Below are positions 1 through 64,000 of a stretch of 64,000 nt of DNA, one piece after another. A model generated the notes under the pieces. The model was not told where the DNA came from, ran no database searches, and was given only the letters and a program-made list of their open reading frames with translations. The DNA comes from Crambe crambe (taxonomy: Eukaryota; Porifera; Demospongiae; Poecilosclerida; Crambeidae). Both the position numbers and the translations under genes were made by a program. Within the stretch, counting starts at the first letter, position 1, and each line of letters begins with the position of its first letter. Location of the stretch: the NCBI GenBank assembly GCA_963924555.1, contig OZ004589.1:1364001-1428000 (forward strand), written 5' to 3'.

Positions 1-2
1 AA

Positions 3-917
3 ACACTTGAAAGACTACACGAAGAATCAGAGGGAAAGATTACTGCTGCAAAATGGCGAGGAATGGAGGAAAAACCGTGGAACAGTCATGTGGACAGTGA
101 TGAGAGACATGCAAGTACTCACGATGAAATGAAGAAACACATCTACCAAAGTTTAGATGAGTTGAAATGTTCACAGATCCAGCTCAAAAAGACCAACAAA
201 AGATTGCGATCAGAGCTGACTCGGCTCAAACAGGTTTGCAAAGTTTATAAGAATGACAGGGCCTGTCTCTTGTCTTGTGTGTGTCTTTTAGTAGGAAACA
301 TTTTCCCAATTCTCAGTCAAATCCAACAGCTGTGTTTTCAGAAATGCCTACTGAAGCAGATGAGGACAACAACGCTGTCATCAACTCAAATTCCAACTCA
401 GAGTTCTGCTATCTTGCGTTTCCGGAGAGTTATAATTGTTGTATTGGCCATCAATCGACTTATTAGACTGAAGAACGGAAGCACACAGTTATTTAAGACA
501 GTCATATCACCAGCTGAGATAAATCAGAGTAACTTTGTCAGTACCTCGGTCCACCTTGGTCTGAAAAGTAGACATCTCACTACTTTAAGTCAAATCTCTG
601 CTAGAGATATACTACAATGGATGAGAAGCGAACACGTCCTATTGGCTGTCAGAAAACTTTTTTCGACTTTGCAGTCAACTCTTGATCGTTGCACACTTGA
701 TGAAAAAGACTTTCAGTCTGGAACTTATTCTAAAAGACAAATAATTGATCATTTGAAACTTTCGTTGAAGGAATGTCATGGCAACTTCATGAAGAGAATG
801 AACTCTTACTTCAATCCTCTTGAACTTGGTTTTGACACACAATTTGGTTTGCACAGTTCATTGTGGTGTCAATTGGGCAATGGACTGAAAATAGCATTGA
901 AAAAAGTAGAAACATAA
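3..917 (+). CDS. C-terminal part of a coiled-coil protein, CCDC171-like (5' end outside window)
   Basis: The frame is open from the window edge to a TAA at 915-917, so the gene enters from the left. The first ~75 residues are charged and heptad-like (a leading TLERLHEESEG, then KLKKTN-like stretches), typical of a coiled coil. A hydrophobic helical stretch follows (around 240-350, ACLLSCVCLL), then a basic-hydrophobic block RFRRVIIVVLAINRL and a helical C-terminus. The helix plus RFRRxxIVVLA block recalls the C-terminus of CCDC171, but this is from memory and unverified. Possible splice signals inside (CAG/GT near 233, cag near 340) mean 236-339 could instead be an intron, although the frame stays open through it. 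The stop is only 69 bases before DPH5. Confidence 0.5.
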   Translation, partial: TLERLHEESEGKITAAKWRGMEEKPWNSHVDSDERHASTHDEMKKHIYQSLDELKCSQIQLKKTNKRLRSELTRLKQVCKVYKNDRACLLSCVCLLVGNIFPILSQIQQLCFQKCLLKQMRTTTLSSTQIPTQSSAILRFRRVIIVVLAINRLIRLKNGSTQLFKTVISPAEINQSNFVSTSVHLGLKSRHLTTLSQISARDILQWMRSEHVLLAVRKLFSTLQSTLDRCTLDEKDFQSGTYSKRQIIDHLKLSLKECHGNFMKRMNSYFNPLELGFDTQFGLHSSLWCQLGNGLKIALKKVET

Positions 918-986
918 ATTTAAATGTGTCTGGTAAGGGTCGTTACAAATCAAATTATTAAACTGTTCTGGGCACGCACTTAAGTT

Positions 987-3900
987 ATGTTGTATCTCGT
1001 TGGATTGGGGCTATGTGATCCTTCTGACATCACGGTGAAAGGCCTGGAGATAGTGAGGAAAGTCTCTAGAGTGTATTTAGAAGCCTACACTTCCGTACTC
1101 ATAGCGTGTGGCAAGGAAGAGTTGGTAAGTGGTCGTTAGTGTTATAGGTAGCTGGGGAATGTAATCACAGGGGCTACCCCCGGTAATTAGCTGTGAGTAG
1201 GACTGCCACCACAAACAGGTATACACCTGCATTTGAATTGCTGACTAAGCATGTAAGCATGATTTAAAATCATCTTTCAGGAAACTTTCTATGGCAGAGA
1301 AATTATACTGGCAGACCGTGAGATGGTCGAACAGAATTCAGGTATTGTGACAGTGATAGAAAAAATCTTGGCCCATTGCCATAATAGAATGGTTTAAAGA
1401 TAACATTTTAATAAGTGTGTGTTGCCAATGGATGGGATGGAATGATTGTGTACTATTATGGATCAATGGAAGATGTGGCCAGAGCACTCAGTACCAAAAT
1501 CAAAGGAAATGAAATTGTTTTGCTTCTGTTGGGCAGTCCTGTTTAAATTCCTTCCTATTCATATCCACTATTCTTTCTTCCATACAATCCATAGCAACAT
1601 AGTCCTTTTCCATGAAATACTTGTTCTGAAACAAAGCAGTCTCTCCATTTTTTGTTTCTTGCATGACACGGGGCAGATCTCCGTAGTTCACCACACAAAT
1701 CCCATGCACTGTCTCCCCAAAGCAAGGCAATGCCACCTCTGCCTGATTCGTTCTCCAGAAGTAATGTCCCACTTCGAAATACTTATCGTCAGGAATAGCA
1801 GGGTTATATCCACCTGGAATTCCCGGCATCCTGAACAACGTGGGATAAAAATGCTCCTCGGGAAAATCGGTGTCTTTGAAAAATGTGTAGACCTTTTGAG
1901 CGACACTGCTCTTCATTAAGAAGCGAACAAAGGGTTCTGATAGAGCATTGTAGGTCATGCTTTTGTAGAATGTTAAGTTATAAGGGAGTGGCTTTCCTCT
2001 CAATCTCCTCCAAGTCCACCACTCTGACTTTGGGATGACCCAGCCAACTATTGACGACGTTCCATTCATGTAAATCAGTTTCTTCACCATCTCCTTGGTG
2101 CTAATAATAGGGAGTTCCTTCCCGCAGAGGTTAATGACATACCTCCACTTGTTCCACTCCTGCCTTGCTCTGTAATCCAAGAGATCAGAAAAACAGCTCA
2201 TCTGTGCCTCCATCAGAGACGGATGTCCCCAGTAGACATCAATTCTATTTTTTGCTATTATAACATTAGTAAAGCAACTTGCTATGTTCTTGAAAAATGT
2301 ATAGAAGTGTGGTTTTGTCTTTTTATCTGGGTGGATACAGTGAATGTTTTGAGGTTTGTAGAGAAACTTGAAGAGACGTAGAAACTGTCTTGGATTATCA
2401 TATACAATAAAACTAAAGGCTATTGGAAAACTCTTTTCCAGCTCTGTGTTATAAAGATTGTCACTGAGGTACTCAGCCAACCAAGTACAATTGCTTGTCT
2501 TCCTTATGAGTGCATCAATTGAAAAATTATCCTTAGGCAACTTCAATTTGGCTTGCTTGACCCTATTAGTTTCATCTTTATCACCTGAAATGATTTTGGG
2601 GCAACTTTTATTGATTGTAGGTTGAATGAGAGTGACCACTCCTTGTTTCCAGCTCTTGAATCCTCCTTTGGGGACCTCACAGACCTGGTTGTATGGTTCC
2701 TTTGGGATCATTGTCATGGCTCTCAGGTGTTCTGTGATATTCAGTCTGTGGAAGACGAAGATAGACGCGACTAGGGCCAGACACAAGGCTAGAATTACCC
2801 TGAAGCAGCATTTCGTTGGATTGGGGCCTTGATTTTGTGACATGCTGCCTGCTCTGCTGTCGCGGAGGGCGGACTGGCCACGCCCCTACCAGCGAATATA
2901 TGAGCTGTGTGACGTGACATGACGCAATAATCACTTAGCGCGCGCGTGTGTCATGTAAAGTCGGTCGTGACGTAATCATGCCTGATGCATATTACAGCAG
3001 AGCCTCCAAGTAGCAACCAAGAAAATGAATACTAAGATACCCAGGTCTGCATATTTTTAGTGTACCTTTGCATATTAAAGCTAGCTTAGCTGGCTAGAAT
3101 TTTTATTCAGAAGAATCAAAACTGTGAACATGGGTGTAACACATGATTATCAGGTGATTCAGCATAGTATACCACAGTGGAATTTTTAGTCCAGCTATTG
3201 CATATTTTGAGGAAGATTTGCATACTTGCATATTGATCATGATTTTTGTATATAGCTAAATGTGCATAAAAACATACACTTGGAGGCACTATAATTTTCT
3301 CATCTACACACACACACCTGACCTCACACAACTCTGAATAGATGAGATCCTAAGAAATGCTGTGGAAGAAGACATCGCTTTTCTTGTGGTGGGCGATCCT
3401 CTGGGGTAATTTATGGCTATATTATTGATGCAAGCAAGGCCAGTTGTCCATCTTAATCATAGCTTTAATAGTATGCCACTTTATCATAAAGAAAATTGAG
3501 CTCATGTAGTCAGTCAGTACATTATCTCAAATGAGTTTGTAAAATGGTATAGCTAAAGTCCCAAAATGGACTGCCATTTACCATGACTGTACTCCAACAC
3601 AGAGCAACGACACATTCGGACTTGATCCTCCGAGCTGCAGACCTAGGAGTGAAGTTCCACATCATTCATAATGCATCCATCATGAATGCAGTGGGGTGCT
3701 GTGGACTGCAACTCTACCATTTCGGAGAAACTGTCTCCATTCCATTCTGGACTGACTTGTGGAAACCAGACAGCTTTGTCGACAAGATTGAATCTAATTT
3801 GCAGCATGGACTACACACCTTGTGTTTGCTGGGTGAGCACTCTTAACTAGTTCCTGCAGACTAAGCTAGTCTTGCAAGCTGGCCAATTACTACAGAGCTA

Positions 3901-4564
3901 GCTGCCATTTGAGTGATATAATGCTGGCCTGATCATTTCCTCATGGATCCAGGCCCTAAGTTAACAGTACAATACTTGGGGCCCACTGAGCCTTTTGTAG
4001 AGATATCCTGTCTTATTATAACTAATGTTTTGTAGATTGTCTCTTGTTCTTATTCAGTAGCTAGCTATATACATTTTTCATTTCTTTTAGATATAAAAGT
4101 GAAGGAGCAGACAATTGAAAATTTAATGAGGTACATCACTAGTTATATACATGCATTATCATCGTCAACTATAATCTCTCTGAAGAGGGCGTAAAATCTA
4201 TGAACCTCCACGGTACATGACAGTGGGTGTGGCAGCACAGCAGCTGAAAGAAGCCATCCACCAAAGGAAGGCCAAAAATGCTCTAAATTGTGAGGAAATC
4301 ATGTTTTGTTGGCCCTACAAATAACCCCCAGGCCTATAATATAGCTATTTTCTGAATTCTTTAGGTTTATCAGTGGAGTCCAGGTGCATAGGTGTAGCTC
4401 GAGTGGGATCTGCCACACAGTGTATTGCTCAGGGCACCCTATTGACCATGGACAAGTGGGAATTGGGTGACCCTCTTCATTCCCTGGTGATAATTGGAGA
4501 TTCTCATCCGTTAGAAGAGAAGATGGTACGACTTATTTGTAATGCAAAACTGAAAGAGAACTGA
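987..4564 (+). CDS. DPH5: Diphthine methyl ester synthase (DPH5), 7 exons
   Basis: Exons read from splice sites and protein similarity: 987-1124, 1281-1341, 3342-3405, 3603-3832, 4091-4130, 4186-4289, 4365-4564. They total 837 nt, 278 aa, close to human DPH5 (285 aa), and all phases close. The product starts [21 protein letters not shown] and contains [31 protein letters not shown] and FGETVSI, hallmarks of the SAM-dependent tetrapyrrole-methylase fold of DPH5. The enzyme methylates the modified histidine of elongation factor 2 in the cytosol during diphthamide synthesis. Intron 2 (1342-3341, 2 kb) is far longer than the others and hosts an antisense glycosyltransferase gene. The start ATG aligns with the family N-terminus. 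Identification is secure; the exon 6 acceptor could shift by a base or two. Confidence 0.95.
1500..2843 (-). CDS. Beta-1,6-N-acetylglucosaminyltransferase, GT14 (GCNT/core-2 branching family), nested in DPH5 intron 2
   Basis: An intact single-exon ORF of 447 aa, near the usual length (GCNT1 is 428 aa). Layout is a short cytoplasmic tail (1-15), a signal anchor [17 protein letters not shown] (16-32), a stem, and a GT14 catalytic domain from about residue 139. Family landmarks are [13 protein letters not shown] (139-151), [11 protein letters not shown] (165-175), [12 protein letters not shown] (187-198), [14 protein letters not shown] (233-246) and the [20 protein letters not shown] segment (326-345), whose acidic pair sits where the catalytic Glu of GCNT1 lies (SPDEYLWATI). 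Known members act in the Golgi, branching mucin O-glycans or I-antigens; the exact acceptor cannot be told. Being intronless, antisense and wholly within a host intron suggests insertion as a retrocopy, although vertebrate GCNTs are also single-coding-exon. Confidence 0.9.
   Translation of the reverse strand: MSQNQGPNPTKCCFRVILALCLALVASIFVFHRLNITEHLRAMTMIPKEPYNQVCEVPKGGFKSWKQGVVTLIQPTINKSCPKIISGDKDETNRVKQAKLKLPKDNFSIDALIRKTSNCTWLAEYLSDNLYNTELEKSFPIAFSFIVYDNPRQFLRLFKFLYKPQNIHCIHPDKKTKPHFYTFFKNIASCFTNVIIAKNRIDVYWGHPSLMEAQMSCFSDLLDYRARQEWNKWRYVINLCGKELPIISTKEMVKKLIYMNGTSSIVGWVIPKSEWWTWRRLRGKPLPYNLTFYKSMTYNALSEPFVRFLMKSSVAQKVYTFFKDTDFPEEHFYPTLFRMPGIPGGYNPAIPDDKYFEVGHYFWRTNQAEVALPCFGETVHGICVVNYGDLPRVMQETKNGETALFQNKYFMEKDYVAMDCMEERIVDMNRKEFKQDCPTEAKQFHFL
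2844..3000 (-). promoter_or_regulatory. Likely promoter of the nested GCNT-like gene
   Basis: Directly upstream of the GCNT-like ATG lies a short GC/CpG-rich patch (about 2855-2975) in otherwise AT-rich intron. It has a CRE-like TGACGTAA at 2968-2975, further TGACG cores near 2912-2925, and a CGCGCGCG run at about 2939-2946. Nothing else in the DPH5 intron explains it. Promoter function is inferred from position and composition. Confidence 0.35.
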
Positions 4565-4973
4565 TCATTAATCATTTCATGAGATCCAGTATGCGCATGC
4601 GCGCATTCGTGCACGTGACTACTGTGGGGGTGTGGTTGTTATAAAATGATTGACTCGAGTTTTACCGCAACTCAATCAAGCTCGTAAACAATCTTGAAGA
4701 ACTCGGAGCAGAAGACCCGCGAAGAGCTGGCCCAAAAGATCGTAAAGGTGAATAATGAAATAGTGGATAAGCAGATATATAGAAATAGAGATAAGAAATA
4801 AAATTAAGAACTAACCCGATTACTTGAAACGGCTGCTAGTCAGCCGTACCTGTTGGCTAACTGTGTAGCTAACTAGCTAGCACTACATACATGAACGGCG
4901 AGTAATCCATTATTTTAGGCACCAGCAGGATAACTGAAGACCATAACATAACCAAAAAGTAAGCAGCTGGATC
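4565..4973 (+). promoter_or_regulatory. RNF11-like gene promoter / 5' UTR with NRF1-type palindrome and E-box
   Basis: Between the DPH5 stop and the RNF11-like ATG lies ATGCGCATGCGC (4591-4602), a match to the palindromic NRF1 site, followed at once by a CACGTG E-box (4612-4617). Downstream is a TATAAAA-like stretch near 4639. The same NRF1-type palindrome recurs at 9468-9480, 31962-31970, 32014-32023 and 62066-62076. Use as a promoter is inferred. Confidence 0.4.
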
Positions 4974-7900
4974 ATGGGGAACTGCAGTTGTGTGTGTCGA
5001 CAGACTGATGAAGATGAAGCAACCGATGCTTTGCTGAATGGATTTGAGGGTCACCACCGTCCTCGAGGTCCCCCTCCACCTTATCAGGTGAGTAGTTTAC
5101 CACCCCAAAAGCTGTATCACCAAATTGATAGGTTACCTAGTAACAAAAACAACGCCTTCCAGTGATAATTCCTAATAACTCTTCTATAGAATTAATGGGA
5201 CTTGGATGAATGTGGAAACATTCACAGACATGCTTGGTGACTATATACCATTGATGTATCCGACTGTAGCCATCCATGTAACTGTGTTTAGTACGTGATT
5301 GGTTACTGTTTTTGTACAAAAGCTAATACATGTTACATACGCAGTCTTGTCTTGATCTCAAAACAGCTTCACAGTATAGAAAGCAAACTGATAGATCCAG
5401 TCGACTCTTCATGACATTCATGCTGACTTAATCAAAACGCTGTCAACCATCGTCATAGTGTGGATTGAAACGTTTACTTTTCATTGACAGACAGTTAGTT
5501 AGCACCTGTTAACACACAATATCTATGCTAGTATTAACCATGCTAAACCCAAGCATAGCAGAAACCATCCAATGTAGCCATGGTAAACAGTAACCATGCA
5601 TCCTAAACCCAAGCAGTAATCATGTTAAATCCAGTGTGTATAACTATGACTACCAATATTCATGAATTCCTGATGTTATGACTAATTGTGAACTTTTAAT
5701 CAGGTGATTGTGAGTCACACACATTTTACATCTTTAGCTAGTTCTTATGTGCACTTATGAATCAGAAATGCTTCCCCTGACAATCACATGATAGGATTTT
5801 GAAACATGAACTACCTGTGCTATGCATACAAATTAGTATACACAAAAGGATGTGCTATACAGAATATGGGTTGGTTGTCTGTAGTGCACAAGCAGAAGTC
5901 ATCTTAAAATGGAGGTAAACATTGGCTGACAATGTTAAGGAGGGAGTTTAGGAACTCTCTGTTTGCAAACAACATAATTTGTACTTCGTGTGCGAGGACT
6001 TCCGAGTGGAGTATGTAGTAGCAGAGGCTGTGTTTCAATTTACACTTGCAGACAGAAGTGTGTGTGTTTGACTATCAAATAGGCCTACACTGTCATGGTT
6101 ATGTTAGCTGGTACATATTATGAATTTCAGTTTATTTTTTCTTTCCTCAAAGATGAAACGGAAGAACTTTTCAACTTTAGATCATCTTGGTAGCCGTGTC
6201 AAAACTCACCAGTTTATTTTTGCTTTCCCATGTTACTTTAGTCAAAAGATGAAACGAAAGATGAAACTTTATTGTGCTTTCAAACAATCGTCTTGGTGGT
6301 CATGCTCAGTAGCTATGACTAAAAGATACAAGTCTATTATTTTCTTATTAGTTTGTAGGTGGTTGAATTTCAGTGGGAGACTGCATGCTTGATGTTCTCT
6401 TGATACAACCACAAGAGAACAACTAATCGATCTTTCTTAGTGATCCAAAACCACAAATGTACTTAGTATTCATCCAACCAGAAATAGGCTTGCTCATGTA
6501 CTGAATAATATCGACTAGAGAGTAGGGGGAAAAAAAGCGTAGTATTATTCAAAAAGGCATCACACAATGTCTTCAGTATTGAGAATCAAGGTACTCTCTG
6601 TTTTTTATCAGTGGGTACCAGGTACCAGTATCACAACTATTCATGAAAACTGAAAGCAGTTTCGATTTCCTGTTCCCATGCAGTACAGTGTAGCTTTTTC
6701 CATTTTCCATTAATTTTTTAAGGCCTAACTCCTTTTTTTGCTGCCAGTGAAACTATTTTTGCAACATTGCATGCAACTTAAGGAAGTTGATAACATTGCT
6801 GTCCTTCTGTGACGTAGTCTTATGGACACACTATACTTGGAATGTAGTTCATTGTATTCTAATTATGATGTCAAAACAGTCAATCAAAGCCCATAAATCA
6901 ATTAGTTGTTCAAATCTTGTCTATAAATGCAACTTACTTGACTTGAAACATCCTCAATCAAGCCCATAAATCAACCCAGGTGCAATTAGCTATTCAAATC
7001 TAGTCCATAAAATGCAAACGTGTTTCAAACATCCTTCCTCATGTGAGTCTTACAACTTTTGTTATGCTTCCTTGTACACAATTCTCTAAGGACAAAAGTT
7101 CTTACTTTAATTTACGTGAAGTTATTCTCTGTCTCTCATAGGTGGAAGCGCCTCTCTATGCTATGAGTGAGGAACAGCGGATCCAGCTAGTCCAGCGTAT
7201 CACAATGATCCAGTGTCTCCCCCTAGGGAAGTACGACGTGGGCGAGGAGGAGAAGAAAAAAAATTTACTAGAAGAATCTGAGGAAGTGCAGGGTAGTGAG
7301 AAGAAAGGAGAAGTGAACAGAGAGTAAGTATATTACATACTGCAGGTTTTGGTGGGACAGGGGACTGCTCTTTTGAATAGAGAGGTTTCCATTCTTCAAA
7401 GGATGGTGTGGTTCCTTGAATAATAGGGAGTTTTTTTTTGTATTGAGTCCTGAATATGCTCTCAGCTGATTCCCCATGGGGAAAATCTTTCAAAAACAAA
7501 TCTTACCACAGTTTGTATACACATTAAAATACCACCATCTTTCTGAATGCTCAGGGGAAGCACTACAGTAACATTTTTCTATGCATATCAGGGGAAACAC
7601 TGAACTATGTTGTTTACTGAAAGAGACAGGCTCAAATTACAAGAAGCATAATACTATGGGGGGATCAGTGTAGGGCTTCTGCTGAGAAGAATTCTTTGAC
7701 ATGAAGTACCTTCCTATTGCTGTATAGATTCAGTGTTGGTTCTAGCTTTTGCTAGCATACACAGAACGTACTTGTAGCTAACTTGCATTTTTTTTCCAGT
7801 TTTGGGTATTCTAGAATAGTCACTGGCTCTCCATATGGTAACAGATGCTAGCTAATGTATAGACTTATTGATACTATGAATATCATTAGGAAATGCAGTT

Positions 7901-8198
7901 AATGACCTCATGATGACAAAGTCTGGGTTAATTTGACTAGGGGATTATCTCATAGAGTTCAATCATTCTTCCTGTTGGCTTGCAAGGAAAAAAGCAGCTT
8001 AGCGTGGAAAGAGAGTGTAATTGGGTTTCCTGTTATTGTACGTCACTAGGCAAGAGTTTCTGTACTCTCAGGCAGCACTATACAGGAGAGTGACTTCAAG
8101 CCAGGAAGAGGGGTCTTGTATAATTAATAATGAAGCCGGGTTACTGATTATAGTCTAGCAGGAAATCCATGGCCTGACTATAATAAAATAGAACAGGA

Positions 8199-8277
<79 letters not shown>

Positions 8278-8317
8278 CGATAACAATTACTTGTACAGTG
8301 CCTTCATAAATCATCCC

Positions 8318-8348
<31 letters not shown>

Positions 8349-9251
8349 ACGCATGCAGTAATCACCAAATTGGTCTCAGATATGATGGCACGTGTGCATA
8401 TTATTCCTTATCTTTTCTCCATCAGGTGTCCGATATGCATGATGGACTTTGCCGTGGGTGAGCCGATTCGCCTCCTCCCTTGCATGCACTTCTACCACAT
8501 GCGCTGCATCGACAACTGGCTCATGAGGTCCTACTCCTGTCCCACCTGCATGGAGAGAGTGGACGTGGGGATGAGGAACACTGCTGTCACCGCATCCTCC
8601 CAGCCCAGTCTCCGCAGGCGAAGGAGGGGAGAGCGAGGCTCGTCTAGCAGCATGGCCTCAGGTGTTAGTATGGCCTCTGGTCACGGAGGAAAACAATACC
8701 CAAAAGGTTATGAAGATAGTAGTCAGTTTGTTGCTGGTGTTGGTGCTGTGTCTTCAGGACAACCAAGGCGAGTTTCAGGACAGGGTTTAGATCAACTTCC
8801 TGAACTATCAGGACAGCAGGGGAGGAGGCGTATGGAGTATCTGACTGATCAGCAGATATCTTCACCGAGAGAAATTACAGGACAAATTTATTCAAATCAA
8901 TCGGCAACAGGTTGCACGGTAGTACAGGTTGAGGGAGCATCAGCAGGAGCATCAGGTGACAGTGGGTATGGACGACGGGTGGAAATGATAAATGGTTCGG
9001 AATTTGCAATTCACCAGGTACCTGAAGACGACGAACTTGCATACAGTATGAACCAAATGACCTTTAATGATTTTCAAGATAGCATCCACCAGGGAGCCAA
9101 ATATTCGAGCCCACCTTCATCTCCATTTGCTGTCCCCATGTCCCCCCAAGTTGACGTAGTTTCAACTACACAAACTCCGCCATATTCACCACCTGTCTTT
9201 GAATGTCACTTTGAGTATCCTACATTCACTGACCAGGCATCAAATAATTAA
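4974..9251 (+). CDS. RNF11: RNF11-like RING-H2 E3 ubiquitin ligase with long C-terminal extension, 3 exons
   Basis: Exons 4974-5087, 7142-7323, 8426-9251 give 373 aa. The N-terminus MGNC is a myristoylation/palmitoylation signal, as in RNF11. PPPPYQ (33-38) is the PY motif that binds WW domains of NEDD4-type ligases. Exon 2 carries the conserved EEQRIQLVQRITMIQCLPLG helix. The RING-H2 domain has C100, C103, C118, H120, H123, C126, C137 and C140 (CPICMMDF, then CMHFYHMRCIDNWLMRSYSC). RNF11 works at endosomal membranes with ITCH/NEDD4 and A20 in receptor down-regulation. Human RNF11 ends about 14 residues after the RING (154 aa). Here the same exon continues for over 220 residues, rich in Ser, Gly, Gln and Pro (SPPSSPFAVPMSPQ, TPPYSPP near the end). 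Orthology is well supported; the role of the tail is unknown. Confidence 0.92.
5088..7141 (+). other. RNF11-like intron 1 (2 kb), no gene seen
   Basis: This AT-rich stretch has GT-AG ends. It contains weak local duplications: an ACCATG/CTAAACCCAAGCA motif repeated at about 5530-5630, a GATGAAACG motif repeated at 6150-6270, and an imperfect duplication containing AGCCCATAAATCAA at about 6885-7020. No convincing ORF was found on either strand. Confidence 0.6.
8201..8350. repeat. Compound microsatellite (GT)n, C-run, (CA)n in RNF11-like intron 2
   Basis: A pure (GT) tract runs 8201-8275 (about 37 units), then a C homopolymer at 8315-8334 leads directly into (AC)n to 8350. It lies 75 bases before the exon 3 acceptor at 8424-8425. 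The opposite-orientation CA and GT tracts could pair as a hairpin in the pre-mRNA. ORFs crossing it are artefacts of the repeat. Confidence 0.95.
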
Positions 9252-9647
9252 TTGATCAGCTCCATTATTATTATTATTGTTATTATTTCAATCACCAAGT
9301 TTAGAATAGTTCAAGCCAATGTCACGTTTCAAACAGTCACTCATTTTTGGATTTTATTTTTTGTTCCTTTTCCGTAATGATAATATTTGTTGGTCTGGTA
9401 GCTCAACAATGAATAAAGCTTCGAGTGGAGCTAGCTTCGCCGCCGCCGCGCGCCACACGCACAGGATATGCGCATGCGCAGTAGTAAAAAGTTACTGCAT
9501 GCATGCATGCATGCATGTATTGAGTCAATACTAGTAATAAAATAGCTAAACAAGCAAACAAACAAAACTATCAGATATATTACTGCTATCTACGCAAATT
9601 CACATCTTCATTGAAGTTATGTAGCTATTGTAAAATTACTATGTTGC
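9252..9647. other. Convergent intergenic region with CpG patch and NRF1-type palindrome
   Basis: This lies between the 3' ends of the RNF11-like gene (+) and MNNL-A (-). It has an ATT microsatellite (9267-9287), a CpG-rich patch (GCCGCCGCCGCGCGCC, about 9438-9453), an NRF1-type ATGCGCATGCGCA (9468-9480) and a GCAT tandem (about 9497-9519). A promoter-like module between two gene ends is unexpected and could mark an unannotated transcript; no ORF supports one. Confidence 0.4.
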
Positions 9648-12132
9648 TTATTGTATCTCTTGGTACTGAGGTGTAGTCTCATGAGCCAGACCCATCTCAG
9701 GTGGTAGTGGAACAGGACCCATTGGCTCATAGGTCACTTCAGAGGTCTGAGGATACAAGGTATTGTGAGTCATTTGAAAGTCATTGGATTCGGAAGCTTC
9801 TTCCCTACATGTATATACAGAAAATATCCAGTAACTATGTGTGTCTATAATTATACTCAGTGCTGTAGTATAGGATTGTTAGTGACTAGCTAACCAGCTT
9901 AGCTACTGCTAATAGCAAGCCAGCAAGCAACTTATATTAGCTGCAATGAGTGATAATTGTCAGCCTTCAAATAAAGGACAGGACTACACCATTTAGCTAT
10001 AGAAATTGTCCACTTTGAGATAAAATGAAGTTGTAGTATATATAGCTACTCATCTTTTGTGTATTGTAACTATAGTCATATCAGGGGAATTCTCTAGTGG
10101 TTATATTTACTCATTCCTTACTGCTGGCTGCCATTGGAGTGTTCTTTGCTTCTGAATCGTTTGACACAAACCACAACCAGAACAATGAAGACCACACCCA
10201 CCATGACCATTGCTATTCCCCCCACGACCCCTCCAATTATGGGGGTTAATGCTTGGGTAGGGGGAGGAGGTGCTTGGGTAGGAGGAGATGGAACTGTGGG
10301 GATACTTGTCAGGTTGCAGTCTTCCCCAAAGAAGTTAGGACTGCACTGGACACTGAAACGAGCTTCCAGTCTTCCATTCCCAAAAACACCATTTTCCTGA
10401 AGAGTAGCTGCAGCAGATCCAGGGGAGAAGGGGGACATCTCAAAGTAGATGTGATCTACAATGTCATTTTCATCGATGACTGTCACATCAGAATCATTTA
10501 TACACACATAGAGTTGAAATCCTCCCTAAAGGTCATAATGTAAATGTAATGGAGTGAGAAAGCACCTAGCTACAGTGCATCTACATGTCAATGTCTTGGG
10601 ATGAGAAAGAGTTCATAAGGTCAGTTATCTGAGTGAAATTGATGTCATCATTGTCATCAAAGGTTCCCGTTGTAAACACTCCAAGAGGACAATTGGAGCT
10701 ATCATTGTCTCGTGCAGTGCCAGGTGATCTTAGACAAAAGGTGAAGATGTTATCACAAGGACAACTAGAAGTTATTCCACAAGTTAATGGTTCACAATCA
10801 TCTTGATTAGCACCAGTTCTGTAACAACCTGTGGTCACCAAAGGGAGTAGCCATGGGGGAAGTTAATTAGCTTGGGGGGGGGGGAAATTGAGGGTTTGGG
10901 GGGGAGCTTCCCCCCTGCACCCCCAGTAGATGAAACCCCGATAAGAAAGAAGTGGCCCCAAATTTGGAGTATATCTTACTGTACTATAAGAAGCCATATA
11001 GCTACATATTATTGCATTCTATATTGTCAAGAAACCATTGTGATAGCTACCACTGGCACACTTACAGGCCAAGGATCTTCCCTTGTGTAGGTAAAGGGAT
11101 TGGATAGTGAAGAGTTCATAAGGTCAGTTATTTGAGTAAAATCAATGTCATCATTGTTATCAAAGGTTCCTGTTGTAAACACTCCAAGAGGACAATTGGA
11201 GCTATCATTGTCTTGTGCAGTGCCAGGTGATCTTAGACAAAAGGTGAAGATGTTATCACAAGGACAACTAGAAGTTATTCCACAAGTTAATGGTTCACAA
11301 TCATCTTGATCAGCACCAGCTCTGTTTTCAGCATTGGTATAGCGGTTCAACATCACTTCAAATTCAAAAGTGGTGGATGATGGTTGCAGCTATGATTATA
11401 AAAAGAATGTTATATGGGGAGGAGGGATTGACAATGGCAGTTGAGGTGTGTCATTGGATCTGGTTAGCAAAGCCAGGGCTGGATTCAGGGGTGGGGTTGT
11501 AACCCCCTGTTCCCAAGCTAAAGCAATATTTTGGGGTGCTTCATGCTGTCATATGATGCACACAAAGTGTGCTGTTTATAAAGATTTGGGAAAAGTTTGG
11601 ATTTTTGGACTTCTTGTGCAAAAGATTAGTTATTTGTGACATTACAAAATAAATATCTAAATGCTCAAAAGTGGTAGCCTCCATGCCAGTGAAACCAACA
11701 TGGGTCCTCCAAAATAGCTATGCTCTTTCTTGCAGTGTTGCCAGGTTCATGGATTTATCCACAATCTGTGGATTTTGGATAAGAAAATTGTCTATGGATG
11801 GATAAAGGAATTATTGGGTATTCTTTTCTGTCTGTGGATTTTTTTGGCAACACTGAGTGTGTGTGCTCCTATGGCTAGTCCTGCAACCCCACCTATCTAA
11901 AAATCCTGGATCCAACCCTGAAAGCTAGCCCTTTGATACCAATCCTCATTTGGACTAGCCCTAGCCCTTGCCCTGGTCCTAGCCCTAATCCTTCTTATCT
12001 ATGAGTCTCAGCTTAGCTAGAATAAAACGTTGCTAGCTCTAGACAGCTATAGGTTTTTATCCTCTTTTATTACTAGCTATAGCTTAATACCTGATTAAAA
12101 ACCAGCAAAAGAAGTGGAACAATGATCAGCAT
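9648..12132 (-). CDS. MNNL-A: single-pass membrane protein with MNNL and partial DSL domain
   Basis: Exons read on the - strand: 12091-12132 (signal peptide MLIIVPLLLLVFNQ), 11066-11389 (MNNL part 1), 10122-10525 (MNNL part 2, partial DSL, Pro-rich stalk, TM) and 9648-9804 (tail). They total 927 nt, 308 aa, with closed phases. MNNL features are FEFEVMLNRYTN, CPCDNIFTFCLR, CPLGVFTTG and the WP/GGFQLYV junction, matching the TWPGTFSLII of Delta/Jagged. The DSL part is only ARFSVQCSPNFFGEDC, then a short PPTQAPPPP stalk replaces the rest. The TM is Gly-rich (GGVVGGIAMVMVGVVFIV) with a basic stop-transfer KRFRSK. The tail holds YEPM (YxxM) and a C-terminal YQEI. Uniquely in the array, the DSL and stalk-TM exons are fused (no intron). 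Function is unknown; a Notch-ligand-related or adhesion role is inference. Confidence 0.8.
10610..10820 (-). pseudogene. Relic duplicate of an MNNL exon inside MNNL-A intron
   Basis: It encodes the middle of an MNNL exon (DQDDCEPLTCGITSSCP-like through ITDLMNS) but lacks the FEFEV start, the WP end and both splice sites. It lies between the intact MNNL exon (11066-11389) and the DSL exon of MNNL-A. Its low end runs straight into intron sequence at a GAGAAAGAG microhomology; its high end abuts a truncated DNA element (10821-10940). Confidence 0.75.
10821..10940. mobile_element. Truncated hAT-like MITE, 3' half (CAGGGTTTCATCTA family)
   Basis: It matches the right half of the element at 27168-27436 (TAACAACCTGTGGTCACC through TAGATGAAACCCCG) and ends at the same intron position, before ATAAGAAAGAAG. 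The left half is gone. Sharing the insertion site with MNNL-E shows the element was present before the A and E introns separated. Confidence 0.75.
11474..11920. mobile_element. hAT-like nonautonomous DNA element in MNNL-A intron 1, 5-bp TSD
   Basis: Imperfect terminal inverted repeats (CAGGGCTGGATTCAGG at the left; complement of GGATCCAACCCTG at the right) are flanked by a direct 5-bp duplication AAAGC (11469-11473 and 11921-11925). The matching introns of MNNL-B (near 15415) and MNNL-C (near 19325) carry the empty site GCAAAAGCTAGCCC. It has no ORF of note and contains a nested smaller element (11733-11855). Confidence 0.8.
11733..11855. mobile_element. Nested MITE with CAGTGTTGCCA ends
   Basis: A perfect 11-bp terminal inverted repeat (CAGTGTTGCCA / TGGCAACACTG) encloses 123 bp inside the larger element at 11474-11920. 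Ends of this type are known from hAT-type MITEs. I could not see a clear target-site duplication. Confidence 0.55.
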
Positions 12133-12468
12133 TCTGCAATAATGACATCAAATTTGAGATGGCTCTATAGGTAGCTACACACTCTCTTGCAATGTACCAA
12201 TGCTTATATTTTGTATAAAACACTAATAATAATTTTTTTAAAATTACTGTACATTGGGAAAATATCCACAAAATTGTACACAGATACAGTTTACAAATTT
12301 GTGTCAAACACGTGATTTTTTAAAGGGAAGTCACTTGTTACAAATAATTTATTAATTTTGTACAAAGATATAATTATCATCACCTAATATCCAAAATAAT
12401 TGACAGTCTTCTGGAACACGGAAGAAGGCTGCCTAAATCCGCCCCTGTGACAATACGGTTTACCGTAC

Positions 12469-12697
12469 TTATCTGAGTGCAGTTTCCCCAAAAAAGTTAG
12501 GACTGCACCAGACACTGAAACGAGCTTCCAAAATCCATTCTGAAAATTGCCATGTTGTAATCTAGTTACTTGAGACCGGGGGGGGGAGGGGGGGGGGGGG
12601 GACTCATTAAAGATTAAAGTAGATATAATCCACTACGTATTTTAATTACTTTGGAAGAATCTTGATCTCCAACTCTCATATAAAGCTGGAAACCTCC
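12469..12697 (-). pseudogene. Solitary relic of a second-type DSL exon between MNNL-A and MNNL-B
   Basis: On the - strand it reads GGFQLYMRVGDQDSSKVIKI, which aligns with the second DSL-region exon of MNNL-D (GGFQLYVRVGDRDSSEVIEI). It then runs into stops, a G-run expansion (about 12580-12601) and an altered end. The flanking intron sequence is also shared with MNNL-D (22629-22700). No MNNL or TM exon accompanies it, so it is an orphan of a D-like two-module gene. Confidence 0.75.
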
Positions 12698-13277
12698 CTG
12701 GAAAAGTAGTTCAGCTTTATTTGCTACATATTTAATGTTCATCAAGCTAATATTGCTAAAGAATAAGCTGGAAAAATAAATCTACAAAAATATGGTATAG
12801 CTACCCCCTCCCCCCTCCCCCCCCCCCCCCCCCCCCCCCCCCCCTCAAGACTGGAAAAAATTTAATGGCATTTTTCCATTGTGTTTCTATATAGCTAGCT
12901 AATTGTCTAAAATCAGATAAACAGGATGGCATAGCTAATTATTGAAATCAATGGTGTCATTGAATCCTCAGAGTGGCTGTATAACTAGCTAATAGAGATT
13001 TTTCAGTTGAATCATAACACCATGAATCCTAGGGCTAGGCTATTTATCTGCCACAGTGCTATAATTGCACTGTCAGCCATTCGTTATTGGATTGAATCAA
13101 ACACAGTCATGATAACTTTCCCAATGCATTTAAAAAAACTCATATACTACACACTAGATAGCTAATTATATTCAAAACATTAGGGGAATAAACAAACAAA
13201 CAAATAAATAAACAAACAAACAAAATGATATTGCTATCTACGAAAATCCCTTCATAGCTGCTAATTAGCTTTGTATC
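12698..13277. other. Spacer between relic exon and MNNL-B; duplicated with 25.77-26.2 kb
   Basis: It contains a C homopolymer (about 12794-12844) and sequence colinear with the MNNL-E 3' flank (shared GGTGTCATTGAATCCT, CAAAACATTAGGGGAATAA). It holds a (CAAA)n-like A-rich repeat near 13190-13225. No gene is seen. Confidence 0.6.
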
Positions 13278-15645
13278 TCAAATGTACTCAGGTGTAGTCT
13301 CACGAGCCAGACCCTTCTCAGGTAGTGATGCCATTGGCTCATATATAGAATCGGTCATTTCAGTGGTTTGACCATACAAGCTGTTGTCAGTCATACGATA
13401 GTCATTGGATTTGGAAGCTTCTTTCCTGTACAGAAAATATCCAGTTAGCTACATAGCTAGCTGTAGCCAGTAGCTAGCTAAGCAAAATGTTAGTGACTAG
13501 CTAGCTAGCTTACTGCAAGCCAGCAAGCTAGTTAGCTGCAATTATCAGCTTCCAAATATACCATGCATGGGGACTATAGCTATATATAAATAGCCGTTCT
13601 GTCTCTCTTTAAGTATTTAGTACTCATAGGTGGAGGAAGATGATTTTGAGTATGGGGGCAATAGCTACTGACAAGGTTATCCATAATGTGCAGCCGGAGG
13701 CCACTGTCAGGGGGAGAGTTCGGGAGGGGGATGTGGTGCGAAGCTTTGGGTATTATTGAATACTGGATGCCCATTTCAGACTACAAAAAGCCAAATAACA
13801 ATTTTAGCTAATGACTTCCGTGAAATAAAAAAAAATGTAGGGATGACCATTGCTCAAAAAAGGAAACAAGGGAAATGGGATCAATCTTTGTCCTGCATAT
13901 CCACCAGCCAACAATCACGTCGGGTAGCTTCAGATTATAGTGTATGTATATGTAGGGATTGTTGGCTGGATATACACAACAAAGATTGATCCCATTTCAA
14001 CTCCCTACCCTACTTTTTGAGCAATGGTCATCATTTCACGGAAATGTTTTTTCCCCTTACTTGTTCCTGGTCTTTTTTCTCTCTCTCTTTATGTTATGTA
14101 CACATAATATGTCACACCTGTATTTTGTATGGGGGCAATGCCCCCGTTCCTGCAAAAGAACAGGGGCAAATGCCCCCACTGCCCCCATGGTTCCTCCGCC
14201 TAAGTGACTACTCCATACCATGAAGCTACCCATACCAGGGAAAACCCCTAGCCAGTGGTTAACTAGCTACAGTTATAATAGCTACGACTCTACTCATTTC
14301 TTACTTCTGACTGCCATTGGAGTGTTCTTTGCTTCTGAATCGTTTGACACAAACCACACTCAGAACAATGAGGACCACACCTACCATGACCGCTGCTATT
14401 CCCCCCACGACCCCTCCAACTATGGGGGATAATGCAAGAGGTGCTTGGGTAGGGGTAGTGGAAGTGGAGGTAACCATGGTAGTGGGAGTGGTGATTGGAC
14501 CTAATAGAAAATAGAGCTAATTATGTACAGATAATTTTTTTTTACAGCTTTATGATAGCATGCATACTTGTCGAAATGCAGTCTTCCCCATTGAAGTTAG
14601 GACTGCACTGGACACTGAAACGAGCTACCAGTCTTCCATTCCCAAAAACACCGTTTCTCTGAAGAGTGGCTGCAGAAGACCCAGGGGAGAAGGGGGACAT
14701 CTCAAAGTAGATATGATCTACAATGTCATCTCCATCGAAGTCGGAATCAGTAATCAACACATAGAGTTGAAATCCTCCCTATGATGATCATATAGCTAAT
14801 GTAAATGTAATGGAGTGAGAAAGCATCTAGCTACAGTGCATCTATGCATGTAGCTACATGTCAATGTTGTGGGATGAGAAAGAAGTGGCCTTGAATTTGG
14901 GGATATGTACCCTGTAAGAAGAAGAAGCCTCCAATACATAGACATTTTGGGGGGATTAGAGGAAGTGTGCTGATTGCTCAGGGAACTAGGTATAGCTATC
15001 AATTGTGATGCCACTTACAGGCCAAGGATCTTCCCTTGTGTAAGTAAAGGGATTGGATAGCGAAGAGTTCATAAGGTCAGTTATTCGAGTGAAATTGATG
15101 TCATCATTGTCATCAAAGCTTCCTGTTGTAAACACTCCAAGAGGACAATTGGAACTATCATTGTCTCGTGCAGTGCCAGGTGGTCTTAGACAAAAGGTAA
15201 AGATGTTATCACAAGGACAGCTAGCAGTTATTTTACAAGTTGATGATTCACAATCTTGATCAGCACCAGCTTTGTGTTCAGCATTGGTATAGCGGTTCAA
15301 CATCACTTCAAATTCAAAAGTGGTGGATGATGGTTGCAGCTATGATTATAATAAGAATGTCATATGAGGAGGGATTGGCACCGGCAGTTGAAGCACGCCA
15401 TTGGATCTGGTTAGCAAAAGCTAGCCCTTTGACATCAATCCTCATTTGGACTTGGCCCCTAGCCCTAGTACCTTTCTATGCTATAGTCTCAGCTTAGCTA
15501 GAATAAAAAGTTGCTAGCTCTAGACAGCTATAGGTTTTATCCTCTTTGATTGCTATAGCTTAATAGCTATAGATTTTAGAAGGTATATATAGCTAAATGA
15601 TACCTGATTAAAAATCAGCAAAAGAAGTGGAGCAATGATCAGCAT
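13278..15645 (-). CDS. MNNL-B: single-pass membrane protein with MNNL and partial DSL domain
   Basis: Exons: 15604-15645 (signal peptide MLIIAPLLLLIFNQ), 15019-15339 (MNNL part 1), 14568-14778 (MNNL part 2, partial DSL), 14305-14500 (stalk, TM), 13278-13425 (tail). They total 918 nt, 305 aa, with all phases closing. The MNNL core is CPCDNIFTFCLRPPG and CPLGVFTTGSF; the DSL remnant is FSVQCSPNFNGEDC. The stalk is short (TPTTMVTSTSTTPTQAP). The TM is Gly-rich, then KRFRSKEH. The tail has IYEPM, conserved PEKGLARETTP and ends EYI. Signal, MNNL, DSL and stalk-TM each fill their own exon, so modules can be exchanged. Intron 4 holds a palindromic MITE (13813-14064). Its 3' flank resembles that of MNNL-E. 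Confidence 0.82.
13813..14064. mobile_element. Diverged palindromic MITE in MNNL-B intron 4
   Basis: Inverted arms (ATGTAGGGATGACCATTGCT at the left; GTTGGCTGGATATACACAAC, AGCAATGGTCAT and CCCTTACTTGT at the right) match the cleaner copy at 61452-61764. The arms differ by several substitutions and the left tip is lost, so this is an older insertion than the right-flank copies. Confidence 0.75.
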
Positions 15646-15733
15646 TCTGCAATAATGGCATCAAATTCGTATCATCAGCATTATCTTATACATTCCTGGT
15701 ACATACATTCCTGGAACCATTCCTGGTACATAT

Positions 15734-16003
15734 CAGGGTTTCATCTAAGGAGGGGGGCGCAGGGGAAGCTTCCCCTCCAAACAGCTCAACTTCCCCCCCC
15801 CCCCCCCCCCCCCCCCCAAGATATTGCCAAAAGAAAGAAAAAATACTTCTAAGTAGCTAGTATATTTTTAGGATCCAAGCATTTTAAAAATACTTCTAAG
15901 TATTATTTTTAGAATTTAAGCATTTTTGGCTTCATGCTCTGGCCTTATGGCCACACGTTCCATGAGCTTCCCCTCCAAGGTGAAATTCCTAGATGAAACC
16001 CTG
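15734..16003. mobile_element. hAT-like MITE, CAGGGTTTCATCTA family, 5-bp TSD
   Basis: Perfect 14-bp terminal inverted repeats (CAGGGTTTCATCTA / TAGATGAAACCCTG) are flanked by the duplication CATAT on both sides. The interior is G/C-run rich (C homopolymer about 15786-15818) and shares GGGGAAGCTTCCCC and AAGGTGAAATTCCTAGATG with the other copies. It sits just upstream of the MNNL-B signal-peptide exon, where MNNL-A and C have a conserved upstream block. Confidence 0.85.
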
Positions 16004-17439
16004 CATATATACATTCCATTCTATTCCTGATACATAGCTACATTCCTGGTTTCTGTCGACACAATGTTGACTGTTTCTTTTAGTTATAGGTAGTCATAGG
16101 AAGTGAAAGACTTTTCACTTGACATATATGTCAACATATTCTTTTAGCTATAGCTAGTCATAGGAAGTGAAAGACGGTTCACTTGACATACTTGCTGTTC
16201 AATCTGTCCTCCATCATTTGAAGCATACACTTCGAATTGCACTCATGAACTACTGAAACTGGCATCAAGATTGCTGTTGATGGAATGCACTTGAATATGT
16301 CACTCAATAGTAGAATGGGACAGTCCTTGTTTAACCAATTCTGAAATTTCTAACCTATCTGCACATCAATGATAATTCCCAGAGTGAAGTAGTTCATTTT
16401 CCATAATACACAATAATGCTGGTGTCTCCAATACGCCTTTGCTTCAATTTGCTGATCCTAACATAATTGGCACTCTATTTCAGCCGTAAGCTTTTCAAGG
16501 CAGGAGTTTTGAGAAAAGTAATATGCTCAAGCACAGTCATGGTTCATTGATCATTTAACATGTTAACTATAATTGATAATAAATGTTTGTGTGTCTAGTC
16601 TATATCATGGGAGTGAAATAGGAATAGTCAGCTTTAACTTTGGTAGTAATAATTATTATTGGTGTGGTTCTTGAATTTGGTAATGGGTATGGGTAAGGGA
16701 CTCTCTTGTTGCTGAACTTTTTTGAATCTTAATGGCAAAGACTTAGCTCAGCATGCAGCACTAGCTATGGGCCAGGATGAGATATAAAGGGTGTGAAGTA
16801 GGAATAATTAACTTATAGTTTTGGTAATATTGGTATGGTTCTTGATGTGATGAGTAGGGGTTACTTAATGGGTACGGGTGCCCCACCCCCTCTTAATAAC
16901 CCATGCAGAATGTGAAATTACCTGGCAAGACAACTTTTTCCTACTCTAAAATTAGAAGCACGGGCATTGCTAGTTGCTTGCACCCTTAATTTTCATTGTT
17001 GAACGAACATGACTACGAAAATAAATTAATATCCAATTTACAGTAGTCTGAATCCTATGCAGGTGATGGCATTAAAAATTTTAGTGGAGCCATGCAGAAA
17101 ATCAATTTACAAGTCATTAACTTCAATGATAGTTATTACGCATTAGTAAAGAGTTCATGTTACGTCATGTGCATGATTTAGCTGTAGCCCTGATGTCAGT
17201 GACGTCTTTCTTCTTCAGCAACATCTTCCTTCTTCAGCAACTCCTGGTATTTAGGGGGATCCTGTGCTGGAACAGGAGGGGGTATGGTCTCGTATATGAC
17301 ATTGATGGTGTCATCATAATTATGGATCTTCTATCCTATGTTCATATTATATATAGCTAGTTAGCTAGCTATCAACTTATAGGCTATGGCTAGATCGTTC
17401 CCTGCAGGACAAGAAACCCTCTCTAACGATTGTACTAAC
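16004..17439. other. Segmentally duplicated spacer (copy 1) 3' of MNNL-C
   Basis: 16,190-17,330 is colinear with 20,050-21,240. On the - strand a stretch around 16195-16360 could encode KDCPILLLSDIFKCIPSTA and a VSVVHECNSKC-like continuation, also present in copy 2; no start, stop context or family could be assigned. 17,180-17,340 is the decayed counterpart of the terminal tail exon of MNNL-D: it still reads VIYETIPPPVPAQDPPK and YQEL in one frame but has a 4-bp insertion that makes a stop (GAT CCA TAA) and no clear acceptor. Confidence 0.6.
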
Positions 17440-19545
17440 TTACAGAGCATCATTATTGGCTATAATCTGGACTTCATTTGATCCGTTCTGGTACCTGCAT
17501 CATTAGAACCTTTCATTGGTTTTGCCAATAGTAGTTAGCTAGCTAGCTACTTACAAAATGGCATTCTTGGCTGTTATCTGGACTTTATTTGATCCACTCT
17601 GATAGGATGCTTCACTATTATAACAATAGGGATTATAAGAGCTATTCTTTAGCTATTAGCTTAATGAACATTAACAAATAAATTCTTTAGCTAATAGCTA
17701 AAGAATTATAATTACTGTAAAATAAGAGAGAATGATATCATCGTTATGTAGGCCAATACATTCAGCTGATAACAACACCATGCAGGCTGATACATTTGGC
17801 ACTTCAATACACCGACGTTACTATTTTTGTGCATTCATTCTGGTGCTCGACATTTAGTTTCTTATTATAGCTACCTGGTTTGATTGTATTCCTTGCTTTT
17901 GGATCGCTTGGTACAGACCACAATAAAAACAATGAAGATCACACCCACCATGATCACAACTATTCCCCCCACGACCCCTCCAATTATGGTGGTTAATGCA
18001 AGAGGCGATGGAGGTGTGGCTTGGCTGCCAACTCCTGTGGTGTCAGCAAGCATAGTGGAAGTGGAAGTAACCATGGTAGTGGGAGTGGTAACCGTGGGAG
18101 TGGTAACTGTGGGAGTGGTAACTGTTGGATTGGAAGTGGAGGTAACCATAATAGTGGGAGTGGTAACTGTGGGAGTGGGAGTGGAGGTAACCATAGTAAT
18201 TGGAGTGGAAGTGGAGGTAACCATAGTAGTGGGAGTGGTAACCATGGTAGTGGAAGTGGAGGTAACCATGGTAGTAATCAGAGTGGTTGGGGGACCTAAA
18301 TGGAAAATAAAGTTTACAAGTAGCTACATAGCTAGCTACTAGCAATGCTGAACTTGGTTTTTCATATCTTAGTTTTGGATCTTAGCCACGAGTGTTAGCT
18401 AGTTTAGGTACTATAGTTAGTGTGCACATGCTATATCAGCTAGCACAGCATTACATATGAGTCAAGAGAGCCACTGATATATTACTTGTTTGAGTGCAGT
18501 CTTCCCCAAAGAAGTTAGGACTGCACTGGACACTGAAACGAGCTTCCAGTACTCCATTCCCAAAAATACCGTTTCCCTGAAGAGTGGCTGCAGAAGACCC
18601 AGGGGAGAAGGGGGACATCTCAAAGTAGATGTGATCTACAATGTCATCTCCATCGATGTCAGAATCAGTAATCAACACATAGAGTTGAAATCCTCCCTAA
18701 AGATCATGTAATGGAGTGAGAAAGCACCTAGCTACATGTCAATGTCATGGGATGAGAAAGAAGTGGCCATGAATTTGGGGTATAGCTATTATAATATATG
18801 TGCCCTGGAAGAAGCCTCCAATACATGGAGATTTTGGGGGGATTAGAGGAAGTGTGGCTGATTGCTCAGGGAACTAGGTATAGCTATCAATTGTGATACC
18901 ACAAAATTTTACTTACAGGCCAAGGATCTTCCCTCGTGTAGGTAAGGGGATTGGATAGCGGAGAGTTCATAAGGTCAGTTATTCGAGTGAAATTGATATC
19001 ATCATTGTCATCAAAGCTTCCTGTTGTAAACACTCCAAGAGGACAATTGGAACTATCATTGTCTCGTGCAGTGCCAGGTGGTCTTAGACAGAAGGTAAAG
19101 ATGTTATCGCAAGGACAGCTAGAAGTTAATCCACAAGTTAATGGTTCACAATCATCTCGATCAGCACCAGCTTTGTGTTCAGCATTGGTATAGCGGTTCA
19201 ACATCACTTCAAATTCAAAAGTGGTGGATGATGGTTGCAGCTACATAATTATGATTATAATAAGAATGTCAGATGAGGAGGGATTGGCAACGGCAGTTGA
19301 GGCACGCCATTGGATCTGGTTAGCAAAAGCTAGCCCTTTGACATCAATCCTCATTTGGACTTGGCCCCTAGCCCTAGTACCTTTCTATGTTATAGTCTCA
19401 GCTTAGATAAAAAGCTCTAGACAGCTATATAGATATAGCTTTTTATCTTTTGATTGCTATAACTTAATAGCTATGGATTTTAGAAGGTATAGCTAAATAA
19501 TACCTGATTAAAAATCAGCAAAAGAAGTGGAGCAATGATCAGCAT
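17440..19545 (-). CDS. MNNL-C: long-stalked MNNL membrane protein with shortened tail
   Basis: Exons: 19504-19545 (signal peptide identical to B), 18917-19240 (MNNL part 1), 18486-18696 (MNNL part 2, partial DSL, ends DCTQT), 17875-18295 (stalk, TM), 17555-17614 and 17444-17494 (tail). If the last donor is not used, a TAA follows at 17440-17442, giving 1113 nt, 370 aa. The stalk is about 90 residues of TMVTSTST/TPTVTTPT repeats, by far longer than in A, B or E. The TM is GGVVGGIVVIMVGVIFIV, then CTKRSKSKEYN. The two small tail exons encode near-duplicate SYQSGSNKVQI / YQNGSNEVQI blocks. The terminal exon with paired tyrosines, present in D and F, is broken here. The 5' half is A/B-like and the 3' half D-like, so the gene is a mosaic. 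Confidence 0.72.
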
Positions 19546-21096
19546 TCTGCAATAATGGCATCAAATTTGAGAGATGGCCATATGCTAGTTACATTAGCTA
19601 TACACTCTCTTGCAATGCACCAATGCAATATATTATGTATCGAGTACTAATTATGATGCCCTTAATACAAACTTGTGTGACACGTGATATACGGGAAGTC
19701 ACTTGTTGCAAATAATTTATTTGTACAAATCAATATTATCTTGGACATTCATGGCGCATACATTCCTGGTACATACATTCCTGGTAGCTACATTCCTGGT
19801 TTCTGTCAACATAAAATTAATGTTTGTAGTGTTTAGTGATTTATAATGTAGCTATCACAGTGGTTATACTGTATCTAATTAATGTATCACTCTTGTTATT
19901 TCCTTGTATCATTAATATGTTATGATATAATAGATAGACAGGTGATTGTGATAGACCTCATGATTATGTATGTAGAAATTGGAAAAGAAATTTAAGTATC
20001 TAGTATCATCCATAGAGTTGGAATACTACAATGTTGACAGTTCCTTTTATAGTCATACTGTTCACTTGACATACTTGCTGTTCAATCTGTCCTCTTTTTC
20101 TCATCATTTGAAGCATACACTTCGAATTGCACTCATGAACTACTGAAACTGGCATCAAGATTACTGTTGATGGAATGCACTTGAATATGTCACTCAATAG
20201 TAGAATGGGACAGTCCTCGTTCAACCAACTCTGAAATTTCTAACCTATCTGCACACCAATGATAATTCCCAGAGTGAGGTAGGTCATTTATTGATGTCTC
20301 CATATACACAATAATGCTGATCTCTCCAATATAATTTGCTGATCCTAATAAGATTTAATAAATGATCAATGACTGTACTTGTGCACATGTTACTTTCTCA
20401 AAACTCCTGCTTTGAAAAGCTTATGGCTAAATGGAGTGCCAATTAATTCACCTTTGATGTGTAATAAAAGCGTGTCTAGTCTATATCATGGGAGTGAAGT
20501 AGGAATAGTCAGCTTGTAGTTTGGTAATAATATTATTGATGTAGTTCTTGAGTTTGGTAATGGGTATGTATGGGTAAGGGGTTACTTGACTCTCTTGCTG
20601 CTGAACTTTTTTGAACTGTACACATTAGCCATCCCTACGTACTTGCCATTATTAATTGATGCAAAAGATTATAAAGCCTTAATTAGCTCAGTACAAGCAA
20701 TAAAGGGAGTGAAGTAGGTCTGGAATAATCAGCTTGTAGTTTTGGTAATATTGGTGTGATTCTTGAGTTTGGTAATGGGTACGGGTAAGGGGTTACTTGA
20801 TGGGTATGGGTGCCCCACCTCCTCTTAATAACCCATGCAGAATGTGTAGATTAATCTTCTTGGAAAATAAGACTCTAAAAGCACGGACGTTGCTAGTTGC
20901 TTGCACCCTTAATTTTCATTGTTGAACGAAAATACTAATTTACAGTAGTCTGAATCCTATGCAGGTGATGGCTTGAAATGCATTAAAAAATTTTTTTTTT
21001 AGTGGAGCCATGCAAAAAATCAATTTATAGAGTCATTAACTTCAATGATAGTTATTATGCATTAGTAAAGAGTTCATGTTACGTCATGTGCATGAT
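19546..21096. other. Segmentally duplicated spacer (copy 2) between MNNL-C and MNNL-D
   Basis: 19,600-19,730 is the conserved upstream region of MNNL-C (CACGTG at 19681-19686). 20,050-21,130 repeats 16,190-17,160 with one internal block inverted (20360-20445 versus 16465-16557). The - strand ORF 20006-20224 (PVSVVHECNSKC core) corresponds to the same potential segment in copy 1; its product is unrecognised and it may be a relic. No other gene is seen. Confidence 0.6.
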
Positions 21097-24000
21097 TTAG
21101 CTGTATTCATTAGTAGCCCTGACGTCAATGACGTCTTCCTTCTTCAGTAACTCCTGATGTTTAGGAGGATCCTGTGCTGGAACAGGAGAGGGTATGGTCT
21201 CGTACACGGCATTGATGGTGTCATCATATGGATCTTCTATCCTATGTTTGTTGATAACATTCTGATATGCAGTTAATTGTCTTTAGAAATACTTCTTCTT
21301 TTGATGTTGAGGTGTTAATCGGTTTAGCTATTTAAAGCTTATTAAATTTGAATTCCAACTTTGATCAATTTGGTTTAGCTACTGGAATCTTTGTCTTGCC
21401 TTGGGGGTTAGGTATCAACTTAGGCTATAATTATTGTTCCCTGCAGGACAAGAAACCTGATTGTACTAACTTACAGAGCATCATTATTGGCTATAATCTG
21501 GACTTCATTTGATCCGTTCTGGTACCTGCATTGTTAGTAAGAGAGAACCTTTCATTGGTTTTGCCAATAGCAGCTAGCTAGCTACTTACAGAATGGCATT
21601 CTTGGCTGCCATCTGGACTTTGTTTGATCCACTCTGATGGGACGCTTCTTCCCTATAATAACAATAACTAATTTCTCAGCAAAGTGGGTCTCAAAAAGTT
21701 TTGATATGCAAGAGAATGATATACCACCATGCAGGCAGGCTGATACATTCAGCACTCTTGAATACACCCATTCTGGTGCTTGACATTTAGTTTCTTATGT
21801 ACCTGCTTTGTTCTTTGTTATTGTATTCCTTGCTTTTGGATCGCTTGGTACAGACCACAATGAAAATGATGAGGACCACACCCACCATGATCACAACTAT
21901 TCCCCCCACAATCCCTCCAATTATGGGGGCTGATTCAAGAGGTGCTGGAGGTGCAGCTTGGCTGCCAACTCCTGTGGTGTGAGCAAGCGTAGTGGAAGTG
22001 GAAGTAACCATAGCAGTGGGAGTGGTAACTGTTGGATTGGAAGTGGAGGTACCCATAATAGTGGGAGTGGTGACTGTAGCCATAGTAGTGGGAGTGGTAA
22101 CTGTTGGATTGGAAGTGGAGGTACCCATAATAGTGGGAGTGGTGACTGTAGTAGCTGGAGTGGTAACCGTGGAAGTGGTAACCATTGGGTCCGGACCTAA
22201 ATAGAAAATAAAGTTTACAAGTGCATGGCTAGCTACTAGCAATGCTGAACTTGGCTTCAGAAAAAAAAATGTCCAGGTGTGGGTTGGTGTAGCTAACTAG
22301 TTAGCTTTAGCCACGAGTGTTAGTTTTAGGTACTATAGTCAGTGTGCACATGCTGTATTAGCTAGCACAGCATTACAAATGAGTCAAGAGAACCACTGAT
22401 ATATTACAATACCGTACTTGTCTGAGTGCAGTCTTCCTCAGAGAAGTTAGGACTGCAACGGATACTGAAACGAGCTTCCAGTACTCCATTCTGAAAATTG
22501 CCACGTTGTAATCTAGTTACTTGAGACCCGGGGGGGAAGGGGGACTCATTAAAGTAGATGTGATCCACTATTTCAATTACTTCGGAAGAATCTCGATCCC
22601 CAACTCTCACATAAAGCTGGAAACCTCCCTGGAAAAGTAGTTCAGCTTTATTTGCTACATATTTAATGTTCATCAAGCTAATAGCCAAAGAATAAGCTGG
22701 TGTCATACAAAAATGACAGCTTTTTTTTTAGTGCAGCTGCATGCAGAGAACTAACTTACAGGCCAGCGGTTACTACTGGTGATGGTGTATGTATTATCAG
22801 TTATGCGACCAAAATCAATGTTATCATTATTATCAAAGCTTCTAGTCGTAGACATTCCAAGAGGACAATTGCTTAGATCGTCATCATCTATATCATTGCC
22901 AGGTGGTCTTAGACAGAAGGTGAAGATGTTGTCACAAGGACAGGCTAGAAGAAGCACACATGATATTGGCTCACATCTGTCTTGAGCTCTACCCGCTCTG
23001 CTACCTTCGTTTCTATAATGGACCAGCCTCACTTCAAATTCGAAGGTAGGAGTAGCAGAAGTGGAGGTAACCATGGTAGTGGGAGTGGAGGTGGAGGTAT
23101 CCGTGGTAGTGGGAGTGGGAATGGAGGTGGGGGTAATGGGAGTGGAAGTAGAGGTAACCATGGTAGTGGGAGTGGAAGTAGAGGTAACCATGGTAGTGGG
23201 AGTAGAGGTAACCATGGTAGTGGGAGTGGAAGTAGAGGTGACCATGGTAGTGGGAGTGGTAATTGGACCTAACAGAATATGGAGTTCGTATTATGTCAAC
23301 AGAACCCAATGTCCACCTGGAACCTTGTATTAGAGAGTGAAAGGGCTCATTTCTAGCCGAACGGTATTTAGTCTGGTGTATACTTATACTATAGCTAATG
23401 TGATTTTTTTTTGACAGCTCTATGATAGCAGAGATACAGCCACCATACTTGTCAGGTTGCAGTCTTCCCCAAAGAAGTTAGGACTGCACTGGACACTGAA
23501 CTGAGCTTCCAGCCTTCCATTTCCAAAAATGCCAGTTTGTGTCACAGTCACTGCAGGGGACCCAGGGGAGAGGGACATCTCAAAGTAGATGTGATCAACA
23601 ATGTCATCAACGATGGTGTCAGAATCAGTAATCAACACATAGAGTTGAAATCCTCCCTATAAAGATCATAATAATAAGTAATAGCATGAGGTAATAATTA
23701 TGCTGGCATAATGTCAGTGGTATCACTTGATAATATATAACATACTCTTGGATCACCACGCTTCTTCTGATCACCCCCAAATGTCTATTATGGCTTCTTC
23801 TTCTTGTATACATGCAGTAGCTAGCTACAGTAATAATTATAGCTAGGGCCACTTCTTTCTCATCCATATGTACATAATTTATATGTACTGTAGTAATGCT
23901 TTCTCAGACTACTCTATAGGCATGGGGCAAATATGCTCTTTTTTGGCCTATTATTCTATTCTGCAGTGCTCCTCCAGCAGACCCATTATTCTTTTGTCTC

Positions 24001-24807
24001 AACAAAATGTCCTGAAAGAGTACATTATATATTATTTTGAACTGTGTGTGGCATTTTCCCCTAAAGGATGTCAAAAAATTTTTCTCTCTCAGAATGCAAC
24101 ACTAGTACTCAAGGGAGTGAGCTATAACAATTACTGAAGCCTATTATTCTGTTTATTTAGCCTATTATGCTGCTATTCCAGTGAGGCCCTATTATTCCCA
24201 TTATATTATCAGCTGCTTACAGGCCAAGGATTTCCCCTTGTGTAGGTAAAGGGATTCGATAGTGGAGAGTTCATTAGGTCAGTTATTCGAGTGAAATCAA
24301 TGTTATCATTGTTATCAAAGGTTCCTGTTGTAAACACTCCAAGAGGACAATTGGAGCTATCATTGTCTCGTGCAGTGCCAGGTGGTCTTAGACAAAAGGT
24401 AAAGATGTTGTCGCAAGGACAACTTAATCTACAAGTAAATGGTTCACAATTTTGATTAGCACCAGCTCTGTGTTCAGCATTGGTATAGCGGTTCAACATC
24501 ACTTCAAATTCAAAAGTGGTGGATGATGGTTGCAGCTATGATTAAAACAGAAAGAATATCATGATAGATATAATTATAGCTAGCTTTTTATTATAGCTTA
24601 GCCTAATATGTAATATGCTTAGTAAGAGGGACTACTAGGGCTAGGGCTAGGGCTAGGGGTCAAGTCAAAACAAGGATTGCTTTTGCTAACCATATGGTGC
24701 ACCTCTTCCTCTTTGCTAATATCTACGTATTAAGCAGGACAGCAAAATAGTAGCTAAAGTCATACCTGAGTGAAGATCAACAGAAGAAATGAAATACAAA
24801 TAAGCAT
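21097..24807 (-). CDS. MNNL-D: two-module MNNL-DSL membrane protein
   Basis: Exons: 24766-24807 (signal peptide MLICISFLLLIFTQ), 24221-24535 (MNNL1 part 1), 23449-23656 (MNNL1 part 2, DSL1), 22760-23268 (stalk 1 fused to MNNL2 part 1), 22418-22628 (MNNL2 part 2, DSL2), 21803-22196 (stalk 2, TM), 21590-21652, 21475-21525 and 21097-21280 (tail). They total 1977 nt, 658 aa; every phase closes and all donors/acceptors are GT/AG. Module 2 is diverged (FEFEVRLVHYRNEG, CPCDNIFTFCLRPPGND, FSIRCSPNFSEEDC). Stalk 1 (about residues 189-262) repeats TSTSTPTTMV; stalk 2 repeats TTPTIMGTSTSNPTV. The TM is followed by CTKRSKSKEY. The tail has VYETI, then DPPKHQEL, where F has a tyrosine. The fused stalk-MNNL2 exon shows how two genes or modules were joined. 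Confidence 0.82.
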
Positions 24808-26203
24808 CGCCTTCTTTTTTCTCTTTCTTCTTCCGGCTTATACAACTCTTGAACTGAGAGGACACAATCTGCTGTTTGAAGTTCCTGCTTCTCCTTTTTG
24901 TACTCATGGATGGATGGTCCTCCGATGGCCTCCTTCCCCATGCACACTGCATTTGCTAGTTATCCACATATGTAGATTAGACTAACTATACAGTACTGCA
25001 CATATGATAATTAATGTATTCTAATTATAATAATTAATTATCATGGTATGGCAATGATACCACAGCAATTTCATAAAGAGTGTTTACGAATAAGATGACA
25101 TCAAGTTTTGCAGTCAAGTCTAATAGAAATGGCTCCATTTGAATCCTCTAAGTGTAAATTGCTGAGATATCCAGCCACTTTCAGTTTAATGCAACCTCAA
25201 AAAATACTGTCATGTCAGCCATTACTATAACTTTAATTGAGACTAGCACAACAAAATTTAACTACTTTTGAAGTCCATATCTAGCTATAATAACATGCAC
25301 ATTACATATAACATGCCATGTAGATAATAACATGTACATGTTATATGCACATGTATGTAGCTATAGTCATACATGTTACATGTAGCTATAAAATACACAG
25401 CTAAGTACATGATCATAACAGTTATGTTGCTAAGTTCTTGTATTGTCAACTTGCTTGCCCAACTAGCTATCTATGTACATCATTTAGGGCTGGTACAATA
25501 TGGGCAGGCAATTAAGACGAGTTGTCTATGCATCATACCAGAATAATGGATCAAATAAAGTCCAGATAGCTAACTGCACATGATGTATCATGTGACTCAA
25601 AATGGGAAGATCTGTAGGACACCACAGCTATAGTCTGTGGTTAGTTAAAAGTACTTTATTCCAGTGAGAGCTGGATGGGATTGCAGAGTAGCTAAAGAGC
25701 ACACCATTGGAAAGCTCTCACAGAGAGTTTCTTTTGGGACCAAAATGTAGGAGGTATGGACAGAAATGAAATCTAAAAAAATATGGTAGCTATCCCCCCT
25801 CAAGACTGGAAAATTTTAAATGCCATTCCATATGGTGTTTCTATAGCTAGCTAATCACATAAACAGGATGATATAGCTAATTATGAGATTTTTTGAAACC
25901 AATGGTGTCATTGAATCCTTAGAGTGGCTGTATAATAGAGATTTTTCAGTTTGAATCTTAACACCATGAATCCTATGGCTAGGCTATCTGCCACAGTGCT
26001 ATAATAGTTGCACTGTCAGCCATTTGTTATTGCATTGAATCAAGCACTTGATAACCTTCTCAATGCATTAAAAAATCTCATAGCTACATTAATTATATTC
26101 AAAACATTAGGGGAATAAACAAATAAACAAACAAATAAATGAACAAACAAGCAAAATGATATTGCTATCTATGCAAATTCACATCTTCATATATAGCTGC
26201 TAA
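24808..26203. other. Spacer between MNNL-D and MNNL-E
   Basis: The first ~150 bases upstream of the MNNL-D signal exon resemble those upstream of MNNL-E (shared TTTTTGTACTCAT, GATGGATGGTCC). 25,020-25,500 is AT-rich without genes. 25,530-25,605 is an inverted tail-exon relic. 25,770-26,200 duplicates 12.76-13.28 kb. Confidence 0.6.
25530..25605 (+). pseudogene. Inverted relic of a type-2 tail exon
   Basis: The + strand reads CATCATACCAGAATAATGG, TCAAATAAAGTCCAGATAGC, then ACTGCACATGATGTATCATG and TGTGACTC. This follows the coding strand of the MNNL-F tail exon (SYQNGSNKVQIA, then TAHDVSY and HVTHN) with a deletion in between. All intact array genes are on the - strand, so this fragment is inverted. 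Confidence 0.75.
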
Positions 26204-28267
26204 TTAGCTGTACTCAGGTGTAGTCTCACGAGCCAGACCCTTCTCAGGTAGTGGTGCCATTGGCTCATATGTAGAATAGGTCACTTCAATGGTCTGACCA
26301 TACAAGCTATTGTCAGTCATACGATAGTCATTGTATTCGGAAGCTTCTTTCCTGCACAGAAATATCCAGTAGCTAGCTAAGCAAAATGTTAGTGAATAGC
26401 CAGCTAGCAGAGCTTACTGCAAGCCAGCAAGCTAGTTAGCTGCAATTATCAGCTACCATACATTTCTTACTTCTGACTGCCATTGGAGTGTTCTTTGCTT
26501 CTGAATCGTTTGACACAAACAACACCCAGAACAATGAGGACCACACCTATCATGACCGCTGCTATTCCCCCCACGACCCCTCCAATTATGGGGGCTAATG
26601 CAAGAGGTGCTTGGGTAGGGGTAGTGGAAGTGGAGGTAACCATGGTAGTGGGAGTGGTGATTGGACCTAATAGAAAATAGAGTTGGGCTCGTCTCTTGCT
26701 ATACTGCATGGCTTCTAACCCAACAATATTAGTCTACAAGGTAGTTTATGCTAATATGTACAGTAACTAATGATAATTTTTGACAGCTTTATGATAGCAT
26801 GCATACTTGTCGAAATACAGTCTTCCCCAAAGAAGTTAGGACTGCACTGGACACTGAAACGAGCTTCCAGTCTTCCATTCCCAAAAACACCATTTTCCTG
26901 AAGAGTAGCTGCAGAAGACCCAGGGGAGAAGGGGGACATCTCAAAGTAGATGTGATCTACAATATCATCAGAATCGATGTCGGAATCAGTAATCAACACA
27001 TAGAGTTGAAATCCTCCCTATAACAATCGTAAATGTAATGGAATTGTCTTCATGAGTGAGAAAATACAGTCATGCATACTTCTAGCTACAGTGCATGATA
27101 TATATATATAGCTATATATATTATAGCTAATTGTCTATGTACATATGTATCAATGTTATAGGATGAGCAGGGTTTCATCTAGGAATTTCACCTTGGGGGG
27201 AAGCTCACCGATCGTGTGGCCATAGGCCACAGTGAGGGGGAGGGTGCGGGAGGGGGATGTGCCCCCTCCCATGCGAAGCGTGACGCCAAACTCCAATTAC
27301 TCGACCCTTTGGTGACTACATGTAACAACCTGTGGTCACCAAAGGGAGTAGCCATGGGGGAAGTTAATTATTTGGGGGGGATTGAGGGTTTGGGGGGAAG
27401 CTTCCCCCCTTGCACCCCCCAGTAGATGAAACCCCGATGAGAAAGAAGTGGCCCTGAATTTGGAGTATATCTATAATTACTGTACTGCAAGAAGCCATGT
27501 AGCTACATTATTGCATTCTATTATTGTCAAGAAACCATTGTGATAGCTACCACTGGCACACTTACAGGCCAAGGATTTTCCCCTGTGTAGGTAAAGGGAT
27601 TGGATAGCGAAGAGTTCATAAGGTCAGTTATTTGAGTGAAATCAATGTCATCATTGTCATCAAAGCTTCCCGTTGTAAACACTCCAAGAAGACAATTGGA
27701 GCTATCATTGTCTCGTGCAGTGCCAGGTGGTCTTAGACAAAAGGTAAAGATGTTATCGCAAGGACAGCTAGAAGTTAGTCCACAAGTTAATGGTTCACAA
27801 TCATCTTGATTAGCACCAGCTCTGTGTTCAGCATTGGTATAGCGGTTCAACATCACTTCAAATTCAAAAGTGGTGGATGATGGTTGCAGCTATAATTAAA
27901 GAATGTCATGCTAATAACTAAGAGCTAGCAACTTTGTATCATATAGCTTAGCCTATGATAATATGCTTAGACTAGGTATAGATAAAGAGGGAATAGGGCT
28001 AGGGCTAGGGCTAGGGTTGACTAGGGCTAGAGTTTATTAGGGCTAGGACTTTAGGGGTTAAGTCAAAATGAGGATTGACATCATCAAAAGGTTTTGCTAT
28101 TAAACCAAATCCAATGGCGCGCCTCAACTGCTTTTGCCAATAGGGCCCACCTCACCTAGCTAGTAGCTAGCTATGCGTTTGAGGTAAGTAGGACAGCAAA
28201 AATGTGTTAGTGGCTAAAGTCATACCTGAGTGAGGATCAGCAGAAGAAATGAAATACAAATAAACAT
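26204..28267 (-). CDS. MNNL-E: single-pass membrane protein with MNNL and partial DSL domain
   Basis: Exons: 28226-28267 (signal peptide MFICISFLLLILTQ), 27566-27889 (MNNL part 1), 26807-27017 (MNNL part 2, partial DSL), 26471-26666 (stalk, TM), 26204-26351 (tail). They total 921 nt, 306 aa, with closed phases. The MNNL core is as in A-C (CPCDNIFTFCLRPPG). The DSL remnant is FSVQCSPNFFGEDC. The short stalk TPTTMVTSTSTTPTQAP and TM are almost identical to MNNL-B. The tail has VTYSTYEPM and ends TTPEYS. The signal peptide and upstream region are D-like while the 3' half is B-like, so this gene is a recombinant of the two sublineages. A MITE (27168-27436) sits in the intron after MNNL part 1. 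Confidence 0.83.
27168..27436. mobile_element. hAT-like MITE, CAGGGTTTCATCTA family, 5-bp TSD
   Basis: Ends CAGGGTTTCATCTA / TAGATGAAACCCCG (one mismatch) are flanked by ATGAG on both sides. It is about 269 bp and G/C-run rich. It lies at the same intron position as the truncated copy in MNNL-A. Other family member: 15734-16003. Confidence 0.85.
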
Positions 28268-29157
28268 TGTCTTCCTTTTCTCTGTCCTTCTTCTAAATCT
28301 TGAGGTTGAGAGGAATACAATCTGCTGTCTGTTCCCTTTTTGTACTCATTGATGGATGGTCCTTCAATGGCCTCCTTGTCCATGCATTTGCTAGCTATCC
28401 ACATTATGTAGATTATGCACAGCAGCTATACTTAATAGAATTATGTGAACTCACTTACAGCTCATATGGTATGGCAATGATACCATAGCAATTTGTTTAC
28501 GAATAAGACGGCATGAATATTGTAAAAGAAATATGCAAAAACAACCCATTTTTATGTTATCTGAGTTCTAATTTGTAACTCAGATGTCCTAAAAATGGCA
28601 TACATTTAATTTTATTTTTACAGTGAAGTTTTGCAGTCAAAGTCTTAGCTATGAAAATGGCTCCGTTTGTGGCTATTAAATTGCTGAGATATCTAGCTAG
28701 CTAATGGGAATGCTATTTCTTGGTGGTGTCTGCTGCTATTTCCAGCTATGAGAAGCATTCTGCTTGTTTTTGTAATGGTTGAGGGTGTTGAAGTGGAATG
28801 AAGTGAGGCTTGACTAAATTCCACCTGCTAATCAGCTGAGTGTGTGCCCTTCAAAAATCGGATAAATCATATATAATTGGAAGTGTAAGTATGGGGTAGC
28901 CACTTTTGGTTTTACCGATGCAACCACAAAAAAATACATCTATTGGAACTCCATTACTATATTAGAGAGTGCTACCCACTCTCTGATAATTATTTCCAAT
29001 TATTTCCAAATAAGTTAACCATGAAAGTTTAACCACAGTAAATATTTACAAACATAGCCATAAATAATCGTAGCTGGAATGATAATGTGTATGCATTTAG
29101 TCATAGATCCTGCTAGCTAAAACCACAGTTTATGAATTCAGAACTGCATTTCTTTGG
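28268..29157. other. Spacer between MNNL-E and MNNL-F, no gene seen
   Basis: It contains the D/E-type upstream block, then AT-rich unique sequence. TAGAGAGTGCTACCCACTCTCT near 28964-28985 is a short hairpin related to the AGAGTGCGGTAGCACTCTCT at about 60322-60341. Confidence 0.55.
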
Positions 29158-31888
29158 TTAGTTGTAGTCATTAGTGGTCCTGACAAAATGCTTGTCCACG
29201 ACTTCATTATATTTAGGTGGCTCCTGTGCTTGGGTGGAAGGGGTTATAGTCTCGTACATGACGTTAGCTGTGGTGTCATACGGATCTTCCATCCTATGAC
29301 CATTATGAGTCACATGATAGTCATATGATACATCATGTGCAGTCATCCCCTTTCCATAGAGGGCATCATTCTTTGCTATCTGGACTTTATTTGATCCATT
29401 CTGGTATGATGCTTCTTCCCTGTATTGTTAGTAAGAATAGACAAGTCTAGCCATTGCCTGCCCTCACACACCGTATACCAGGGGTACGTAGTATGAAGGA
29501 ATTGCAATCCCCTTCCCTTTTGATGACACAGTAACAAGCAGAATTCAAGTGTTCAAGCGATGGGACCATTGAGCATGCTTAGCTATTGTAACCAAGTCTT
29601 ATGTTCTATTTAGGGGGGATTCAAGCTAGGGGTTCAAACTAGCTACCTTTGAATAGAAACATCGTCACTCAATTAGAACAGTCATGGTCTGTGCTCTGAT
29701 TCACCCACAAATTAGTTAACTATGAATATGCAAGGTTATTCAGTCACAGTGCTTTGTAGGTAGATGCTGCAACTTTTCAGAAGAGACATTAAAGTAGCAG
29801 GCATCACTAGCTTTAGAAACTGAGAGCTAGCAGCCATGAGATATGCTTTTGAATATGGTCACTGTATCGATCATCATGGCTAACCAGAAGTTTTCAAAGG
29901 TCTAAAATAATTTTTTTCTGTTATTGAAAGTGGTAGGGTGCATCACCCACCATTTACTATGAACTACGGGCCTGTTAATTATTAGCCTACTGGCTAGCTT
30001 AGCCAACAACAAAGTAGTGAGTTTCTTCCTGCCATAATATACATACTAGCAACCAGGATATAGCTATGCCAAGGCTGATAACTGACTTTTGTACCATGGC
30101 CACTGGCATACTTAAAACAGCAGTTCTATAATAATTGGTCCAGTCATGCATTTATCAACCTCTCTAGGAGATTGATAAGTGATTCATCAAGATTCAAAGG
30201 TCCTCAAAATGCTATTGGTAGCCATCCATGAATTTTATTTCTTACCTCTGCTGCCCACTGTTATAGTAATGCTCCTTTCTTTTGGATCGCAAGGCACAGA
30301 CCACAATGAAAATGATGAGGACCACACCCACTATGATCAATGCTATTCCCCCCACTGCCCCTCCAATTATAGGAGCTAATGCAATGGGTGCTGGAGATGT
30401 CGAGCCACCTTGCCCAACTCCTTGGCCGCTATTTGGATTTTCATTAGTGGCCTCATTGTTGGAAGAACCAGCCATGGTAGTATCAGTGACTATTGCAGGA
30501 GTGGAAGTGGAGGCAACCATGGTAGTGGGAGTGGAGGTGGAGGTATCCATGGTAGTGGGAGTGGAAGTGGAAGTAACCATGGTAATGGGAGTGGTAATTG
30601 GACCTAAATAGTAAATGGAGTTTGTATTAACCTAATGTCAACCTGGATCCTTGTTGAAGTATTGCTTTCAGTGGGACACAGAAAAGGCGTCTCTAAAATA
30701 ATAGTTATAGATTTGAGCAATAGAGTAAAAGGGCTTGTCTTGCTATACTGGCTTCTAGCCAAATGGTACTTTGTCTACAATGTAGTGTATGATGCTTTAG
30801 CTATGGACTGAGATACTTGTCAAAAGGCAGTTTCCCCCAAAGAAGTTAGGACTGCACTGGACACTGAAACGAGCCTCCAGTCTTCCATTCCCAAAAATGC
30901 CAGTTTGTGTCACAGTTACTGCAGGAGACCCAGGGGAGAGGGACATCTCAAAGTAGATGTGATCCACCATGTCATCAGAATTGGCAGGATCCCGATCAGA
31001 AATGAACACATAGAACTGGAAACCCCCCTGAAAAAATAAAAATAAAAAATAAATACAGATATAATAGAAATGACACTGTGAGGATTGATCCATAAAGTGT
31101 TATATACTTTAAGGCAATGATGACTATCACTCATGTCAACAGAAGACAGACAGGGGCCGGGGGGAGTATCCTTCTATGTCTTACACAGAGTCAAAGCCAA
31201 CAATCATTCAGTGATGTCATAACTATGAGGATTCTATTAAGGAATGATTAAGGTGTTTGTTTAGAGGACACATTCTTCATATGTATGAAGGAAAAAACCA
31301 CCCGTGACACGAGTGCACTATCATTGAGCCATAGCTTAGCTACTACCATAAACACAGCTAGCTACAGCTGTACAATAATCATTTTCATGCACACACTGTC
31401 ACATGAACATATTCCTCCCAGTCACCTATGATAGCTATACATCATAAATAAATGTTATACTCACAGGCCAACCACTATCCTTGCTGTAGACCAGTGGGTT
31501 AGAAACTGAGTTCATCAGATGAGTCATTCTAGAGAAGTCTATATTATCATTTTCATCGTAAAGTCCACTCTGAAATGCCCCAAGGGGACAGAAGGTTGGA
31601 TCATTATTTCGAGCAGTGCCAGGTGGTCTCAGGCAGAAGGTGAAGATATTGTCGCAATTACAGGTGGATGATGTTATTGCTGAACAAGGTAATAATTCAC
31701 AGTTGGCTCTGTCACTGCCTTCTTTGTGTTCAGGATTAGTGTAGTGGTTCAGCATCACCTCAAATTCAAAAGTAGCAGCTGAAGACCACACCTGTTATAC
31801 AAGCATGTACATAAAAGATCTGCCTAGCTTAAGTTAGAGTTGCAGCTACCTGATTTATGAGCAGTAGGAGTGGAATTATCCCTGACAT
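29158..31888 (-). CDS. MNNL-F: MNNL membrane protein with ITAM-like / PPxY tail
   Basis: Exons: 31850-31888 (signal peptide MSGIIPLLLLINQ), 31465-31791 (MNNL part 1), 30817-31027 (MNNL part 2, partial DSL), 30246-30603 (stalk, TM), 29158-29419 (tail). They total 1197 nt, 398 aa, with closed phases. This is the most diverged array member: MNNL core CNCDNIFTFCLRPPG and CPLGAFQSG; DSL remnant FSVQCSPNFFGGNC. The stalk holds TSTSTPTTMV repeats, then a Gln/Asn/Gly segment. The TM is GGAVGGIALIIVGVVLIIF, then ALRSKRKEHY. The 87-residue single-exon tail has many tyrosines; near its end YETI and YNEV are 11 residues apart, and the second overlaps a PPKY (PPxY). D and C tails look like split or decayed forms of this exon, so F may be closest to the ancestral type-2 tail. 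Confidence 0.83.
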
Positions 31889-32248
31889 TTTGTTGTACTG
31901 TACTTCTAGTAACTTAAAATACGACCCAACCTTTTTTTATTAAAATCCAACTGAGGCACTACGCATGCGCATGTGGGGTCAAAGGTGAAAGGAACGTATG
32001 CGTGGGAAAACTGGCGCATGCGCAAACAGTGGATACCAGGCTCCCCGCCCCCCAAGAAAAGGAAAAGAGAGGCTGGGTTCGAGGCTAGCTAAGGGGTCGC
32101 TCGCCAATAAGTCATGACCCGAGAGTGAGGCTCCGCTCGCTCGCTGTAATAATATCTACATCAATGAGTCAAGACCTGAGAGTCAGCTCGTTCGCTCCGC
32201 TGTCTCCAATTCTGTGTACGTAGTCTAGTTAAGTATATCTGTGCACTG
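31889..32248. promoter_or_regulatory. Divergent promoter region with two NRF1-type palindromes
   Basis: Between MNNL-F (-) and the + strand gene at 32249, CGCATGCGCATG starts at 31962 and GCGCATGCGC lies at 32014-32023, within 75-135 bases of the MNNL-F start codon. The region is richer in CpG than its surroundings (about 31960-32220), with two near-repeats of AGTCA[A/T]GACC[C/T]GAGAGT at about 32110-32185. A bidirectional promoter is inferred from geometry. Confidence 0.45.
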
Positions 32249-32599
32249 ATGCACTGTATGTTATTGATAACTGCAGGTGTAACATTCTCTGATTTCCAAA
32301 TTTCCATCTTGTTATCTGTCATCATCACAGCTCTACTGGCCATAGTCATCTTTGTGGTGGTGCAGGTTATCATCTGCAAGTGCCATCCAAAGTTCAGACC
32401 TGGAGGGTTCAGACCTGGAGGGACAGAGACGGGAGCCTCAACAGGAGAGGAGGGGCAGGAGTATGAAGTAATGGGTGGGGATGATGGAGGTGTGGCTGTG
32501 AGAGGTGGCAATGATCCTGTGTACATGGAGGTAGGTGGAGAAGAGAAAGGTCACACCTTTGAACTGAAGGAGAATAATGCATATGGCACTCTCTCCTAA
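32249..32599 (+). CDS. Small single-pass membrane protein or last exon of a receptor gene, tyrosine-rich tail
   Basis: A 116-residue ORF. Residues ~12-45 form one long hydrophobic helix (FQISILLSVIITALLAIVIF) followed by a Cys-containing stop KCHPKFR. The rest is an acidic Gly-rich tail with YEVM, VYMEV and YGTL before the stop. This looks like the TM plus cytoplasmic part of a cell-surface receptor. A CTGCAG acceptor-like site just inside the ORF (about 32273-32278) means it may be a terminal exon whose upstream exons are lost or unrecognised; a self-standing gene starting at ATG 32249 is equally possible. It is head-to-head with MNNL-F. Confidence 0.5.
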   Translation: MHCMLLITAGVTFSDFQISILLSVIITALLAIVIFVVVQVIICKCHPKFRPGGFRPGGTETGASTGEEGQEYEVMGGDDGGVAVRGGNDPVYMEVGGEEKGHTFELKENNAYGTLS

Positions 32600-33081
32600 A
32601 TATTATACATAATTACATAAACTGGGTGTGTGTGAATGAAATCATTGTGTTCATAGCTTTAGTTAAATATTTCATGTATTATGATGTGATTGTAGCTAGC
32701 TATAATGAAAAAAATGTTGCAATGGGGGAATCCGTGCCATCCCTACTTAGAGAGTACTATCGTACTCTACTCAGCTGTCTCTAGCTCTAGATAATGTGCT
32801 TGCTAGATCACAGACTACTCTATTAACTTGGGGATTTTAAATTCACCGATCCATCTACAGGTATAGACTCTACTTCAGATTCATCTGCATCCTCAACCTC
32901 CAAGAACTCAACATTTCAAACGTTGACTTTCTGATAAATAATCATTGGGCTACTATGCTATTGGAGAACTATACACACTCCAGAAACATCTGTCCCTGCA
33001 TACACATAGAAGAATGAACTCTTGCATTTATGTGTATCTTTTGACCCAATAGCTAGTGCTACAAGCTAAATAAAAAGGAGG

Positions 33082-33162
33082 CCCTACATCACTGCCTCCC
33101 ACCAAGCTGCTTTAATTGTTCATGTCAAAAGTGTTCTGCTTGGTTTAGGCAGTGATGTAGGG
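33082..33162. repeat. Short hairpin MITE with CCCTACATCACTGCC arms
   Basis: Inverted arms CCCTACATCACTGCC (left) and GGCAGTGATGTAGGG (right), plus ACCAAGC / GCTTGGT, enclose a ~28-bp loop. The terminal TAGGG/CCCTA motif recalls the larger palindromic elements at 60-63 kb. Confidence 0.7.
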
Positions 33163-33713
33163 ATTATTATTGAAGGCAGCATAATTTTGATAGATGTTTG
33201 TTCACAGAAACTGCTATAGGTAAAAGTACAGACTAACCCTACATGGCCTTTTTTTGCCTTCGCTTGTTTGTTTACTTTTTATATGACCTTCACTTAGTGT
33301 ATATCAACTCATGTTTTAGGGCTAGGGTTAGGGGGGCTAGGGCTAGGGTTTTCTTTAGGGTGACTTTACTTAGTCAGTTTACTTAAATGTATCGTTTTAG
33401 CTTAAAATGGCTAACATAGCTAGTATCGAAGTCGCTCGCTATGAGCGATTACTTTGGAGGAAAGCTATGTGGATAACGATGGTAAAAGCACATTATGTGG
33501 TTATAACTGTACAAGTTGATATGAATTTGATTGTCGTATGTGAAAGGATCATGACGTTACAGCCTGCTAAAAAGATGAATCTGATGATGATGATGATGAT
33601 GAACGAATCATAAATTTAGACGGCGGCTGGTGCCGATTGTTGACACTGTTCTGGAAGAGTTTGAGCGGATATACATATCATCGATCATCTTCTGCATTGT
33701 TTTCCAGATGTAT
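33163..33713. other. Gene-free stretch with degenerate GGGCTA repeats
   Basis: It holds a short run of TAGGGCTAGGG/TAGGGTTAGGG units (about 33317-33352), similar to runs in first introns of MNNL-D (24637-24660) and MNNL-E (27995-28035). A GAT run encoding Met/Asp ends the ORF at 33407-33613, which has no other coding signs. Confidence 0.5.
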
Positions 33714-33992
33714 ATGGGGTGCCGTTTGCTGTTTGTCTCAAAATTCAGTCGAGAAGGAATTTACACAGGCGGTGGACATTTATCAACACAGGGGATGGGC
33801 ATTTACTAAATCTCAACCATGCTCATAAATGTCCACCCCCTATGTGAGTATATGGTTGAGATTTAGTAAATTCCCACCCCCTGTGTGTGAGCATGGTTGA
33901 AATTTAGTAAATGTCCATCCCCTGTGTTGATAAATGTCCACCGCCTGTGTAAATTCCTTCTTGACTGAATTATGAGACAAACGGCACCCCAT
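33714..33992. repeat. Foldback element, about 280 bp
   Basis: Arms ATGGGGTGCCGTTTG and its complement CAAACGGCACCCCAT bound a long imperfect palindrome. Within it TTTAGTAAAT and GTCCACC[G/C]CCTGTGT motifs are further repeated. Arms differ at several bases. No protein is encoded; the paired ORFs on both strands arise from the palindrome. Confidence 0.8.
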
Positions 33993-34739
33993 AGATGTAA
34001 GCAGTTTAGTTGAGCCTGCATGTAGCAAGAATAGAAGAGATACAGAGAGTACATGACTACGCATGCACAACTAATAATAAGCACTAAAAACAGCATCATT
34101 ATTGTGGAAACAAGCTGAAAAACCACAAGAAGGTTAGGAATGCAACTTTGGCACATGAGCCATACAATTAAGCAGGAAAAGTAAATAATTCATTCAATTG
34201 TATGTACGTAGCTATAATAGCTAGTATAGGTAGCACTCTTGCAGAATATGTATCAACACTGCAAAAACGAAATTGTTATTTTAAAAAACCCAGCTATATA
34301 TAATACTTACGTGAGACTAATCATTTGAAATGTGTCAAAATGACATTAGCTATATTTTTGTGAACATAAAAAACTGCAGGGTTGTTTCGACAATGATTAG
34401 TCTCACCTAACAGGTAGGTTTATCAAAGTAACAATATTTGCAGTGAAGTGTACCTGATGGTGATGAGGCATTCCTGAATGCATTTGGAGATTCTTGTAAG
34501 GAGCACACCTGTCTTCTGGGACTCAAGTGGAGGATATGACAAGTGGAAATTCATATAAAACAGGAATGATGCACATTGATACACTCTCTTTAATTTTTAT
34601 ATTAGCTATACACACTCTGTGTTAAAAAAAACAACAAAAAACTGAACAAAAACAAAAGGCAGTAGAGGCCAAGTTCATGACTACAATTCACAAATTTTAT
34701 TGCTACACGTAGCTAGGTGGTTAATTAGGGTTTGATTTT
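33993..34739. other. Spacer containing a scar of families H and G
   Basis: 34,450-34,500 carries an H-derived piece (GTACCTGATGGTGATGAGGC), and 34,530-34,640 is the common 3' flank of G genes (GGAAATTCATATAAAACAGG), also seen at 37.0, 49.3, 55.0 and 56.1 kb. A short hairpin TTAGTCTCAC / GTGAGACTAA spans 34,312-34,406. Confidence 0.55.
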
Positions 34740-35672
34740 TCATGACTTCACCGAGTCCTCTAGTAGAGGCTCATGCAATTCTATTACTGTTTCTGTGACA
34801 GTCTTAACTGAGTCTGTAGATGTGCCAGTAGCAAGCATTTCACTTTTAGAATCTGTTGTTGTAGTCCTTACATTTTGCAGGTAATCAACTACTTTGGTTT
34901 TAATTTTCATCCATCTTTCAGGGTTAGTTATGTAGAGACGGTGGAACTGGTAGAGAATAGTGCCAATCATAGTGATATGATGATGGCTAGAAGACTTTTG
35001 TTAGTGTCAATTGAATGAGAACACAATGTAGAGGGCACAGCGAACTAGCAAGAGGAATCCAGTCCAGTAATAAGTGTTTTTCTTGTATGGGGCATAATAG
35101 GAGTCCAGTAGTGGCTTCATCCTCTTCATTAAAAGGTTGCATTTTTTATGTGACACTCGATAAAGACAAGGTCCTGTCAAAAGATGGATGGTGTAGGGAA
35201 GGAACAGCAAAACAAGTATGAATGATGTGATTGTTGACAGAGCAAGATGTTTGGACTGTAAGTAGAGGACATTGGCATCTTTCAGCCACACATAGACATT
35301 CTTGTACCCTTGAGGGTAATCTAACTTGGCAAAGGAAAATGTTTCAATGATGATCTTGAGGACTTTAGTGTAGGACATGAGGATGAGAGTAGCTAGAACG
35401 GCTATTGGGTTCCTCCCTATTAATTTAGATATGGTGATTGAATATCTGCTGCTGATGATAATCAATCTGATCAAGATCCACACGTAGAGAGGAAAGGCAA
35501 ACTGAAGCCAAGTTTGTGTGTATGCATTAAGACCAGGAATGAAACAGGTCTCAAATCCAAGGTCAAGGTTCAACAGGCTATAAATACTGTCAAGATATTG
35601 ATCTCATTAGACGGGGAAAATATTATTTTATTTGCCTGAACGAAGTTAGCATAGAGTATGAACAAGATCATT
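34740..35672 (-). pseudogene. G0: internally deleted copy of family G (membrane part only)
   Basis: It encodes the last membrane segments and tail (ILYQFHRLYITNPERWMK, then EPLLEDSVKS) and the upstream segments (WLQFAFPLYVWILI, TFSFAKLDYPQGYKNVYVWL). About 190 nt encoding two membrane helices are missing near 34971, a further small deletion follows at about 35010, and a frame change lies near 35574. The whole ectodomain is absent: the coding homology stops at about 35668 and joins straight to family G 5' flank (GATCATTTCAATCCAGACC). A large internal deletion explains it. Confidence 0.8.
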
Positions 35673-35875
35673 TCAATCCAGACCCGCAGCTCGATCAATT
35701 TCTCACTCCTTTTATTCCTTTTACTCTTAAATTTCCCAAAAGCTGTATTTTTGATATTTTAGCTACAGATAGTTTGGTAGCATCTCATACAATAGCTAGT
35801 TATTGCAGAGTTTATTAGACATCTATTCAACAAAGTGTGGGGAATCAATTGTTTTCACTTGATGCATAGATAACA

Positions 35876-36012
35876 CTCATTCACTCATTCCTGGTCAATT
35901 GTCTCATTTACTCATTCCTGGTCAATTGTTTCTCATTTACTCATTCCTGATCAATTGTCTCATTCATTCATTCCTGGGTCCATTGTTTCTCATTCACTCA
36001 TTCCTGGTCAAT
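35876..36012. repeat. Minisatellite upstream of G0
   Basis: About five tandem units of roughly 26-29 bp with core CTCATTCCTGGTCAATTG. One or two units of the same sequence occur in the G1 upstream region (about 41,360-41,380 and 41,530-41,545), so it expanded from family G 5' flank. Confidence 0.8.
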
Positions 36013-36311
36013 AACATGTTTTTCGTTATTATTTTTGGCTAAAGAGTTCTTAGCAACAACTTAATAGTATTATTATAAACTTAAAGGAGTGATGAATCAT
36101 TCTGTATGAAAAACTGAATTCTCCCAAATCAGTGAACATGCTGTGGAGTGATGTATGATTTTAGTTAGTAGCAAGTTAAAACTTGATGAAGGACAGTCGA
36201 GTAATTTCTGTAGAGCTAAAATTTACTACAATATTGACATTCTGGGGATATTAAAAAAAAGAATATTTGTACAAAATTACACACTTAATTATTTTCATCT
36301 GTTTGTTTGGT

Positions 36312-36925
36312 TTATTGAATGTACAATTGGATCATCTCAATTGGAGTGTCTTCATTGGCACGACCTCATTGCATATCCTCATTTCAACATCATCAATGGT
36401 GTTCTGAGGTAGTTCCTTATAGAACCATGGTGGGTTGTTGAGTGAGCAGCATGTATCTTGGGGCCCACAACCAGCTCCATCCTACAGGGATAGAAAATAA
36501 CTTGATATCAGTTCGTACTTCCTGTATCACAGAAATAGTCATTGCCCACAAATGCTGGAGGATGAGCTGCATTACTTGCTAAGTTTTGTTAGTGCATGGA
36601 CAATTCAAATGAGGATGACTGCCAATTTCATCAATGGCTGCTGCAAAAGTCCAGATATGTCGTTTGGGTTACCATGAGTGAGACCAATACCATCTACATA
36701 GTTGAAGCAATATCAAGTGTACCTGATGGTGCAAGGCATTCCTAAATGCATTTGGAGATTCTTGTAAGGGGCATGTAGTGGCTTGATCCTCTTCAAGAGG
36801 AATATACATCTATTGTGTGATGCTTGATTTTGACAAGGACCTGTTAAGTGTATAGCTAGGGAAGGAAGAGCAGAGCAGTATACCAATGAAGTGACCACGG
36901 ACAGAGTGAGATATTCAGGGTGTTA
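36312..36925 (-). pseudogene. Chimeric fragment: H C-terminus joined to a piece of G
   Basis: From the low end it carries the H C-terminal coding region (complement of IEMIQLYIQ-type end, through the CC and WFYKELPQ region) with several indels. It then joins at about 36765 (GCATTTGGAGATTCTTGT) to a G segment (RIKPL..APYK area, GPC near 36835). The same junction recurs at 54.7 and 55.8 kb. Not functional. Confidence 0.75.
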
Positions 36926-37254
36926 GCTATCCATGATGTTAATAGCTAGCTAATAATATCGTCATCAAAAAATTGGTGTACACCTATCTTCTGGGACTCA
37001 AGTGGAGGATATGACAAGCAGAAATTCATGTAAAACAGGAATGATGCACATTGATACACTCTCTTTGATTTTAACAATATTAGCTATACACACTCTGTGT
37101 TAAAAAAAAAAGAAGAAGAATAAAAACAAAAAAACAATGAAAAACAATGACAGTAGCTAGAGGCTATGCAAGTTAATAGTGACTACAATTCACAGATTTT
37201 AATTGCCAGCTACAGTAGGTAGGTAGGTAATAATAATATGAACGGTCTGATTTT

Positions 37255-40200
37255 TCATGACTTCACTGAGTCCTCTAGTAGAGGCTCACGCAATTCTATG
37301 ACTGTTTCTGTGACAGTCTTAACTGAATCTGTAGATCCGCCAGTAGCAAGCATTTTACTTTCAGAATCTGTTGTTGTAATCCTCACGTTTTGCAGGTAAT
37401 CAACTACTTTATTTTTAATTTTCATCCATCTTTCAGGGTTAGTGATGTAGAGACAGTGGAACTGGTAGAGAATAGTGCCAATCATAGTGATAAACACTAT
37501 TCCAATTAGCGTATAAATAAGTCCTCTTGATTCATCGTCAGTTAGAGAAGCAGCACTGGCTGACAGTAGTATGAGATTTAAGTACACTGAACTTTCAATA
37601 ACATTGATATAAAAGTTTTCATAAATTCCTCTTGGATACCAAAAGATGAATTCCATCAGTGTGAATGTGATGATGATGGCTAGAAGACTTTTATTAATGT
37701 CCCCAAGGGAATTGAATGAGAACACAATGTAGAGGACACAGCGAACCAGCAAGAGGAATCCAGTCCAGTAACGAGTGTTTTTCTTGTATGGGGCATAATA
37801 GGAGTCCAGTAGTTGTTTGATTCTCTTAATAAAAAAGTTGCATTTTTATGTGACACTCGATAAAGACAAGGTCCTGTCAAAAGAAGGATGGTGTAGGGAA
37901 GGAACAGCAAAACAAGTATGAATGATGTAATTGTTGACAGAGCGAGATGCTTGGACTGTAAGTAGGGGACATTGGCATCTTTCAGCCACACGTAGACATT
38001 CTGAAACCCTTGAGGGTAATCCAACTTGGCAAAGGAGAACGTTTCAATGATGATCTTGAGGATTTTGTTGTAGGACATGAGGATGAGAGTAGCTAGGACT
38101 GCAATTGGGTTGGTCCCTATTAATTTAGATATGGTGATCGAATATCTGCTGCTGATGATAATCAATCCGATTAAGATCCACACATAGAGAGGAAAGGCAA
38201 ACTGAAGCCAAGTCTGTGTGTATGCATCAAGACCAGGAATGAAACAGGTCTGGAATCCGAGGTCAAGGTTCAACCAGGCTATAAATACTGTCAAGATATT
38301 GATCTCATTAGATGGGAAAAATATTATTTTATTTGCCTGAACAAAGTTAGCGTAGAGTATGAAACTGTTGATCCAACCAGTGGCTACTGTCAGCTTCAGA
38401 CAAGACAAGAAGATAACCAGAGCTATGCCAGCTACTGCAAATGGTATGAGTAGAGCTAGATAGTGATGAGAACAGACATCACATCGTGAACCTCCAAGCA
38501 AAAGACTATAGTTAATGGCACATGCTCCACAGAGCACTCCAATACGGTTATGTTCACACTGTATATCCAAGTTGTCAAGAGTGATATCGATAGTTTTATT
38601 GATGCAATAGCTAGTGGGACATGAGTGATATAGAATTAAGCCTTCATAGGAGTGGTTTATATACAAAGTGCTCATCCAAAACTTAGAACTACCTTCTCTT
38701 GTTATGGTAATGTCTTCCCCTATCATGCAGTTAGCATTGTATGCCTGTAATCTCTCCTCGCACACACATTGTTCACCTTCTTGAGTGAATGCATCGGGAC
38801 AGGGTAGAAGTATCACATCAATGATCATTCTAGCTGTACCAGCATTGCGACAAGGCCCATCGGAATAAAGTATCAGACTTGTCTGATTTTCTTTAGAATA
38901 GATACTGTAGGTAAGATTTGAGCAGTGGTGAGGAATGTTCTGCTGACTTTGTTGATTATCTTTCAGTCTTGCCTCCGGGTTAGTAAATGCTGTTACTATT
39001 GTGGGAACGATGCTGTTATTTTGACCAATAGCTCGAATATTCAGGGTAAAATTTTCACCTCTGTGTATTGATGTCGATATCTCTCGTGTGCATTCATCAA
39101 ATATGTGAGTTTCTGTACATAAACATAGCTGGTATGGTTTTGATGCCACCCTGTTTGTCAAATTAGTACTGTTTCTTGAGTCAGCTCTTTTTATCTGTAT
39201 CATTTCCTGAAGGAGGAACTTTTTTGTTTCAATAACATTTAATTTAATCCTACACCTATCCAATGAACCTCCATATAGAAAGCTTCCATCTTTATCAGCA
39301 GAGTCCTCAGTTGAATAAATCATTGTAAGCTCTCCTTCATTACTGCGCCAATATTGTAATTCATTTGGCTCCAACTGCAGAAAACAATATAGTAATTCAT
39401 TTGATTGCTCTTCATCAATGTATCCATTTACATATCTGATTTCACATTCATCAGCTGTGACATCATCTTGATAATATATTGCACCTCCATAATCAGAGGC
39501 AATATTATACAGTGTTTCAAGAGTTGTGCATGGTTTGAACATCAAAGATGTGTCCTTAAAACTCATAGCACCTCCATTTTTGGCTGAATTGAATGAAAAA
39601 CTCACATTACCTTCCATGCTTATCTCTGTTCTCACTGTAAACAGTGCTCCACCATCAGATCCATTAATAGCTGTATTATTGGTGAATATGGTGGTTCCAG
39701 CAAATGATATTTTTCCATAATATGAGTAGATTGCACCACCATCATAACCATTGTTATTATGAAATAGGGTGTAACCTTTGAATGATAGAAAGGAATCCTC
39801 TTGGATTACTATTCCACTGTCATTAGATGATGATATGTTAGTATGTCCATTAAATGTCACAGTACTGTGATATGAGATAAATAATGCACGATAATTTCTC
39901 AAGAACACATTTACTCCTGAAAAATTGACTGAACCTTTCACTATCCGGATAGCATTTCCATAATTATTTGTAAAATTTGCTGATATCGATGTTTTCTGAG
40001 TTTGTTTAATTTTTTTTCTGTCAATGCATGTATCTGTTGCCTCATTAGCATCATATGAATACTTCATGTGAATCCCCTCGATGTTATCTTCGAATTTAAT
40101 GCTATCCCCTTCAATCAGAGCATAGAAACATTCCAAGTATATTGCTCCATTACCTGCTCTGTTTCTGATGAAATGTGCAACGCCAGATATGGCAAGCTCC

Positions 40201-41120
40201 CCAGCATAAACACTTATGGCTCCTCCATATCCTTCTCCCGATGAACAATCATTCTGACCAAAATAATTGTTTCCTGTTAAGTTCACTGTACACTTAATGC
40301 AGTATATAGCCCCACCATATGCTGAACAAAGGAAATAAATCTCATCTTGTTTTAGCATCAAAGTACAATCTTCAACTCTTTCTTCATAATATTGACATAG
40401 GTAAGAAGAACCATTATTGCCTGTAAGTTCTTTTGTACATGGAATCTGAAGTTCTTGATCATTACAATAGTTATTTGAAAAATTATTCATCGTTGTCCCA
40501 TTTAAGACTAAGGAGCTCTCTGATGCATAAATGGCACCTCCATGAAATGCTCCATTTCTGGTAAAGTTAGTTCCAATAAGAGTCAAGTGAGTATGAAGCA
40601 CAGCAAAGATGGCTCCTCCTACATCCTTTATGTTTACATTATCTTCAAAGAGGCAGTTCATAATCGTGATATTGGAAGAATAGGAGGATAGTGCTGCTGA
40701 AGCACTGGGTTCAGAACTTTGAAAAATTGAGTTGGAAATCTGTATATTGCTGTGATCGAAAGTCAAAATGGATTCATTTTCATTACTTCTCATGAATGTC
40801 AGTCCTGCAATACTTAAGTAAGTGGCATTGAATAATGAGATATATCCTGAAGATAAGATGCTTGCACTGGAGCCATTTCCTATTAGGGATAAGTTAGAGA
40901 TATCAGTGAGTTCCAATGGAGTTAACAGGCTATGGTTGCCCTCAAGAAACACAAATATCGCTCCTGTGGTGAAATATCTGTTCTTCTGTGCTATGTACTG
41001 CTCTAAAGTAAGACCATCAGGACGGTGAGAATCATTTGATGTCACATAGCGGATATCTTGTATGGAGCCACTCAATTCTAGCATATGGAAGAGCACAAGA
41101 AGAGTTGCTAATGAAGCCAT
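37255..41120 (-). CDS. G1: Pmp-like beta-helix, multi-pass membrane protein (one frameshift)
   Basis: A large single exon. The main frame runs 41120-37680 (1146 aa); the true C-terminus continues in another frame at 37752-37255. Layout: signal peptide (MASLATLLVLFHMLELSGS), a long ectodomain with repeated GGAI and FxxN motifs (DVGGAIFAV, FHGGAIYAS, YGGAISVYAG, YDGGAIYSYY, DGGALFTV, KNGGAMSF), which is the Chlamydia Pmp / right-handed beta-helix signature, a Cys-rich module (CPDAFTQEGEQCVCEE, GVLCGACAINYSLLLGGSRC), then about 8-9 membrane helices. A conserved LLDSYYAPYKKNTRYWTG loop is seen in the intact paralogues. Compared with G0/G4, G1 has 5 instead of 6 T in a run at about 37841-37845, shifting the frame within the last third of the membrane domain. 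It is either a pseudogene, a natural variant or an assembly error. Function unknown; adhesion or sensing is inference. Confidence 0.75.
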
Positions 41121-41775
41121 TTCTGTATGATCCAGATCATTTCAATCCAGACCTGCAACTTGATCGATTTCTCACTCCCTTTTATTCCTTTTACTCTTAA
41201 ACTTCCCCAAATCATAATTATATGTATTTTTGATATTCTAGCTACAGATGATTTGGTAGCTATGTTTCTATCTCATATAATAGTCATTGCAGAGTTTATT
41301 AGACATCTATTCAACAAAGTGTGTTGGGGAATCAATTGTTTCAGTTGTGTATAGATAACACTCATTCACTCATTCCTGGTCAATAGCATGTTTTTGTTTT
41401 TGGCTAAACTTTCAATTTACTAGAACTTTCTTTCAACTTATTATAAACTTGAAATCAATCATTTTACTTGAATCAATTCATTTGAACCGATTAGTTATTT
41501 CACTTGATGTATAGATAACACTCATACACTCATTCCTAGTCAATTGTTTATTTTTTTTTGGCTATTATAAACATAAAGGAATGATGAATCCTTCTGTATA
41601 AAAAACTACTGAATTCTCCCAAATCAGTGAACATGTGATGTATGATTTCAGTAGCAAGCTAAAACGTGACAAAGGACAGTCGAGTAATTTCTGTAGAGCT
41701 GAATAGCTACAGTGCAAAAACCACAATTACAATATTGATATTTATACATTGGTACAAAATTACATACGTACATAA
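41121..41775. other. G1 upstream flank and H1 downstream flank, no gene
   Basis: 41,130-41,320 matches the flank upstream of G0 and G4 (ATTTCAATCCAGACCTGCA, TTTATTAGACATCTATTCAA). 41,350-41,620 has one- or two-unit versions of the 35.9-kb minisatellite. Confidence 0.55.
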
Positions 41776-43217
41776 TTACTGAACGTACAATTGGATCATC
41801 TCAATTGGAGTGTCTTCATTGGCACGACCTTGATCATTGCATATCCTCATTTCAACATCATCAATGGTGCTCTGAGGTAGTTCCTTATAGAACCATGGTG
41901 GGTTGTTGAACGAGCAGCATGTGTTCTGGGGCCCACAACCAGCTCCATCCCACAGGGGGTCATTTGGATAGAAAATAAATTGAAATCGGTTTGTACTTCC
42001 TGTATCACAGAAATAGTCATTGCCCACAAATGCTGGAGGATGAGCTGCATTACTTGCTAAGCTTGTGTTAGTGCATGGACAATTCAAATGAGGATAACTG
42101 CCAATTTCATCAAGGGCTGCTGCAAAAGTCCAGATATGCTGTTTGGGATTACCGTGAGTGAGACTAACGCCATCCACATAGTTAAGGCCAATGTCAAGTG
42201 GGTGTGAACCTAATGGTGATGAGGAATTCCCAAATGCATTTGGAGAAGCAAATTGGTAAGCTTTGATCCTTCCACAGACTTTTGAATATCGCACAGCATT
42301 GGTTGGAAATATCACTGAAGAACAGCCGCTAATCTGTATGCCAATGCCACACGTGCGTTTATTTGAGTCAGTTCGCAGCCTGAGAGCACTGGGACACTGG
42401 ATATTGTTGTCTGTCATGTCCAGTTCAGCCACTCTCATCCACCCTCCAGTGATGTTACCACATGACCTGGTCATGTCGCAGTACACACGCACAGCAGAGC
42501 CATTGGAGGATTTGATCCAGTAGTGACCTGATAGGGAGGAGGGATACATTGCAAAGAAAGCAGAACATGAAGAAGCTAAACCAGTCAATGACCTAACCAA
42601 TAACGAAATATTCCTATTCTGAATATCATCGCGATTATTTTCAAATGTCTGAAGTTGTGTTAGTCTTCTTTCGAGTTCAGATGTAGTATCATTCCGAAGC
42701 TCCATTATTCTCCTTTCACATTCTGATGTATTATTGTTCACAGAAACCTGAAGCTGTGCTAATCTTCTTTTTCAAGTTCAGATGTACTGTCATTTCGAAG
42801 CTCCAATATCTTTTTGTCACATTCTAATGTATTATTGTTCACAGAAACCTGGAGCTGTGCTAATCTTCTTTCAAGTTCAGCTACATTAGAAGCCTGAAGC
42901 CCCATAATTTGTGTCCTTAAGTTGGAGTTGATATTCCATGAGGTAAGACCCAAGCTAATGAATGCAGCACTACCTACTAAGATGAATCCAACCAGTAAAA
43001 TTCCACACATCCAACTACAAGCAGGCATTCTATACTGTGACTCAAGATCTTCATATGCAGACGGATTTTGAGGCTCGTCTCTCGAAGGAACTCGTTTTTC
43101 AGATCTGGACGAATTCTGAGGCACGTCTCTTGAAGGAACTCGTTTTTCAGATCCGGATGGATTTTGAGGCTTGTCGCTTGAAGGAACATTAAAGCATTGA
43201 TTGTCAAGAGTGATCAT
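41776..43217 (-). CDS. H1: type II membrane protein, coiled-coil stalk, fibrinogen-like head (one frameshift)
   Basis: Two ORFs in different frames join into one layout. N-terminal part 43217-42759: cytoplasmic tail with three ~17-residue repeats (SEKRVPSRD, PQNPS), SAYEDLESQY, then a TM (WMCGILLVGFILVGSAAFISL) and a heptad stalk with repeated ELERRLAQLQ/VNNNT. C-terminal part 42741-41776: the stalk continues, then a head starting SGHYWIKSSNGSAVRVYCDM (fibrinogen-like N-terminus) and a conserved end PLWDGAGCGPQNTCCSFNN, PWFYKELPQ and [14 protein letters not shown]. The head lacks the usual GEFWLGN motif, so it is only fibrinogen-like. Two extra bases in a CTTCTTTTTC run at about 42766 break the frame within a stalk repeat. 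A ligand-binding role is inference. Confidence 0.7.
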
Positions 43218-44120
43218 TTCCTCCTTCCTTGCTAAGGACAGATAGCTGAACTCTTGCAGAGAATGATAGTTAATTCACAATTGACTGTGTGGCAATAGGA
43301 CAACTGCTTCTTGCTGTGAACTGAAACTGTTTTTATATCACCTTTTTGGTTGTTGTTTTTTGTTCGGTTTTTGTGGATATCCTAAATTAACGAAAATTTA
43401 ACCAATTTAACCAAGACTTGTCTTCTGGATTCCCATGGCACCCTTTCAAGGATAGTACCATCTTATCAGCGAATTCTCTTGTGAAGAAAGTTGCTGTGGA
43501 AGATTGTCCATGTCAGGAAGGCTTAGATTGTATACTAGCTATGTGTGATCCATGACTGGATTTCTGCCACAAATAGTCATAGTCACACTAGCACAGACTC
43601 TTGAAGCTCACTTCATATGTTTAGACAATAGATGTTTAGTTGCACATAATATAGCGCACATGGCACTGTACACCAACCAACCATCCATGAAAATTTAACC
43701 TAACATGAAATTTTACCCCTCGAAAATAGCCCACTGTACGGTAGAAACAACTCTGCATAGGTGTAGGAGAAGGAAACTGTCCACATAACTAGTGATGCAC
43801 TGGAGTGGTAATTACTGAACTTGTTAGGTCGTATATCAAAAAATGTTAGCAGCTTAGGTAGTACTAGAACTATAATATAGGTGCATATAACACTTGGTTT
43901 TCAGTTTATTGCACACTTACATAACACATGGTTTAGTGCCCTGCATGGTGGGTGTATAATAAACTACAACATTGAACACATATCAGTTATTGTTAGGACA
44001 TGAAAGGAGATGATATGCATAATACAATAGGAAATAATATTTTAAGTAGGGATGGCTGTGAAAAAGTTCAGCAACAAGAAAGTGAACTTCCCCCCTTACC
44101 TATCACTAATAATTAGAGCT

Positions 44121-44391
44121 CAGGGGTGTATCCACAGAATTTTGAGTGGTCTGGTGTGCTTTTGCATGGAAAATTTTGGATGGCCATGCCCACTTTTTTG
44201 ATCAGTAAACTTATGCTAGTATGAATTTTGAAAAAATGGATGATTGTGATTCTTTGGCACCAATGAATTCATTTGTTATAACTTCATGTCCATGCAACTT
44301 ACGATGAAATAAGGTAGCTACTTAAGGTGTGTGGGATAATAAAAGTGGTCCGGTGAAAACCGGACCAACCAGAGTGGTGGATACACCCCTG
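44121..44391. mobile_element. hAT-like MITE with CAGGGGTGTATCCAC ends, 5-bp TSD, nested
   Basis: A perfect 15-bp terminal inverted repeat (CAGGGGTGTATCCAC / GTGGATACACCCCTG), 271 bp, with target duplication GAGCT at 44116-44120 and 44392-44396. It is inserted inside an older dispersed repeat whose relatives lie at 16.6-16.9 and 20.5-20.8 kb. An internal GGTCCGGTGAAAACCGGACC hairpin is present. Confidence 0.9.
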
Positions 44392-45450
44392 GAGCTAACC
44401 ATTCCTACTTCACTCCCATGACAGGCCAAGATGAGATATAAAGGGAGTGAAGTAGGAAGCTCGCTTTGAGGCTTATCACATTATTTTGATGAATACACAC
44501 ATTCATCAAAAGTTTTTGCCAAAAAACAACAACCACTATACAATTTATCTACACATACATGTATAGTAGGCTTTCTCAACACACACCGCATTTTCTAGTT
44601 ATAAGATGTCTGTAGTGATTCAGCGGAGTTTGGTTGGAATGTCCTGGTCCAGGGGGACAAGGGAGAACTGACCCGTCATATCGCCAGATATAGACACTTT
44701 AGGTTAGCAAACCCTGTTCTTCTATAAGGCTCAAGGCTATGAGGTCTACACCTTATTTTACAAAAAGCCCACAAATTAATCACAGCAGTCTATGAATTGT
44801 CACAATTATGAGAGAACAAACACCAAGTTGAAGGTTGAGAATTGGCTTGTTGCGTACCTACGTACCATGCAAATGTGGTGATTAGGGTTTTTCCCTTCAA
44901 GATGGACACACTGTTGCATGAGATTCCCAGCCCTATATTAGGACATGCACATTATGCTGGCATAGTTTTGGAATAATGGGTTAAACCTTAATGCCAGCAA
45001 AATGCTAGCATAGCTGCAGGACTTCCCCTATGTCCAGGGCTCCAAGGATTAATTTTAGTCTATTTGTCCTTGCAAAGCCATGTACTAACCATTTATTGTA
45101 TACACACAGATACTTTTAAAACAACAACAAAAACAAAAAACAAAACAAAAAAAAAACTCTGTAAGGTGGTACGGCCACGTACCATCATCTGTAGCAGTTT
45201 AGTGCCTCCAGCCATGCATTATGGTATGAAGCTGCATTGTGGTCAGTTTGTGGTTCTGTATGGCTAAAATGACTGGAAGACAGCTACTTACTTCATGTGA
45301 CTGGTATTGAGTCTACAGCAACCACAACATTCTTGATAACTTAACATTAGTGAACTGCTCAGTACAGCGTGAGATAACTCCGTGAGATATGGGAGGATAT
45401 CTCACGCTTGGCCTATAGGAAAATACTATTGTAACTATATCAAGTATAGA

Positions 45451-45860
45451 CCTGTTATTCCTTTTTAACAATCACACCTGTGACCATGCACGTCACTTCA
45501 AAGATGTCTCTTGGAGAGTGACTGTAACTCTAGTGTGTGAATAGAAAGTAGTCTACGTATGTATACATGACACACATTAGATAACTCAGTGGCATACTAA
45601 CTGTTATTCCCTTTAACAATCACACCTGTGACCATGCACGTCACTTCAAAGATATCTCTTGGAGATTGACTGTAACTCTAGTGTGTGAATAGAAAGTAGT
45701 CTACGTATGTATACATGACACATCTGTATTGCACTGTACTTCGGCTTACATTTTCAAGGTCACACATTAGATAACTCAGTGGCATACTAACTGTTATTCC
45801 CTTTACAATCACACCTGTGACTGTGTCACTTCAAAGATATCCCTACAAAGTCTTATGTAT
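45451..45860. repeat. Three tandem units of about 150-190 bp
   Basis: Units start near 45451, 45601 and 45791 with CTGTTATTCC(C/T)TTT and share ACAATCACACCTGTGAC and CACTTCAAAGATATC. Unit 2 has an extra ~40-bp insert; unit 3 is shortened. No coding potential. Confidence 0.8.
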
Positions 45861-46170
45861 AAACGACACATCCTGAAGCATTGAAGACCCTGAACTTTTT
45901 AAAGTGAAATTTTAGACATTTTAAAATTACAAAATAGACGCATGAACTGTATTTTATGTTTTCAATGGGAATAGTATCAATTAGGGGGGGGGGGAATCCC
46001 AGGTTTTCAGGACCTCTGTATTAATCCCTGCGTACACATGGTTAATGAAGAACAGTCAAAGATATGAGGGCAGTTAATACTGACATTTCAGATCTAAAGA
46101 ACATTGGTAGCTACACATATTATACATTTGTTGCTTTTACTTTACTTGTTTACTTGCTTATTTTATTTGT

Positions 46171-47382
46171 TTACTGAATGTACAATTGGATCATCTCAAT
46201 TGGAGTGTCTTCATTGGCACGACCTTGATCATTGCATATCCTCATCTCAATATCGTCGGTGGTGTTCTGAGGTAGCTCCTTATAGAACCATGGTGGGTTG
46301 TTGAGTGAGCAGCACGTATCTTGGGGCCCACAACCAGCTCCATCCCACAGGGGGTCATTTGGGTAGAACATATTAAGTTGATATCTGTTTGTACTTCCCG
46401 TATCACAGAAATAGTCATTGCCCACAAATGTTGGAGGACGAGTTGCATTACTTGCTAAGCTCGTGTTAGTGCATGGACAATTCAAATGAGGATAACTGCC
46501 AATTTCATCAAGGGCTGCTGCAAAAGTCCAAATATGCTGTTTGGGATTACCGTGAGTGAGACTAATGCCATCCACATAGTTAAGGCCAATATCAAGTGGG
46601 TGTGTACTTGTTGAAGAATTCCCAAATGCATTTGGAGAAGCAAACTGGTAAGCTTTGATCCTTCCACAAACTTTTGAGTACCGCACGGCATTAGTAAATA
46701 TCACTGAAGAACAGCCTCTAATCTGTATGCCAATTCCACACGTGCGTTTATTGGAGTCAATTCGCAGCCTGAGAGCACTGGGACACTGGGTATTGTTGTC
46801 TGTCATGTCCAGTTTAGTCACTTTCATCCACCCTCCAGTGATATTACCACATGACCTGGTCATGTCGCAGTACACACGCACAGCAGACCCATTGGAGGAT
46901 CTGATCCAGAAGTGTCCTGAAGGTGAGAAGGGATTAAACTGGAGAATAGCAGCACAGGATACTGCAGGATAACTTGGATTTAGACCTGTGTTCTCCAAAT
47001 CAACAATCAGCTGTTGAGTTTCTGATTCCCGCATCTGATTTAGCTGGTATAGTTTGTCGATAGAAGTGTTAAGAGTTTGCCGATCCATTTCACATAGGAC
47101 TGATAGCTGAGCAACTGACTCTCTCAATTTTGAAATCTCAATGAAGGCAAATGCAAGACCTGCAGCAATTGTGACAATTAGCATGATTATTGCCACCACA
47201 GTCAGTAAGGGAGCAATGCTGCATTTTTTCCTTTGAGGCAACTTTTCCCTCCCTTCACCACTGACTGTAGAACACACTGATGGTTGATAGCATTTGTTCT
47301 CGTGAACATTGAAAGATTTCTTCTTGATGTTGGCAACATCATCATACACATGAGCATCATCTTCGATAACTTTTTGGCTCAT
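46171..47382 (-). CDS. H2: intact type II membrane protein with fibrinogen-like head
   Basis: A single-exon ORF of 403 aa, the only H member here with an unbroken frame. Cytoplasmic part (1-57) with VYDDV near residue 12; TM (LTVVAIIMLIVTIAAGLAFAF, about 60-80); a short helical stalk (ISKLRESVAQLSVL, then LYQLNQMRESETQQL); head from about residue 155 with SGHFWIRSSNGSAVRVYCDM, GGWMKVTKLDMTDN, CGIGIQIRGCSSV, HIWTFAAALDEIGS, NDYFCDTG, PLWDGAGCGP, PWFYKELPQ and [14 protein letters not shown]. The head is over 85% like H1 by eye, but the cytoplasmic part and stalk are unrelated, so heads and stalks have been recombined. The head shares the YCDM opening of fibrinogen-related domains; ligand unknown. 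Confidence 0.82.
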   Translation of the reverse strand: MSQKVIEDDAHVYDDVANIKKKSFNVHENKCYQPSVCSTVSGEGREKLPQRKKCSIAPLLTVVAIIMLIVTIAAGLAFAFIEISKLRESVAQLSVLCEMDRQTLNTSIDKLYQLNQMRESETQQLIVDLENTGLNPSYPAVSCAAILQFNPFSPSGHFWIRSSNGSAVRVYCDMTRSCGNITGGWMKVTKLDMTDNNTQCPSALRLRIDSNKRTCGIGIQIRGCSSVIFTNAVRYSKVCGRIKAYQFASPNAFGNSSTSTHPLDIGLNYVDGISLTHGNPKQHIWTFAAALDEIGSYPHLNCPCTNTSLASNATRPPTFVGNDYFCDTGSTNRYQLNMFYPNDPLWDGAGCGPQDTCCSLNNPPWFYKELPQNTTDDIEMRICNDQGRANEDTPIEMIQLYIQ

Positions 47383-47553
47383 TTTAATATAAACTGAAAA
47401 TTGATAGCCACTACAGGTTTCCAGCCTCTTGTCTCTCTTATCAATGAATTAAAAGTGCATGTTTGTATAAATTCTTGGCTCACAAAATTTATAATGATGA
47501 TTGTGCATCAAGTTAATAACAGCTCTGCTTATTATTATCATATTAGTTATTCT

Positions 47554-47670
47554 ACACTGTAAAAACAAAAGTGTTTACTGCACACCATTTTGTGGGATAC
47601 ACTGTTTTTGTTTTTAGTGTGTGTATTGGGACAATTTAGTGTGCAGTACACACTTTCGTTTTTACAGCGT
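47554..47670. mobile_element. Small MITE with ACACTGTAAAAAC ends
   Basis: About 117 bp with ~33-bp imperfect inverted arms (ACACTGTAAAAACAAAAGTG left; complement of CACTTTCGTTTTTACAGCGT right). It lies upstream of H2. The target duplication is unclear. Confidence 0.7.
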
Positions 47671-47953
47671 ATCAGCAGTGATAAAAATGTGCCATTTGGA
47701 GGTACTAAATGATATTTGTTTGTACAAAAATATGTGTGGTTTTAGTCCATAATAAATGAAATCTGCACTCTCCTTGTTATCAACTAACAGTGTGTAAAGC
47801 TACTGTTTGATCAAAAATATTTTGAGAACAAGAAATTCAAAAAAGAATTAGAAACAGCAACAGTTTACTGATGAACGATAATGTAGTGTGTATGAGTATG
47901 GTTTTTGAACATGTGTAGCATGATCTGGTGACCTCTGCACCTACGTATGGGCA

Positions 47954-49275
47954 TTACAGTGCATGCAGTATACTTTCACGCCATGTTATGTATGTCTTTG
48001 TCACAGCTTTCACTGGAAGTTTGGGTGTGATGTTAGCAGGTGCCTGCTGGTCATTTCCTGTTTGAGCATTCGAATTGGATTTCTTAAAAGTCATCTTAGA
48101 CTTCACATTTTTCCACCATGCTGACTTGTTAATGTAAAAGAGATGAAAGTGATAAACAATGGTGCCTATCGTGGTAGCAAACACCATCCCAACTAACATG
48201 TAGCTCAGTGCAGCTTCAACTAGAGTCCCTGCTGAAAGAACAATGAGGTTGAAGAAAGTGAAACACTCCATTATGTCAATGTAGAAATTCTTGTAGATCC
48301 TGCCCGAAGCTGTTATCGCAATTCCAGTGAATGTGATAATGATGGCTAGAAGGCTCTTGTTTGTGCCCCCAAGGGAATTGAATGAGAACACAATGTAGAG
48401 GACACAGCGAACCAGCAAGAGGAATCCAGTCCAGTAACGAGTGTTTTTCTTGTATGGGGCATAATAGGAGTCCAATAGTGGCTTGATTCTCCTCAAGAAG
48501 AAGGCACATCTTTTACATGATGCTCAATAAAGGCAAGGTCCTGTCAAGAGAAGGATCGTGTATGGAAGGAACAGCAAAATGAGCATGAATGAAGTGACCA
48601 CCGACAGAATGAGATGTTTGGGTTGTAAGTAGGGGACGTTGGCATCTTTCAGCCACACAGTGACCTTTTGACCCTTAGGAAAGTCCAAGTCAACTGAAGA
48701 AAGACTTCGATGATAATCTTCAGTATCTTATTATATGACATTAACAAGAGGGTGGCAAGGACTGCTACAGGGTTAGACCCTACTAATTTAGACATTATAA
48801 TCGAATATCTGCAGCTGAGAATGATCAAGGTCCAGACGTAGACTGGAAAAATGTATTGAAGCCAAGTTTGTGTATAGGCGTCCATCCCAGCAAAGAAGCA
48901 AGTCTGAAATCAAAGGTCAAGGTTCATCCAGGCTATAGATATTGATCCTGTTTTCAGGGAAGAATAATTTTCTGTTTGCCTGTACGAAATTAGCGTAGAG
49001 GATTAAGCTGTTGATCCAACTGTCAGGTTTAAGAAGGTTAGAAAGACAACCAGCACTATTCCGGCCAATATGAACAAGAGTAATAGCGCCAGATAGCTAT
49101 TGGAGCACGTGGCACACTGTGAACTGCCAAGCATGAGGCTATAGTTAGTGACACATGCTCCACAGAGCAACCCACTACGGTTGAGGTCACACTGAGCATC
49201 TAGGTCATCCAGATTCATTGTAACAATTCCTGTCTTACAGTATTCAGTTGGACAAGATATGTCCAATGATTGAAT
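47954..49275 (-). pseudogene. G2: decayed, divergent copy of family G (membrane region)
   Basis: Pieces in three frames: 49347-49003 (CPTEYCKTGIVTMNLDDLDAQC, SGLLCGACVTNYSLMLGSSQC, first TM), 48885-48649 (WLQYIFPVYVWTLI) and 48496-47954 (SYYAPYKKNTRYWTGFLLL to the end). A TGA replaces a conserved CGA codon near 48524, and further frame breaks occur near 48700 and 48910-49000. The ectodomain is absent; homology stops near 49275, next to a G 3' flank. The tail differs from other G copies (KSNSNAQTGNDQQAPAN), so it comes from a separate subfamily. Confidence 0.8.
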
Positions 49276-49526
49276 ATGATATGACAAGTGGAAATTCATA
49301 TAAAACAGGAATGATGCACATTGATACACTCTCTTTAATTTTAACAATATTAGCTATACACACTCTGTGTTTAAAAAAACAACAACAAAAAACAAAAAAC
49401 TGAACAAAAACAAACAAACAAAACAACAACAACAATGAAAATAATGGCAGTAGAGGCCAAGTTCATGACTACAAGTCACAATTTTTTATTGCTACACATA
49501 GCTAGGTGGATTAGGGTCTGATTTTT

Positions 49527-52500
49527 TCATGACTTCACCAAGTCCTCTAGTAGAGGCTCACGCAGTTCTATAACTGTTTCTGTGACAGTCCTAACTGAAT
49601 CTGTAGATGTGCCAGTAGCAAACATTTTACTTTCGGAATCTGTTGTTGTAGTCCTAACATTTTTCAGGTAATCAACTACTTTGGTTTTAATTTGCATCCA
49701 TTTTTCAGTGTTAGTGATGTAGAGAAGGTGGAACTGGTAGAGAATGGTGCCAATCATAGTGATAAAAACTATTCCAATTAGCGTGTAAATAAGCCCTCTT
49801 GATTCATCGTCAGTTAGAGATGCGGCACTGGCTGACAGTAATATGAAATTTAAATACACTGAACTTTCAATGACATTGATATAGAAGTTTTCGTAGATTC
49901 CTCTTGGATACCAAAAGATGAATTCCATCAGTGTGAATGTGACAATGATGGCTAGAAGGCTCTTGTTTGTGCCCCCAAGGGAATTGAATGAGAACACAAT
50001 GTAGAGGACACAGCGAACCACCAAGAGGAATCCAGTCCAGTAACGAGTGTTTTTCTTGTATGGGGCATAATAGGAGTCCAGTAGTGGCTTAATCCTCTTC
50101 ATTAAAAAGTTGCATCTTCTGTGTAACACTCGATAAAGGCAAGGTCCCATCAAGAGAAGGATGGTGTAGGGAATGAACAGTACAACAAGTATGAATGATG
50201 TAATTGTTGACAGAGTGAGATGCTTGGACTGTAAGTAGGGGACATTGGCATCTTTCAGCCACACTGGGACTTTCTCTCCATTGGGATAATCAAGTTTGAC
50301 AGAGGACAATGTTTCAATGATGATCTTGAGGATTTTGTTGTAGGACATGAGGATGAGAGTAGCTAGGACTGCAATTGGGTTGGTCCCTATTAATTTAGAT
50401 ATGGTAATCGAATATCTGCTGCTGATGATAATCAATCCAATTAAGATCCACACATAAAGAGGAAAGGCAAACTGAAGCCAAGTCTGTGTGTATGCATTAA
50501 GACCAGGAATAAAACAGATCTGGAATCCAAGGTCAAGGTTCAACCAGGCTATAAATACTGTCAAGACATTGACCTCATTAGATGGGAAAAATATTATTTT
50601 ATTTGCTTGAACAAAGTTAGCATAGAGTATGAAACTGTTGATGAATCCAGTGGCTACTGTCAACCTCAGACAAGACAAGAAGACAACCAGAGCTATGCCA
50701 GCTACTGCAAATGGTATGAGTAGAGCTAGATAGTGATGAGAACAGACATCACATCGTGAACCTCCAAGCAAGAGACTATAGTTAGTGGCACATGCTCCAC
50801 ACAGCACTCCAATACGGTTATATCCACACTGTATGTCCAAGTTGTCAAGAGTGATATCGATAGTTTTATTGATGCAATAGCTAGTGGGACATGAGTGATA
50901 TAGGATTAAACCTTCATAGGAGTGGTTTATGTACAAAGTGCTCATCCAAAAGTTAGAACTACCTTCTCTTGTTATGATCATCTTTTCTCCTATTATGCAG
51001 TTAGCATTGTATGCCTGTAATCTCTCCTCGCACACACATTGTTCACCTTCTTGAGTGAATGCATCGGGACAGGGTAGAAGTATCACATTGATGGTCATTC
51101 TAGCTGTGCCAGTATTACCACAAGGCCCATCAGGATAAAGTATCAGATCTGTCTGATTTTCTTTAGAATAGATGCTGTAGGTAAGATTTGAGCAGTTGCG
51201 GGGAAGGTTCTGCTTACTTTGTTGGTTATCTCTCAATCTTGCATTGGGGCTAGTTATAGCTGTTACTATTGTGGGAACGATGCTGTTATTTTGACCAATA
51301 GCTCGAATATTCAGTGTGAAATTTTCACCTCTGTATATTGATATCTCTCGTGTATATATGCATTTATCAAAAGTCTCTGTACATAAACATAGCTGATATG
51401 GTTTCGATGCCACCCTGTTTGTCAAATTATTGCTGTTTATTGAGTCAACTCTTACTATCTGTATCATTTTTTGAAGGAGGAACATTTTTGTTTTATGTAC
51501 AGGGATAATACAGTTTTCAGCTTCTAGTTTGATTATGCACCTATCCAGTAATCCTCCATATAGAAAGCTCCCATCTTTACCAGCAGAGTCCTCAGATGAA
51601 TAAATAATTGCCAACTTTCCTGCAGGATCTTCTTGGTGCCAATGAAAGCAATTACTGTCTTGTGACTCTAAAGAGAGTAATTGTAATCTGTTTGGTTGCA
51701 ACTTTAGAAAGCAATATTGCAATTCATTTGGTTGCTCTTTATCAATGCTTCCTTTGGTATATTTGATTCCACATTGATTAGCTGTGAATTCATCTTCATA
51801 ATTATATTACACCTCCATAGTCAGAGGCAATGTTGTACGATGTTTCAAGAGCTGTGTGTTGTTTGAATATCAAATTAGTGTCCTTAAAACTCATAGCACC
51901 TCCATTTTTTGCTGAATTGAATAAAAAACTCACATTACCTTCCATGCTTATCTCTGTTCTCCTTGCATACAGTGCACCACCATCAGTGCCTTCAGTAGCT
52001 GTATTGTTGGTGAATATGGTGCTTCCAGCAAATGATATTTTCGCATAAAATGAGTCAATTGCACCACCATAGTAACCACTGTTATTGTGAAATAGGGTGT
52101 GACCTCTGAATGATAAAACACAATTTTCTTCAATTACTACTCCACCTCGATTGGATGATAATATGCTTGTATATCCATTAAATGTCACATTACTGTGATC
52201 TGAGATATATATCGGGTAATGATTTCTCAAGAACACATTTACTCCTGAAATATCAACTGAACTTTCTGCTATCCTGACAACATTTCCATAATTGTCTGTA
52301 AAATTAGCTGATATCAGTGTTTTACGAAATGAACTGAATTTGTTTGCTTTTTTTCTATCAATATATACAGCTTTTGCAGCACTGGCATCATATGAATACT
52401 CCATGTGTATTCCTCCACCAGTGTTGTCTTCAAATTTAATGCTATCCCCTTCAATCAGAGCATGGAAACATTCCAAGTATATTGCTCCTCTACCTGCTCT

Positions 52501-53541
52501 ATTTCTGATGAAATGTGCAATGCCAGATATGGCAAGCTGCCCAGCATAAACACTTATGGCTCCTCCATATCCTCCTCCTGAATAACAATCATTATGACCA
52601 AAATAATTGTTTCCTTTTAAGTTCACTGTACACTTAATGCAGTATATAGCCCCACCAAAGCCATGTGCTGAACAAAGATACCTGTGCAACCACCCCTGCC
52701 GTAATATGCACTCAGTGAAGTGTTTAGCTCTTTTACCATATGCTTGTGATTTACATCGATAATAATAACCATTATTTCCTGTAAGTTGTCTTGTGCATGA
52801 AGTCTTGTAATAGTGATCTGCATCTTTATCAGGATAATCATTACAATAGTTTTTTGAAAAATTGTTCATCGTTGTCCCTTTTAAAACTAAAGAGCTCTCT
52901 GATGCATAAATAGCACCGCCATGAAATGCTCTATTTCCGGTAAAGTTAGTTCCAATAAGAGTCAAGTGAGTATGAAGCACAGCAAAGATGGCTCCTCCTA
53001 CATCTTTTATGTTTTTATTATCTTCAAAGAGGCAGTTCATAATTGTGATATCAGAAGAATAGGAGGATAGTGCTGCTGAAGTGCTGCGTTTATAACTTCG
53101 AAAAACTGAGTAGGAAATCTGTATATCATTACTGTGATTGAAAGTCAAAATGGATTCGTTTTCATTACTTTTCATGAATGTCAGTCCTGCAATACTCATG
53201 TAAGTGGCATTGAATAAAGAGATATATCCTGAAGATGAGAGGCTTATGCTGGAGTCATTTCTTATTAGGGATAAGTTAGAGATATTGGTTAGTTTCAAAG
53301 GAGTTAGCAGGCTATGGTTGCCCTCGAGAAACACAAATATCGCTCCTGTGGTGAAATATCTGTTCTTCTGCTCTATGTATTGCTCTAAAGTAAGACAGAG
53401 TTGACCTTCAGGACAGTAAGCATCATTTGACATCACATGGTAAATATCTTGTGCTGAGCCACTCAATACTAGCATATGGAATAACACAAGAAGAGAAATC
53501 ATTTTCTGTGTGATCATTTTCAATCCAGACCTGCAGTTCAA
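49527..53541 (-). CDS. G3: Pmp-like beta-helix, multi-pass membrane protein (one frameshift)
   Basis: Two long ORFs: 53541-51802 (579 aa, signal peptide plus most of the GGAI beta-helix) and 51722-49527 (731 aa, rest of the ectodomain, Cys module, 8-9 TMs, tail). Together about 1,335 codons, the full family length. The break is one extra base near 51797-51805: G4 reads GGAIYYKDEF where G3 reads GGVI then stop. Everything downstream is open to the conserved REPLLEDLVKS end. The likely start is the inner Met (MITQKMISLLVLFHMLVLSG), since the first eight residues correspond to 5' UTR in G1/G4. Motifs are as in G1, including FHGGAIYAS, YYGGAIDSF, GVLCGACATNYSLLLGG and SYYAPYKKNTRYWTGFLLVV. It could be a young pseudogene, a segregating null or an assembly slip. 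Confidence 0.75.
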
Positions 53542-53945
53542 TCAATTTCTCACTCCTTATATTCCTATTCTTAAATTTCCCAAAGTATAGTGAGTTAATT
53601 CATCTTCATTGTTGGGAAATCAATTACTTTCATATGATGTAGCTACTGATGTACAGATAATTCTAATGATTACAGTGTTTCATAAATGAACCATTCTATT
53701 TACAATTTTTCTTGAGCATGTATGCATGTATTTGGTATAATTTATGATTGATTAGCATACTGTTCTAGCTAAACACTTTCAATTGGTCATTTAACCTAAA
53801 CTACATACAGTAGTTATGATTATGAATCGTTCTTTGTGAAAAACTGAGTTCTCCCAAATCAGTAAATTTTTATCAAATTGATTTCTTCATCTAGAAATTA
53901 TGTCTAAACCATGCAAACTAATTTCCTTGATTCATATGGGGCAGC
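53542..53945. other. G3 upstream flank, no gene
   Basis: The first ~60 bases match other G upstream flanks (CAATTTCTCACTCCT). The rest is unique and AT-rich up to the pyrimidine tract. Confidence 0.5.
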
Positions 53946-54305
53946 ACCTCTCCCTTCCCTCCCCTCCCCTCCCCTCCCCTCCCTTCCCTTTTCCTCTCCT
54001 CCCTTCCCCCCCTCCCCTCCCTTCCCTTTTCCTCTCCTCCCTTCCCCTCCCCTCCCCTCCCTTCCCTTTTCCTCTCCTCCCTTCCCCTCCCCTCCCCTCC
54101 CTTCCCCTTTCCTCTCCTCCCTTCCCCTCCCCTCCCTTCCCCTTTCCTCCCCCCCTCTCCCCCTCCCCTCCCTTCCCCTTTCCTCTCCTCCCCTCTCCCC
54201 CCTCCCCTCCCCTCCCCTCCCTTCCCCTTTCCTCTCCTCCCCTCTCCTCCCCTCCCCTCCCCTCCCCTCCCTTCCCCTTTCCTCTCCTCCCTTCCCCTCC
54301 TTTTT
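53946..54305. repeat. Pure pyrimidine (C/T) tract, about 360 bp
   Basis: The + strand has only C and T from about 53946 to 54305, built from CCCCTCCCCTCC, CTTCCC and TTTTCCTCTCC units of about 40-50 bp repeated with variation. The overlapping proline/serine ORFs are products of composition. Mirror-like polypyrimidine DNA of this length can form triplexes. Confidence 0.95.
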
Positions 54306-54329
54306 GCCTATATCTGTGTAGCTTTAGGT

Positions 54330-54890
54330 CATCTCAATCGGAGTGTCTTCATTGGCACGACCTTGATCATTGCATATCCTCATCTCAACATCGTCGGTGG
54401 TAGCTATTCTGAGGTTGATGGGTTGTTGAGTGAGCAGCATGTATCTTGGGGGCCACAACCAGCTCCATCCCACAGGGGGTCACTTGGGTAGTTGATATCT
54501 ATTTGTATCACAGATAGTCATCGCCGTTGCATTACTTGCTAAGCTCGTGTCATGGACAATTCAAATGATAATTACTGCCAATTTCATCAAGGGCTGCTGC
54601 AAAAGTCCAGATATGCTGTTTGGGATTACCGTGAGTGAGACTAACACCATCCATATAGTTAAGGCCAATGTCAAGTGGGTGTGAACCTAATGGTGATGAG
54701 GCATTCCAATTCCCAAATGCATTTGTAAGGGACATAATACAAGTTCAGTAATGGCTTGATCCTCTTCAAGAGGAAAGCACATCTACTGGGTAAGGGCAAG
54801 GTCCTGTCAAGAGAAGGATGGTGTAGGGAAGGAACAGCAAAATGAGTACCAATGCAGTGATCACTGACAGAGTGAGATGCTTAGGATATA
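54330..54890 (-). pseudogene. Chimeric fragment H3: H C-terminal half joined to a piece of G
   Basis: 54735-54550 still reads LGSHPLDIGLNY and HIWTFAAALDEIGS from the H head; the lower part has deletions (the WFYKE region is shortened). At about 54730 (AATGCATTTGTAAGGGACATAAT) it joins G sequence (QVQ/GLILFKR area, then GPC and LLLIP-like). Same architecture as 36312-36925 and 55331-55995. Confidence 0.75.
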
Positions 54891-55330
54891 GCTACATGGT
54901 GTTAATACGTAGCTGGCTAATATTGTTATCAAAAAATTGGTGTGGACAGAGCTATATAGCTAGTACCTGCATGTGCTCTGGGACTAAAGTGGAAGGTATA
55001 AGTGGAAATTCATATAAAATAAGAATGATGCATATTGATACACTTGCTTTGATTTTATTAGCTATGCACACTCTATTTTGTTTAATGACTACAGCTGGGA
55101 CCATCATGATTGTAGCTTGAATTCCTTTTGACTCAATAGCTAGTTAGTTCTATTATAAACTTAAAGGAGTAATGAATCATGTTATATGAAAACTGAATTG
55201 TCCCAAATTAGTGAACGTGATAGCTAGCTAGTTAAGTTGCAAGGTTATTGTCAACATAGAACTTGCAGGCTTCTTGATTTGGAAACATGCAGGTAGTTAG
55301 TTACACACTACAGTACTAACATTTGGGAAT

Positions 55331-55995
55331 ATCATCAGTAAGGTAGCTCCTTATAGAATCGTGGTGGGTTGTTGAGTGAGCAGCATGTATCTTGGAGCTG
55401 ACCATCAGCTCCATCCTACAGGGGGTCATTCGAGTAGAACATATAACCAGACTGATATTGGTTCACACATCCCATATCACAGAATTACTACTGCATGGAG
55501 GACAAATTGCATTTCTTGCTTGCCAGAGGAGTAGCTACCATTAGGGCAACTGGGGCATTTGCCCCAGTAAAATTTCATGGAAACAATGCTGTTTAGTATG
55601 AAAATGAGTGTGGTCAGCAAAAAGTGTATGGTAGGTCATTTGCCCCACCAAATCATAAATCCTAGCTACTCCCCTGAGTGCAGAGACTATTCAAATGAGG
55701 ATGACTGCCAATTTCACCAATGGCTGCTGCAAAAGTCCAGATATGTTGTTTAGGTTACCATGAGTGAGACCAATAACATCCACATAGTTAAAGCAATATC
55801 TGTACCTGATGGTGCAAGGCATTCCCAAATGCATTTGGAGATTCTTGTAAGGGGCACAGTACATGGCTTGATCCTCTTCAAGAGGAATATACATCTATTG
55901 TGTGATGCTTGATTTTGACAAGGACCTGTTAGGGAAGGAACAGCAGAGCGAGTATACCAATGAAGTGACCACTGACAGAATGAGATATTCGGATA
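55331..55995 (-). pseudogene. Chimeric fragment H4: H C-terminal part joined to a piece of G
   Basis: It contains degraded WFYKELP, PLWDG and HPHLN regions of the H head, an inserted MITE (55524-55676), then the H-G junction at about 55840 (GCATTTGGAGATTCTTGTAA) and the G segment (KRIKP-like, GPC). Several indels; no usable frame. Confidence 0.75.
55524..55676. mobile_element. Small MITE with CAGRGGAGTAGCTA ends
   Basis: Ends CAGAGGAGTAGCTA (left) and TAGCTACTCCCCTG (right) form a 14-bp inverted repeat with one mismatch around 153 bp; it carries two ATTTGCCCCA copies. It interrupts an H fragment. The target duplication is not clear. Confidence 0.6.
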
Positions 55996-56322
55996 TTCAG
56001 GGTGTTAGCTATCTATGATGTTAATAGCTAGCTCATAATATTGTCATCAAAAAATTGGTGTGCACCTGTCTTCTGGGACTCAAGTGGAGGATATGACAAA
56101 ATGTAAGTGGAAATTCATATAGGCAGGAATGATGCACATTGATACATGTACACTCTCTTTGATTTTAACAATATTAGTCTGTGTTTAAAAAAATGAATAA
56201 AAACAAAAACAATGAAAAACAATGACAGTAGCTAGAGGCCAAGTTAATAGTGACTACAATTCACAAATTTTAATTGCCAGCTAGGTAGGTAGGTAGGTAA
56301 TAATTATGAACAGTCTGATTTT

Positions 56323-59300
56323 TCATGACTTCACTGAGTCCTCTAGTAGAGGCTCACGCAATTCTATAACTGTTTCTGTGACAGTCTTAACTGAATCTGT
56401 AGAGGTGCCAGTAGCAAGCATTTTACTTTCAGAATCTGTTGTTGTAGTCCTCACGTTTTGCAGGTAATCAACTATTTTATTTTTAATTTTCATCCATCTT
56501 TCAGGGTTAGTTATGTAGAGACGGTGGAACTGGTAGAGAATAGTGCCAATCATAGTGATAAACACTATTCCAATTAGCGTATAAATAAGCCCTCTTGATT
56601 CATCGTCAGTTAGAGAAGCGGCACTAGCTGACAGTACTATGAGATTCAAGTACACTGAACTTTCAATAACATTGATATAAAAGTTTTCATAAATTCCTCT
56701 TGGATACCAAAAGATGAATTCCATCAGTGTGAATGTAATGATGATGGCTAGAAGACTTTTGTTAGTGCCCCCAAGGGAATTGAATGAGAACACAATGTAG
56801 AGGACACAGCGAACCACCAAGAGGAATCCAGTCCAGTAACGAGTGTTTTTCTTGTATGGGGCATAATAGGAGTCCAGTAGTGGCTTGATCCTCTTCATTA
56901 AAAAGTTGCATTTTTTATATGACACTCGATAAAGACAAGGTCCTGTCAAAAGAAGGATGGTGTAGGGAAGGAACAGCAAAACAAGTATGAATTATGTGAT
57001 TGCTGACAGAGCAAGATGTTTGGACTGTAAGTAGGGGACATTGGCATCTTTCAGCCACACATAGACATTCCTGTACCCTTGAGGGTAATCTAACTTGGCG
57101 AAGGAAAATGTTTCAATGATGATCTTGAGGACTTTAGTGTAGGACATGAGGATGAGAGTAGCTAAAACGGCTATCGGGTTCCTCCCTATCCACTTAGATA
57201 TGGTGATCGAATATCTGCTGCTGAAGATGATCAATCCGATTAAGATCCACACGTAGAGAGGAAAGGCAAACTGAAGCCAAGTCTGTGTGTATGCATTAAG
57301 ACCAGGAATGAAACAGGTCTCAAATCCAAGGTCAAGGTTCAGCCAGGCTATGAATACTGTCAAGATATTGATCTCATTAGACGGGAAAAATATTATTTTA
57401 TTTGCCTGAATAAAGTTAGCATAGAGTATGAAACTGTTGATCAAACCAGTGGCTACTGTCAGTCTCAGACAAGACAAGAAGACAACCAGAGCTATGCCAG
57501 CTACTGCAAATGGTATGAGTAGAGCTAGATAGTGATGAGAACAGACATCACATCGTGAGCCTCCAAGCAAGAGACTATAGTTAATGGCACATGCTCCACA
57601 CAGCACTCCAATACGGTTATATCCACACTGTATGTCCAAGTTGTCAAGAGTGATATCGATAGTTTTATTGATGCAATAGCCAGTAGGACATGAGTGATAT
57701 AGAATTAAGCCTTCATAGGAGTGGTTTATGTACAAAGTGCTCATCCAAAACTTGGAACTACCTTTTCTTGTTATGGTAATGTCTTCCCTTATCATGCAGT
57801 TAACACTGTATGCCTGTAATCTCTCCTCACACACACATTGTTCACCTTCTTGAGTGAATGCATTGGGACAGGGTAGAAGTATCACATTGATGGTCATTAT
57901 AGCTGTATGACAGGGACCATCGTGATAAAGCATCAGATTTGTCTGATTTTCTTTAGAATAGATGCTGTAGGTAAGATTTGAGCAGTTGCGGGGAAGGTTC
58001 TGTTTACTTTGTTGATTATCTCTCAGTCTTGCATTGGGGCTAGTCATAGCTGTTACTGTTGTGGGAACGATGCTGTTATTTTGACCAATAGCTCGAATAT
58101 TCAGTGTGAAATTTTCACCTCTGTGTATTGATATTTCTCGTGTATATATGCAGTCATCAATTTCTGTGCATAAGCATAGCTGATATGGTTTTGATGCCAC
58201 ACTGTTTGTCAAAATATTGCTGCTTTTTGAGTCAGCTTTAACTATCTTTATCATTTTTGTTTCATGTACAGTGATAATACAGTTTTGATCTTCTAGTTTA
58301 ATTTTGCACTTATCCAATAATCCTCCATATTATAGAAAACTCCCATCTTTACCAGCTGAGTCCTCAGATGAATGAATAATTGCCAATTCTCCTTCAGGAT
58401 CTTCTTGGTGCAAATAAAAGCACACACTGTCTAGTGACTCTAATTTTGGTTGCAACATTAGAAAGCAATATTCCAATTCATTTGGTTGCTCTTTATCAAT
58501 GATTCCATTGATTCCACATTGATTAGCTGTGAATTCATCTTTATAATATATTGCACCTCCATAGTCAGAGGCATTGTTGTATGATGTTTCAAGAGTTGTG
58601 TTTTGCTTGAATATCAAATTAGTATTTTTTAAATTCATAGCACCTCCATTTTTGGCTGAATTGAATGAAAAACTCACATTACCTTCCATGCTTATCTCTG
58701 TTCTCACTGTAAACAGTGCTCCACCATCAGTGTCATTAATAGCTTTATTATTAGTGGTTCCAGCAAATGATATCTTTCCATCATATGAATTGATTGCACC
58801 ACCATAATAACCATTGTTATTGTGAAATAAGGTGTAACCTTTGAATGATAGAAAGGAATCCTCTGGATCACTATTCCACTTCGATTAGATGATAATATGC
58901 TAGTATTTCCATTAAATGTCACAGTACTGCGATCTGTGATGTATATTGGGTAAAGATTTCTCAAGAACACATTTACTCCTGAAAAATCAATTGAACTTTC
59001 TGCTATCTGTAAAATTAGCTGATATCAGTGTTTTCCGAAATGAACTGAAATTGTTCTCTTTTTTTCTGTCAATGCATGCATCTGTTGCCTCATTAGCATC
59101 ATATGAATACTCCATGTGTATCCCTCCACCAGTGTTATCTTCAAATTTAATGCTATCTCCTTCAATCAGAGCATAGAAACATTCCAAGTATATTGCTCCA
59201 CTACCTGCTCTATTTCTGATGAAATGTGCAACACCAGATATGGCAAGCTGCCCAGCATAAATACTTATGGCTCCTCCATATCCTCCTCCTGAAGAACAAT

Positions 59301-60201
59301 CATTGAGGCCAAAATAATTATTTCCTGTTAAGTTCACTGTACACTTAATGCAGTATATAGCCCCACCAAAGCCATGTGCTGAACAAAGGGGAAGACTAAA
59401 TATTGTGCAGTTAGTGGAGTGTTCAGTTTCTTTTCCATATGATTGACATTGGTAATAATAACCATTATTACCTGTAAGTTCTTTTGTACATGGAGTCTGA
59501 AACAAGGTATCTGTTGATTCAGGATAATCATTACAGTAGTTATTTGAAAAATTGTTCATTGTTGTCCCTTTTAAGACTAAGGAGCTCTCTGATGCATAAA
59601 TGGCACCGCCATGAAATGCTCCATTTCTGGTAAAGTTAGTTCCAATGAGAGTCAAGTGAGTATGAAGCACAGCAAAAATGGCTCCTCCTACATCCTTTTT
59701 GTTTACATTATCTTCAAAGAGGCAGTTCATAATCATGATATTGGAAGAATAGGAGGATACTGCTGCTGAAGCACTGGGTCCAGAACTTCGGAAAACTGAG
59801 TTGGAAATCTGTATAATGCTATGATTGAAAGTCAAAATGGATTTGTTTTCATTACTTCTCATAAATGTCAATCCTTCGATACTTATGTAAGTGGCATTGA
59901 ATAATGAGATATATCCTGAAGATAAGATGCTTGTACTGGAGCCATTTCCTATTAGGGATAAGTTAGAGATATTGGTTAGTTCCAATGGAGTTAGCAGGCT
60001 ATGGTTGCCCTCAAGAAACACAAATATTGCTCCTGTAGTGAAATATCTGTTCTTCTGCGCTATGTACTGCTCTAAAGTAAGACATAGTTGACCATTAGGA
60101 CGGTAAGAATCATTTGATGTCACATAGCGGATATCTTGTATTGAGCATGCACTCAATACTAGCATATGGAAGAGCACAAAAAGAGTTGCTAATGAAGCCA
60201 T
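56323..60201 (-). pseudogene. G4: full-length but multiply broken copy of family G
   Basis: Homology is continuous from the signal peptide (MASLATLFVLFHMLVLSACS, 60201) to the EPLLEDSVKS end (56325), but at least four breaks are visible: a deletion near 59010 (loss of part of the beta-helix, frame change), a frame change near 58870, a further one near 58700-58740, an extra TAA codon at about 58334 (SFL then stop), and a TAA replacing TCA at about 56995 (STITS to STIT stop). Downstream sequence after each break still matches G1/G3 well, so decay is recent. Motifs otherwise as in G1 (GGAISIYAG, GVLCGACAINYSLLLGG, SYYAPYKKNTRYWTG). Confidence 0.85.
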
Positions 60202-60550
60202 TTCTGTATGATCGAGATCATTTCAATCCAGACCTGCAGCTCAATCAATTTCTCACTCCTTTTATTTTTATTTTTATTCCTTTTACTCTTAAATTTCCCA
60301 AAAGCATAATTAATTATATCAGAGAGTGCGGTAGCACTCTCTAAGTAGGGATGGCAGGTCAAAGTCCATAGGACAGTATAAACTAAAAACTCTTCTTTCT
60401 CTTCTACCCTTACTCTACAGGTTCTCAGAAGGCTACAGTGAATTATTATATCTACAAAGAAGAGAGGAGAATGTTCAAAAGCCAAAAATTCATTCGCCAA
60501 CATAAGAAAAAAACGAGTTCTAAAATTGACTTTTCGTTCTTTTTCTTTAT

Positions 60551-60762
60551 CTAAATAAAAAGGTTAAGTAGGGATAGCTTAAAATCTAGCTGGGCTATAT
60601 AATGTACTGCAGCCTCGTATGAAAACAATCCCTACATTTACATCCACTACCTATAGCTAGCTATGGCAGTTGTAAAAGTAGGGATTGTTTTCATACGAGG
60701 CTGCAGTACATTATATAGCCCAGCTAGATTTTAAGCTATCCCTACTTAACCTTTTTATTTAG
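60551..60762. repeat. Perfect palindromic element, 85-bp arms
   Basis: Arms 60551-60635 and 60678-60762 are identical inverted copies (outer ends CTAAATAAAAAGG / CCTTTTTATTTAG; inner ends AACAATCCCTAC / GTAGGGATTGTT) around a 42-bp loop. No mismatch was found on reading. The internal TAGGGAT motif is shared with the next two elements. Confidence 0.92.
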
Positions 60763-61224
60763 AAGAAATTTTTTGCATTCACTTGTTTCTATCCTTTTTT
60801 CTTAGTGCTTGAAGTTGAATGTAAGTTGTGTATGTAAAGAATTGAGTGGCAGTATTGACTGTCACTTCAACTGAGAGTATGCATGCAGTGATTATTAATT
60901 TGACACGAGTCTACAGTACAGTACTATACAAAGCCAGCTCTACATAAAACTTATCTTTTTCTTTTGTAGGTACATACGCAGTCTCTGGTTGAAGAATTTG
61001 TTTAGCTATTTAAGTTTTGTCTATTATTTAATATAAAACTTTACAGCAACAGCAATGTAGCTTAATGACATGTGCATGGCATGGTGAAGTGAGCTGACTA
61101 CACTACAGCCAAGTACTGGTAATACTACTATAAGATGAGCATCTGTACTGCAATTCAGCAAGGAGTGACTGGAACATCATCAGATAAGAATAATAGCTAG
61201 CTAAACGAAGACCTAGCTAAGCTT

Positions 61225-61300
61225 ACGTGGCTCCGCCCATAAGCCCCGCCCCCTACCAACGTGCGCTTCAAAATGGCGTCGAAAGATTAGCTAGTGTTCC
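61225..61300 (+). promoter_or_regulatory. CpG-rich promoter-like patch
   Basis: GGCTCCGCCCATAAGCCCCG with a further CGCCCCC (SP1-type boxes) is followed by GCGCTTC and AAAATGGCGTC (YY1-like) at about 61269-61279. A donor-like CCGGTACG lies at 61415. It could be the 5' end of a gene whose exons are not in view. No coding exon was identified. Confidence 0.3.
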
Positions 61301-61451
61301 GAGTGTTCGAATAGTGAAGTAGAGCCTTAGTCAAAACTAATAGCAAAAGATCAGCCTCTAGGTGCCGCTCTAACAGATGGCCAAAGCAGAATTTTGATGA
61401 CTATAGCCAGTAAGCCGGTACGTCGATCTGATTATTATTATTATTATTATT

Positions 61452-61764
61452 ACAAGTAAGGGAAAAAGCATTTCGTGAAATGAAAAAAAGATGTAGGGAT
61501 GACCACTGCTCAAAAAAGTAAGGAAACAAGAAGGATGGAAATGGGATCAATCTTTGTTCTGTATATCCAGCCAACAATCCCTACATATACACACATTACT
61601 ACATTATAATCTGAAGTTACCTGACGTATATGTAGGGATTGTTGGCTGGATATACAGAACAAAGATTGATCCCATTTCCATCCTTCTTGTTTCCTTACTT
61701 TTTTGAGCAGTGGTCATCCCTACATCTTTTTTTCATTTCACGAAATGCTTTTTCCCTTACTTGT
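61452..61764. mobile_element. Palindromic MITE, ACAAGTAAGGGAAAAA family
   Basis: A 313-bp element. Outer ends ACAAGTAAGGGAAAAAGC / GCTTTTTCCCTTACTTGT; arms about 140 bp are near-identical (GATGTAGGGATGACCACTGC and GTTGGCTGGATATACAGAAC present in both orientations) around a ~45-bp loop. It is abutted on the left by an ATT microsatellite. An older relative lies in MNNL-B intron 4. Confidence 0.88.
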
Positions 61765-62059
61765 TCCTGGTCTTTTTTCCTCTCTTTTATGGTTTTAGCT
61801 ATGATTAGAGTTCATTCTTCTATGTGTATGCAGGGACAGATGAAAGAAGTTCTCCAATAGCATACCAGCCCAATCATTTATCGAGTCAAGGTGTTGTGTT
61901 GTTGAGCCATACTTGGAGGTCGAAGATGCTGAAATAGAGTCTACCGTGGTGAATCTAAATCCCCGAATCGATACAGTAGTCTATCATCAAGAGCTAGCTA
62001 GCTAGCTAGCTAGCTAGAGACAGCTGAGTAATATTATGATTTCGAATAATTGGATATTC

Positions 62060-62110
62060 AAATACATGCGCATGCGTATTATAGAAAAGATGGCTTCCTA
62101 ATTGAATTAG
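62060..62110. promoter_or_regulatory. NRF1-type palindrome with adjacent YY1-like motif
   Basis: ATGCGCATGCG at 62066-62076, then AAAAGATGGCTTCC at 62086-62099. This combination resembles metazoan housekeeping promoters. No gene start follows on either strand in the visible sequence. Confidence 0.3.
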
Positions 62111-62286
62111 TCGAGTGCTGTGCTCCATAGTGTCTCCTTTTTCATCGACTCTTTCGAGGATCAACGAGTAGAAAAGATCGTAGTTGGTAGAATTTGGAGT
62201 GGATTTGTCCAGAAATCATGGCTGTAGCTTGAGTGGTTCGAGAGATATGGTTGTCTAGAAGAATAATAATAATAATAATAATAATA

Positions 62287-63058
62287 ACAAGTAAGGGAAA
62301 AAACATTTAAAAAAAATGAAAGGTGATGTAGGGATGACAAAAAACAGTGTACAAAAAAATAAAGGAACAAGGGAAGAAATTGTGGAAAGAAAAAGGCTTG
62401 ACTTATTATCATCCCTACATCAAGCCTATGAATGGAATTATTGTAGCTAATTGACATCTACCATAATAGCTACTGGCATCTGACTATAATATTGAAACCT
62501 CCTAATAGAGGCTCTCCTCTTTCAGAGGTGAAAATCTATTAGCAGTCACTCCACGTTTCAGGTTGTTGAGACTGTCCTTTCAGTACCTTTATCAGAGGTT
62601 GAATTGTGAGCACCAAGTACATGCAGTGAAATGAGTGTGTACATTCAATTGTACCAGTGAGTTAAATGAATCATGAATTATGCAATTGTCCATAGTTATG
62701 CAGCCTTTTTGGTAATGAAATCAATTTAGTGGAAAAAATTGAATGAATTGATGGGAAGGTGTGATGACTGTACATATACTCCATGTAATCAGAGTATAGA
62801 TAGGACATTATTGTACAGGAAGAGAAGGTGGAGGAAGAGTACAAGGTAGGGGAAGAGTATAATTATAGCTTGAATAGTCAAAGTAGCTAGCTAGCTAGCT
62901 ACAATAATTCCATTCATAGGCTTGATGTAGGGATGATAATAAGTCAAGCCTTTTTCTTTCCACAATTTCTTCCCTTGTTCCTTTATTTTTTTGTACACTG
63001 TTTTTTGTCATCCCTACATCACCTTTCATTTTTTTTAAATGTTTTTTCCCTTACTTGT
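62287..63058. mobile_element. Composite inverted-repeat element: perfect 163-bp arms around 446 bp
   Basis: Arms 62287-62449 and 62896-63058 are inverted copies with no difference seen (outer ACAAGTAAGGGAAAAAAC, inner GGAATTATTGTAGCT). Ends match the 61452-61764 family; arm interiors differ. The 446-bp centre is unique AT-rich sequence without an ORF. An AAT microsatellite abuts the left end, as for the neighbour. Confidence 0.88.
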
Positions 63059-63185
63059 TTTCTCTCTTTTTTTAAATTAAATTTTTAGCATTAGCTCCCC
63101 TGCTTAAGTCCTTGGTAGCTACATGTCAAAGGGTGGACTAGCTACATATATAAGATCATGAAACTTTGAGGAGACATAGCTATTA

Positions 63186-63608
63186 TTATGACAAATTGCT
63201 CCTTCCCCACATGCAGCTCATGTGGGGTATGAAATATAAATTTTGTACTTGGTAACCATGGACAATCGACCACACAGCATGCATTATAAGCATGGTGTGA
63301 TTGATTGCCCCTCTGTTAAAGAGGAAAGTGGCAATTCGACTGTTTCGCTCTATTTGGAGCTCTTCAGCATGGTGCAACCAAGTACATAGAACACATTCAG
63401 GTTTATAAAATTGTCTCAGTACTCTTCTAATCACTGTCAGAGCAGTCAAGTTCTCTGCCCTCTGCTTTAATTCATATGTACAAGTTAAAATCAAAATGTT
63501 CGCACAATTAAATTTCATTTTTGATAGAATAACTGAATCTGACATAATAATGCCTTGCATTTTTGCATGAATAGCCAGCTGCAAACCTTGACATGCATGA
63601 CCCTCCAT
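63186..63608 (-). CDS. Unidentified ORF, 140 aa
   Basis: It opens at ATG 63606-63608. Composition looks protein-like in the middle (YELKQRAENLTALTVIRRVL, then WLHHAEELQIERNSRIATFL) with helical character, but no family is recognised. It could be one exon of a gene extending left or right, or a chance ORF. No signal peptide or TM is seen. The last ~390 bases of the window (63609-64000) show nothing further. Confidence 0.25.
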   Translation of the reverse strand: MEGHACQGLQLAIHAKMQGIIMSDSVILSKMKFNCANILILTCTYELKQRAENLTALTVIRRVLRQFYKPECVLCTWLHHAEELQIERNSRIATFLFNRGAINHTMLIMHAVWSIVHGYQVQNLYFIPHMSCMWGRSNLS

Positions 63609-64000
63609 AGGACTAATAGCTATAAAATGAAGTTGGATTTTCTCAGGAAACAGTAAGATGTAGCTGCTATGACTGCTTACCCCGTATTCTTATAAAATAT
63701 AATTTTGGAGCCTGAAAGATTAAACACTGAAGAACAGTAAAAATGCATTAGCTATAGCTGTAAACCCGAGTTACTTGATGTGCATGAGCACAAACGTTAA
63801 ATGCGAAATAAATTTTGCACGAATGGTTTGATTTTAACTTGTACTGTATGTTACCATACAGTGGCACCAAGTTTTTTAGCCTGTGAGTCTGTGTTAAGTA
63901 CTGTTGCCTATACAGAGAAAGGATCAGTGCTCGTTGGGACTTTTACATATATCCATATCCATACATATACAGTTAAACTGGAAGTGAATGACATCTGGCC

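Follow-up and report, generated by a model that had tools for sequence, protein, structure and literature searches.

The window, that is, the whole stretch of 64,000 nucleotides of Crambe crambe DNA that was analysed, carries on its minus strand, at 9648-31888, an array of six genes whose products display the MNNL domain of Notch ligands, but retain only the first two cysteines of a DSL domain and have no EGF repeats. With about even confidence, the array is read as encoding cell-surface recognition receptors from a lineage-expanded MNNL family.

Gene models and the truncated DSL domain

All six genes can be spliced through gt/ag junctions and fill exactly the coordinates above, which confirms the count and strand given in the preliminary description. 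The encoded parts follow one order: a putative hydrophobic leader, an MNNL domain from two exons, a two-cysteine DSL stub, a Thr/Pro-rich stalk, a putative transmembrane (TM) segment and a tail (53-101 residues in the six proteins). The leader, a hydrophobic N-terminus, and the TM segment, one long hydrophobic stretch, were recognised by eye. The "identical exon logic" ascribed to the array holds for most genes, but G3 has two MNNL domains, G4 is frameshifted in its tail, and G6, as modelled, lacks the intron between stub and TM. The features are as follows.

29158..31888, minus strand: G1, 398 residues; one MNNL, DSL stub, stalk, TM and tail with YQNG, VMYETI and PPKY; exons 31888-31850, 31791-31465, 31027-30817, 30603-30246, 29419-29158
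26204..28267, minus strand: G2, 306 residues; YEPM in tail; exons 28267-28226, 27889-27566, 27017-26807, 26666-26471, 26351-26204
21097..24807, minus strand: G3, 645 residues; two MNNL domains in a single reading frame; exons 24807-24766, 24535-24221, 23656-23449, 23268-22760, 22628-22418, 22196-21803, 21652-21590, 21525-21475, 21241-21097
17196..19545, minus strand: G4, 374 residues as read; last exon frameshifted, stop after LIEDP; exons 19545-19504, 19240-18917, 18696-18486, 18295-17875, 17614-17555, 17494-17444, 17335-17196
13278..15645, minus strand: G5, 305 residues; YEPM in tail; exons 15645-15604, 15339-15019, 14778-14568, 14500-14305, 13425-13278
9648..12132, minus strand: G6, 308 residues; no intron from stub to TM; YEPM and YQEI in tail; exons 12132-12091, 11389-11066, 10525-10122, 9804-9648
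10581..10862, minus strand: orphan duplicate of the first MNNL exon, truncated and lying within an intron of G6
about 12490..12700, minus strand: decayed duplicate of the second MNNL exon, interrupted by in-frame stops, between G5 and G6
10313..30868, minus strand: seven DSL stubs of the type FSVQCSPNFFGEDC or a close variant, with 5' ends at 30868, 26858, 23500, 22469, 18537, 14619 and 10357

The reading frame is intact to the end in five of the six genes. Self-comparison revealed duplicated stretches of at least 250 bases at about 69-94% identity, and the orphan first-half exon together with the decayed second-half exon show turnover in the array.

Beside the array lie a RING-H2 finger protein (8310-9251, plus strand), a Core-2/I-branching enzyme (1500-2885, minus strand), and an open frame (32180-32599, plus strand) whose product has a TM stretch and, in its tail, YEVM and VYMEV, and which has no Pfam match at 0.01. 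Farther along, 35007-60222 on the minus strand holds repeated long open frames of up to 1153 residues, some broken, for related proteins with GGAIY-type repeats and a hydrophobic C-terminal part that probably spans the membrane several times; one frame (37680-41141, minus strand) matches Pfam Chlam_PMP at E 2.7e-5. Two open frames at 41776-47448 on the minus strand have a common domain, GHxWIxSSNGSAVRVYCDMTRSCGNITGGWM, without a Pfam match at 0.001.

The MNNL homology asserted in the preliminary description was borne out by Pfam (PF07657, curated cut-off 22.5 bits), which matched all seven spliced domains at E up to 1, the best at 1.6e-8. Four proteins scored past the cut-off, namely G1 (25.1), G2 (29.0), G3 (55.0, in two stretches, E 8.7e-15) and G6 (30.9). 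As a positive control, three Deltas from the same genome gave MNNL in 3/3 and DSL in 3/3. Against the PDB, the sole match of a single array domain at E up to 1 was the solved fly Delta 7alk (E 1.4e-4); a profile of the array found 7alk at E 4.6e-6, its other match being an adhesion GPCR at E 0.64. Furthermore, comparison of the array profile with that of the three local Deltas gave E 2.6e-32, and the gt/ag intron that splits the domain between WP and G sits at the same place in all three of them. A six-frame genome search with PF07657 returned nine matches, none inside the window, because each exon there carries half a domain. The MNNL domain of human Notch ligands has a C2 fold; the array domains would be expected to share it, and the two cysteines of the stub are predicted to pair.

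In contrast to Delta and Jagged ligands, with which they share MNNL, the first two DSL cysteines and one hydrophobic TM stretch, the window proteins have no complete six-cysteine DSL domain and no EGF repeats. With E up to 1 allowed, Pfam DSL had no match among the seven spliced ectodomains, and a genome-wide DSL search at E 0.001 gave 22 matches, 11 each on C13 and C15 and none on the contig of the array. When three DSL domains of the same genome, together with two EGF segments, were used as tblastn queries against window positions 7001-33000, these DSL domains aligned at the stubs over the first two cysteines only. The matches in the array were the seven stubs (E 7e-4 to 0.9), the decayed copy and the MNNL cysteines; the few others had E 0.13 or weaker, some of them containing stops. 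No convincing DSL or EGF exon was found in the introns of the array, either by this search or by cysteine patterns on both strands of the whole window, where the single EGF-like match was the orphan MNNL exon and the single DSL-like match, at 47960, lies beyond the array. Among the Pfam matches of G1, G2, G3 and G6 there is neither an EGF family nor a kinase domain, and one of the seven domains matched EGF_PEAR1L weakly (E 0.061). The truncation of DSL and the absence of EGF, both proposed at the outset, thus stand. With MNNL present, DSL truncated and EGF lacking, the proteins are therefore not canonical Notch activators, as had also been suggested.

Relatives in the genome and the tyrosine-kinase receptors

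At E 0.01 or better, one window ectodomain has at least 62 matches in the genome, all figures being lower bounds: 22 on C5, 16 within the window itself, 12 in a sister array on C12, 9 on C13, 2 on C1 and 1 on C19. The sister array, on the plus strand about 0.3 Mb from the window, has the same part order; since it has six MNNL domains and four tail exons, three of these domains apparently belong to a single gene. Another group, whose stub is short, is found on C15, with a Ser/Thr stalk and TM following in L004 and L005. Deltas with a full DSL lie on C13, together with a gene that combines an MNNL-like domain, recognised by its match to that window ectodomain and without a Pfam MNNL match, with EGF repeats and a TM segment. 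LNR repeats of Notch gave two matches each on C16 and C17. A possible DSL-repeat gene lies at C15:6462611-6465414, where two open frames (286 and 273 residues) contain ten DSL matches.

The C5 matches form a cluster of about 180 kb (3000318-3178749), and within the 25 kb of it that were read (L060, L061 and L064), tyrosine kinases are preceded by ectodomains of MNNL, stub and EGF. For one gene a model of ten exons with gt/ag junctions was built; counted from its first MNNL exon, with the leader excluded, it encodes 960 residues plus stop in the order MNNL, stub, EGF, MNNL, stub, TM and tyrosine kinase (Pfam kinase E 1.4e-90). This kinase matches 45 PDB sequences at E 1e-60 or below: 43 named as Eph receptors, one Src-Abl ancestor, and the EGF receptor, which scores best. 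In unspliced motif scans, kinase motifs also come after such ectodomains in three other, incompletely covered C5 genes: one in L060 has a TM segment, a glycine loop, HRDLAARN and KWTAPE; another in L060 has a TM segment and a glycine loop up to the point where the sequence read stops; and one in L064 has MNNL, stubs, EGF and TM, with just KWTALE of a kinase.

Pfam MNNL matched one of five C5 domains (1.9e-5), and the whole C5 gene gave no MNNL match at 0.01. The putative MNNL identity of the C5 domains rests mainly on profile comparison (E 1e-20 with the Deltas, E 1.3e-16 with the window domains) and on the genome matches of a window ectodomain (E 9e-6 to 8e-3). A tree of 26 domain rows joins window, sister array and C1 in one group (100/99) and places the C5 kinase-receptor domains in a separate one (100/99); with several long branches, it gives no branching order for the Deltas relative to the stub proteins and the kinase receptors. 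The C5 cluster is perhaps more striking than the window array itself. A search of the open literature, whose coverage leaves out key sponge and premetazoan kinome papers, found neither an MNNL tyrosine kinase nor a DSL-less MNNL array.

Selection, variable loops and candidate functions

The window ectodomains are under purifying selection. For the six window and six sister domains (the second domain of G3 and all other relatives left out), the median dN/dS is 0.37 for the 15 window pairs, 0.54 for the 15 pairs of the sister array and 0.35 for the 36 pairs that span both arrays, with no overall diversifying selection. Variable columns gather in two loops, one separating the first strand from CDNIF, the other acidic and placed before DIVDH: 24/35 in the loops versus 53/146 outside for the window, and 30/35 versus 38/146 for the sister array. 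The loop boundaries were set post hoc from these two alignments; only the five C5 domains, with 22/32 in the homologous loops versus 44/142 outside, provide a partial replicate. By sequence position relative to Jagged1, the two are presumably C2 loops 1-2 and 5-6. In a study on human Notch ligands, those C2 loops vary between ligands and form a putative lipid-binding site, and in Jagged proteins they bind calcium (PMC5538765).

Phosphorylated tyrosine motifs dock SH2 proteins, PPxY binds WW-domain ubiquitin ligases, and the ITIM has a known role as a tail motif. YEx[IVM] occurs in five of the six window tails, YxN in G1, G3 and G4, and PPxY in G1; of the four sister tails, each read to its end, all have YQNG and PPPDY and three have YETV. 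These motifs are short: counted over three representative tails, general SH2-type motifs barely outnumber shuffles (7 versus 3.5, P 0.04), and YxN, YxxM, Yxx[ILV] and ITIM taken individually show no excess. In the same tails an excess over shuffles is seen for YEx[IVM] (P 0.001) and for PPxY (P 0.002), both motifs having been picked after the tails were viewed. An ITIM-type receptor label was set aside, the strict [SIVL]xYxx[ILV] being found in one of six window tails (G1) and showing no excess over shuffles in the three representative tails.

Based on these features, a mechanism can be proposed in which one MNNL domain, or two in G3, would be displayed on the Thr/Pro-rich stalk and closed by the two-cysteine stub. 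The apical loops, which vary from one paralogue to the next, could recognise a lipid, a glycan or a protein that a neighbouring cell or a surface presents. This contact would be relayed inward through the single TM helix to the short tail, whose tyrosine motifs, once phosphorylated, could dock SH2 proteins, while PPxY in some members may recruit WW-domain ubiquitin ligases. The ligand, the phosphorylation of the tail and the direction of signalling are all conjectured from the sequence. Arguing against this mechanism are the lack of a kinase domain in the window proteins, as seen in G1, G2, G3 and G6, and dN/dS values that give no overall sign of diversifying selection. The preliminary description had left modulator, adhesion and recognition roles side by side; receptor or recognition use is now favoured among them because variation is focused in the loops, a sister array exists and C5 has tyrosine-kinase receptors with MNNL, though Notch modulation is compatible too.

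A rather unlikely alternative is that the proteins serve passive adhesion or self/non-self recognition, with a mucin-like stalk, variable apical loops and no inward signal. The tandem paralogues, with exon copies and decayed exons as signs of turnover, the repetitive Thr/Pro stalks, the varying number of MNNL domains and the focus of variation in the loops would all suit such a role, but the tail exons of the sister array have been kept at four loci and purifying selection prevails overall.

It is unlikely, too, that the array encodes Notch modulators, in which MNNL would still touch an EGF repeat of Notch through its C2 contact, could not activate without DSL, and would act by rivalry with Deltas or by inhibition of Notch in cis. 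The genome does contain Notch LNR repeats and full-DSL Deltas, and in human ligands a C2 loop is one of two Notch contacts (PMC5538765). However, the CDNIF-NCPLG stretch, which by position corresponds to that contact, lacks extra conservation (13/27 versus 62/119 variable columns), and special conservation of it was rejected. Modulation alone would also poorly explain two expanded arrays and kinase-linked relatives. Decaying duplicates of a Delta gene, for which the frameshifted tail of G4 and the orphan and decayed exons could speak, are very improbable, given five intact frames out of six and dN/dS of 0.37 within and 0.35 between arrays.

Precedents and implications for the MNNL module

The nearest precedents are AmqDelta4 without EGF, odd cnidarian DSL genes and a Capsaspora DSL tyrosine kinase. 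AmqDelta4 of Amphimedon queenslandica shares MNNL, TM and the lack of EGF with the window proteins, but retains the DSL domain that they are without (PMC3482393). Cnidarian DSL-only genes, and one gene with MNLL and three DSL domains, likewise use Notch-ligand domains beyond the Delta architecture; they keep DSL, whereas the window genes have lost exactly this domain (PMC2770060). The Delta-like receptor tyrosine kinase of Capsaspora, as cited in PMC4810162, resembles the C5 cluster in bearing a Notch-ligand-type domain on a kinase; it has two DSL domains and EGF repeats where the C5 receptors have MNNL, a DSL stub and EGF, and its kinase sets it apart from the window genes.

MNNL is taken to be diagnostic of Notch ligands, and MNNL plus DSL is counted as "strong" evidence for Delta in PMC6040629. 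Because a single genome carries MNNL both on stalked proteins without a kinase and on tyrosine kinases, this domain by itself is insufficient to call a Notch ligand. Since related domains sit on tyrosine-kinase receptors in the same genome, MNNL seems to be a recognition head of general use and not one confined to Notch. More tentatively, and as a possibility of fairly low probability, MNNL with its stub may in this lineage be a free-standing receptor head, used on both kinase-less stalked and tyrosine-kinase receptors, of which Delta would be one branch within a wider and possibly older receptor or recognition family. The role of the module before or beside Delta thus becomes a testable question.
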